Below are positions 1 to 38,299 of a stretch of DNA of 38,299 nucleotides, in pieces. A program made the translations under genes and the position numbers. The notes beneath the pieces are model-generated. The model was not told where the DNA came from, did no database searches, and saw only the letters and a program-made list of their open reading frames with translations. The first letter of the stretch is position 1; every line of letters begins with the position of its first letter. Source of the DNA: Burkholderiales bacterium (GTDB lineage Bacteria > Pseudomonadota > Gammaproteobacteria > Burkholderiales > Ga0077523); assembly GCA_022843925.1 (NCBI GenBank), contig JALHMS010000038.1, positions 1 to 38,299 on the forward strand, written 5' to 3'.

Positions 1-3000
1 CGCCGATGGCCTCGCCTGCCGGGCGGGCGTTGCGGGCCGGCGCAGCCCGCGGCACGGCCATCGGCGCGGGTGGCACATCGGCCGAGGACGTTTCCAGTTC
101 CGCCTCGGACTCGATGGCTTCTTCCGCCGGGGCGGTCGTCGCAGCCGTCGTTGCCTCGGCGGAAGCGACCGAAGGCGGGACCGTCACCGGGGCAGCTGCC
201 AGGCTGCCCGCCGCCGCGAGGATGGCCGCGTCCACCGTGCCGGTGAGCGTGACCGTCGCCCCGATGAACGCCGTCGTGTGGACACCATCGCTGGCCGACA
301 CGTCGAAGGCCGGGACCGTGCTGCCGCTGTCGGCGACGAAGCGTATGCCGCCGGCGACGATCTCCGCAGCCGTGAAGCTCGTGATCGGTGTGCCCGCGGC
401 GGTGGTCCGTTCGAAGAAGCCGCCGGTGACGTTCCGCACCGTGAACGAGACCGGACCGGCCGGGCCGTCCGGATCCGCCACGAGGAACGCGCCCGTCGTG
501 AGCACGACCGCGCCACCCGCGGGTACCGTGAGGCGGGCGCCCGACAGAACGATCGGATCGTCCACCGGTGTCACGGTGAACGCGAACGTGTTGCCGGCGG
601 GCCCCGCGAGGCCGGTGTCCCGGAGGTCGAAGCCGAAGGTGTCGGCGGTGGTCTCGGAACCGTCGTGGACGTAGCTGACGAGACCCGCGGCGATGTCGGA
701 CTGCGTGAAATGTTCTCCGACGCCGAGAGCGACGCCGCTGCGACGGAGGCTGCCGTGCGTCGGAAGCGCCTGAACCACGTACCGCAGCTGCGATGCCGCG
801 TCCTCGATGTCCGTGCCCGTGAGTTGTCCCGCGCCGAGCACGATCGCGCCGCCTTCGGGCAGCGTGGCGCCGGTGTTGGCCGCGAGAACCGGAACATCGT
901 TGACGGCGGTGATGTTCACGGTGATCGTCGCCGTGTCCGACTTCGGGCCGCCGAGGCCGTTGTTCCCGAAGTCGTAGGCGACGAAGCCGAGCGTCACGCC
1001 GGCCGTCGCATTGGGCGCAGGCCGGAAGACGAGCCCGTTCAATGCGGCGTTGAGATCGGCAACGGTGCCGGCGATCGCCATCGACGCGGTGCCGTCCGCG
1101 CCGGAGCCGAACGCGATGCCCGCCGTCCCCGCGAGGTGCAGCGTGCCGCTCGTCGCCGTCAGCGTGATCTGCGCGCCGTCCATCCCTGCGTCGGGATCGG
1201 TGATCGTGATGGCGTTCCCCAGTCCGGCGAGGAAGACGAGATCGGTGTCCTCCAGCACGGTCTGCGTCCCCGGCACCGTCATCTCCGGGGCGTCGTTGTC
1301 GGCGACGACGGCGAGGGACGTCGTCGTGAGCGCACCGCTCCCGTTGCTGTCGCTGACGCCGAACGCAACGGTGCGGCTGGCCACGCCGGGCGCATCGCTC
1401 GTGTTGCGATAGGTCACGCTGCGCAGGGCCGTTCGGTAGTCGGCGACGTTGGCCGTGCCCGACAGGGTCAGGGTGCCGAGTGCGGCGTCCCACACGCCGG
1501 TGATGCCCAGCTGGTCGGTGAAGAGCAGAAGATCCTCCGCCGGCCGGTAGCCGCCGGTGATCGCCACGACGGCGGAGACAAGTTGCGTGCTGTCGGTGTC
1601 GGTGACGTTGAGCGATGCGTCGATCGCGACGTCGGCGCCGCCCTCGGTGAACGTCGTCGGCGTGCCCGACAACGTGACGACCGGTGCGACGGACGGGGCC
1701 AGCGTGAGGGCGATCACGTCGATGTCCGACCGCGCCCCCCCGCTGCCGGTGTTGCCACCGTCGTCGGTCGAGAGGGTCAGCGTGGCGGGGCCGACGTGGC
1801 CGACGCCGGGTGTGAGCACCATCCCGTTGAGGGCTGCATTGATGTCCGCGACGGTGCCTGCGAAGACCATCGTCGCGTCGCCCGTGCCATCGCCGGTCGT
1901 GAAGATGAGACCGCCGACGCCGGCGAGGGTGACGACGCCGCCATCGCTCGCCGCGAGCGTCACCTCCAGCATGCCGCCACCGGCGTCGATGTCGGCGACG
2001 GCGACGCGGTTCACGGCGGTGGAGAACGTGACCGGTGTGTCCCGATGACCGCCCACGGCAGTCGGCGCCGTGTTCACCGGTGCGTCGTTCACGGCCGTGA
2101 CCGTGACGTCGAACGTCGTCGAGGTCGAAGCCGTCCCGTCGCTCACGGTGAGGGTGATCGTGACCGGTCCGCCGCTCGCGTTCGCGGCGGGCGTGACCGT
2201 GATCGTACGGTTGGCGCCGCTCCCGCCGAGCACGAGGTTGCCGTTCGGGATCAGTGCCGTGTTGCTGCTGGTCGCGCTGACCAGGAGGGTTCCCACGGTC
2301 GAATCGACGTCGGCGATGGTGAAAGCGATCGGGCCGGTGCCGTTGTCCTCGTCGATCGTCGACGGTCCGATCGCGCTCACCGTCGGCGCGTCGTTCACCG
2401 CGGTGACGACGAGGCTCGCGGTGTCGGTGCCGGTCGAGTAGGGCGTCGACCCGCCGTTCGTCGTCGTGTCGGCCGTGCCTCCGTTGCTGCCGCCGGTGCG
2501 GTCCCACGCACGGAAGGTGATGGCCGTCGCGAGCGTTCCGTGCGTGTTGGCGAACGGCTGATAGTGGAGCCGTGTGCCGGCATCCGCCGCCAGCAGCCGC
2601 GCCGCGCCGACCGTGGGGGAGCCGAGTGCCAGCCACGTCGCGCCCCCGTCGACGGTGTACCGCCACGTACCGTTCGTCGCGTCAGCGGCAGTGACGGCAA
2701 TGCCAAGCTGGGGCGACGTGTTCGCATCGGTGACGTTGTCGACCTGACCGGCCGGTGTCGCGAAGTCGACGAGTTGCGACACCAGCGTGCCGACTGCGCC
2801 CACGGGGGCGCCCGCATCCTCCAGCACCGCGGAGAGCGCAGGGCTTCCCGCGGCATCGAGCACCGGCGCGATGTTCAGTTCGGTCACCACCACGTTCGCC
2901 GAGAACTCGGAGGTGACTGTCGCCGCCACCGTCGCCGTGGCGGTGACCGTGTCGCCGAGCACGAGCGTGCCCTGCGCGAACGAGAACGCGAACTGGATCG

Positions 3001-5164
3001 CCGTGGGGTCGACAGTGCCCGGCGTTCCCGTCGCACCGACGGTGGCGAAGTCGATGATGGACGAGGCCTCCCCGTGCCCGTTGGTGTCGTTCGTCGATTC
3101 GAAGAACTCGACCACCGCGCCTGCGGCGGCCTCCCCGGTGATGGTGATCACGCCACCGGAGAGCGTGACTCCGTAGATCACCGGGAAGTTGAGCAGACCG
3201 TTCGCGCCCGTGTCACCGTCGCCCGCATCGTTGACGGCGACAGTACCGTTCGCGCCGAGGTCGATGCCCTGGCCGCCATTGGCGTGGATGAGGTTGTTGC
3301 GGATCGCCGCGCCGGCACCCGGCGACGCGAGTGCAACGCCGGCACCGGCGTTCGCGGTGATGACGTTGTCCGCCACCATGTTGCCCGTCGAGCTGGAGGC
3401 GATCCGTATCCCGTCGCTGGTGAAATCGCGGAGGGTGACGCCGAAGATGACGTTGCCCGACGACTGCAGGTCGAGGCCGACGGCGGGACCCGTGATCCCG
3501 CTGCCGCTGATCGCGATGATCGGTGTGCCCACGTATCCGGGCTGGGTCGTTCCGTCGACGACGATCGCGTCGGTGATCGGCGGGAGCGCCGAGGTCAGGG
3601 CGATGGTGTGGGGGCCAGTGCCGGCGATGCTGAACTGGATCGTGTCCGTCCCCGCCGTGTTGTTGGCGGCGATGATGGCCTCGCGCAGCGAGACGGACGT
3701 GCCGCGGTTGGCGTTCAGCCACGCCACCGTGTGGGTCCCATTGCCCTGCACGATGCCGCTCGCGTTGCTGTCGGCGGTGGTGGTGACCTGGAGGCTGGGG
3801 GCGACGTCCAGGAAGGTGCTGCCCACCCGGATGTCATCGAGCAATGGCTCGTTGGCGGAGAGGCCCCGTCCGGCGAGGATGCCTATGCGAGTGAAGCTTC
3901 CGAGATCGATGTCGGACTTCACGGCGATGTGGGTGGAGTCCGGCGCCCCGAGACCCGGCGTCGGGTTCACGTACATGGTGATCGTGTCGTTCCCCGCGGC
4001 GGCCTCGATCTTCAGCGCGATGAAGGCGGTCTGCCCGCTGGAGGCGGCGACGCCCGGCGCGGTCACGATGCCGAAGGTTCCGACCTCGTTGAGGATGAAA
4101 CTCGTACCGCTGTAGCCGGCGTAGGCCACATCGCCGGCCGTGTTGCCGAAAACCAGGCCCATGTAGTCGAGCGCGGAGGTGCGATCGGGCTGCACGAGGA
4201 AGCCGATCCAGGTCACCGTGCCGTCGGCCCCGACCGGCGCGATGAGGTTGCGGGTCGCGGTGACCAGCGGCGCAAGCGTGTTGAGGCGTCCGATCGCCGA
4301 AGATCCTGCACCTGCCAGGAGTCCCACCGGGTCCGAGAGATCTCCCCCGTTGGCCTGCATGAGGCTGCTGTCGACGCTCCACGCGTCGGACCAGCCGACC
4401 CCGGTGGTGCCGCCGTCGAGGTTTCCGGAGATGGGGAAGGTCTCTTCCGCCAGGAGCGTGAGCACGCTGCCGTACGAGCGCTGGAGGCCTGCATCGAAGG
4501 CGATGACGGAGTCCACGGTACCCCGAACGATCTCGAGTTCCCAGTCGCCACCGAGGTGGGCCGCACCGGTGGCGTCATCGCTCGCCGCCACGTCCGTGCC
4601 GGTCAGCGCACCCAGGGTGTCCATGAAGCGGATGCCGTCGAGATTGCCGGCGAGATCGCAGCCGAAGAGGAGGATGTCCGCGCCGGCCCGGAAGGCGCGG
4701 TGCCATTTGGTCAGGGCGGCGGCCCGGACTTCCAGGGAATCGGCATCCAGCGTGACGTTGCCGAGCTGCAGCGCACCGGCACGGCCATGGGTGACCACGT
4801 GCAGCGCGTCGAGGTCGTCGCGCTGAGAGAGCAGTTCGGTGAGCTGCGCGAAACCGTCGGCGTCGGGGGCGAGGACCACGACCTCCACGTGCCGCCCGGT
4901 GTCCGCGACGATGCCGGCGACCAGGACGTCGACATCCGGGAGCCCGCCGTCGATCACGACCAGCTCGCGCCGCGGCGCCTCGTGATTGCCTACCACGGCG
5001 GGCGCTGGTGGCCACGGCGCGGGATCCACGATCGGAAGCTCCACCGGCACGAGGTCGGCGGACATCATCCAACGGGATTCGAGCAGCTCCATGATCGGCC
5101 GCGCTTGCCTCTGGGCGGGCTTCGGCTTTCGACCCTGGGAGCGCTGGCGCCGGGGAACCGACAT
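1..5164 (-). CDS. Giant repetitive surface protein (LEPR-like N-terminus, DUF4347, beta-helix, cadherin/CSPG-type repeats), 3' end off window
   Basis: The gene is partial: about 1721 residues are visible and the C-terminus lies beyond base 1. The ATG at 5164 is the first start after an in-frame TAA at 5227-5225. The N-terminus is basic and contains MELLESRWMMSAD, a variant of the LEPR/MLSAD motif that opens many large proteobacterial surface proteins. A DUF4347 domain follows at about residues 65-225 (LVVIDGGLPDVD, VVTHGRAGALQLG, ILLFGCDLAG). A right-handed beta-helix section begins near residue 490 (SLREAIIAANN). After that come repeats of cadherin-like and VCBS/CSPG type, each ending in AVNDAP-like linkers; two segments share TVADxNAALNG. 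The last visible 60 residues are Ala/Glu/Pro-rich. Inferred role: a secreted or cell-surface adhesin-like protein. No secretion signal or export genes are visible here. The arginine-rich open frame on the opposite strand is an artefact of GC-rich coding DNA. Confidence 0.85.
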   Translation of the reverse strand, partial: MSVPRRQRSQGRKPKPAQRQARPIMELLESRWMMSADLVPVELPIVDPAPWPPAPAVVGNHEAPRRELVVIDGGLPDVDVLVAGIVADTGRHVEVVVLAPDADGFAQLTELLSQRDDLDALHVVTHGRAGALQLGNVTLDADSLEVRAAALTKWHRAFRAGADILLFGCDLAGNLDGIRFMDTLGALTGTDVAASDDATGAAHLGGDWELEIVRGTVDSVIAFDAGLQRSYGSVLTLLAEETFPISGNLDGGTTGVGWSDAWSVDSSLMQANGGDLSDPVGLLAGAGSSAIGRLNTLAPLVTATRNLIAPVGADGTVTWIGFLVQPDRTSALDYMGLVFGNTAGDVAYAGYSGTSFILNEVGTFGIVTAPGVAASSGQTAFIALKIEAAAGNDTITMYVNPTPGLGAPDSTHIAVKSDIDLGSFTRIGILAGRGLSANEPLLDDIRVGSTFLDVAPSLQVTTTADSNASGIVQGNGTHTVAWLNANRGTSVSLREAIIAANNTAGTDTIQFSIAGTGPHTIALTSALPPITDAIVVDGTTQPGYVGTPIIAISGSGITGPAVGLDLQSSGNVIFGVTLRDFTSDGIRIASSSTGNMVADNVITANAGAGVALASPGAGAAIRNNLIHANGGQGIDLGANGTVAVNDAGDGDTGANGLLNFPVIYGVTLSGGVITITGEAAAGAVVEFFESTNDTNGHGEASSIIDFATVGATGTPGTVDPTAIQFAFSFAQGTLVLGDTVTATATVAATVTSEFSANVVVTELNIAPVLDAAGSPALSAVLEDAGAPVGAVGTLVSQLVDFATPAGQVDNVTDANTSPQLGIAVTAADATNGTWRYTVDGGATWLALGSPTVGAARLLAADAGTRLHYQPFANTHGTLATAITFRAWDRTGGSNGGTADTTTNGGSTPYSTGTDTASLVVTAVNDAPTVSAIGPSTIDEDNGTGPIAFTIADVDSTVGTLLVSATSSNTALIPNGNLVLGGSGANRTITVTPAANASGGPVTITLTVSDGTASTSTTFDVTVTAVNDAPVNTAPTAVGGHRDTPVTFSTAVNRVAVADIDAGGGMLEVTLAASDGGVVTLAGVGGLIFTTGDGTGDATMVFAGTVADINAALNGMVLTPGVGHVGPATLTLSTDDGGNTGSGGARSDIDVIALTLAPSVAPVVTLSGTPTTFTEGGADVAIDASLNVTDTDSTQLVSAVVAITGGYRPAEDLLLFTDQLGITGVWDAALGTLTLSGTANVADYRTALRSVTYRNTSDAPGVASRTVAFGVSDSNGSGALTTTSLAVVADNDAPEMTVPGTQTVLEDTDLVFLAGLGNAITITDPDAGMDGAQITLTATSGTLHLAGTAGIAFGSGADGTASMAIAGTVADLNAALNGLVFRPAPNATAGVTLGFVAYDFGNNGLGGPKSDTATITVNITAVNDVPVLAANTGATLPEGGAIVLGAGQLTGTDIEDAASQLRYVVQALPTHGSLRRSGVALGVGEHFTQSDIAAGLVSYVHDGSETTADTFGFDLRDTGLAGPAGNTFAFTVTPVDDPIVLSGARLTVPAGGAVVLTTGAFLVADPDGPAGPVSFTVRNVTGGFFERTTAAGTPITSFTAAEIVAGGIRFVADSGSTVPAFDVSASDGVHTTAFIGATVTLTGTVDAAILAAAGSLAAAPVTVPPSVASAEATTAATTAPAEEAIESEAELETSSADVPPAPMAVPRAAPARNARPAGEAIG

Positions 5165-5422
5165 GTGGATCGGATCAGGCCTGTGGTCTCTGGTTGGCCT
5201 GTTTCGGCGGGGATTCGCACGCCTTTAGTCCACGACTGTGTCCGCTGCGGTGCTCGCTGGCGCTCCGTAACGTTCTCCGAAGTGCCCCCCCAGTGTCGCG
5301 CCCGCGGGCAATCGGATAGTCTCCCGACGAGAACCGCATCTGCGCCAGGTCTTGGCGGGACGTCCAGCCGTCTGCGATGCTCCCCGATCTGCTACGCGAA
5401 GCCCAGAAGGAGCGGCCCCCGA

Positions 5423-6268
5423 ATGTGGAGTCTGTTGGAGTTCTTTCCCGAGGATTTCCGGATCGGCATCCTCGACGTGGGCGCGGCGCTGCTGGAGCGC
5501 CCGCCGTATCAGTCGCTGTTGGACGCCGGGCGATGCCTGGTCTACGGGTTCGAGCCCGACATGGAAGCGTGCGCGGAGCTCGAGCGCGACTACGGCGAAC
5601 CGCATCGGATCTTTCCGTACTTCGCGGGAAACGGTGAAGCCGCGACTTTCCATGAGACGAACTGGGGGCCGACCGGCTCACTGTTCGAGCCGAACACGGC
5701 GCTGCTCGAGAAGTTCCAGAACCTCGCCGAAGCCATGACGCCGAAGCGCCAGCACTCCGTGATGACGACGCGGATCGACGACATCGAAGAGATCGGCGAT
5801 ATCGACTTCATCAAGATCGATGTGCAGGGCGCGGAGGTCGATGTGCTGAGCCATGCCCGCCGCGCGCTCTCGAGTGCGCTGGTCCTCCAGACCGAGGTCG
5901 AGTTCGTCGAACTCTACAAGGGGCAGCCCCTGTTTGCGGATGTCGACCGGCTGATACGGCAGGCTGGATTCCAGTTCCATACCTTCGAAGGTTTCGGCGG
6001 CCGAACCTTCAAACCGATTGCTATCCAGGGTCATGCGGATCGCGGAATTCGCCAGGACCTCTGGGCGGACGCGACGTACGTGCGCGACTGGATGCACCTC
6101 GACGCGCTGGACCCGGTGAAGCTTCGGAACTACGCCGTCCTGGCGCACGACGTGGTGCGCTCTTTCGATCTCGTGCATCTGGTCCTGGCAGCCCTCGACC
6201 GGCGCACGGGGAGTGCGCTCGCACCGCGTTACATCGAACGGCTCGTCAAGGAACCACCGGGGCCCTGA
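5423..6268 (+). CDS. FkbM family methyltransferase
   Basis: This is a 281-residue protein from the ATG at 5423, with an AGGAG ribosome binding site about 10 bases upstream. The long open frame in the same phase upstream of this point is antisense to the surface-protein gene and is not coding. Motif I is a variant (ILDVGAALL, residues about 16-24), followed by the acidic motif (GFEPDMEA) and the FkbM signature FIKIDVQGAEVDVL. These are the features of SAM-dependent O-methyltransferases of the FkbM family, which usually modify sugars or secondary metabolites; the substrate here is unknown. The gene is divergent from the giant surface protein across a 258-bp gap that presumably holds both promoters. 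Whether the two act together is inference only. It converges with the DUF4124 gene with only 19 bp between stops. Confidence 0.85.
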   Translation: MWSLLEFFPEDFRIGILDVGAALLERPPYQSLLDAGRCLVYGFEPDMEACAELERDYGEPHRIFPYFAGNGEAATFHETNWGPTGSLFEPNTALLEKFQNLAEAMTPKRQHSVMTTRIDDIEEIGDIDFIKIDVQGAEVDVLSHARRALSSALVLQTEVEFVELYKGQPLFADVDRLIRQAGFQFHTFEGFGGRTFKPIAIQGHADRGIRQDLWADATYVRDWMHLDALDPVKLRNYAVLAHDVVRSFDLVHLVLAALDRRTGSALAPRYIERLVKEPPGP

Positions 6269-6287
6269 TCTGCGTGGGAGGCGAACC

Positions 6288-6749
6288 TCACGGCGGGCAG
6301 ACCGACTTCGGTTCGGTCATCTCCTTGCAGTGCTGGTAGGCCTCCGCGCGGATGCTGCGGTTGGCCGTGCGAAACGGCGCGAAGCAGGCCATGCCTTCGT
6401 GGAAGAGGCGCCATTCCTTCTGGCAGGCCGTCTCGTTCGGGACCTCTCCGGCGCCGGCCTTCACCGGCTTGACCGAAGCGCCGGATTTCGCTTCGCGCTG
6501 GGCTTTCAGCGCATTCGCCGTGTTCTTCTCCCTCTGGATGCGCTGGAGCGCGGCGTCGCGATCCGCCTGCGAGGGCGCCTTGTCCACCTTCAGCGACTGC
6601 TGCTTCTGCTGATAGCGCTCCGGCACCTGGTCGCCGTAGTGCGTCTTGCCGTTCTCGTCGACCCACTTGTACAACTCGGCGCGGGCGGTGCCGGTGAGCA
6701 TGCAGGCGGCTGCCAGGCAAACAGCGGACAACACGTATCGGGTCTTCAC
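6288..6749 (-). CDS. DUF4124 domain-containing exported protein
   Basis: The protein has 153 residues and starts at GTG 6749, preceded by AAGGAA seven bases upstream; the upstream extension of the open frame overlaps other genes in another frame and is not used. Residues 1-24 are a signal peptide ending in TARA. The mature protein begins with the DUF4124 signature (ELYKWVDENGKTHYGD), a short beta-rich domain found at the N-terminus of many proteobacterial envelope proteins. It is followed by a charged coiled-coil-like stretch (residues about 50-85) and a C-terminal region with four cysteines that could form disulfides in the periplasm. Function is unknown. It lies upstream of nothing obvious in the same operon: the DUF2279 gene, also on the minus strand, ends 338 bp upstream. 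Confidence 0.8.
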   Translation of the reverse strand: MKTRYVLSAVCLAAACMLTGTARAELYKWVDENGKTHYGDQVPERYQQKQQSLKVDKAPSQADRDAALQRIQREKNTANALKAQREAKSGASVKPVKAGAGEVPNETACQKEWRLFHEGMACFAPFRTANRSIRAEAYQHCKEMTEPKSVCPP

Positions 6750-7087
6750 GGCGCTTTCCTTGTTCGAAGCTGGGAAGGGAGACGGCAACCACAGCACTTT
6801 CCGGATTCGCGGGTCGCAGGCACGACAACGGCAGAGACGCCGCGGATCCTGAGCGTGAACCGCCATCCGCCCGGTCGTCGGCACAGCGATGGGCATCCGG
6901 TCCGAGGCCCGAGCATGCGCCTGCTCGGAAGGCACTGCAGGTTGCCCTTCGGGGTACCGCACCGGATAGCAGCCGACCGACTCCCCGCAACGCGGTACGT
7001 CCAGCTGCCGTGCACCCGACGGCGTGGGCCGTGACGGCGTGACGCAGCACCTGCCCCCGCGCCGGCGATCGACAGGGCGGATGGCGA
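6750..7087 (-). other. Gap between DUF4124 and DUF2279 genes
   Basis: 338 bp with no recognisable coding sequence. Frames here are arginine- and cysteine-rich without domain signatures. The gap presumably contains the promoter of the DUF4124 gene near its right-hand start at 6749; no convincing -35/-10 pair, terminator or repeat was seen. Confidence 0.4.
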
Positions 7088-7975
7088 TCAGAACCGCCGT
7101 TCGTCCCACGCGCCCGCGACAGGGAACTGCACGTACTCGAACAGGTTGTCGTTGACCTTGCGCGCCGCCGGGCGGCTCGCGAGGACAGTCTCTCGAAGAA
7201 GCTTGCCCAGGTTGAAGGACACGCCGACGTAGCTGAACCGGCCACCGTCGCCGCCGTTCTCGAACCCGCGTGCCCGGTAGCCCAGCGACAACTCCAGATA
7301 CCGCACGCCGGGCAGGCGATCCAGTTGCTCGAACCCCTCCGCCTTGGTGACGAAGTAGTAGGTCTGGCCGGCGTAGTCGCTGATCGGCTCCCAGCTGCGC
7401 CGTGTGCCGTCCTGGCGGGTCGACGCGCTGTAGTGGATTCGGAAATCGAACATGCGATCGAGCTTCGGGTTCCGTTCGAGCAGGACCGCCGCCGCCGCCC
7501 CCGCGGTGTTCATGAGGAAATCCTCCGGGCTGAAGCTCCACTTCTTCGCGAAACCATCGATCATCTCGATGCCCGACAGCGTGGCGAACGCGGTGGCCGC
7601 CCCGAGCCAGATCGCCTTCTCGCGGTCGTGGCCGAGGGATTCGAGACCCCAGGTGAGAAGGCGGGCCCCGGCGTAGGTGAACATGTAGTGCCCGAGCTTG
7701 TCCTGCCCGCCATGCGCGGTGTCGCGACCGAACCAACCTTCGCGCTCGGCCTTGAATCTGCCCTCGAAGCCGTCCCCCCACCAGCTCTTCAGGCCATACA
7801 GATAGGTCGCGCCGACACCGGCACCGATCAGCAGGCGCGTGCGACGGTCGAGATCCTGCTGATCGGCCAGGGTCTCGTGCGATTGCTTCCGTTCGGCATC
7901 GTCCGCCCCCCAGGACGATGGCACTGGAATGCACAGGAAGAGCGCGGCAAGCGCTCCGGACGGATACCACGACAT
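7088..7975 (-). CDS. DUF2279 family predicted periplasmic/outer-membrane-associated protein
   Basis: A 295-residue protein. ATG 7975 was chosen because it gives a signal peptide (MSWYPSGALAALFLCIPVPSSWG, cleavage near residues 23-24) and has GAGGGGG about nine bases upstream. The open frame continues further upstream, but there it runs antisense to unrelated sequence and through the helicase remnant in another frame. The central region, with KLGHYMFTY, a DREKAIWLG helix and the MIDGF segment, matches the DUF2279 (YfiM-like) family. The last third alternates aromatic and polar residues (YLELSLGYRARGF, FSYVGVSFNLGKLL) and could form beta-strands at the outer membrane. The biochemical role is unknown. 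It is on the same strand as the DUF4124 gene but 338 bp away, so a shared transcript is not certain. Confidence 0.8.
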   Translation of the reverse strand: MSWYPSGALAALFLCIPVPSSWGADDAERKQSHETLADQQDLDRRTRLLIGAGVGATYLYGLKSWWGDGFEGRFKAEREGWFGRDTAHGGQDKLGHYMFTYAGARLLTWGLESLGHDREKAIWLGAATAFATLSGIEMIDGFAKKWSFSPEDFLMNTAGAAAAVLLERNPKLDRMFDFRIHYSASTRQDGTRRSWEPISDYAGQTYYFVTKAEGFEQLDRLPGVRYLELSLGYRARGFENGGDGGRFSYVGVSFNLGKLLRETVLASRPAARKVNDNLFEYVQFPVAGAWDERRF

Positions 7976-8129
7976 ATGGGTGCCCCCTCGACCGCCGAGC
8001 GCCCCGAATCGCGCCCGCGCAAATCGAATCTGCCAGCCCGCAGCACAGGCGGCAACACGGTTGCCCGAAGCGAACGCCCGAGGATCCCGTTGCGCAGGGA
8101 TGGGACGACCGGCGTGGCGCGCAGAGCGG

Positions 8130-8462
8130 GACCGCGTGGCGCGGGCGATTCCGTGCCCTGGCGATCGCCTGCATCGGGTGCACATAGGGATGCAGGTCCA
8201 TGGGCTTGCCTTCGACCTTGCCCGTCTGGAACGAGGATGCACGAGCCACATGCAGGTTGCCTTGTTGGACCAGTTCCCGGATCGTGCCGCAGCGCTTGTA
8301 GTTCGGGTGGATCCGAACGAGCAGCTCCGGCCACTAGCGGCCGTGCTCGTACTCGGCTTCGACTTTCTGCAAGAGCTCTGGCGCAGCGATCTTCGAGAGG
8401 CTGCGCGAGAAGGCGCTTCACTCGTCGATCAGGTGGTTCCTGAAATCGAAGACGTCATGCAC
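8130..8462 (-). pseudogene. Decayed N-terminal fragment of a large DEAD/DEAH-box helicase
   Basis: Reading the minus strand from about 8458 gives HDVFDFRNHLIDE, stop, SAFSRSLSKIAAPELLQKVE, AEYEHGR, stop, WPELLVRIHPNYKRCGT and then FQTGKVEGKPMDLHPYVHPM. I recognise this order as the N-terminus of a family of very large helicases (DUF1998-type) whose next conserved element is the Walker A motif. Here the similarity fades at about 8130 before any Walker A, and two in-frame stops (TGA near 8428, TAG near 8337) interrupt it. It is therefore a truncated remnant, not a gene. It directly abuts the stop of vapC. Full-length relatives often sit in defence loci, so this may be the scar of a lost system; that is inference. 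Exact edges are approximate. Confidence 0.7.
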
Positions 8463-8972
8463 TCAGTGGTTCTCCCCTTGCTCTTTCGTTTCCCGGACCG
8501 GCATTGCTGAACTGGCGAAGCTCGGCCACCCGGCCGCCCATCGCTCGTGGGCTTTCAATGCCGGCCCCGTGAACCAGTCTTCCACGCGCAGGCCTGGTAC
8601 GCGCTCGAACTCGCGCACGTTGTGCGTCACGAGCGTCAGGTTGCGAGAACGTGCATGGGCAGCAATGAACAGGTCGTGGCCGCCGATGGGCTTGCCGGCA
8701 CCCTCGAGCGCTGCGCGGATGTCTGCGTAGTGCTGGTCGGCCGGTTCGTCGAGCGGAAGCACCGTCAATGACGCAAGCAGTTGCTCAACCCGATTCGTCA
8801 ATGCGACTGCTCCCTTGCGCTTGGCATCGAAGCGCAGTTCGCAGGCCACGACGATGCTGGCACAGATCGCATCCGGGTCGGTGGCTGCGAGGCGCTGAAC
8901 AATGGTGCCACGCGGGTTGCGGATCAGGTTGGACAGGGTGTTCGTGTCCAGCATCCACGCGGCCACAGCCAT
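8463..8972 (-). CDS. vapC: VapC-type PIN-domain ribonuclease toxin
   Basis: A 169-residue protein starting at ATG 8972, which overlaps the vapB stop by one base (TGATG), implying coupled translation. A GTG one codon upstream is an alternative. The PIN fold is shown by the first acidic motif (MLDTNTLSNLIRNP), the second acidic residue in the ACELRFDAKRKG region, the GGHDLFIAAHA motif and the final THNVREFERVPGL strand, which together place the four conserved carboxylates that bind Mg. VapC toxins are RNases that cut tRNA or rRNA when freed from the antitoxin. The C-terminus is about 25-30 residues longer than usual (KAHERWAAGWPSF to ENH); this tail may be run-on into the decayed helicase sequence next door. 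The target is unknown. Confidence 0.88.
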   Translation of the reverse strand: MAVAAWMLDTNTLSNLIRNPRGTIVQRLAATDPDAICASIVVACELRFDAKRKGAVALTNRVEQLLASLTVLPLDEPADQHYADIRAALEGAGKPIGGHDLFIAAHARSRNLTLVTHNVREFERVPGLRVEDWFTGPALKAHERWAAGWPSFASSAMPVRETKEQGENH

Positions 8973-9205
8973 CACAGCGGGTCCCGCGTCTGGGGCGGCG
9001 GATCGTCCCGATCGGGCAAGCTCTCGTCTAGAGCAGCCAATGACGCGAGCAGATCCAGCAGGCGGTTCTTGTGGATCGGCGTGAGGATCAGCCGGTCTCC
9101 CTCCTTGCGTATCAGAACCTCGGTGCCTTCCATCTCGAACTCCCGAGGGATTCGTACCGCCTGGTTGCGGCCATTGCGGAACAGTGAGGCGTGGCGTTCT
9201 GTCAC
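8972..9205 (-). CDS. vapB: VapB-type AbrB/SpoVT antitoxin
   Basis: GTG 9205 gives a 77-residue protein beginning VTERHASLFRNGRNQ, which is where VapB family members normally start, with a GGGGG purine run six bases upstream. In-frame ATGs at 9232 and 9244 would add 9 or 13 residues but lack a ribosome binding site. The N-terminal half is a swapped-hairpin AbrB DNA-binding domain (RNGRNQAVRIPREFEMEGTE, VLIRKEGDRLILTP). The acidic, proline-rich C-terminus (ESLPDRDDPPPQTRDPL) is the segment that inserts in the toxin active site in this family. VapB neutralises VapC and usually represses the vapBC promoter, which should lie just to the right of 9205-9250. Confidence 0.85.
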   Translation of the reverse strand: MTERHASLFRNGRNQAVRIPREFEMEGTEVLIRKEGDRLILTPIHKNRLLDLLASLAALDESLPDRDDPPPQTRDPL

Positions 9206-9249
9206 GTCGGCCCCCGATTGGGTGGTTGGCATATGGCTAAGCATGTGGC

Positions 9250-10260
9250 GCTGATGCGACAGGGGCAACACGAAACCGTACACACGAAGCCGGAGGCCCG
9301 GCATGTCCGGTCGGGGTACGGTGGATCGCGGGGACAAGCGCCCGGTTCCAGGGGTCGGTCGAAGCATCCGAGATTCCGCCGCCAGAATCGCCGTGAGCCG
9401 AGGAGCCTCGTTGAGGCAACGTCGGCCCAGTGGCCCCGCACACGTTCGCCGTTTCTTGCCCTGCTCTTGCGCTGCGACGACGGCGAGCAACCTGGTCGTC
9501 CCTCCGTTCCCGGTGTCCCGCTACGCGAGTCTTGTCGGCGACGTTGCTCGCGCCGTCCGCTCCAGAGGGGGCATGACCGTCCGGAGCGGCCGCGAAGTCT
9601 TCGAGGGTGGCCTGACGGGGCAGGTGCGACACAGGTCCTACAGGGGTAATGCCTGCCTTGCGTACGCCTTGCCCATTTCTGCCTCGGTCTTGCCCATGGT
9701 TCGCACATTTTCGACCCGGTCTTGCCCTCGCCGGCAGCGTTGAATCATGGTGACGACCTCGACGGACTCGCGTCGCCGGGTCTTCTTTCGAATGGTCTGA
9801 GAAGGTCGCGCCGACCCATTCCCGACCCACCTGCCGATTCAGTTCTGACCCGGGTGTTGCTTTCGACGGTATGGCCATTGAGTCGTCAGAGCACGTTGAT
9901 CAGATGGCCCACGCTTACCAACCCGAGGGCGGGCGCTCGCTCGGGCCAGTTCCACGGCTACCAGCACGGCGTCCATACCGGTCGCGGGGGCTGCCACTAC
10001 CTACCCATGGCGCGATCGCTAAGGGGTCTGCACAGCGGTGCGGCAGGTTCGCGCTGCCAGCCGTACCGCGTCCGACACTCGCCGCTCGTACCATTCCCCT
10101 GACGCGCTGTCCGGATTGAGGGGAGCCACTTCCGTCCTCTCGCGCTTGTGGCAGGCCTCGCGTGACGGATACATTCGGCGTCGCGAACTCGCTGCCGTCC
10201 GTCGGTGGCGCGGCACTGTCCGCTATCGTACGAACGAACGACGAAACCGAACGAGCCACC
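9250..10260. other. About 1 kb without a recognisable gene
   Basis: All six frames here give arginine/proline-rich or interrupted translations. A minus-strand frame (9237-9878) stays open and includes PRQATLEDFAAAPDGHA, but I recognise no family and the composition is that of random GC-rich sequence. Around 9660-9735 the minus strand repeats GGCAAGACCG twice with a third variant copy. The interval presumably contains the vapBC promoter at its left end and the promoter of the first caspase gene at its right end. It may be the remains of a mobile element, but no inverted ends were seen. Confidence 0.35.
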
Positions 10261-12140
10261 ATGCCGCTACTGCGCCCCTCGCGATCTTCCTGCTTCTGGC
10301 ATTCAGCGCGGGCGGTCCCGCGCAGGCTGCCCGACTCGCTCTGGTGATCGGCAACGACAGCTACAGCCGCGTCGAATCGTTGAGGAACGCTCGCGCGGAT
10401 GCGAAGGCAATGGCCAGGGCGCTCGAGGCGGCGGGGTTTCGCGTCAGTCTGGCGCTCGACCAGGATCAGAGCGCCATGAAGGCCGCGCTGCGCCGGTTCA
10501 AGGCGTCGCTCGCCGGCGGTGACGAGGCCGTGTTCTTCTACGCCGGGCACGGCGTCGAACTGGGTGGCGTGAACTACCTGCTGCCCACCGACATCCGCGA
10601 CGACAGCGACGATCAACTGCAGGACGACGCGATCCCGCTGCAACGGGTGTTGAGCGACCTCGCACAGCAGAAGCCGAAGTTCTCGCTGGCCATCATCGAT
10701 GCGTGCCGCGACGACCCCTTCAAAGGCAACGGGCGAACCGTAGGTACGCGGGGGTTAATGCCGGCAACCGCGGCCACCGGGCAGATGGTCATCTACTCGG
10801 CAGGCGCTGGTCAGAGGGCACTGGACCGCCTGAACGACGCGGACAAGTCGCCAAACGGAGTGTTTACCCGAGTGTTCGTGAAGGCAATGGAGAAGGAAGG
10901 CATGCAGGTTCACGAATTGGTGCGAAACGTCCGGCAGGAAGTGGCCCGACTCGCCTCGGGCGCGGGCCGTGAACAGGTACCTGCGCTGTACGACCAAGCC
11001 ATCGGAGACTTCTACTTCCGGCGGATCACAAACCCGACGGGGGAAGCATCGGACAAGGCTGCGCCTGTGTTGGCACCGATGGATGACCTAGATTTGGAGG
11101 GGCAGAGCTGGGGAGATGCAATACGGTTGGAGAACTACGAGGCTTACCTGAGGCAGTACCCGAAGGGGCGGTATGCGTCACTGGCACATGCGGCGAAGAA
11201 AAAATTAGACGAGCCGGCCAGCGAGATAACGGCTTCGGGACAAAAAGCTCAGAGCCAAGCCGAGTTCGCAGCGTACGAATCGGCAATGCAGTCGCGAACG
11301 CGAGATTCACTTGAGACGTACATGAGCGCGTATCCAACGGGGAACTACCGGGCTTTGGTCGCGGCGGCATTGGACGCCTTGCCCGTTGGTTCGGCTGCTG
11401 GCGCGGCGGAGAATCGCCGAGCTGCCTACCGGCCGGGGCAAGTGTTTCGGGAATGCGCGGAATGTCCCGAGGTAGTGGTGCTACCTAGCGGCGAGTACGA
11501 GATGGGTAGCCGCATGGGAGAAGGTTTTGGCGACGAACGTCCGACTCGTCGGGTGAGGATTTCTGGGTTTGCTTTGGGAAGGTACGAAGTGACCCAGGGG
11601 CAGTGGCGTGCGTTGATGGGACGCAACCCGAGCTACTTCGCCAAATGCGGGGACGACTGTCCAGTGGAGCATGTGACTTGGGAGGATGCGAAGACCTATC
11701 TTCAGAAGCTGAACGAAAAGGTGACCGGGCGGGCAGACGGTCCGTATCGGCTACCAAGTGAATCGGAGTGGGAGTACGGGTGTCGTGGCGGGAAGAGACA
11801 CGAGCACTGTGGTGGCGACGATGTTGACCGCGTGGCATGGTTCGAAGGAAACAGCAGGAACGAGAGCCACCGCGTTGGTGGCAAGGCGCGCAATGCCTAT
11901 GGTTTGCATGACATGAGCGGGAACATTCGGGAATGGGTGGAGGACTGTTGGAACGATGACTACACCGGCGCCCCCCAAGATGGAAGTGCGTGGACAAGGA
12001 TCAATTGCTCCAGGCGCGTGGTTCGCGGGGGTGGCTGGAACAACATTTACGCCAGCGTGCGCGCAGCCAGAAGGCAAAGTTATATGCCCGACGGCCGGGA
12101 CATCGACCTGGGCTTCCGGGTCGCGAGGACGTTACCGTAG
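10261..12140 (+). CDS. Caspase-like (metacaspase p20) protease fused to FGE/SUMF1 domain, exported; apparent frameshift at start
   Basis: The coding frame from about 10279 to the TAG at 12140 encodes a signal-peptide core (LAIFLLLAFSAGGPAQA), a caspase p20 domain (residues about 25-245), a linker with YEAYLRQYPKGRYASLA-type repeats and a C-terminal formylglycine-generating-enzyme/sulfatase-modifying-factor domain (about 395-626; SGEYEMGS, RLPSESEWEY, NIREWVEDC, GFRVAR). The catalytic His is in YAGHGVE (about residue 97) and the Cys in DACRDDPF (about 148). No ATG lies in frame near the signal peptide. ATG 10261 is one base out of phase, and adding one C to the C4 run at 10275-10278 would give MPLLRPLAIFLLLAF, a normal signal peptide. 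The frame is otherwise open back to 10038. So the gene is either mutated, a sequencing error, or starts unusually. It is paralogous to the next gene, and both probably act in the periplasm. Confidence 0.8.
10275..10278 (+). other. Probable one-base contraction in C-run (frameshift site)
   Basis: CCCC at this point separates the phase of ATG 10261 from the phase of the caspase-FGE frame. Five Cs would restore one continuous protein with a signal peptide closely matching that of the downstream paralogue. See the caspase entry. Confidence 0.55.
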
Positions 12141-12447
12141 CAGTGGCAGCCTGTTTCCTGTCGAGCTGCCCCTGTACCGATGCAAGCTGATCGAGTTGAA
12201 CGCTGATTTTGCGGCGGCATCCACGGCACTTGACGTGGCGAACGTCGGGCACCAGCGCCACGAACTGATCGGGCGGCAATTCGTGACGTCGGGCGACATC
12301 GGGGATCACGGTTTCGTCGACGTGGCATTGGGCGACACCGTAGTGGATGCCCCGGTGGTCGAGGCGACGCTGTCGTACACCACGAAGCCACGCTGATCCG
12401 AATGGTCCTTGCCTTCCGACGCCCCACCAAGCGACCCTGTTGAATCT
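12141..12447. other. Gap between the two caspase-FGE genes
   Basis: 307 bp. A plus-strand frame that overlaps the end of the first gene stays open to 12396, and a minus-strand frame reads through with a KCRGCRR segment, but neither has a start with a ribosome binding site or a family signature I can name. The gap may hold a promoter for the second caspase gene; no clear -10/-35 was found. The length argues against tight translational coupling of the two paralogues. Confidence 0.35.
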
Positions 12448-14295
12448 ATGCGCCGCCACCACCACGCCCTCGCACTGATCGTCATCCTCCTCGGCCTTCT
12501 GGCCACCACCGCGCATGCGGCGCGCGTGGCACTCGTGATCGGCAACGACACGTACGCCAACGTCGCCCGACTCAAGAATGCGCGGGCAGACGCGAAGGCG
12601 ATGGCCAAAGCGCTGGAGGGGTCCGGGTTCCGCGTCATGCTCGTGATGGATGCAGACCGGGAGGCGATGAACGAGGCCCTGAGGAGGTTCCGAGCAAGCA
12701 TCGTCGGGGGTGACGAAACGGTGTTCTCGTATGCGGGCCATGCGGTGGAGCTCGACGGCGTGAATTACTTGCTACCCACCGACATCCGCGACGACAACGA
12801 CGAACGCGTCGCCAACGACGCCCTGCCGCTGCAGCGCGTACTGAGCGGACTTGCACAACAGAAGCAGCGGTTCTCGTTGGTGATCATCGACGCTTGCCGG
12901 GACAACCCCTTCGCAGGGAAGACCCGCAACGTCGCCACGCGGGGTCTCGTGCCGACGGCCATGGCGGTAAAGGGGCAGATGATCATCTACTCGGCCGGGG
13001 CAGGTCAGCGAGCACTCGACCGGTTGCGTGCCGATGATCCGTCACCGAACAGCGTGTTCACGCGAGTGTTCGTGCGGGAGATCGAGAAGAGTGGTCAGCC
13101 CGTACACGAGGTGGTACGTCTCGTGAAGGACGAAGTGATGCGGCTGGCCGAGAGCGTGGGGCACGAGCAGATGCCCGCGATCTACGACCAGTCGGTGGGG
13201 ACGTTCTACTTCCGTGGTAGCGACAGCGCGAAGACCATACCGACCGTGCCGACGACTCCGGCGTTGAGCATGGATGCCGACGAGCAGATCTGGCAGGAGG
13301 CGAAGCGTCTAGAGACGGTGGAAGGGTACGAGGCTTACCTGGAGGCGTACCCGAAGGGCAAGTACGCAGCGATGGCGAGGGCTGCGAAGAAGAAGCTGAC
13401 GGTCGTGGCGTCGGCCGCGCCGACCACAGCAGCCGCAGCCGAGATATCCATGACGGGGAAAACCTTCCGCGACTGTCCCACGTGTCCGGAGATGGTGGTG
13501 ATTCCCTCTGGCGAGTACCGCATGGGAAGTCCTTCGTTCGAGGCCGGGCGGCGTGACGACGAAGGCCCGGTGCACCCGGTGCGGGTGAAAAGCTTCGCAC
13601 TTGGGAAACGGGAAGTGACGCGCGGCGAGTTTCGACGGTTCGTGCTGGCAACAGGGCGTTCGGTGGGCAACTGCGCTGTCATCGAGGGCACAACGATGAA
13701 GATCGACCCCGCACGGAGCTGGGCAAACCACAACCATGGTTACTACACTCAGACGGATGATCATCCAGTGGCGTGCGTCAGCTTTGACGATGCGCAGGCG
13801 TACGCGTTGTGGCTGGGGACGATGACGGGCAAGCCGTATCGACTGCCGAGCGAATCCGAATGGGAGTACGCAGCGAGGGGAGGAGGGCAAGACTCGAGGT
13901 ATTGGGGCAATGGCGAGAGGGCAGCGTGTCAGTACGCGAACGTGGCGGACGAGACAGCGAAACGGAGGTTCAACTGGAGTCCTACTTTTGACTGCGAGGA
14001 CAAGTACGCGGGTACGGCACCAGTGGGGTCGTACAAGCCGAATGCGTTTGGCTTGTTCGATATGTTGGGGAATGTCCGGGAATGGGTCGAGGACTGTTAC
14101 CACGAGACCTACGATGACGCGCCGACGGATGCACGTGCTTGGGTGAGCGGAGACGGTGAATGTGCACTTCGCGTGAACCGGGGTGGTGCGTTTGACCGCG
14201 AACCCGCGTTCGTTCGTTCGGCTGCTCGCAGCCTCTTCCCCTATCACGTCGGCGACGCCAACCTGGGTTTTCGTATTGCCAGATCGCTTCCTTGA
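12448..14295 (+). CDS. Caspase-like protease fused to FGE/SUMF1 domain, exported (second paralogue)
   Basis: A 615-residue protein from ATG 12448. Residues 1-24 form a signal peptide (MRRHHHALALIVILLGLLA, ending TAHA). The caspase p20 domain spans about 25-255: VALVIGNDTYANV, catalytic His at 98 in YAGHAVE and catalytic Cys at 150 in DACRDNPF. The usual Gly after the His is Ala here, which could affect the oxyanion region; the dyad itself is intact. A linker with EGYEAYLEAYPKGKYAAMA precedes the FGE/SUMF1 domain (about 341-615; PSGEYRMGS, LGKREVTRGEFRRFV, RLPSESEWEYAARGG, LGNVREWVEDC, LGFRIARSLP). FGE-type domains of this kind adopt a C-type-lectin-like fold and often bind ligands rather than oxidise cysteine. 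Related caspase-plus-ligand-binding proteins are suspected to execute cell death or processing in conflict systems; the target here is unknown. Confidence 0.88.
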   Translation: MRRHHHALALIVILLGLLATTAHAARVALVIGNDTYANVARLKNARADAKAMAKALEGSGFRVMLVMDADREAMNEALRRFRASIVGGDETVFSYAGHAVELDGVNYLLPTDIRDDNDERVANDALPLQRVLSGLAQQKQRFSLVIIDACRDNPFAGKTRNVATRGLVPTAMAVKGQMIIYSAGAGQRALDRLRADDPSPNSVFTRVFVREIEKSGQPVHEVVRLVKDEVMRLAESVGHEQMPAIYDQSVGTFYFRGSDSAKTIPTVPTTPALSMDADEQIWQEAKRLETVEGYEAYLEAYPKGKYAAMARAAKKKLTVVASAAPTTAAAAEISMTGKTFRDCPTCPEMVVIPSGEYRMGSPSFEAGRRDDEGPVHPVRVKSFALGKREVTRGEFRRFVLATGRSVGNCAVIEGTTMKIDPARSWANHNHGYYTQTDDHPVACVSFDDAQAYALWLGTMTGKPYRLPSESEWEYAARGGGQDSRYWGNGERAACQYANVADETAKRRFNWSPTFDCEDKYAGTAPVGSYKPNAFGLFDMLGNVREWVEDCYHETYDDAPTDARAWVSGDGECALRVNRGGAFDREPAFVRSAARSLFPYHVGDANLGFRIARSLP

Positions 14296-14522
14296 GAACG
14301 GCCGCGTCGGCCCTTATGCCTTGCAGTGCGCCCGGGGACGCGGGGCGCGGAGAGCCGCTGAAATTGGGTGCATTTGCTGGATCTGGTGGAACCGCGGCTC
14401 AGCGCCTCCGCAATTCGACTGCGAACAGTGGCGGTTCTGAAGATTGACGGTCGCCTATTGAAGTTCAAAATGCCGTCCAATTTCATCAATACTCACGCCA
14501 TCACCACGAACCTCGAGCTCCA

Positions 14523-16076
14523 ATGTCATCCGACCTCGTCGCCATCGAAAACCGTCTCTGGGCTGCGGCTGATCAGCTCTGGGCCAATACCGGCCTGAAG
14601 CCCGCGGAGTTCTCGACTCCGGTCCTTGGCCTGATCTTTCTGCGGTACGCCGACAAGCGATTCGGCGAAGCCTCCACCGCTCTCCTCGCGAAGGGCCTGG
14701 ACGCGGACGAATTGGAGGCGATGGACTACCAGGCCGAGGGCGTGCTTTATCTGCCGGACGAAGCCCGGTTCTCGCACCTCCTGACGCTGACCGAGGGTGC
14801 CAACCTGGGGAAGGCCATCGCCACCGCGATGGCGCTGGTGGAAGAGTACAACCCCGAACTGAAAGGCGTGCTGCCGCGCGGTTACAACCTGTTGCCCAAT
14901 GCCACGCTGGTAGAACTCCTGCGCCTGCTGGCGCCGCTGGATCTGGAGGGAGATGCCTTCGGCAAGGTGTACGAGTACTTCCTCGGTAACTTCGCGCTGA
15001 AGGAGGGCCAGAAAGGCGGCGTGTTCTACACGCCCACCAGCATCGTGCGGCTGATCGTCGAGATCCTGCAGCCTTTCCATGGCCGCATCTTCGACCCGGC
15101 CTGCGGCTCGGGCGGCATGTTCGTCCAGTCGGCTGCCTTCGTGCAGCGCCACCAGAAGAACGCCACCCGCGAACTCACCGTGTTCGGCACGGAGAAGGCC
15201 AGCGACACCGTGAAGCTGGCCAAGATGAACCTGGCGGTGCACGGCCTGTCGGGTGACGTGCGCGAAGCCAACACCTACTACGAAGACCCGCACAAGGCGC
15301 TGGGTCGGTTCGATTTCGTGATGGCCAATCCGCCGTTCAACGTCTCCGGCGTGGACAAGGACAGGCTGAAGGACGACGCCCGCTTCGCACTGGGACTGCC
15401 GACCACGGACAACGCCAACTACCTGTGGATCCAGCTCTTCGCGTCCAGCCTCAACGAGAACGGGCGCGCCGGCTTCGTGATGGCCAACTCGGCGGGCGAC
15501 GCGCGCGGCAGCGAACTGGAGATCCGCAAGAAGCTGATCCAGAGCGGCGCGGTGGACGTGATCGTCAGCGTCGGCTCCAACTTCTTCTACACCGTGACGC
15601 TTCCCTGCACGTTGTGGTTCTTCGACCGCGCCAAGGCCCGCGGGCCACGCAAGGACAAGGTGCTGTTCCTCGACGCGCGGCCGTACTTCAAGCAGGTGAG
15701 CCGTGCAATCCGCGAGTTCACGCCTGAGCAACTGGAGTTCCTGGCCAATGTCGTGCGGCTGTACCGGGGCGAAGCCCCGGAGTTTGCTGACGGCAGCAAG
15801 GCGATGTTGGTGGAGAAGTTCCCGACGATGGCCTACGCAGACGCGGCGGGGCTTTGCAAGGTAGCCACCTCCGCCGACATCGAGGGCCAGGGGTGGAGCT
15901 TCAATCCCGGTCGGTATGTAGGGGTCGGCGAGCGGGAAGCCGAGGACGTGGACTACCTGACCAAGCTTGAGGCACTGGCCGAGGAGTTCGAGGCGCTTGG
16001 TCTGGAAGCGCGCGCGCACGAAGTTGTCGTTGGCGAGAACTTGGCACTGCTGATTGGTGGCGCCAGTGGGAGTTGA
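14523..16076 (+). CDS. hsdM: Type I restriction-modification system DNA methyltransferase subunit (HsdM)
   Basis: This 517-residue protein has the complete N6-adenine methyltransferase layout of the M subunit. It opens with the HsdM N-terminal helical domain (residues about 5-140; [18 protein letters not shown]), then [18 protein letters not shown], the SAM-binding motif [11 protein letters not shown] (about 190-200) and the catalytic NPPF (about 269-272). HsdM pairs with HsdS to methylate adenine at the site HsdS recognises, and joins HsdR to form the restriction enzyme. It is the first gene of the locus and overlaps the start of hsdS, so the two are coupled. The 227-bp gap upstream probably contains the promoter (a TTGACG hexamer at 14444 is a weak -35 candidate). 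GC content matches the chromosome flanks better than the 22-27 kb part of the island. Confidence 0.95.
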
Positions 16077-17298
16077 ACAGCCGCTTTTCCTGCATGAGGA
16101 TGAGCTCCCTGCGATACCAAGTGGCTGGCAGTGGGCGCGTAGCGATTCGCTGGTAATCCCACTCAAGCCCGGGAAGCTCTTCGACACGAAGACCATTGCC
16201 CCGACGGGAGCGGTTCCGGTGTTGAATCAGTCCGAAAGTGGCTTTCTTGGTCATCACGATGAAGAGCCAGGGGTTGTTGCCTCGCCCAGCGCGCCGGTCG
16301 TTACGTTTGCGAACCACACTTGTGCCCTGCGCTTGGTGAGGCACCCCTTCTCAGCCATTCAAAACATCTTTCCAAAGGTCGGTCAGGCAGGTGTTTGCGA
16401 CACGGTCTGGTTCTACTACGCGCTTCTGGGGCGAGTTCGCACCAATGAGTACAAGGGCCATCACCCGCTCTTTCGTGACGCCTTCGTTCCCGTGCCACCG
16501 ATCGCCATACAACGTCGCGTCGCCTCGATCCTCTCTGCCTACGACGACCTGATCGAGAACAACACGCGGCGCATCGCGATCCTGGAGGAGATGGCCCGGC
16601 GCATCTACGAGGAGTGGTTCGTCCGCTTCCGCTTTCCCGGTCACGAGGGCGTGCGGATGGTCGAGTCTGAGTTGGGCTTGGTGCCGGAGGGATGGCCGGT
16701 CCTGGCAGCTTCAACAGCGATGGACATCAACCCGAGCACAAAGGTACCCAAGGAGGGCTTGAAGCCATTCTTGGCAATGAACTGCCTGTCGGACGGTTCG
16801 ATGCTGATCGACACCGCTGGTGAGCGTGAGGGTAACAGCGGGTCGAAGTTTCGCAACGGCGACACGTTGTTCGCGCGGATCACGCCTTGCCTTGAAAACG
16901 GTAAGACTGGGTTCGTCCAGTTCCTGCCGAGTGACGACGCCGTCGCCTTCGGTTCGACGGAGTTCATCGTGCTCCGCTCCCGAACCCTGACACCAGAGTT
17001 CGTGTACCTGCTCGCGCGCTCCGATGCCTTTCGCGACAACGCGATCAAGAGCATGTCGGGCGCATCGGGACGGCAGCGTGTCCGCGAGGCGTGCTTCGAT
17101 ACGTTCCTGTTGCCCAATCCGGACCAGGAGACACTAGCGAGGTTCGCGGCTGTGACCCGGCCGATGTTTCACCTTGTTCAATCGCTGGCGCTCAAGAACT
17201 CGAACCTCCGTGCGACCCGCGACCTGTTGCTCCCCAAGCTGATCTCCGGCGAACTGGACGTGTCGGCCCTTCCTGAACTGGAAACGGTTTCCGCATGA
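16066..17298 (+). CDS. hsdS: Type I restriction-modification specificity subunit (HsdS)
   Basis: The gene overlaps the hsdM stop. GTG 16066 has GGTGG six bases upstream; TTG 16054 and GTG 16057 are alternatives that change the N-terminus by three or four residues. The roughly 410-residue protein has two target-recognition domains. The first covers about residues 10-150 and is followed by a conserved helical spacer ([20 protein letters not shown], then [20 protein letters not shown]). The second covers about 205-365 and ends in the second helical repeat ([20 protein letters not shown]). Each domain reads one half of a bipartite DNA site, and the spacer helices set the distance between halves. 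The sequence recognised cannot be predicted here. Downstream lies a convergent PIN-toxin gene rather than hsdR. Confidence 0.93.
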
Positions 17299-17327
17299 AC
17301 TTATCCGCCCGACGTCGTGGCCACCCC

Positions 17328-17348
17328 ACCTGTCCGGGCGGGACAGGT
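17328..17348. terminator. GC-rich hairpin between convergent hsdS and PIN-toxin genes
   Basis: ACCTGTCC and GGACAGGT form an 8-bp stem around a GGGCG loop in the short space between the two stop codons. There is no T-run on either side, so it would act as a hairpin block or RNA-stabilising end rather than a classical intrinsic terminator. A second stem (GCGGCC/GGCCGC, 17350-17372) follows and reaches into the toxin's last codons. Confidence 0.35.
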
Positions 17349-17360
17349 TGCGGCCAACGG

Positions 17361-17930
17361 TCAACCGGCCGCGAACAACTCACGCAGTGCCATGGCCGTT
17401 TCCGGCAAGCCGCAGCGTTCCAGGTGACCGATGAAGAGGTCGGGCGTGGTGGGTGGATGTGCCCACGCGGCCAACATCGTCTCCATGCGAGCGCGTACGA
17501 CGGCCGGCGACAGGTCGACCAGGTGGCGCAGAAAGGTGTCGGGGTGCTGCGGTCTGATGCCGTGGCCGGCCAGCACGTCCTCAGGAAAGTCGCGTTCGTT
17601 GAAGGTGACAATCACCTCGGCCTTGGCGCGGATGGCGGCGGCCAGCACATGGCGGTCATCGGGGTCGGGCAGCGTCAGTGCGGGTATCAGCACGTCGTGG
17701 CCACGGACGCACGCATCGGGCAACGCTTCGTCCATCGCAGCCCGGCGCCTTTCCAGCCTATGCAAGGCAATGTCGGGTCGGGCGGCCTGAACGGAGCGCA
17801 TCCACTCGGCGTGGATCTCGGCGCTCCAGGCCGGGCGGAACAGGCGCGCGTCGGCCAACTCCAGCAGCAGGCTGGTCAGCGGGTAGCTGTGCAAGACATT
17901 CGCGTCCAGCACCGCGGTGAAGTGGCTCAC
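17361..17930 (-). CDS. PIN-domain toxin protein
   Basis: A 189-residue protein starting at GTG 17930 (no strong ribosome binding site), 24 bases after the stop of the HTH gene upstream, so translated from the same transcript. PIN motifs are AVLDANVLHSYPL (first acidic residue near 9), IHAEWMRSV (second), LPDPDDRHVLAAAI (third) and EVIVTFNERDFP (fourth), giving the usual metal-binding set. The C-terminal 50 residues (VVRARMETMLAAW to LRELFAAG) form a helical extension found in this PIN subfamily rather than in VapC. Inferred role: an RNase toxin held by the HTH partner. The pair is inserted between hsdS and hsdR in the opposite orientation, a known habit of RM-linked toxin-antitoxin modules. 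Confidence 0.85.
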   Translation of the reverse strand: MSHFTAVLDANVLHSYPLTSLLLELADARLFRPAWSAEIHAEWMRSVQAARPDIALHRLERRRAAMDEALPDACVRGHDVLIPALTLPDPDDRHVLAAAIRAKAEVIVTFNERDFPEDVLAGHGIRPQHPDTFLRHLVDLSPAVVRARMETMLAAWAHPPTTPDLFIGHLERCGLPETAMALRELFAAG

Positions 17931-17954
17931 GGGAAGGGGGGCCCGGGAGTTCCG

Positions 17955-18407
17955 TCAGAGACCCAGTTCCTGGTCGATGCGAGCCAACTCGTCCAGCGCG
18001 CTGCGTCTGCGCGCGCGATCCTGCTCGTCGAAACGCAGCAAGTCTTCGAACGCCACGCGGCGCCGTGTGCCCACCTTCCGCGCAGGCAGTTTGTTCTGTT
18101 CGATCAGCGCCACCACGTAGGGGCGCGAGACGTTCAGGTAGTCGGCCACTTCCTGGGTCGTGAGCTCAGCGCGCTGCGGCACCAGGGTGATCGCGCGCCC
18201 CTGCCCCAGTTGCGTGAGCATGTCGATGAACAGCCGCAGCGCTCCCGGTGGGAACGAGATCATCTCGTGCCGATTGTCGTCAGTCACCAAACGAAGTGGT
18301 TGCATGTCGTCGGGCAGCAGCCGCGCCAGTTGCCGGCTGGCTTCGCGGGCTTGAGCGATCTCGTCTTCGTTGGGGAGTCGGGGCGGATTGCGGTTTGCGG
18401 TGGCCAT
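17955..18407 (-). CDS. HTH (excisionase/MerR-type) antitoxin partner of the PIN toxin
   Basis: A 150-residue protein from ATG 18407, with GGAG about eight bases upstream; an in-frame ATG eight codons further up is less likely. The N-terminal 90 residues are mostly helical and resemble the dimerisation part of PIN-partner antitoxins (EISFPPGALRLFI-like segment at about 45-65). The C-terminal part holds an excisionase-type winged helix (ELTTQEVADYLNVSRPYVVA, then KVGTRRRVAFEDLLRF). These proteins bind DNA and block the toxin; autorepression is likely. The right-hand upstream region contains tandem repeats that could be its operator. Assignment as antitoxin rests on the HTH family plus its position directly ahead of the PIN gene. 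Confidence 0.82.
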   Translation of the reverse strand: MATANRNPPRLPNEDEIAQAREASRQLARLLPDDMQPLRLVTDDNRHEMISFPPGALRLFIDMLTQLGQGRAITLVPQRAELTTQEVADYLNVSRPYVVALIEQNKLPARKVGTRRRVAFEDLLRFDEQDRARRRSALDELARIDQELGL

Positions 18408-18421
18408 GGCGGCGTCTCCGG

Positions 18422-18473
18422 TGCACTGCACTGCAATTTAGCACGCGAACGAAACGAACGAAACGAACGAATC
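18422..18473. repeat. Tandem repeats upstream of the HTH antitoxin gene
   Basis: TGCACTGCACTGCA (5-bp period, 18422-18435) is followed by three copies of a 9-bp unit, GAACGAAAC, GAACGAAAC, GAACGAATC (18447-18473). They lie 15-66 bp upstream of the antitoxin start, exactly where its promoter and operator should be, so binding sites for the HTH protein are the simplest guess. Confidence 0.6.
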
Positions 18474-18817
18474 GGAAGATCTGCGCGGTCCGCAGGGCTT
18501 CGGGGACGGAAGTGCTCGTCCTGACGTTTCTCGAGGCACGCGTCGAATCGGCTGCAAGAAGTGTCCGATTCGTCAGTTCGAACGCGGAAGAGCGGCGGCA
18601 GGTGATTGATTTGTATGCATCTCGTGGCAACTGGAAAAGTCAGTTGCCGAACTGACAGTGTCAGAACGGGCCGCGCGCCGTGTGGCAGTCTCTGCCGGCG
18701 GAATTGGATAGGCTGGAGCCCGAGGCCGGGGTTTAGCCAAGGAGTTATCCAATCCACTGCGGCGAAGGAGCGTGAAGTGATTGATCGACAATCGATTGCT
18801 GTTGGATAGGGGGGCAA
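18474..18817. promoter_or_regulatory. hsdR upstream region with overlapping inverted repeats
   Basis: The non-coding sequence ahead of hsdR carries several dyads. CGAATCGG/CCGATTCG lies at 18544-18572 with a 13-base loop. GGCAACTG/CAGTTGCC lies at 18626-18648 with a 7-base loop. GTCAGTT/AACTGAC lies at 18639-18656 with loop GCCG, and TGACAGTGTCA at 18653-18663. The second and third stems share bases and cannot form together. CAATCGATTG is a further palindrome at 18789-18798. The arrangement suits protein operators or alternative RNA folds controlling the nuclease subunit. Confidence 0.5.
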
Positions 18818-21800
18818 TTGAGCAGCTATTCCAGCCAGGGCCCGAAGCATGTCGCGCGAGAAGTCTCCGCCGGCTACGGCGAGCTGGCGCTCGTCGAGAT
18901 GCCGGCGATCGACCTGCTGACCTCGCTGGGCTGGAGCTTCAAGAACCTCTACGCCGAGACCTTCGGTGAGGTGGGCAGTGAGGGGCGCGAGAGCGAGTCA
19001 CAGGTCATCCTGATTCGCCGGCTGCGCGCGGCGCTCGAAGCGCTGAACCCCGGCCTGCCTGCCGACGCCTACGCGCAGGCTATCGAGCAGCTTGCGCAGG
19101 ACCGCTCCAAGCAGATCGCCGTCAACGCGAACCGCGACTTCTACCGGCTGCTGAAAGACGGCGTGAAGGTGAAGGTGCCCGACGAGCACGGCGGTAACAG
19201 CACCGAGACGCTGCGCGTGATCGACTGGCTCACGCCCGTCAACAACGAGTTCTTCCTGACGTCGCAGATGTGGGTGGCCGGCGACATGTATCGCCGACGC
19301 TGCGACCTGCTGGGCTTCGTGAACGGCCTGCCGCTGGTGTTCATCGAACTGAAGAAGCCAGCCGTGCCGCTGAAGAGTGCCTTCGACGACAACCTGCGGG
19401 ACTACCGTGGCCAGAGCGTGCCGCAGCTTTTCCACCCCAACGCCTTCATCCTGTTGAGCAACGGCTCGGATACGAAGGTGGGCACGCTCACCAGCGCGTG
19501 GGAGCACTTCTTCGACTGGAAGCGCGTTGCCGACGAAGACGAGGCCGGCAAGGTGAGTCTGGAGCGCGCGCTGCGCGGCCTTCTGGAGCCGGCGCGGCTG
19601 CTGGACTACATCGAGAACTTCACTGTCTTCGAGGAGGGCAAGGGCGGCCTGATCAAGAAGACAGCCAAGAACCACCAGTTCCTGGGTGTGAACAAGTCCA
19701 TCGCGCGGCTGGTGGAACTGCGCGAGACCGAGGAGCGGGAGCGCAAGCGGCTCGGTGTGTTCTGGCACACGCAGGGATCGGGCAAGAGCCTCTCGATGGT
19801 GTTCTTCACGCAGAAGGTGCTTCGCCGGGTGCTGGGGAGTTGCACCTTCGTGATCGTGACCGACCGCGAGGAGCTGGACGATCAGATCAGCAAGACCTTC
19901 AAGGCCACCGGCGCCACGGCGCGCGAGGACGTTCGCGCCACCAGTGCCGAGCATCTGAAGGAACTGCTACGCGGCAACGAGCGCTACATCTTCACGCTGA
20001 TACAGAAGTTCAGGAACGAACCGGGGCAGCCGTACCCGATGCTGTCGGACCGCTCGGACGTGATCGTCATCACCGATGAGGCGCACCGCAGTCAGTACGA
20101 CATCTTCGCGCTGAACATGCGCAACGCTCTGCCCAACGCGGGCTTCATTGGATTCACCGGCACGCCGCTGATCAAGGGTGAGGAGGAGCGAACGCGCGAG
20201 GTGTTCGGCGACTACGTCAGCGTGTACGACTTCGCCCGGTCGATCGAAGACGGCGCCACGGTGCCGCTGTACTACGAGAACCGGATCCCCGAGGTACAGC
20301 TCACCAACCAAGAGTTGAATCGCGACCTCGAGGCGCTGCTCGAAGCGGCCGAACTGGACGAGGACCAGGAAAAGAAACTGGAACGCGAGTTCGGTCGCGA
20401 GTACCACATCATCACCCGCGAAGATCGGCTGGAGGCCATTGCCGCGGACATCGTCGCGCACTTCACGGGACGCGGGTACCGGGGCAAGGCGATGATGGTC
20501 TGCATCGACAAGGCCACCGCCGTGCGGATGTACGACAAGGTGCAGGCGCATTGGCAGACCGAGATCGCCCGATTGAAGGCCGCGCTCGTGACGGCCCAAG
20601 GCGATGCAAGGGAGTCGCTGCTCGCCCGCATCAATCTGATGGAGACCACGGACATGGCCGTGGTCGTCTCCCAGGGTCAGAACGAGATCGAGGACCTCAA
20701 GGCCAAGGGTCTGGACATCGTGCCGCACCGCAAGCGGCTGCTCAGTGAAGACCTCGCCGAGAAGTTCAAGGAAGAGAAGAGCGCTCTGCGGTTGGTATTC
20801 GTCTGCGCCATGTGGATCACCGGCTTCGACGTGCCGACCTGCTCGACGATCTACCTCGACAAGCCCATGCGGGCGCACACGCTGATGCAGACCATCGCCC
20901 GCGCCAACCGGGTTGCGCCCGGCAAGGAGTCAGGCCTGATCGTTGACTACGTCGGCATCTTCCGCGCGCTCCAGAGCGCTTTGGCCACGTACGCGCGCCC
21001 GACGACGGGCGGCGGAGGCGGCGGGCCGATTCTCGACAAGACCGAATTGGTGGAGGCGCTGAAGCTCGCACTCGAGGAGACGGAAGGCTTCGCGACGGCA
21101 CGCGGAATCCACCTTCCGAACATCGCGGCATCGCAGGGCTTCGAGCGCATCGCTCTGATCGACGATGCCATCGAGGCATTCCTTGCGACCGAGGCCGACA
21201 AGAAGAGCTTCCTGCAACTCGCCAGCCGCGTGGCGCGACTCTTCAAGGCAATCCTGCCGGATCCGACCGCCAACGCGCTCGCACCGATGGCCGTGCTGGT
21301 GTCGTACCTCGCCGCGAAGATCCGCGCCGAGACCGAGCAGCCCGACATCTCTGCGGTGATGGGTGACGTCGAGGAGCTGCTGAACGACTCGATCGCGACA
21401 GAGGGGTACCGCATCGGACCAGCGTCGAAACCCGAGGCCTTGGTGAACCTGTCGGAGATCGATTTCGAAGCGCTACAGGCAAAGTTCGCGCAGGGGCACA
21501 AGCGAACCGAGGCGGAGAAGCTGCGTCGTCTGATCGAGGGCAAGCTCGCCGACCTCATGAAGATCAATGCCGCACGAGTGGAACTCGCGGAGAAGTTCCA
21601 GAAGCTCATCGACGAGTACAACGCCGGCAGCCAGAACATCGAGGCGTTTTTCGAGGAACTGAAGAAGTTCGCCCAGGCGCTCTCGGTGGAAGAACAGCGA
21701 GGCATCGCAGAGAGCCTGACCGAAGAGGAGCTGGCGCTCTTCGACATCCTCACCAAGCCGGAGCCAGTGCTGACCAAGGCCGAGGAGGCCGAAGTGAAGA

Positions 21801-22036
21801 AGGTCTGCCGGGAACTGCTGGCGACCCTGAAGCGGGAGAAGCTGGTGCTGGACTGGCGGGAGAAACAACAGGCGAAGGCGGGTGTGATGCAGACACTGAA
21901 GCTGGAGATGCGGCGGTTGCCGGAGCCGTATACGAAGGACCTACGGGCGGAGAAGCTGGCGCGGGCGTATGCGCATGTGTATGACCACTATTCTGGGCTA
22001 GGCAATGTGGCTCCCCACACGTATTACGCTGCCTAG
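18818..22036 (+). CDS. hsdR: Type I restriction endonuclease subunit R (HsdR)
   Basis: A 1072-residue protein. TTG 18818 is the first start after an in-frame TGA at 18782 and has GGGGGG four bases upstream. Residues about 20-260 form the nuclease domain with the PD-(D/E)xK elements in CDLLGFVNGLPLVFIELKKP (about 162-180). The helicase/translocase motor follows: Walker A HTQGSGKSLSMVFF (about 317), DEAH box VITDEAHRSQYD (about 420), GFTGTPLIKGEE and CAMWITGFDVPTCSTIYLDK. The last 250 residues are helical and bind the methylase core. HsdR translocates DNA with ATP and cuts when complexes collide on unmethylated DNA. It is separated from hsdS by 1.5 kb holding the opposing toxin-antitoxin pair, and so likely has its own promoter. 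Confidence 0.95.
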   Translation: MSSYSSQGPKHVAREVSAGYGELALVEMPAIDLLTSLGWSFKNLYAETFGEVGSEGRESESQVILIRRLRAALEALNPGLPADAYAQAIEQLAQDRSKQIAVNANRDFYRLLKDGVKVKVPDEHGGNSTETLRVIDWLTPVNNEFFLTSQMWVAGDMYRRRCDLLGFVNGLPLVFIELKKPAVPLKSAFDDNLRDYRGQSVPQLFHPNAFILLSNGSDTKVGTLTSAWEHFFDWKRVADEDEAGKVSLERALRGLLEPARLLDYIENFTVFEEGKGGLIKKTAKNHQFLGVNKSIARLVELRETEERERKRLGVFWHTQGSGKSLSMVFFTQKVLRRVLGSCTFVIVTDREELDDQISKTFKATGATAREDVRATSAEHLKELLRGNERYIFTLIQKFRNEPGQPYPMLSDRSDVIVITDEAHRSQYDIFALNMRNALPNAGFIGFTGTPLIKGEEERTREVFGDYVSVYDFARSIEDGATVPLYYENRIPEVQLTNQELNRDLEALLEAAELDEDQEKKLEREFGREYHIITREDRLEAIAADIVAHFTGRGYRGKAMMVCIDKATAVRMYDKVQAHWQTEIARLKAALVTAQGDARESLLARINLMETTDMAVVVSQGQNEIEDLKAKGLDIVPHRKRLLSEDLAEKFKEEKSALRLVFVCAMWITGFDVPTCSTIYLDKPMRAHTLMQTIARANRVAPGKESGLIVDYVGIFRALQSALATYARPTTGGGGGGPILDKTELVEALKLALEETEGFATARGIHLPNIAASQGFERIALIDDAIEAFLATEADKKSFLQLASRVARLFKAILPDPTANALAPMAVLVSYLAAKIRAETEQPDISAVMGDVEELLNDSIATEGYRIGPASKPEALVNLSEIDFEALQAKFAQGHKRTEAEKLRRLIEGKLADLMKINAARVELAEKFQKLIDEYNAGSQNIEAFFEELKKFAQALSVEEQRGIAESLTEEELALFDILTKPEPVLTKAEEAEVKKVCRELLATLKREKLVLDWREKQQAKAGVMQTLKLEMRRLPEPYTKDLRAEKLARAYAHVYDHYSGLGNVAPHTYYAA

Positions 22037-22168
22037 GGGTTGGGGAAGATGAATTTCGGTCGGATCCTCTTCATGAAACGTTAGAGGCAACGGTTGCAAA
22101 TGAATGCGGGAAGAAAGTTCTTGATACAGGAAGTCAACAGGGTGGTGTCGCTAACAAAATGCGTGCAA

Positions 22169-22174
22169 GAAGGA
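22169..22174 (+). promoter_or_regulatory. Strong ribosome binding site (AAGGAG) for the GAF-like membrane protein
   Basis: AAGGAG sits about seven bases before ATG 22182 and supports that start. The rest of the 145-bp gap after hsdR shows no clear terminator. Confidence 0.6.
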
Positions 22175-22181
22175 GTATCAA

Positions 22182-23345
22182 ATGGATGATCATCCTCAGA
22201 TGTGCGACCCCCGCACGTGGGCCATCAAGTGCAGCCAAATAAGGGACGTAGCAGTAGTGGCCTTCCTGGTACTCACTGCTGTATCGACGAACGCGCTTGC
22301 CGACCAGAAGCAATCCATTGTCGCCCCAGTCGCCGGATCCAGCCAAGAGTCCGGCGCGGTGGGCCAAACGGTCCAATCGGGTCAGCCAAAATCTGCGAGC
22401 GCGTGGGCGCCTCCAGTTTCCACGTCAGGTAGCGCGAGTCCATCTCTTACGTTGTCGTGCTCTAGCACGTCGCAAGAGAAGTGTTCCGTAATTGGTTTTG
22501 TTGATGCGGTCGCGTGGCCACTGGTGGCGATTCTTGTTCTTGCTGCGCTGATTTTGAGCAGCAACCTCCGCCGAGTGATATTGAATGTATTGCGGTACAT
22601 AAAGAAATTCAAGGGTGGACCGGTCGAATTCGAGTTTAGTGACGAGGCTGCTAAGGATGTATCAGCATCGGTCGCGACTGACTTGAAGATCTTCATTGCG
22701 GCAGCTAGGAGTGAATACGATCGGCAGGCAAGGGCACACAATATTGATCAACTACTCGAGTCGGCAGTTGACGAGATCTTCTCGAAACGGCGTAAGGGCG
22801 ATCGTCCCAAGAATCTGCGAGCGACGCTGCATGTGCCAGACCTTGTTTTTGAGGGGCAGCTCTATCAGATGGTCAACTATCAGCCCGACGCATCTGGGCG
22901 AGGCAGAAGATGGTCGGAGCGATATGGAATTCTTGGTCGGTCGTGGCGCTTGGGCCGGAGCCTCTTCACCGACTACGCGATGGGTCATGAAAAAGCAGAC
23001 GCAGCAGAGACTACTGGAGATGCAGAAAGAATGTTGATTTGCAACTGGGGAATGAATCGCTTCGAAGCTAAGCGTGGATCCAATAGAGATGTGCGCCAGT
23101 CCTACTTGTGTGTCGTGCTGAGGACCAAAACGGAACGAGTCGGCGTTCTCTATATGGACGCAACAGATAAAGGCGCCTTTTCGGATTTCTCCAAAGACAG
23201 GGAGGACCCGGCCAATATGGAGGCCGACCCAACATTGGAAAGCTTACAGGCAGTAATGGCGCTTGCGGAAGCTGTCTCTAGTGCCATGAAGGCACTTCGG
23301 CCTGGAGGGGCGTATATCGACATCGAAGCGCAAGAATGGAACTGA
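22182..23345 (+). CDS. Membrane-anchored protein with GAF-like cytosolic domain, unknown function
   Basis: A 387-residue protein, not a family I can name with certainty. Residues about 22-40 are hydrophobic (VAVVAFLVLTAVSTNALA), probably a signal anchor or cleaved signal. A Ser/Gly/Pro-rich low-complexity stretch follows, with a cysteine pair near residues 87-96. A definite transmembrane helix (VDAVAWPLVAILVLAALILS) ends in basic RRVILNVLRYIKKFK, which predicts a cytosolic C-terminus. Residues about 150-195 look coiled-coil. The final domain (about 205-380), with LVFEGQLYQMVNYQPD, RYGILGRSWRLGRSLF and TERVGVLYMDA, has the strand order and GxxGR turn of GAF sensor domains. The next gene, a methyltransferase, starts one base after this stop, so the two are one transcript. 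Base composition is markedly AT-richer than hsdR. Confidence 0.75.
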   Translation: MDDHPQMCDPRTWAIKCSQIRDVAVVAFLVLTAVSTNALADQKQSIVAPVAGSSQESGAVGQTVQSGQPKSASAWAPPVSTSGSASPSLTLSCSSTSQEKCSVIGFVDAVAWPLVAILVLAALILSSNLRRVILNVLRYIKKFKGGPVEFEFSDEAAKDVSASVATDLKIFIAAARSEYDRQARAHNIDQLLESAVDEIFSKRRKGDRPKNLRATLHVPDLVFEGQLYQMVNYQPDASGRGRRWSERYGILGRSWRLGRSLFTDYAMGHEKADAAETTGDAERMLICNWGMNRFEAKRGSNRDVRQSYLCVVLRTKTERVGVLYMDATDKGAFSDFSKDREDPANMEADPTLESLQAVMALAEAVSSAMKALRPGGAYIDIEAQEWN

Positions 23346-23346
23346 C

Positions 23347-24054
23347 GTGGACGACTACAAACTTGTTGCGCATGAGTACTACGATAAGAATGCACATCCA
23401 ACCTGCCACAACTTCCTGTGTTTGAGCAGGCTATTCATCGCGGATCAACTGGCACTTTGGCAACCTGGTGATCGGGTGCTCGAGGTAGGTGCAGGCGACT
23501 CAGTTGCCGCCGCCATCTTGTACGAAAGAGGTGCAGACTTATCGGCTCTTCAAGTAACCGACGCGAGCAAGGAAATGCTATCGCATTCCGAGCGCTGGGC
23601 GAAACTAGGGGCGGCGATGCGCGTTGCCGCTGCGAGTGCCCTGCCCTATGCGGACGGCTCGATGGATTATGTAGTTGCAAGTTTGGCTGACCCATACGAC
23701 TGCACGGCCTTCTGGGACTCTGTTCGGCGTCTGCTTACCCCGAGCGGTCGTGCCATTGTGACGGTCCCATCATTTCGCTGGGCTAGCGCGTTCCGACGCG
23801 CAGATGGCGACCACCACGTCCTGTCTGCAGAGTTTACTTTGCGGGATGGATCAAGGGTAAGGATGCCTTCGCTGGTACGACCACTCGCAGACGAGGTCGC
23901 GATGATTGAAGGATCTGGGCTTGAGGTAACGGTCTTCCGTTGTCTCGGAGCGGATCTGTTGCCGAGTGACGTACCCGCGTCGCCCAAGGCTCTAGTCTTT
24001 CAGGGAGGTCACTCTTCTCTCGTTTGGGGGTTTGTCGCTGTCAAGGCGCAGTAA
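23347..24054 (+). CDS. Class I SAM-dependent methyltransferase
   Basis: A 235-residue protein starting at GTG 23347, one base after the previous stop, implying coupled translation with the membrane GAF-like protein. Motif I is VLEVGAGDSVAAA (residues about 40-52). The acidic loop is LQVTDASKEML, motif II lies in ASALPYADGSMDYVVASLAD and motif III in LLTPSGRAIVTVPS. This is a Methyltransf_11-like fold that could act on a small molecule, lipid or protein; nothing identifies the substrate. The 3' end overlaps the convergent kinase gene by 14 bp. Composition matches its operon partner, suggesting both arrived together. Confidence 0.85.
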   Translation: MDDYKLVAHEYYDKNAHPTCHNFLCLSRLFIADQLALWQPGDRVLEVGAGDSVAAAILYERGADLSALQVTDASKEMLSHSERWAKLGAAMRVAAASALPYADGSMDYVVASLADPYDCTAFWDSVRRLLTPSGRAIVTVPSFRWASAFRRADGDHHVLSAEFTLRDGSRVRMPSLVRPLADEVAMIEGSGLEVTVFRCLGADLLPSDVPASPKALVFQGGHSSLVWGFVAVKAQ

Positions 24055-24646
24055 GGGATGCGAGGTGGGTGTAGATTTCATCTCTGATCAAGTTGGCACT
24101 ACTTCGGTCGTTAGCAAAATCAGTTTCATTGCTATCAACAGAGAAGATTGGTACTCCGTCGCCATAGTTGTCGAGCGCAACCTGTATCTGGGTGTTCAAC
24201 TTTGCCAGATACCCAACTTCGATGCTTTTCTCCTCGGGGCGCCCCCGAGCGCGAATTCGCTGGAGAAGTATTGGGGGTGGGCACGTCAGCTTGATGTAAA
24301 GAGTCGGCGGTGGCAGTGCTGTGAATAGATGCTTGTACAGGTCTCGCAGCAAAGCTGCGTGGTTGGGGCGCTCGGTGACGGCGCCGTACGCCAAATCCTG
24401 TACTGTTGCATAGTCGCAAACTACACAATCCGATCCTACCTTCTCTTTTGTCGCGCCGATGTGGTGAAGCAAAAAGAAGAAGTTCTTTTCTTCGACCCAT
24501 CGAGATGGATCGGCGTAGTAGTTTGCCCAAAAGGGGTTCTCTCGGAACCGCTCGCAAACGAGTTCACATTCGCCGTCTTCGGCAAGTAGCTTCGCTAGCG
24601 TTGTCTTTCCTGAAGCGATTCCGCCGCAAATTTCAATGCGCTTCAC
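24041..24646 (-). CDS. Deoxynucleoside kinase-like P-loop protein
   Basis: A 201-residue protein from GTG 24646, chosen because GGAG lies six bases upstream; GTG 24676 would add ten residues without a ribosome binding site. Walker A is ICGGIASGKTTLAKLL at residues about 6-20. ERFRENPFWANYYADPSRWV matches the deoxynucleoside kinase family (E-x-F/R followed by the YAD/FW region), CVVCDYATVQDLAY carries the DRS-like acidic motif, and LLQRIRARGRPEEKSIE gives the LID arginines. These enzymes phosphorylate deoxynucleosides or related nucleotides with ATP. It converges on the methyltransferase gene. Its 5' end abuts an IS3 transposase remnant on the same strand, so part of the upstream control region is IS-derived. 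It lies near the dCTP deaminase, another nucleotide enzyme; a functional link is only a guess. Confidence 0.8.
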   Translation of the reverse strand: MKRIEICGGIASGKTTLAKLLAEDGECELVCERFRENPFWANYYADPSRWVEEKNFFFLLHHIGATKEKVGSDCVVCDYATVQDLAYGAVTERPNHAALLRDLYKHLFTALPPPTLYIKLTCPPPILLQRIRARGRPEEKSIEVGYLAKLNTQIQVALDNYGDGVPIFSVDSNETDFANDRSSANLIRDEIYTHLASLTAP

Positions 24647-24654
24647 AGGATGCT

Positions 24655-25040
24655 CCGGAGTGGTTCCGAATACCACAAGTGGCCCTGCGCAGTTGGACCG
24701 TCAAGTCTGCTGTGTGGCTGACGCTTGTTGGAAAGGCCAACGTAGCGCGCCGAGTCCATTTTGGCCTGGCTCAAGGTGTCGTAGGCGAGCAGGTAGACCC
24801 CCTCCTTTGCCGTTCTCCTGAGCAGCTCGACGAGCACGTTGTCGCGCCAACGTCCTTTGCCGTCCATGCCGATCGCGATCCCGTTGGACTCCAGCGTGGC
24901 GATTTACTCCGCACTCGTGAGCTGGCTGCCCTGGTCGATGTTCATGATCTCCGCCCGGCCGTGACGCACGATCGCCTCCTTTAGAGCTTCGACGCAGAAG
25001 TCGACTGTCAGCGTGTTCGATACTCGCTACTACGAACTTG
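24655..25040 (-). mobile_element. IS3-family transposase (orfB) C-terminal remnant
   Basis: The minus strand from about 25036 reads RVSNTLTVDFCVEALKEAIV, then IMNIDQGSQLTSAE, a TAA stop, IATLESNGIAIGMDGKGRWR, DNVLVELLRRTAKEGVYLLA and NKRQPHSRLDGPTAQ. This is the end of the rve integrase core of IS3-family OrfB (DQGSQ/E region, then MDGKGRW-DN and RRPH-LDG signatures). The N-terminal two-thirds are missing and stops (TAG-TAG) occur immediately upstream, so it is dead. The in-frame TAA replaces a residue just after SAE, before the catalytic Glu region. No inverted repeats were found at the edges, which are approximate. Confidence 0.82.
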
Positions 25041-25120
25041 CCGGCTCGCCCAGACCACTACGATCATCCCACCTTTCGGAGCCACGTCTCTTTCGTTACG
25101 GCTTCTGAAATCTGCAGGGC

Positions 25121-25306
25121 TTAGCGAGTTTGGTTTTTTCTGATGCTTCCCTTCCCCGAACTTGGTTGAGAAACAATCAAGCTCCTCTTTTCCAGAAACA
25201 CATTTGAGCCTTGTAGCTGAACTGACTCGCGTTTCTGAGGTGTCCAGCTATCAACGGACTTTTGAGCGCTTCTTACCTGATCTGCGAGCGATGCCATCTT
25301 GTTCAT
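25121..25306 (-). CDS. Small 61-residue protein downstream of and overlapping the dCTP deaminase gene
   Basis: ATG 25306 is preceded by a near-consensus AAGGAGG (25319-25313) at a 6-base spacing, one of the best ribosome binding sites in the window. The frame overlaps the last 56 bases of the deaminase gene in another phase and continues beyond its stop to a TAA at 25121. The product begins MNKMASLADQVRSAQKSV, contains DSWTPQKRESVQLQG and ends basic (GSIRKNQTR). It has no signal peptide or transmembrane helix. I do not recognise the family. Position and signal strength suggest it is co-translated with the deaminase and may be a regulator or partner; it is easy to miss in automated calls. Confidence 0.6.
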   Translation of the reverse strand: MNKMASLADQVRSAQKSVDSWTPQKRESVQLQGSNVFLEKRSLIVSQPSSGKGSIRKNQTR

Positions 25307-26942
25307 TGACCACCTCCTTTATGTTGGTTTCTAAACTGACCTTCAAGCGCTGAGCAAGAAACGGGATGTCTTTCGCAACAATGGCATCCTCTATATCGCG
25401 ATAAGTGTTCAAGAAGCGAAAGAATCTTGGTGAAGCGCGTTTGCCAGGAACCTGCCAGCGAAAAATATCACCTGCTGAGTCTTTTCGAAGATTCTGAGCA
25501 TCGAAGATATCTTGATACTGCCGAGGAGCGATACCGACGAATGGTTCAAAAGTGACTAAACCGTCGAGAGGATTCTGCGCATCGACTTGGATCGAGTCGC
25601 TGTGCAACTGTCGCGCTTTGCTCTTTGGGTAAGGTTCAATGTAGACGACTCGACTGATTCCACTCGCGACAACATGGCGCGCGCACATGTGGCAAGGAAA
25701 GGTTGTTGTGAAGAGCGTCGCGCCCTTAATGGAGACGCCCAAACGAGCTGCAGACGTAATTGCTGCCATTTCGGCATGTACGCATCGTCCGAACTCAAGC
25801 AAATTCATTACGCGCGCGCCTTTCAGCGCTCTCTTTTTCTTCCCGGTGATCAATTCGTCCGCGAGTGGCCCGATCTTTTTCTCACTTGAGTACTTGTTTG
25901 CCAGAACACCAGCTTTATTGAGGCGCGCAAGAATCTCACGAAGAATATGCTTTCTCTCCTCAACGGTTGGATCGAATCCTCGTTGAAAATCCCTTGCGTC
26001 GCCTTCATCCCCTGGCCAATAAAGATCGCCACCTGCTTTTGGGACGTCATTGCATCCAAGTACTAACAATTCACCTGAAGGCGCAGAAACGGCGGCGCCG
26101 ACCTGTCTCCCAAGATCGGACGAACGTAGGGCCGCGGAACGTGCGTGATACATGCCGTGCTCATCTCGGGACGGTGTATGAAAGATGTTCCCGAAGATCA
26201 GCTCAACAAAACGACGAATTTCCCGCTCATAAGACGACTTATCGCGACCTTCAATGAACAGGTCTGCGAGTGGAAAGGCATCCTTGACGTCTTGGCCAAG
26301 GTCCTTGTTCTCTTCAGTTTCATCACGCTCGACAATTGCCTCGGCACTTGCTCGCGCGCCCTTTGCGTTGTTGTGCTGCGATCGCGCGATTTCATCTGCC
26401 TTTGCCGACACACGTGCATCACGAGGTGCGTAGACGGAGATGAGGAAGAAGCCTTTCCCGTAGACCCAACGAAGCGTCTGAATCTCACTGGGGTGCTTGA
26501 GGGATCTGAGAATGAAGGCGTGCCCCTCCGCTTCGCCCGAGAAGTCTTGCTCCCGCACACGCTGAATCTCGGCTATTCCTAGCAATGAAACAGCGTCGCC
26601 TCGACCGCTGTCTTCGCGGAGTCGTGTCCCCGCATCCATAAGCTTTTCGATGCGCTTATGCTCAACCTCGCCAGAAAAATCGAAACCGAAAAATCGCTCA
26701 ATCTGGCGACTCAATCGAATCAATCGAACCTTGTACTCGACAGCTTCAAGTTGCCTCGTAAGCGACTCGACGATGGGGTCAAGATCAATTCCGACGGGAC
26801 TGACTAGCCCAAACACAACCTCAGGAAACGGTTTGGGTGACAGAGGTGAAGTGTCATTCGCCGCGTCAAACTCAGTTGCGCGGCGACGGCTCCGCGGTGA
26901 ATTAGGATGTTTGATAGCTTCAACTGTTGAATTGTTTGGCAT
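25251..26942 (-). CDS. Antiphage dCTP deaminase
   Basis: A 563-residue protein from ATG 26942. The N-terminal domain (residues about 38-260) resembles a P-loop nucleotide kinase but its loop is degenerate (FGLVSPVGIDLDPIVESL), as is usual in this family. The C-terminal domain is a cytidine/deoxycytidylate deaminase: zinc-binding His at about 389 within CVHAEMAAITSA, and Cys at about 417 and 420 in FPCHMCARHVVASG. HAE supplies the catalytic Glu. Such two-domain proteins (AvcD-type) convert dCTP/dCMP to uracil nucleotides during phage infection and starve phage replication. In known systems activity is held in check by a nearby small RNA until infection stops transcription. The upstream 425 bp has no certain gene and is AT-richer than the chromosome, leaving room for such an RNA. 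A small ORF overlaps the 3' end. Confidence 0.88.
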   Translation of the reverse strand: MPNNSTVEAIKHPNSPRSRRRATEFDAANDTSPLSPKPFPEVVFGLVSPVGIDLDPIVESLTRQLEAVEYKVRLIRLSRQIERFFGFDFSGEVEHKRIEKLMDAGTRLREDSGRGDAVSLLGIAEIQRVREQDFSGEAEGHAFILRSLKHPSEIQTLRWVYGKGFFLISVYAPRDARVSAKADEIARSQHNNAKGARASAEAIVERDETEENKDLGQDVKDAFPLADLFIEGRDKSSYEREIRRFVELIFGNIFHTPSRDEHGMYHARSAALRSSDLGRQVGAAVSAPSGELLVLGCNDVPKAGGDLYWPGDEGDARDFQRGFDPTVEERKHILREILARLNKAGVLANKYSSEKKIGPLADELITGKKKRALKGARVMNLLEFGRCVHAEMAAITSAARLGVSIKGATLFTTTFPCHMCARHVVASGISRVVYIEPYPKSKARQLHSDSIQVDAQNPLDGLVTFEPFVGIAPRQYQDIFDAQNLRKDSAGDIFRWQVPGKRASPRFFRFLNTYRDIEDAIVAKDIPFLAQRLKVSLETNIKEVVNEQDGIARRSGKKRSKVR

Positions 26943-27367
26943 GACATGCCCCGGTCAGCCAGACCAAAGAGTGCGGGTAGGTCGTTGACTTCACGACGCA
27001 ATCGTAACGCATATGAGATCGCAGTCGGCGTGCTTGTACCGTTCTTCAGGCAAAAATTGACCAACCTCTCGATCGTCAAGATGGGATGAAACGATCGCGA
27101 TGAAATGGTCGAGGGTTCGGGGTGTCCTGCATCACCAACACGGGCGAGTGCCAGGCTTACATCAAGGTAATTGCTCAGGCGCCGCTCTGACGAGCGTTGT
27201 TTGGGTGTCGTTGATGTCCGACCGCAACCGATCCAAACAGGCCCCAATCGGCCATCGCTTCGCCTGAATCCTGACGATGACCGCTCTGGCTGGAAGTGGG
27301 ATTTTCACACTTTTTTCACACCCGACCCGCGTTGCACGGTGTCGGTCGTCGTAACTAATTGATTCTT
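26943..27367 (-). other. AT-richer leader between the dCTP deaminase gene and tRNA-Arg
   Basis: 425 bp. One minus-strand frame is open from TTG 27247 to 26804, running 139 bp into the deaminase gene, and reads protein-like (LSNYLDVSLALARVG, FHPILTIERLVNFCLKN), but it has no ATG or ribosome binding site and no family I know. The region must contain the deaminase promoter. It could encode a regulatory RNA of the AvcI kind, or be the remnant of an integrase-end region beside the tRNA. Confidence 0.35.
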
Positions 27368-27444
27368 TGGCGCGCCCGAGACGATTCGAACGTCCGACCC
27401 CTGCCTTCGGAGGGCAGTACTCTATCCAGCTGAGCTACGGGCGC
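27368..27444 (-). tRNA. tRNA-Arg (anticodon CCG)
   Basis: The minus strand folds as a full cloverleaf. The acceptor GCGCCCG pairs with CGGGCGC, the D arm contains AGCTCAGCTGGATAGAGT, the anticodon stem CTGCC/GGCAG encloses loop CTCCGAA (anticodon CCG, codon CGG), and the T arm GGACG-TTCGAAT-CGTCT follows. Discriminator G and a genome-encoded CCA end the gene at 27368. Its 3' end points left, towards the accessory block, which is the usual geometry when a tRNA serves as the attachment site for an integrated island. Confidence 0.95.
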
Positions 27445-27515
27445 GTTGGGGCCGGAGTATAGCCGTTCGACGCGCCCGGCTCCACGGGTGCATTCCCCGC
27501 GAGGGGCGCGTCTCC

Positions 27516-27521
27516 TATAAT
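27516..27521 (+). promoter_or_regulatory. TATAAT -10 box upstream of cytochrome c5 gene
   Basis: A perfect sigma-70 -10 hexamer lies 30 bp before ATG 27552. The matching -35 region near 27493 (TTCCCC) is weak. The position fits a short leader. Confidence 0.5.
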
Positions 27522-27551
27522 CCGGCGGTTACCTATTGCCCAGAGGCAGCC

Positions 27552-28079
27552 ATGGCCCAGACTCCCCACGCCGAGGAGCATCAGTCCTTCATCAAGACGC
27601 CGGAGCAGCTCGCCGCCGTCGTTTTCCTCGCCTTCGCGGTGCCGATCGTGATCATCGTGATCCTCACCCAGTTCGTGACGGGGCCGTCCAGCGACCCCGC
27701 CAAGTCCATGAACGAGGACGCCGTTGCGAGGCGCATCAAGCCTGTCGGGGATGTCGTGTTTGCGGATGCCCAGCCTGCCGCTGCACCTGCGGCGCCGGCA
27801 CCCGCGGCTCCCATGGTTGCTGTTGCGGCACCGGCGAAGGTCGATGGCAAGGCGGTCTACGATCAGGCCTGCTCGGTCTGCCACGCGGCCGGGATCGCCG
27901 GGGCCCCCAAGGTCGGGGACAAGGCGGCCTGGGCCCCGCGGATCGCGCAGGGCAAGGACACCCTGTACACGCATGCGATCGGCGGGATCCGTGGCATGCC
28001 GGCCAAGGGTGGCAACGCGTCTCTGGCTGACGCCGAAGTGAAGGCTGCCGTCGACGTGATGATCAGCCAGGCGAAGTAG
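27552..28079 (+). CDS. Membrane-anchored cytochrome c5 family protein
   Basis: A 175-residue protein from ATG 27552. An uncleaved transmembrane helix (residues about 19-41, [22 protein letters not shown]) anchors it to the inner membrane. An Ala/Pro-rich periplasmic linker follows, then a c-type cytochrome domain with haem site CSVCH at 107-111 and axial Met at about 149 in RGMPAKGGN. Class I cytochromes of the c5 group carry electrons between respiratory complexes and terminal oxidases in beta- and gammaproteobacteria. A clear TATAAT box lies upstream and an intrinsic terminator follows the stop, so it is a single-gene transcript. This marks the return to core chromosome right of the island. 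Confidence 0.9.
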
Positions 28080-28106
28080 GTTCTCCCCCACGAGTACGTG
28101 GCAGAA

Positions 28107-28133
28107 AGGCGCGGCGACGCGCCTTTTTCTTTT
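28107..28133 (+). terminator. Intrinsic terminator after cytochrome c5 gene
   Basis: AGGCGCG and CGCGCCT form a perfect 7-bp stem around GCGA, followed by TTTTTCTTTT. It lies 28 bp after the stop codon and before apaH. Confidence 0.88.
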
Positions 28134-28155
28134 CCGGTGCCCCGAGGCGAACCCC

Positions 28156-28968
28156 ATGGCCACATACGCGATCGGTGATCTCCAGGGCTGCTTCGACCCG
28201 CTCCGGCGACTGCTCGATCACATCCGTTTCGATCCGTCGTGCGACCGCCTCTGGTTCGTGGGCGATCTCGTGAATCGCGGACCGGCGTCGCTGGAAGTGC
28301 TGCGCTTCGTGCGCGATCTCGGCGACCGGGCGGTGGTGACCCTGGGCAATCACGATCTCCACCTGCTCGTGGTGGCGGAAGGGTTCGCCAAGCGGCATCC
28401 GGACGACACGCTGGGCGGGATCCTCGAGGCGCCGGACCGCGACGAGCTGCTCGCCTGGTTGCGCTCCCGCGCGCTGATGCATGTGGAAGGGGACTTCGCG
28501 ATGGTGCATGCGGGCCTGTTGCCGCAGTGGACGATCCCCGAGGCCGCGGCCCTCGCCGCCGAGGCGGAGGCGGTGCTGGCGGGCGACGGCCATCGCGAGT
28601 TCTTCCGCCACATGTATGGCAACAAGCCGAATCGCTGGCACGCCGGTCTCGAGGGCTGGGACCGCCTGCGCGTCGTGATCAATGCCTTCACCCGCATGCG
28701 CATCTGCACGCCGGACGGTGCCATGGAGTTCCGGCACAAGGGCGAACTGGCCGACATCCCCGACGGTTACCTGCCGTGGTTCGACGTGCCGGGGCGCGCC
28801 AGTCTCGGCACGACTGTCGTGTTCGGACACTGGTCGGCGCTCGGTTGCCGCACCGGGGAGGGCTACGTGTCGCTCGACAGCGGATGCCTCTGGGGGCGTG
28901 CGCTCACGGCGCTCCGGTTGGAGGATCGGCGGGTGTTCCAGATCGCCTGCCCGGACGGGGGAGGCTGA
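28156..28968 (+). CDS. apaH: Symmetrical bis(5'-nucleosyl)-tetraphosphatase ApaH
   Basis: A 270-residue metallophosphoesterase, the standard ApaH length. The metal-binding motifs appear in order: [13 protein letters not shown] (residues 4-16), [16 protein letters not shown] (about 34-49) and [12 protein letters not shown] (about 60-71), with the later His motifs at about 114 ([10 protein letters not shown]) and in [10 protein letters not shown]. The enzyme splits Ap4A into two ADP and also removes Np4 caps from RNA. The last 65 bases overlap the end of the convergent acyltransferase gene, so the two transcripts run into each other. Confidence 0.95.
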
Positions 28969-29704
28969 GGGCGTCGGCGACCATGCCGGAGCAGTGTTCG
29001 GCGAGGTCGCGGCGATGCTTGCCGACCGCGTGCACCGCCGGAAGCAGGTGAAGTTCGGCCAGCACTTCGGGCTTCTCCGTCAGCATGAGCGTCGATTCCC
29101 AGAGCGATGTCTCGCCCGCGTAGGCGGCCCTCTGGTCGATGCTGCCGTCGCGGGTCACGTAGCGCAGCGCCACCGGCAGCGCGTAGCCCGCCGAGCGCAC
29201 CACAGGTTGCAGAAGCGACGCGTGGAACGGACGCACTTCCGTGCCGTCGGTCGTCGAGCCCTCCGCGAACACCACCATGCGTTCTCCGCCGGCCAGGGCG
29301 TCGTCGAGTGCAGCGTTCACCCGTGCGGTGTCGCTACGCTTCGCGCGCTGGACGAACACGGTGCCCTGCCGGGCCACCAGCCAGCCGACCACCGGCCATT
29401 GGCGGATGTCCGATTTCGCCACGAAACGGCAGTCGAGCGATGCCCGGATCACGAAGATGTCGAGCCACGACACGTGGTTCGACAGGACGAGCGTGGCGGC
29501 GCCCGGTGGCGTCGTGCCCGGCGTGCCTTGCACACGCACACGCACGCGGAGGATGTGGAGCAGACGCCGCGACCACCATCGGAAGATGGCACCGCGGGCG
29601 CGTGCGGAGACCACCGGAAACACGACGCCGCTCAGCGTCAGCCCGGACGCCAGATGCACCGCGAGCCGCGTGACGCGGATGGTCTGCCGCAGGCTGAGTG
29701 CCAA
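28904..29704 (-). CDS. olsA: 1-acyl-glycerol-3-phosphate acyltransferase family protein, probable ornithine-lipid O-acyltransferase OlsA
   Basis: A 266-residue PlsC-domain protein starting at TTG 29704 (no ATG in phase nearby). One N-terminal hydrophobic helix (about residues 14-32) anchors it. The catalytic HX4D is NHVSWLDIF (about 76-84), block II is in [12 protein letters not shown], and block III is FAEGSTTDG. Ordinary PlsC makes phosphatidic acid; placed directly downstream of an olsB homologue, this one more likely adds the second acyl chain to lyso-ornithine lipid (OlsA). The naming rests on that context. The proline/glycine-rich C-terminus lies in the overlap with apaH on the other strand and may be poorly conserved. 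Confidence 0.78.
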
Positions 29705-29794
29705 GGTCAGCCCGCCGCGCCGGCGCAGCAGGTCACGGTGTGCTGACCGGGGACGGGACGGAGTTGGAAGTGCGCTGGTGGAGGATCTTGGCGG

Positions 29795-30562
29795 TCAGGT
29801 GTCGGGAACATGCTTCATGAAGTGCCGGGCGTAGCGGCCATCGAGCCGGGACAGGGGCATCAGCATGAGCAGATCGGCGGTGTTGAAATCGGGATCCCAC
29901 GCGGGCTCGCCACAGACGAAGGCCCCGCACCGCAGATAGCCCTTGATGAGCGGCGGCACCTGGACTTCGCGATCGCCGTCGAGGCGATCGAGGGGCAGTG
30001 GACAGCGTGGGAACACCCGGTACTCGATCGGGCTCAGGCTGGACTGCGAGAGCCGATTGTAGAGGCTGGCGGCAGCGTGTCCACCGTCCGCCATGCTCAC
30101 CGATGCGCAGCCGATGAGGTACTCGTACCCGTGGTCCCGCATGAAGTCCGCCAGGCCGGACCACAGGAGCGCGATGGTGGCGCCGTTGCGATAGTCCGGA
30201 TGGACGCACGAGCGGCCGATCTCCATGGTCCGATCGCGCAGGTGCGCGAGCCGGGTGAGATCGAACTCCTCGTCGGAGTAGAACCCGCCGATGCGCCGTG
30301 CGCTGGCGCCGGTCAGGATCCGATACGTGCCGGCGACCTCCCCCGACGCGTCGTCTCGCACCACGAGGTGCTCGCAGTGCCGGTCGTAGAGATCCTGGTC
30401 CACACCGGGTTCGGGGCTGCGCAGTTGCGCGCCCAGCTCGTCCACGAACACCCGCCAGCGCAGCTTCTGCGCCTCACGGATGTCCTCTTCCGTTCTCGCC
30501 ATCTGCACCTGCAGACGGGGGCGCGCCGCGCGGCGCGCCTCGTGTTGTTCCGACCGTAGCAT
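29795..30562 (-). CDS. olsB: L-ornithine N-alpha-acyltransferase OlsB (GNAT fold)
   Basis: A 255-residue protein from ATG 30562 with GAGGA six bases upstream. The GNAT-like core begins at about residue 20 and contains the OlsB/hemolysin-type signatures AQKLRWRVFVDELGA, DLYDRHCEHLVVRDD, EIGRSCVHPDYRNG and YLIGCASVSMADGG, then VQVPPLIKGYLRCGAFVCGE-like sequence near the C-terminus. OlsB transfers a 3-hydroxyacyl group from ACP to ornithine, the first step of ornithine-lipid synthesis. With the PlsC-type gene 90 bp downstream on the same strand it forms an olsBA pair. Such phosphorus-free membrane lipids help during phosphate limitation or stress; no Pho box was identified. Confidence 0.85.
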   Translation of the reverse strand: MLRSEQHEARRAARPRLQVQMARTEEDIREAQKLRWRVFVDELGAQLRSPEPGVDQDLYDRHCEHLVVRDDASGEVAGTYRILTGASARRIGGFYSDEEFDLTRLAHLRDRTMEIGRSCVHPDYRNGATIALLWSGLADFMRDHGYEYLIGCASVSMADGGHAAASLYNRLSQSSLSPIEYRVFPRCPLPLDRLDGDREVQVPPLIKGYLRCGAFVCGEPAWDPDFNTADLLMLMPLSRLDGRYARHFMKHVPDT

Positions 30563-30659
30563 CGACGTCCTCGCCGCGTTTCATGACTGCGACGACGTTA
30601 CGAATGCGGGGTGACGATACCGTGAACGGACGGTGAAGAAACGATGAACGGGGCCGGCC

Positions 30660-31595
30660 TCAGCGCAGCGGGGTGCCGAAGGCCTCGCGGAAGCGCGTTT
30701 CGATCTCGCCCGCCGTGAACGCGTAGTTCTGGGCACCGCGCTTCGCGATCTTGATCGCGCCGATGAGCGATGCGAGCCGGCCGGTCAGCGACCAGTCGAG
30801 GCCGTTCGCGATGCCGTAGAGCAGGCCGCCGCGGTACGCGTCGCCGCATCCGGTGGGGTCGAGCACGGCTTCGGCGGTCACGCTCGGGATCTCGATGCGC
30901 TCGCCGCCCGTGAAGATGGTCGAGCCGCTGCCGCCGCGCGTGACGACGAAGGCCTTCACGCGCTTCGCCAGCGATTCCACCGACTGCCCCGTGCGTTCCT
31001 CGATGAGGCGCGCTTCGTAGTCGTTCGCGGTCACGTAGGTGGCGAGATCGATGAAGCCGTTCAGATCGGCGCCGTCGAACATCGGCAGGCCCTGGCCCGG
31101 ATCGAACACGAACGGGATGCCCGCGTCGCGGAACTCGCGGGCGTGGTCGAGCATGCCCTGACGGCCGTCCGGCGAGATGATCCCCAGGGAGATGTCCTTC
31201 GCGTCGGTCACGTGGTTCAGATGCGACTCGGTCATCGCGCCCGGATGGAACGCGGTGATCTGGTTGTCGTCGAGGTCCGTCGTGATGAAGGCCTGCGCCG
31301 TGTAGGCGCCGGGGATCTCCTTCAGATGCTGGCGCGGCAGGCCGAGGTCGTCGAGGCGCTTCGCGTACGGTGCGAAGTCCTGGCCCACCGTGGCCATGGG
31401 CACCGGGTGGCCGCCCAGTTGCAGCAGCGAGTAGGCGATGTTGCCCGCGCAGCCGCCGAACTCCCGCCGCAAGTCGGGCACGAGGAACGAGACGTTCAGG
31501 ATGTGGATCTGGTCCGGCAGGATGTGATTCTTGAAACGGTCCTGGAACACCATGATGGTGTCGAAGGCCATGGAGCCGCAGATGAGGGTTTTCAT
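30660..31595 (-). CDS. PfkB-family carbohydrate/adenosine kinase-like protein
   Basis: A 311-residue ribokinase-fold protein from ATG 31595. The N-terminal strand is TLICGSMAFDTIMVF and the first substrate motif is REFGGCAGNIAYSLLQLGG (about residues 44-62). The C-terminal PfkB signature with anion hole and catalytic Asp is DPTGCGDAYRGGLLYG (about 253-268), with Cys in place of the usual Ala of GAGD. This variant is typical of the proteobacterial adenosine kinase-like group, so adenosine or a related nucleoside is the likelier substrate than a sugar; that is inference. It ends 97 bp before olsB starts, same strand. Only 38 bp separate it from the rlpA stop upstream, so it may be the last gene of the elongasome operon transcript. 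Confidence 0.85.
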   Translation of the reverse strand: MKTLICGSMAFDTIMVFQDRFKNHILPDQIHILNVSFLVPDLRREFGGCAGNIAYSLLQLGGHPVPMATVGQDFAPYAKRLDDLGLPRQHLKEIPGAYTAQAFITTDLDDNQITAFHPGAMTESHLNHVTDAKDISLGIISPDGRQGMLDHAREFRDAGIPFVFDPGQGLPMFDGADLNGFIDLATYVTANDYEARLIEERTGQSVESLAKRVKAFVVTRGGSGSTIFTGGERIEIPSVTAEAVLDPTGCGDAYRGGLLYGIANGLDWSLTGRLASLIGAIKIAKRGAQNYAFTAGEIETRFREAFGTPLR

Positions 31596-31633
31596 GATGT
31601 TGTCGGGCCTGTGTTGGCGATGAGTCTGAGGGA

Positions 31634-32623
31634 TCAGCGCGTGACGACGAAGGGGCGGCTGCCGAGTCGGCCGGCCAGGCGGTCCGCCTCGCGCCGGGCG
31701 CTGTCGCGATCGGGGAACGGGCCGCTCTGCACCCGGTAGAGCTTGTCGCTCGCGAGGACGCTGACCGGCTGGCTGACGTCGGCCAGCTCGACCCGCATCT
31801 TCCTCGCGAAGTCCTCGGCGAAGGCGGCCTCGGAGAACGCGCCCAGCTGGAGGAACACCCCGGTCGTTGCGGTGAGCGGCGCGGCACCGTTGCTGCCCGG
31901 CAGGGCGGGGGCCGGCGCGGCGGATGAAGGCGCTGGACTGCCCGTGGCGGTGTCGGCATCGGCCGGCGCACCTTTCCCGTCCGGGAGGATGGCCTCGACC
32001 TCCACCTCGCCGCTGCCGTTGCCGATGAGTCCGAGTTTCCAAGCGGCCGCGTACGAGAGGTCGATCAGCCGATCGGCCTTGAAGGGGCCGCGATCGTTGA
32101 CCCGCACGACCACCGACCGGCCGTTCGCGATCGACGTGACGCGCACGTAGCTGGGCAGCGGGAGCGTCGTGTGCGCGGCGGTCATCCCGTACATGTCGTA
32201 GCGCTCCCCCGTAGACGTGGGCTTGCCGTGATAGCGCCTGCCGTACCACGTCGCCACCCCGCGTGCCCGGTAGGGGCCGAGCGTCGTCATCGGCGTGTAG
32301 TCGCGACCCAGGGCGGAGTACGGCCGCAGCGCGGCACGGTGGAGGGGTTCCATGCGCGGCACGGCGTCCGGGATGCCGGCGATGTCGGGCGGGTTGTCGC
32401 CGGGACCATCGTCCAGGTAATAGCCGCCCTTGCCGGGTGCGACCGGCTTCGCGGTCGATGCCGTGCCGACGTCGACCGGCGGTGGCGGTACCGCGCCCGG
32501 TGCCTGTTCGTTGGGTCCGATCGGTGTCGAGGCGCAGCCGGCGATCCACAGGCAGCCTGCGATGACGACGGGCGCTCCGAACATGGTCGAGGTTCCCCGG
32601 GCGTTGTGGGCGGGTCGGTTCAT
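31634..32623 (-). CDS. rlpA: Septal ring lytic transglycosylase RlpA (lipoprotein, DPBB and SPOR domains)
   Basis: A 329-residue lipoprotein. ATG 32623 overlaps the rodA stop (ATGA) and keeps basic residues ahead of the hydrophobic stretch. ATG 32584 has a better ribosome binding site (GGGGAA) but would start at MFGAPVV with no basic n-region. The lipobox is WIAGC. The double-psi beta-barrel (about residues 120-215) contains ARGVATWYGRRYHGKPTSTG, MTAAHTTLPLPSYVRV and VVVRVNDRGPFKADRLIDLS. A linker rich in Ala/Pro/Ser leads to a SPOR domain (about 255-329; GVFLQLGAFSEAAFAEDFA, YRVQSGPFPDRDSA) that binds denuded peptidoglycan. RlpA cleaves naked glycan strands at the septum. It sits at the end of mreBCD-mrdA-rodA, as in many betaproteobacteria. 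Confidence 0.92.
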   Translation of the reverse strand: MNRPAHNARGTSTMFGAPVVIAGCLWIAGCASTPIGPNEQAPGAVPPPPVDVGTASTAKPVAPGKGGYYLDDGPGDNPPDIAGIPDAVPRMEPLHRAALRPYSALGRDYTPMTTLGPYRARGVATWYGRRYHGKPTSTGERYDMYGMTAAHTTLPLPSYVRVTSIANGRSVVVRVNDRGPFKADRLIDLSYAAAWKLGLIGNGSGEVEVEAILPDGKGAPADADTATGSPAPSSAAPAPALPGSNGAAPLTATTGVFLQLGAFSEAAFAEDFARKMRVELADVSQPVSVLASDKLYRVQSGPFPDRDSARREADRLAGRLGSRPFVVTR

Positions 32624-33714
32624 CCCTTCACGAGTCGCTTGTGCGTGTGGATGCTCATGAGGATGCCCAGACCGAACAGCAGTGTCACGAGCGACGTCCC
32701 GCCATAGCTGATCAGCGGCAGGGGGACGCCGACCACCGGCAGGATCCCGCTCACCATGCCCATGTTCACGAACGCGTAGGTGAAGAACGTGAGCGTCACG
32801 GCGCCGGCGAGCAGCCGCGAGAACAGCACCGAGGCGTTCGCCGAGATGTAGAGGCCGCGGCCGATCACGAGCACGAACAGCACGAGCAGCACGAGATTGC
32901 CGAAGAGGCCGAACTCCTCGGAGTACACGGCGAAGACGAAGTCGGTGGTGCGCTCGGGCAGGAAGTCGAGCCGCGCCTGGGTGCCGTTCAGCCAGCCCTT
33001 GCCGAAGAGACCGCCGGAGCCCATCGCGATGGTCGACTGGATCGTGTGGTATCCGCTGCCCAGCGGATCCTGCGAGGGGTCGAGCATCGTGAGGACGCGC
33101 TGCCGCTGGTAGTCGTGCATCATCCCCCAGAGGATCGGCAGGCAGCCGGCGATCACCGCGCCGAGGCCGACGATGATCTTCCATGACAGCCCCGCCAGGA
33201 AGAGCACGTAGAAGCCGGCGCTGGACACCAGCAGCGCCGTGCCGAGGTCGGGCTGCTTCGCGATGAACCCGACGGGCACCGCCAGCACGATGGCCCCGAT
33301 CGCGAAGTCCTTCAGTTTCAGGATCGCCTCGTAGCGATCGAAGTACCACGCGAGCATCAGCGGCACGCCGATCTTCATGATCTCGGACGGCTGGATCCGG
33401 GTGACGCCGATGTTCAGCCAGCGGCGCGCCCCGTTGCTGATCTCGCCGAACAGCGCCACGCCGACCAGCAGGGCGAGACCCAGGGCGTAGACGGGCAACG
33501 CCAGCCGCGCCAGGTGCTGCGGCGGGACGTTCGCGGCGATCCACATCACGCTCACCGCCACCCCCATGTTCAGCAACTGCCCGCCGACGCGCGAGAAGTT
33601 GCCGCCCGATGCGCTGTAGAGCACGACCATGCCGATGCCGAGGAGCGCGGCGACGACGATCATGAGGAACGGGTCCAGGTGCCGCGTGAAGAACCCGATG
33701 ATCTTGTCAATCAT
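32620..33714 (-). CDS. rodA: Rod shape-determining peptidoglycan glycosyltransferase RodA
   Basis: A 364-residue SEDS-family polytopic membrane protein with about ten transmembrane helices, starting at ATG 33714 and overlapping the end of mrdA by 8 bp. Conserved elements include the first helix ending LYSASGG, the WWFDRY-like KKD segment (LAWYFDRYEAILK), KQPDLGTALLVS, and the C-terminal GIGRGLY / GVPLPLISYGGTSLVT signature. RodA polymerises glycan strands from lipid II with PBP2 as transpeptidase partner in the elongasome. The tight overlaps with both neighbours imply an operon. Confidence 0.96.
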   Translation of the reverse strand: MIDKIIGFFTRHLDPFLMIVVAALLGIGMVVLYSASGGNFSRVGGQLLNMGVAVSVMWIAANVPPQHLARLALPVYALGLALLVGVALFGEISNGARRWLNIGVTRIQPSEIMKIGVPLMLAWYFDRYEAILKLKDFAIGAIVLAVPVGFIAKQPDLGTALLVSSAGFYVLFLAGLSWKIIVGLGAVIAGCLPILWGMMHDYQRQRVLTMLDPSQDPLGSGYHTIQSTIAMGSGGLFGKGWLNGTQARLDFLPERTTDFVFAVYSEEFGLFGNLVLLVLFVLVIGRGLYISANASVLFSRLLAGAVTLTFFTYAFVNMGMVSGILPVVGVPLPLISYGGTSLVTLLFGLGILMSIHTHKRLVKG

Positions 33715-35797
33715 GCTCGTCCTCCTGCACGGCAGGCGCGGCGTCCTTGGGTGGCGCGGCCTCCTTGGGCGGCTTGGGTTCCTTGCCGAGGATCACGTAG
33801 TCGAACACGGCGCGCGCGATCGGCGCCGCGACCGATCCGCCGTGGCCCCCGTTCTCCACCAGGATCGCGAGTGCGAGTTTCGGGGCCTCGGCCGGCGCGT
33901 ACGCGATGTAGAGCGCGTGGTCACGGTACCGCTCGGGCGTGCGTGCTTCGTCGTACTTCTCGCCCGCCTTCATCCCCACGACCTGGGCCGTGCCGGTCTT
34001 GCCCGCGACCGCGTACTCGGCGCCGGAGAAGGCAGCGCCCGCCGTTCCGCCGGGCCGGTTCACGTCGATCATCGCGTTGCGCACGCGCTGGAGGTTCTCC
34101 TCGCTGATCGTGAACTTGTTGAAGGGCTGGGCCTCGATGGTGCGGCGCTCGCCCGACTGCGAGTCCTCGATCTGCCGGACGAGGTGCGGGCGGTAGACGA
34201 TCCCGCGGTTCGCGAGGATGGCGGTGGCGAACGCGAGCTGCACGGGTGTCGCCAGGTTGTAGCCCTGGCCGATGCCCACGGAGATCGTGTCCCCGCCGAA
34301 CCACTTCTGCTTGAAGCGCCGCATCTTCCACTCCTGCGACGGCAGCAGTCCCGTCGACTCGCCATCGATGTCGATGCCGGTGCGGCGCCCCAGTCCGAAC
34401 TGGCCGATGAAGCGATGGATGTTGTCGATGCCGAGGTCCTGGGCGAGTCCGTAGTAGTAGGTGTCGCACGAGATCACCAGCGACCGGTGGAGGTTCACCA
34501 TGCCGTGCCCGCCCTTCTTCCAGTCGCGGTAGACGTGACCCGCGCCGCCCAGCACGAAGAAGCCGGGGTCCGAGATCGTGTAGTCGGGCGTGCGCTTGCC
34601 CAGCTCCAGCCCCGCCAGCGCCATGAAGGGCTTGAACGTCGACCCGGGCGGATAGACGCCCTGCAGCGAGCGGTTGTTGAGGGGCTTGTCGGGGGAGTTG
34701 TTGAGGAGATCCCAGTTCTGGGAGTCGATGCCTTCCACGAAGAGGTTCGGATCGAAGCCGGGACGCGAGACGAAGGCGACCACGCCGCCCGTCGAGGGCT
34801 CGATGGCCACGAGGGCGCCGCGGAACTTGCCGAAGGCGCGTTCGGCGATCTCCTGCACCCGCAGGTCCAGCGCGAGATGGAGGTTGTTGCCGGACACCGG
34901 CAGCGTCGTGCGCAGCGTGCGCACCGAGCGTCCGCCGGCATCGGTCTCGACCTCCTCGAAACCGGCGACACCGTGGAGATCCTCTTCGTAGCGACCTTCC
35001 AGACCCACCTTGCCGATGTAGTCGGCGCCCCGGTAGTTCGCCGCGACACCGCGCTCCTCGAGCTTCGTCTGCTCCTTCTCGCTGATGCGGCCGATGTAGC
35101 CGATGACGTGGGAGGCGATCTCGCCGTTCGGGTAGTGGCGGAACAGGCGCGCGTTGATCTGCACCCCGGGAAACCGGTGGCGGTTCACGGAGAAGCGCGC
35201 GACCTCCTCATCCGTGAGCCGGGTCCGGACGGGCACGCTGTCGAGTTCACGGCGCTCGTCCAGCAGTTTGCGGAAGCGCTTGCGGTCGCGCGGCTGGATG
35301 TCGACCAGTTCGGACAGCTGGTCGAGCAGTTCGTCGAGCGGCCCGGCCGACTTGGGCGAGATCTCGAGCGTGTAGGCGGAATAGTTGTGCGCCAGCACCA
35401 CGCCGTTGCGGTCGAGGATCAGGCCGCGGTTCGGCACCACCGGCACGATCGAGATGCGGTTCTGCTCGGCGAGCGTCATGTAGTAGTCGTGCTGGATCAC
35501 CTGCAGATAGAAGAACCGCAGGAGCAGCACGAAGAAGAGGAGGACGACGCTCGCCGCGCAGACCGCGAGCCGCCAGTGGAAGCGCTCCAGTTCCCGCGAC
35601 AGATCGCGCATCTCGACGCCGCGCGCGTTCGGGCGGAATCCGGAGCGCGGGGGCCCGGCCGGCACCTTGAACGGGAGCCGTGACAGCCACATCCGGAACT
35701 TCGAAGGTCCGCGCGACACCTCGATGCCCCGCGCCGGCGGGCGGAACCCGGAGCGCGATCGACCGAAGGGCCATTTGAACGGGAGGCGGAAGAACAT
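33707..35797 (-). CDS. mrdA: Penicillin-binding protein 2 (peptidoglycan DD-transpeptidase MrdA)
   Basis: A 696-residue class B PBP from ATG 35797. The usual start region of the family (RDLSRELERFHWRLAV) is preceded by about 62 extra residues made of two similar halves (RLPFKWPFGRSRSGFRPPAR and RLPFKVPAGPPRSGFRPNAR), an internal duplication. The transmembrane helix is at about 80-100. The pedestal domain is followed by the transpeptidase with the SxxK nucleophile in PGSTFKPFMALAG (about 385), SCDTYYYG as the second motif and AGKTGTAQVVG as the KTG triad. MrdA cross-links new glycan made by RodA in the lateral wall. The C-terminus is Lys/Pro/Glu-rich. Confidence 0.95.
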   Translation of the reverse strand: MFFRLPFKWPFGRSRSGFRPPARGIEVSRGPSKFRMWLSRLPFKVPAGPPRSGFRPNARGVEMRDLSRELERFHWRLAVCAASVVLLFFVLLLRFFYLQVIQHDYYMTLAEQNRISIVPVVPNRGLILDRNGVVLAHNYSAYTLEISPKSAGPLDELLDQLSELVDIQPRDRKRFRKLLDERRELDSVPVRTRLTDEEVARFSVNRHRFPGVQINARLFRHYPNGEIASHVIGYIGRISEKEQTKLEERGVAANYRGADYIGKVGLEGRYEEDLHGVAGFEEVETDAGGRSVRTLRTTLPVSGNNLHLALDLRVQEIAERAFGKFRGALVAIEPSTGGVVAFVSRPGFDPNLFVEGIDSQNWDLLNNSPDKPLNNRSLQGVYPPGSTFKPFMALAGLELGKRTPDYTISDPGFFVLGGAGHVYRDWKKGGHGMVNLHRSLVISCDTYYYGLAQDLGIDNIHRFIGQFGLGRRTGIDIDGESTGLLPSQEWKMRRFKQKWFGGDTISVGIGQGYNLATPVQLAFATAILANRGIVYRPHLVRQIEDSQSGERRTIEAQPFNKFTISEENLQRVRNAMIDVNRPGGTAGAAFSGAEYAVAGKTGTAQVVGMKAGEKYDEARTPERYRDHALYIAYAPAEAPKLALAILVENGGHGGSVAAPIARAVFDYVILGKEPKPPKEAAPPKDAAPAVQEDEHD
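35595..35795 (-). repeat. Imperfect direct repeat at the 5' end of mrdA
   Basis: Two segments of about 70 bp, roughly 35605-35680 and 35715-35790, encode matching runs (RLPFK[W/V]P, RSGFRP, ARG[I/V]E[V/M]). The copies have diverged at many positions but keep phase, so the duplication extends the cytoplasmic N-terminus of PBP2 without breaking the frame. Confidence 0.75.
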
Positions 35798-35872
35798 GGG
35801 CGCTCGCCTCAGTGCCCCGGCCCCGGCCGGTTCCGGCGGACGGGGGCTGCGCTGGTCGGGGGCGCCAAGCGG

Positions 35873-36406
35873 TCAGACCTCGTTCGGATGGCGGCTGCGG
35901 CGCATCGGCAGCATCAATATGACCACGACGGCCGGCCAGAGCGCGGCGCCGGTGAGGCTCGACACGAAATACAGCATGTCAGGCGGCTCGGCACTCGCGG
36001 CGAGGCGCACCACGAGCTGGAGCGCCTGCTGGCCGAGGAGGATCCCGAGCACGTGCGCGATCTGGTAGCTCATCGGGAACATCTGGATGCGTCGGTGCAG
36101 GAAGATCCCCGCGAACGCCAGCGCGCAGTACGCCGCCGCGTGCTGACCGAAGAGGCTCGCATCGGCGACGTCCATCAGCAGGCCCATGACCCAAGCGGGC
36201 CAGAGCCCCACGCGATGCGCCTGGAAGACGCTCCAGTACAGCAGGATCACGGCGACGAAGTCGGGCATCGCGCTCGACACCCAGCCCGGGAGCGGGATCA
36301 GGTTGAGAAGGAGCGCTCCCAGCATCGTGACGAGGATGTAGCCGCCGCGGACCGGCAGCAGGATCTCGTCGTCGTGGATGTTGTCGCCGAGGCTGTTCCA
36401 GCTCAT
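35873..36406 (-). CDS. mreD: Rod shape-determining protein MreD
   Basis: A 177-residue membrane protein with five to six hydrophobic helices (for example GYILVTMLGALLLNLIPLPG, FVAVILLYWSVFQAHRVGLW and VVVILMLPMRRSR). ATG 36406 overlaps the mreC stop by four bases (ATGA). The DFVAVILLYW and GLLMDVADASLFGQHA segments are characteristic. MreD sits with MreC in the elongasome and influences PBP2/RodA activity. A 75-bp gap separates it from mrdA. Confidence 0.93.
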   Translation of the reverse strand: MSWNSLGDNIHDDEILLPVRGGYILVTMLGALLLNLIPLPGWVSSAMPDFVAVILLYWSVFQAHRVGLWPAWVMGLLMDVADASLFGQHAAAYCALAFAGIFLHRRIQMFPMSYQIAHVLGILLGQQALQLVVRLAASAEPPDMLYFVSSLTGAALWPAVVVILMLPMRRSRHPNEV

Positions 36407-37308
36407 GGTTTGCGCGGCGTCGGAGACGCGGTCGGTGCGACGGTCTTGCCCGCGGCGGCGAGAGGATTCTCGGGCCGTTCGGGGCCGGGAGACAGTACGA
36501 CGACCCGGTTGAAGCTGGACACGCCGGCGACCGGCGCGCAGTGGATCCGCGCGAACGACGCGGCATTCGGATCGATGCGCGTCACCTTTGCCACCGGCAG
36601 GCCTGGCGGGAAGGTCCCGTCGATGCCGGAAGTGACGAGCAGATCGCCCACCTGGATATCGGCGTTCACGGGCATGAAGCGAAGCTCGACGGCGCCATCG
36701 TGGCCCAGGCCGAAGGTGATCGAGCGTACCCCGCTGCGCACGTTCTGCACGGGGATCGACTGCGACTTGTCGGTGAGCAGAGAGACCTCCGACACCAGCG
36801 GGAACACGCGGGTGATCTGCCCGATCACGCCGCGGTGGTCGACCACCGGGAGGCCCGTCTTCATGTCGTGCATGGTTCCCCGATCGATCACCACCTTGCG
36901 GGTGAACGGGTCACGGCTCTCGTAGAGGATCTCGGCGACCGTCGGGGAGCGCCCCGGGACGGGCTCGGCGTTGACGATGCGGCGCAACTGCTCGTTCTCG
37001 GCCTCGAGGGCGCGCAGGCGTTGACTGGCCGCGCCGCTCAGCAGACGCTCGCGCTTCAGCTGCTCGTTCTCGCGGGAGAGCGAGGCCTGCGTCACGAAGA
37101 AGTCCCCCATCCGCGAGAACAGGGCGCCGGGCAGGGCGGCCACCTCCTGCAACGGGTAGAGCGCCACGGAGACGCCGGCGCGCATCTCCTCGAGATAGCG
37201 GAAGCGGACGTCGGCGACGATCAGCGTGATGGATACCAGAGAGAAGAAGGCCAGCCGGGTGAGGAGACTGGGACCGCGCTTGAAGATCGGCGCCGCGGAG
37301 GCTTGCAT
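36403..37308 (-). CDS. mreC: Rod shape-determining protein MreC
   Basis: A 301-residue bitopic protein starting at ATG 37308. A single transmembrane helix lies at residues about 17-35 (RLAFFSLVSITLIVADVRF). A coiled coil follows at about 70-110 (LSRENEQLKRERLL, LRALEAENEQLRRIV), then two six-stranded beta-barrel domains (KVVIDRGTMHDMKTGLPVVD and DIQVGDLLVTSGIDGTFPPG). The C-terminus is Pro/Ala-rich. MreC scaffolds the elongasome and activates PBP2. No Shine-Dalgarno precedes the ATG: the bases there are two exact copies of a 12-bp unit (GTTTCCGACCTG), which is unusual. Confidence 0.94.
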   Translation of the reverse strand: MQASAAPIFKRGPSLLTRLAFFSLVSITLIVADVRFRYLEEMRAGVSVALYPLQEVAALPGALFSRMGDFFVTQASLSRENEQLKRERLLSGAASQRLRALEAENEQLRRIVNAEPVPGRSPTVAEILYESRDPFTRKVVIDRGTMHDMKTGLPVVDHRGVIGQITRVFPLVSEVSLLTDKSQSIPVQNVRSGVRSITFGLGHDGAVELRFMPVNADIQVGDLLVTSGIDGTFPPGLPVAKVTRIDPNAASFARIHCAPVAGVSSFNRVVVLSPGPERPENPLAAAGKTVAPTASPTPRKP

Positions 37309-37332
37309 CAGGTCGGAAACCAGGTCGGAAAC
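37309..37332 (-). repeat. Perfect 12-bp tandem duplication directly before mreC start
   Basis: On the minus strand GTTTCCGACCTG occurs twice in a row and the second copy touches the ATG. It occupies the space where a ribosome binding site would be expected. The repeats read in frame as VSDL twice, but no start codon precedes them before an in-frame TGA. Confidence 0.8.
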
Positions 37333-37447
37333 CAGGCGGGAGGCGGGAGTGGCGCCACGCGCACCGGGCGGTCAGTCCCCCGGGAGGGAGTGGCGGCGGT
37401 GCGCGGAGAACGGGAAGTGAGGGGGATGTCGGTGAAAGGCACCGGTA

Positions 37448-38299
<852 letters not shown>

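Follow-up and report, generated by a model that had tools for sequence, protein, structure and literature searches.

The two adjacent forward-strand genes described here, from a 38,299-nucleotide stretch of DNA of a Burkholderiales bacterium (contig JALHMS010000038.1; the window), each fuse a caspase to a C-terminal domain of the FGE type. On balance, they appear to encode exported sensor-proteases, with the caspase as effector, the FGE-type tail as binding site and a specificity that is renewed either by a diversity-generating retroelement (DGR) or by domain exchange.

Both copies have the same architecture, namely a caspase with an intact His/Cys dyad, a repeat linker and a C-terminal domain of FGE fold (Table 1). 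Pfam recognises Peptidase_C14 in copy 1 (E = 1.3e-33) and copy 2 (E = 1.1e-28), and with a p20 domain and a His-Cys dyad both are predicted orthocaspases; the dyads are H171 (in YAGHG) and C223 (in DACRDDPF) in copy 1 and H111 (in YAGHA) and C163 (in DACRDNPF) in copy 2, in open-frame numbering. Scores against the EACC1-associated caspase family (NF047832) were 58.5 and 52.4 bits, below the curated cut-off of 140, and we rejected this assignment. The DNA of the two caspase parts matches at E = 8.6e-79, beyond chance, which bears out the paralogy proposed in a preliminary description of this DNA. The domains, dyad, linker and fold given there also stand, but its start for copy 1, ATG 10261, is out of frame, and reading from it ends after 28 aa. 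Standard starts that lie in the caspase frame and ahead of the signal-peptide core are limited to GTG 10038, TTG 10116 and TTG 10146, which precede the mature part by 60 to 96 residues. The start of copy 1 is therefore uncertain; an annotation limit, a small frameshift or an assembly error may lie behind this. Copy 2 has a normal ATG and a signal-peptide-like N-terminus. With signal peptides called by eye and with a hydropathy window, the sequences support predicted export of both copies, most clearly of copy 2.

Table 1. Features of the window (positions in nucleotides)
Feature	Position	Strand	Remark
PIN-domain gene	8463-8975	-	context
MazE-like antitoxin gene	8972-9490	-	context
Copy 1, caspase-FGE fusion, open frame, predicted exported	10038-12140	+	mature part from ~10326
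Copy 1 caspase (Peptidase_C14) domain	10332-11012	+	His171/Cys223, P0001 numbering
Copy 1 linker repeat YEAYLRQYPKGRYA	11136-11177	+	
Copy 1 FGE-type C-type-lectin-fold domain	11463-12128	+	tail without cysteines
Tail of copy 1; homology to the DGR variable repeat found in relatives	12015-12119	+	
Remnant of DUF4384-like partner gene	12157-12396	+	between copies 1 and 2
Copy 2, caspase-FGE fusion, predicted exported	12448-14295	+	start ATG 12448; open frame 12409-14295
Copy 2 caspase domain	12523-13191	+	His111/Cys163, P0002 numbering
Copy 2 linker repeat YEAYLEAYPKGKYA	13327-13368	+	
Copy 2 FGE-type domain	13483-14283	+	closer to FGE domain of C12 DGR target
Copy 2 tail, homologous to DGR variable repeat	14170-14274	+	
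Type I RM	14523-22036	+	HsdM 14523-16076, HsdS 16054-17298, HsdR 18818-22036
PIN_3 gene amid type I RM	17361-17930	-	
Anti-phage dCTP deaminase	25251-26942	-	NCBIfam equivalog above cut-off
tRNA-Arg(CCG), variable-island edge	27368-27444	-	synteny with genome G003 from 27352

The C-terminal domains match Pfam FGE-sulfatase (E = 1.7e-47 in copy 1 and 3.4e-61 in copy 2), and both have the FGE-type fold. When mature copy 1 was modelled with AlphaFold (mean pLDDT 81.2, pTM 0.44), the structure prediction suggested in the preliminary description, the model gave fold matches to PvdO, MALT1, TvpA and FGE structures, the caspase part matching MALT1. By sequence, the solved structures nearest to the FGE-type domain of copy 1 are PvdO (5hha) and TvpA (2y3c), both without a caspase, TvpA being itself a DGR variable protein; for copy 2, PvdO comes first, FGE enzymes second and TvpA is weaker. 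That the copy 2 domain scores higher with FGE enzymes than with TvpA is an observation against the sensor-protease reading. Membership of the PvdO family was rejected (147.7 and 229.3 bits against an NCBIfam cut-off of 500). Residues 660-700 of copy 1 and 588-628 of copy 2 contain no cysteine, and when copy 2 is aligned to the enzyme 6muj, one enzyme cysteine lies opposite an arginine and the other in a gap. Since the C-terminal catalytic cysteine pair is missing from both tails, we rejected a catalytic FGE identity; the "FGE" of both copies is a fold, not an enzyme.

Evidence for diversification of this tail comes from relatives. On contig C12 of the same genome, a third caspase-FGE gene lies together with Avd (an NCBIfam equivalog above cut-off), the genome's only RVT_1 match as reverse transcriptase (RT) and a template repeat (TR), forming a DGR. 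The variable repeat (VR) of this gene, which contains a stop, differs from the TR at 7 of 28 template adenines and 1 of 77 other bases. In another betaproteobacterium, L020, for which the template and variable repeat scan compared the same strand, one TR serves three caspase-FGE VRs, with changes at 9, 11 and 16 of 28 adenines and at 2, 2 and 1 of 77 other bases; Avd was found there by tblastn. Adenine-directed VR/TR differences with Avd and RT nearby mark all four genes as DGR targets, supporting the view, from sequence marks, that a DGR hypermutates the FGE tail in the third paralogue and in the three L020 paralogues. This lends weight to the earlier suggestion that ligand specificity diversifies, the tail being the same one. 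Among 399 genomes of the order, with the best 5 candidates per genome scored, at least 16 RT places (E <= 1e-40) were found in 15 genomes; by tblastn, 5 of the 16 have an FGE relative nearby, and 1 of the 16, the C12 locus itself, a caspase-FGE gene. L020 came from a separate collection.

The window pair has no RT, Avd or template at its own locus, and a search of the rest of the genome for each copy found no template for its tail, the RT and template on C12 serving the third paralogue. Compared with the C12 template, the copy 1 tail has mismatches at 15 of 28 adenines and 22 of 77 other bases, and the copy 2 tail at 21 of 28 and 28 of 77. Given these non-adenine differences and the lack of an own template, we rejected the pair as current DGR targets. 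The mismatches are enriched at C12-template adenines (p = 0.017 and 0.00045 over all codon positions). This excess was not taken as proof, since such surface positions vary anyway and most foreign templates show the same. Codons at 9 of 11 and 10 of 11 window-tail positions end in a pyrimidine, a pattern at most suggestive of past DGR action; in non-caspase FGE genes with no DGR detected the figure ranges from 5 to 10 of 11. With no current DGR targeting, the window copies are DGR-independent, island-borne relatives of DGR targets.

How the two copies came to differ is suggested by comparison of all four caspase-FGE fusions of the genome, the window pair included. The caspases of copies 1 and 2 are 68% identical and their FGE domains 43-48% (range over alignments), so that the FGE domains diverge more, as the preliminary description had claimed. 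The caspases of copy 2 and the C21 copy, on the other hand, are 92-93% identical (tree support 0.997; dN 0.046, dS 0.64), and the 83% DNA identity of these two genes stops at 13341, within the linker repeat. The nearest relative of copy 2's FGE domain is that of C12 (60%) and of copy 1's that of C21 (62%); the grouping of copy 2 with C12 has a low node support of 0.35, and the next node out 0.92. These patterns indicate that binding domains have been swapped among caspase scaffolds.

A further recurring element is a DUF4384-like partner gene, found at 3 places in the genome with a caspase-FGE gene near each. The window place holds a remnant that matches the C21 partner copy (L016 9518-9303) and then, past an internal deletion, its 3' end. 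This remnant, together with the doubtful start of copy 1, means that the window locus may be decaying. Among the best 3 candidates per genome in 399 genomes of the order, the partner occurs at at least 7 places in 5 genomes, 6 of them near a caspase gene and two of these 6 near WD40-caspases (the G322 neighbourhood was Pfam-scanned in part). A structure model of the partner has low confidence (pLDDT 66.5) and no fold match at E <= 0.001; weak partial resemblances to DUF330, LpoB and CsgG chains were therefore set aside.

The type I RM locus and the anti-phage dCTP deaminase, clustered at a tRNA-Arg insertion site, form a defence island, in agreement with the "defence-rich block" described before; no second copy of the tRNA end was found within the window. 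The expectation that homologues would occur as tandem pairs beside defence genes was not borne out. By tblastn, relatives of the window HsdM, HsdR or deaminase were found beside none of 80 homologue loci (10 FGE-bearing and 70 with caspases in which no FGE domain was detected; many on short contigs), and tandem fusions occur at 2 of the 10 FGE-bearing loci. Such tblastn absences are soft, because the caspase queries overlooked two genes, a caspase on C37 that Pfam detects and the L183 WD40-caspase. Six neighbourhoods viewed by eye, with a few proteins Pfam-checked, appear to hold mostly regulators, transporters and housekeeping genes. Housekeeping surroundings, named earlier as counting against the idea, thus largely undo the defence context but not the sensor-protease reading. 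On these 80 loci, a defence system by conserved association is not supported. We rejected an NTPase/VMAP conflict system, with no MoxR, vWA or STAND NTPase among the scanned window genes (up to 27 kb). A narrow search of viral contigs with copy 1 alone found no relative. A defence role for the pair is unproven.

As we picture it, the N-terminal caspase, with its MALT1-like fold and complete dyad, would be the effector half, and the enzymatically dead C-type-lectin domain the binding half, with a putative ligand site within its last ~35-40 residues. A ligand bound outside the cytoplasm, in the periplasm or at the surface, may cluster or unlock the caspase, which could then cleave a target, possibly the exported DUF4384-like partner. 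Specificity would be renewed along two routes: in the C12 and L020 paralogues a DGR may rewrite the tail from a template, and in the window whole binding domains may be exchanged at the linker, followed by ordinary mutation. The earlier term "sensor-executioner pair" holds as to a ligand-binding fold joined to a protease but not as to "pair", each protein having both halves and loci carrying 1 to 3 copies. A bolder version seems to us rather unlikely: an exported single-protein adaptive sensor-protease of betaproteobacteria in which one retroelement rewrites the tails of as many as three tandem caspases, recombination later moves binding domains to further caspase scaffolds that persist on tRNA islands independent of a DGR, and all copies serve one exported partner, specific to the family and cleaved by the caspase.

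The pair might instead be exported orthocaspases with an everyday proteolytic task outside the cell or in the envelope, such as breakdown of nutrient protein or upkeep of the envelope. The FGE domain would then do no more than tether the enzyme to substrate or matrix, and there would be no role in conflict. The neighbourhoods that look rich in regulators, transporters and housekeeping genes fit this account, as does the failure to find relatives of the window HsdM, HsdR or deaminase at any of the 80 loci, and PMC4933709 speculates that betaproteobacterial metacaspases break down extracellular protein; however, a DGR acting on this tail in two genomes is hard to square with a generic protease, and the exchange of sensors on conserved scaffolds and the tie of the partner gene to the caspase also speak against it. 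We regard it as possible, if somewhat doubtful. The shrunken partner, the out-of-frame ATG of copy 1, the missing template and the stop in the C12 VR would all suit a decaying relict, a sensor-protease module stranded on a mobile island without partner, mutator and copy 1 start. Yet both frames are open over their full length with intact dyads, the copy 2 and C21 caspases have a low dN/dS, and C12 or C21 could supply the partner, making a relict distinctly unlikely. As for a dual enzyme, a protease fused to a catalytic formylglycine-generating or other SUMF1/EgtB-type oxidase, such a function is speculated on for metacaspase-FGE fusions in PMC3501461. The FGE-sulfatase match is far above cut-off and FGE structures appear in the fold and sequence searches, but the cysteine-free tails and the arginine and gap facing the 6muj cysteines make it most improbable.

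The sensor-protease reading draws together several partial precedents. Asplund-Samuelsson 2012 (PMC3501461), whose main text is without the term "retro", reports 33 metacaspase/orthocaspase-FGE-sulfatase fusions, identical in the kind of both domains to the window pair, takes FGE as an enzyme and leaves the fusions without a known function. Unlike in that account, the FGE cysteines are missing here, relatives are DGR targets, and the copies stand in tandem, have exchanged sensors and are associated with a DUF4384-like gene. Vallota-Eastman 2020 (PMC7517822), in the part on cyanobacterial DGR variable proteins, describes orthocaspase N-termini in mostly predicted cytosolic proteins, with signal or transmembrane regions in 4 DGR-associated and 9 remote ones. 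The likeness lies in a caspase-like N-terminus with a DGR-diversified C-terminal CLec domain and paralogues outside the DGR. In contrast, the present family is betaproteobacterial, with predicted signal peptides, a partner gene and one L020 template for three tandem targets, and the window pair itself is without a DGR. Dore 2024 (PMC10907252), in the sections on conflict systems, presents DGR-diversified putative antigen sensors, some targets being predicted secreted or periplasmic and one combining caspase-like CHAT and TIR domains. Here too FGE-type CLec sensors are coupled to protease effectors; those sensors mostly occur with STAND NTPases or MoxR/vWA/VMAP, whereas here sensor and caspase form one short protein. 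Among open-licence full texts, we found no account of betaproteobacterial exported caspase-FGE DGR targets.

If the sensor-protease reading is right, a bacterial exported protease with a mutator-rewritten recognition end would have the form of an adaptive receptor that carries its own executioner, and would work without the NTPase parts typical of the conflict systems presented in PMC10907252. The DUF4384-like partner would be a candidate substrate of the caspase, and the FGE half of the metacaspase-FGE fusions reported in PMC3501461 would be a binding site, not an enzyme.

The tandem caspase-linker-FGE architecture proposed in the preliminary description is borne out by the two adjacent open frames of the window, which is the entire contig C38 of a 5.57 Mb genome. 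The His/Cys dyads are complete (H171/C223 in copy 1, P0001; H111/C163 in copy 2, P0002), and both copies carry the YEAYLxxYPKGxYA linker repeat. The copy 1 start suggested earlier, ATG 10261, has to be abandoned, as it lies in a different frame that stops after 28 codons; the copy 1 frame itself offers standard starts at 10038, 10116 and 10146, 60 to 96 residues upstream of the mature part. The start of copy 2 is ATG 12448, which opens a signal-peptide-like stretch, and a similar hydrophobic core is present in copy 1.

Features of the window and of related loci
Feature	Location	Strand	Description
Copy 1 open frame	window 10038-12140	+	caspase, then linker, then FGE-sulfatase-family domain
Copy 2 open frame	window 12409-14295	+	caspase, then linker, then FGE-sulfatase-family domain
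DUF4384-like partner, place 1	C21		directly upstream of caspase-FGE fusion
Partner, place 2	C12		downstream of DGR, two small genes intervening
Partner, place 3	window 12157-12396		remnant of a third gene, between copies 1 and 2
DUF4347/cadherin-like repeat protein	window 2-5164	-	at least 1721 aa, extends past contig end
387-aa gene	window 22182-23345		no Pfam, PADLOC or NCBIfam match at thresholds applied
Deoxynucleoside-kinase-like gene	window 24041-24676	-	near dCTP deaminase gene (region 22182-26942)
C12 DGR target	L015 8045-8155		template AAA codon changed to TAA
Betaproteobacterial template	L020 8847-8979		with Avd and RT
Caspase-Lcl_C fusion	L020 15725-17164		near DGR array
G006 DGR	L134 7430-8635, 10384-10485		RT 76% identical; target a TPR-FGE protein
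G008 DGR (contig C78)	L137 5944-8964		template 6648-6783, variable repeat 6426-6561; second FGE gene on opposite strand
Further Peptidase_C14 gene, G002	L135 4169-6298	-	faces array of three caspase-FGE genes
DUF4384-like gene directly after WD40-caspase genes	L183 6172-10598; L184 22-3796

A model of the mature part of copy 1, built from an 18-sequence alignment, reached a mean pLDDT of 81.2 and a pTM of 0.44, so that its domain folds are usable and its domain arrangement is not. By fold comparison, this predicted structure resembles PvdO, the MALT1 caspase, TvpA (a Treponema variable protein of a diversity-generating retroelement, DGR) and FGE. Sequence comparison with solved structures gave PvdO (1.1e-33), TvpA (4.5e-23) and then others including FGE for copy 1, and PvdO (1.5e-50), FGE enzymes (from 5.9e-27) and, more weakly, TvpA (1.7e-07) for copy 2. 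The C-terminal tails of both copies contain no cysteines; in an alignment of copy 2 with the enzyme 6muj, one enzyme cysteine is opposite an arginine and the other opposite a gap. Because the enzyme cysteines are absent and the folds match, we read the FGE-type domain as a predicted binding domain.

The source genome encodes four caspase-FGE fusions (two in the window, one each on contigs C21 and C12), plus a lone caspase on C37. Its sole reverse transcriptase (RT, RVT_1) match comes shortly after the C12 fusion, in the order caspase-FGE, Avd (NCBIfam equivalog, 98 bits against a cut-off of 80), RT and template repeat. Over 105 bases, the C12 variable repeat and its template disagree at 7 of the 28 template adenines and at a single one of the 77 other positions; one of the adenine changes, made by the DGR's own mutagenesis, creates a stop, so that the C12 protein is now truncated early. 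In an uncultured betaproteobacterium (L020), one template serves three caspase-FGE targets, whose variable repeats differ at 9, 11 and 16 of 28 adenines and at 2, 2 and 1 of 77 other bases; the first target gene has a broken reading frame. These patterns mark the caspase-FGE family as a DGR target family. Such loci are rare: by tblastn, a caspase-FGE gene lies near one of the 16 RT places in 399 genomes of the order. The RT is present in 1 of 80 homologue loci. The C12 template holds AAA codons, which permit stops; in the L020 template, all codons at the 11 compared sites end in a pyrimidine. The genus holds other DGRs. The G006 target gave no caspase match, and the reading frame is lost towards the end of its variable repeat region; G008 has additional RT genes on C86 and C116.

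The window pair itself lies outside the DGR system. Relative to the C12 template, the copy 1 tail differs at 15 of 28 adenines and 22 of 77 other bases, and the copy 2 tail at 21 of 28 and 28 of 77. Each tail was also searched against the whole genome for a further template: apart from weak short matches, the copy 1 tail hit C21 and the C12 template (82%, 61 bases) and nothing else, and the copy 2 tail gave weak short matches only. With so many non-adenine differences and no further template found in the genome, membership of the C12 system was rejected; a codon-based test for earlier DGR activity is at most suggestive.

The two halves of these proteins have different relatives. In the caspase tree, C21 is the sister of copy 2 (92-93% identity, support 0.997; dN 0.046, dS 0.64). 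In the FGE tree, copy 2 groups with C12 (60% identity) and its relative from genome G002, at a node with support 0.35, the next node out, adding L021, having 0.92; copy 1 clusters with C21 and a pair of copies from G002 (0.94). DNA identity between copy 2 and C21 (83%, 12347-13341) ends inside the linker. Given the discordant groupings, the linker breakpoint and the low dN relative to dS, the catalytic scaffolds have been retained and the binding domains swapped.

A DUF4384-like partner gene with a signal-peptide-like start occurs at seven places in five of the 399 genomes, with at most three candidates scored per genome, and at 1 of 80 homologue loci. Pfam DUF4384 matches of its members stay below the cut-off, and for the one on C12 there is no such match at all. 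A caspase gene is near six of the seven places (the source genome's three, G002, and WD40-caspases of G011 and G137); none was found near the G322 partner by tblastn, with neighbours partly Pfam-scanned. Placement directly after WD40-caspases implies that the partner tracks the caspase and not the FGE domain. That the sensor half varies (FGE or WD40) while the partner is constant suggests that the partner belongs with the caspase and may be its substrate or its regulator.

The pair is flanked on the left by a PIN/MazE-like gene pair. On the right come the M, S and R genes of type I RM, followed by an anti-phage dCTP deaminase (449 bits against a cut-off of 400) and then tRNA-Arg(CCG). Genome G003 is 94% identical from 27352 rightwards; left of this point, the window has no match in the 40 kb of G003 covered save a 49-base tRNA piece. 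At the same tRNA, G003 carries these 49 bases as a repeat of the tRNA end, together with an integrase gene, and G011 has a different type I RM. On these grounds the block is a tRNA island. The defence context described previously is genuine at the window, but does not extend to homologues: relatives of HsdM, HsdR or the deaminase were found at 0 of 80 loci, many on short contigs, and the setting may reflect mere island sharing. The PADLOC 'caspase' model matches copies 1 and 2 only partly (6.2e-14 and 4.7e-10). An FGE domain is beside the caspase in 10 of 80 loci, two of which (L020 and L046, the latter apparently from G002) have at least two fusions. Copy 1 is matched in 10 of 12 genus genomes, source genome counted, mostly through FGE domains alone; G002 has three tandem fusions and the partner, and G011 a caspase gene without FGE.

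Passages of earlier papers already describe caspase-FGE fusions (PMC3501461), cyanobacterial orthocaspase N-termini on proteins targeted by DGRs (PMC7517822) and, as parts of conflict systems, DGR sensors of the FGE type (PMC10907252). Our search of open-licence full texts returned no report of exported betaproteobacterial caspase-FGE forms, a three-target caspase-FGE DGR, caspase-FGE sensor exchange or the DUF4384-like partner.

With an exported caspase, a binding end of dead-FGE type, and family ends that are DGR-mutated or recombination-swapped, the window pair is best read as a predicted exported ligand sensor with a built-in protease. Phages, predators, rivals or nutrients are candidate ligands. 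In some members of the family, a retroelement mutates the binding ends; in others, recombination has swapped them.
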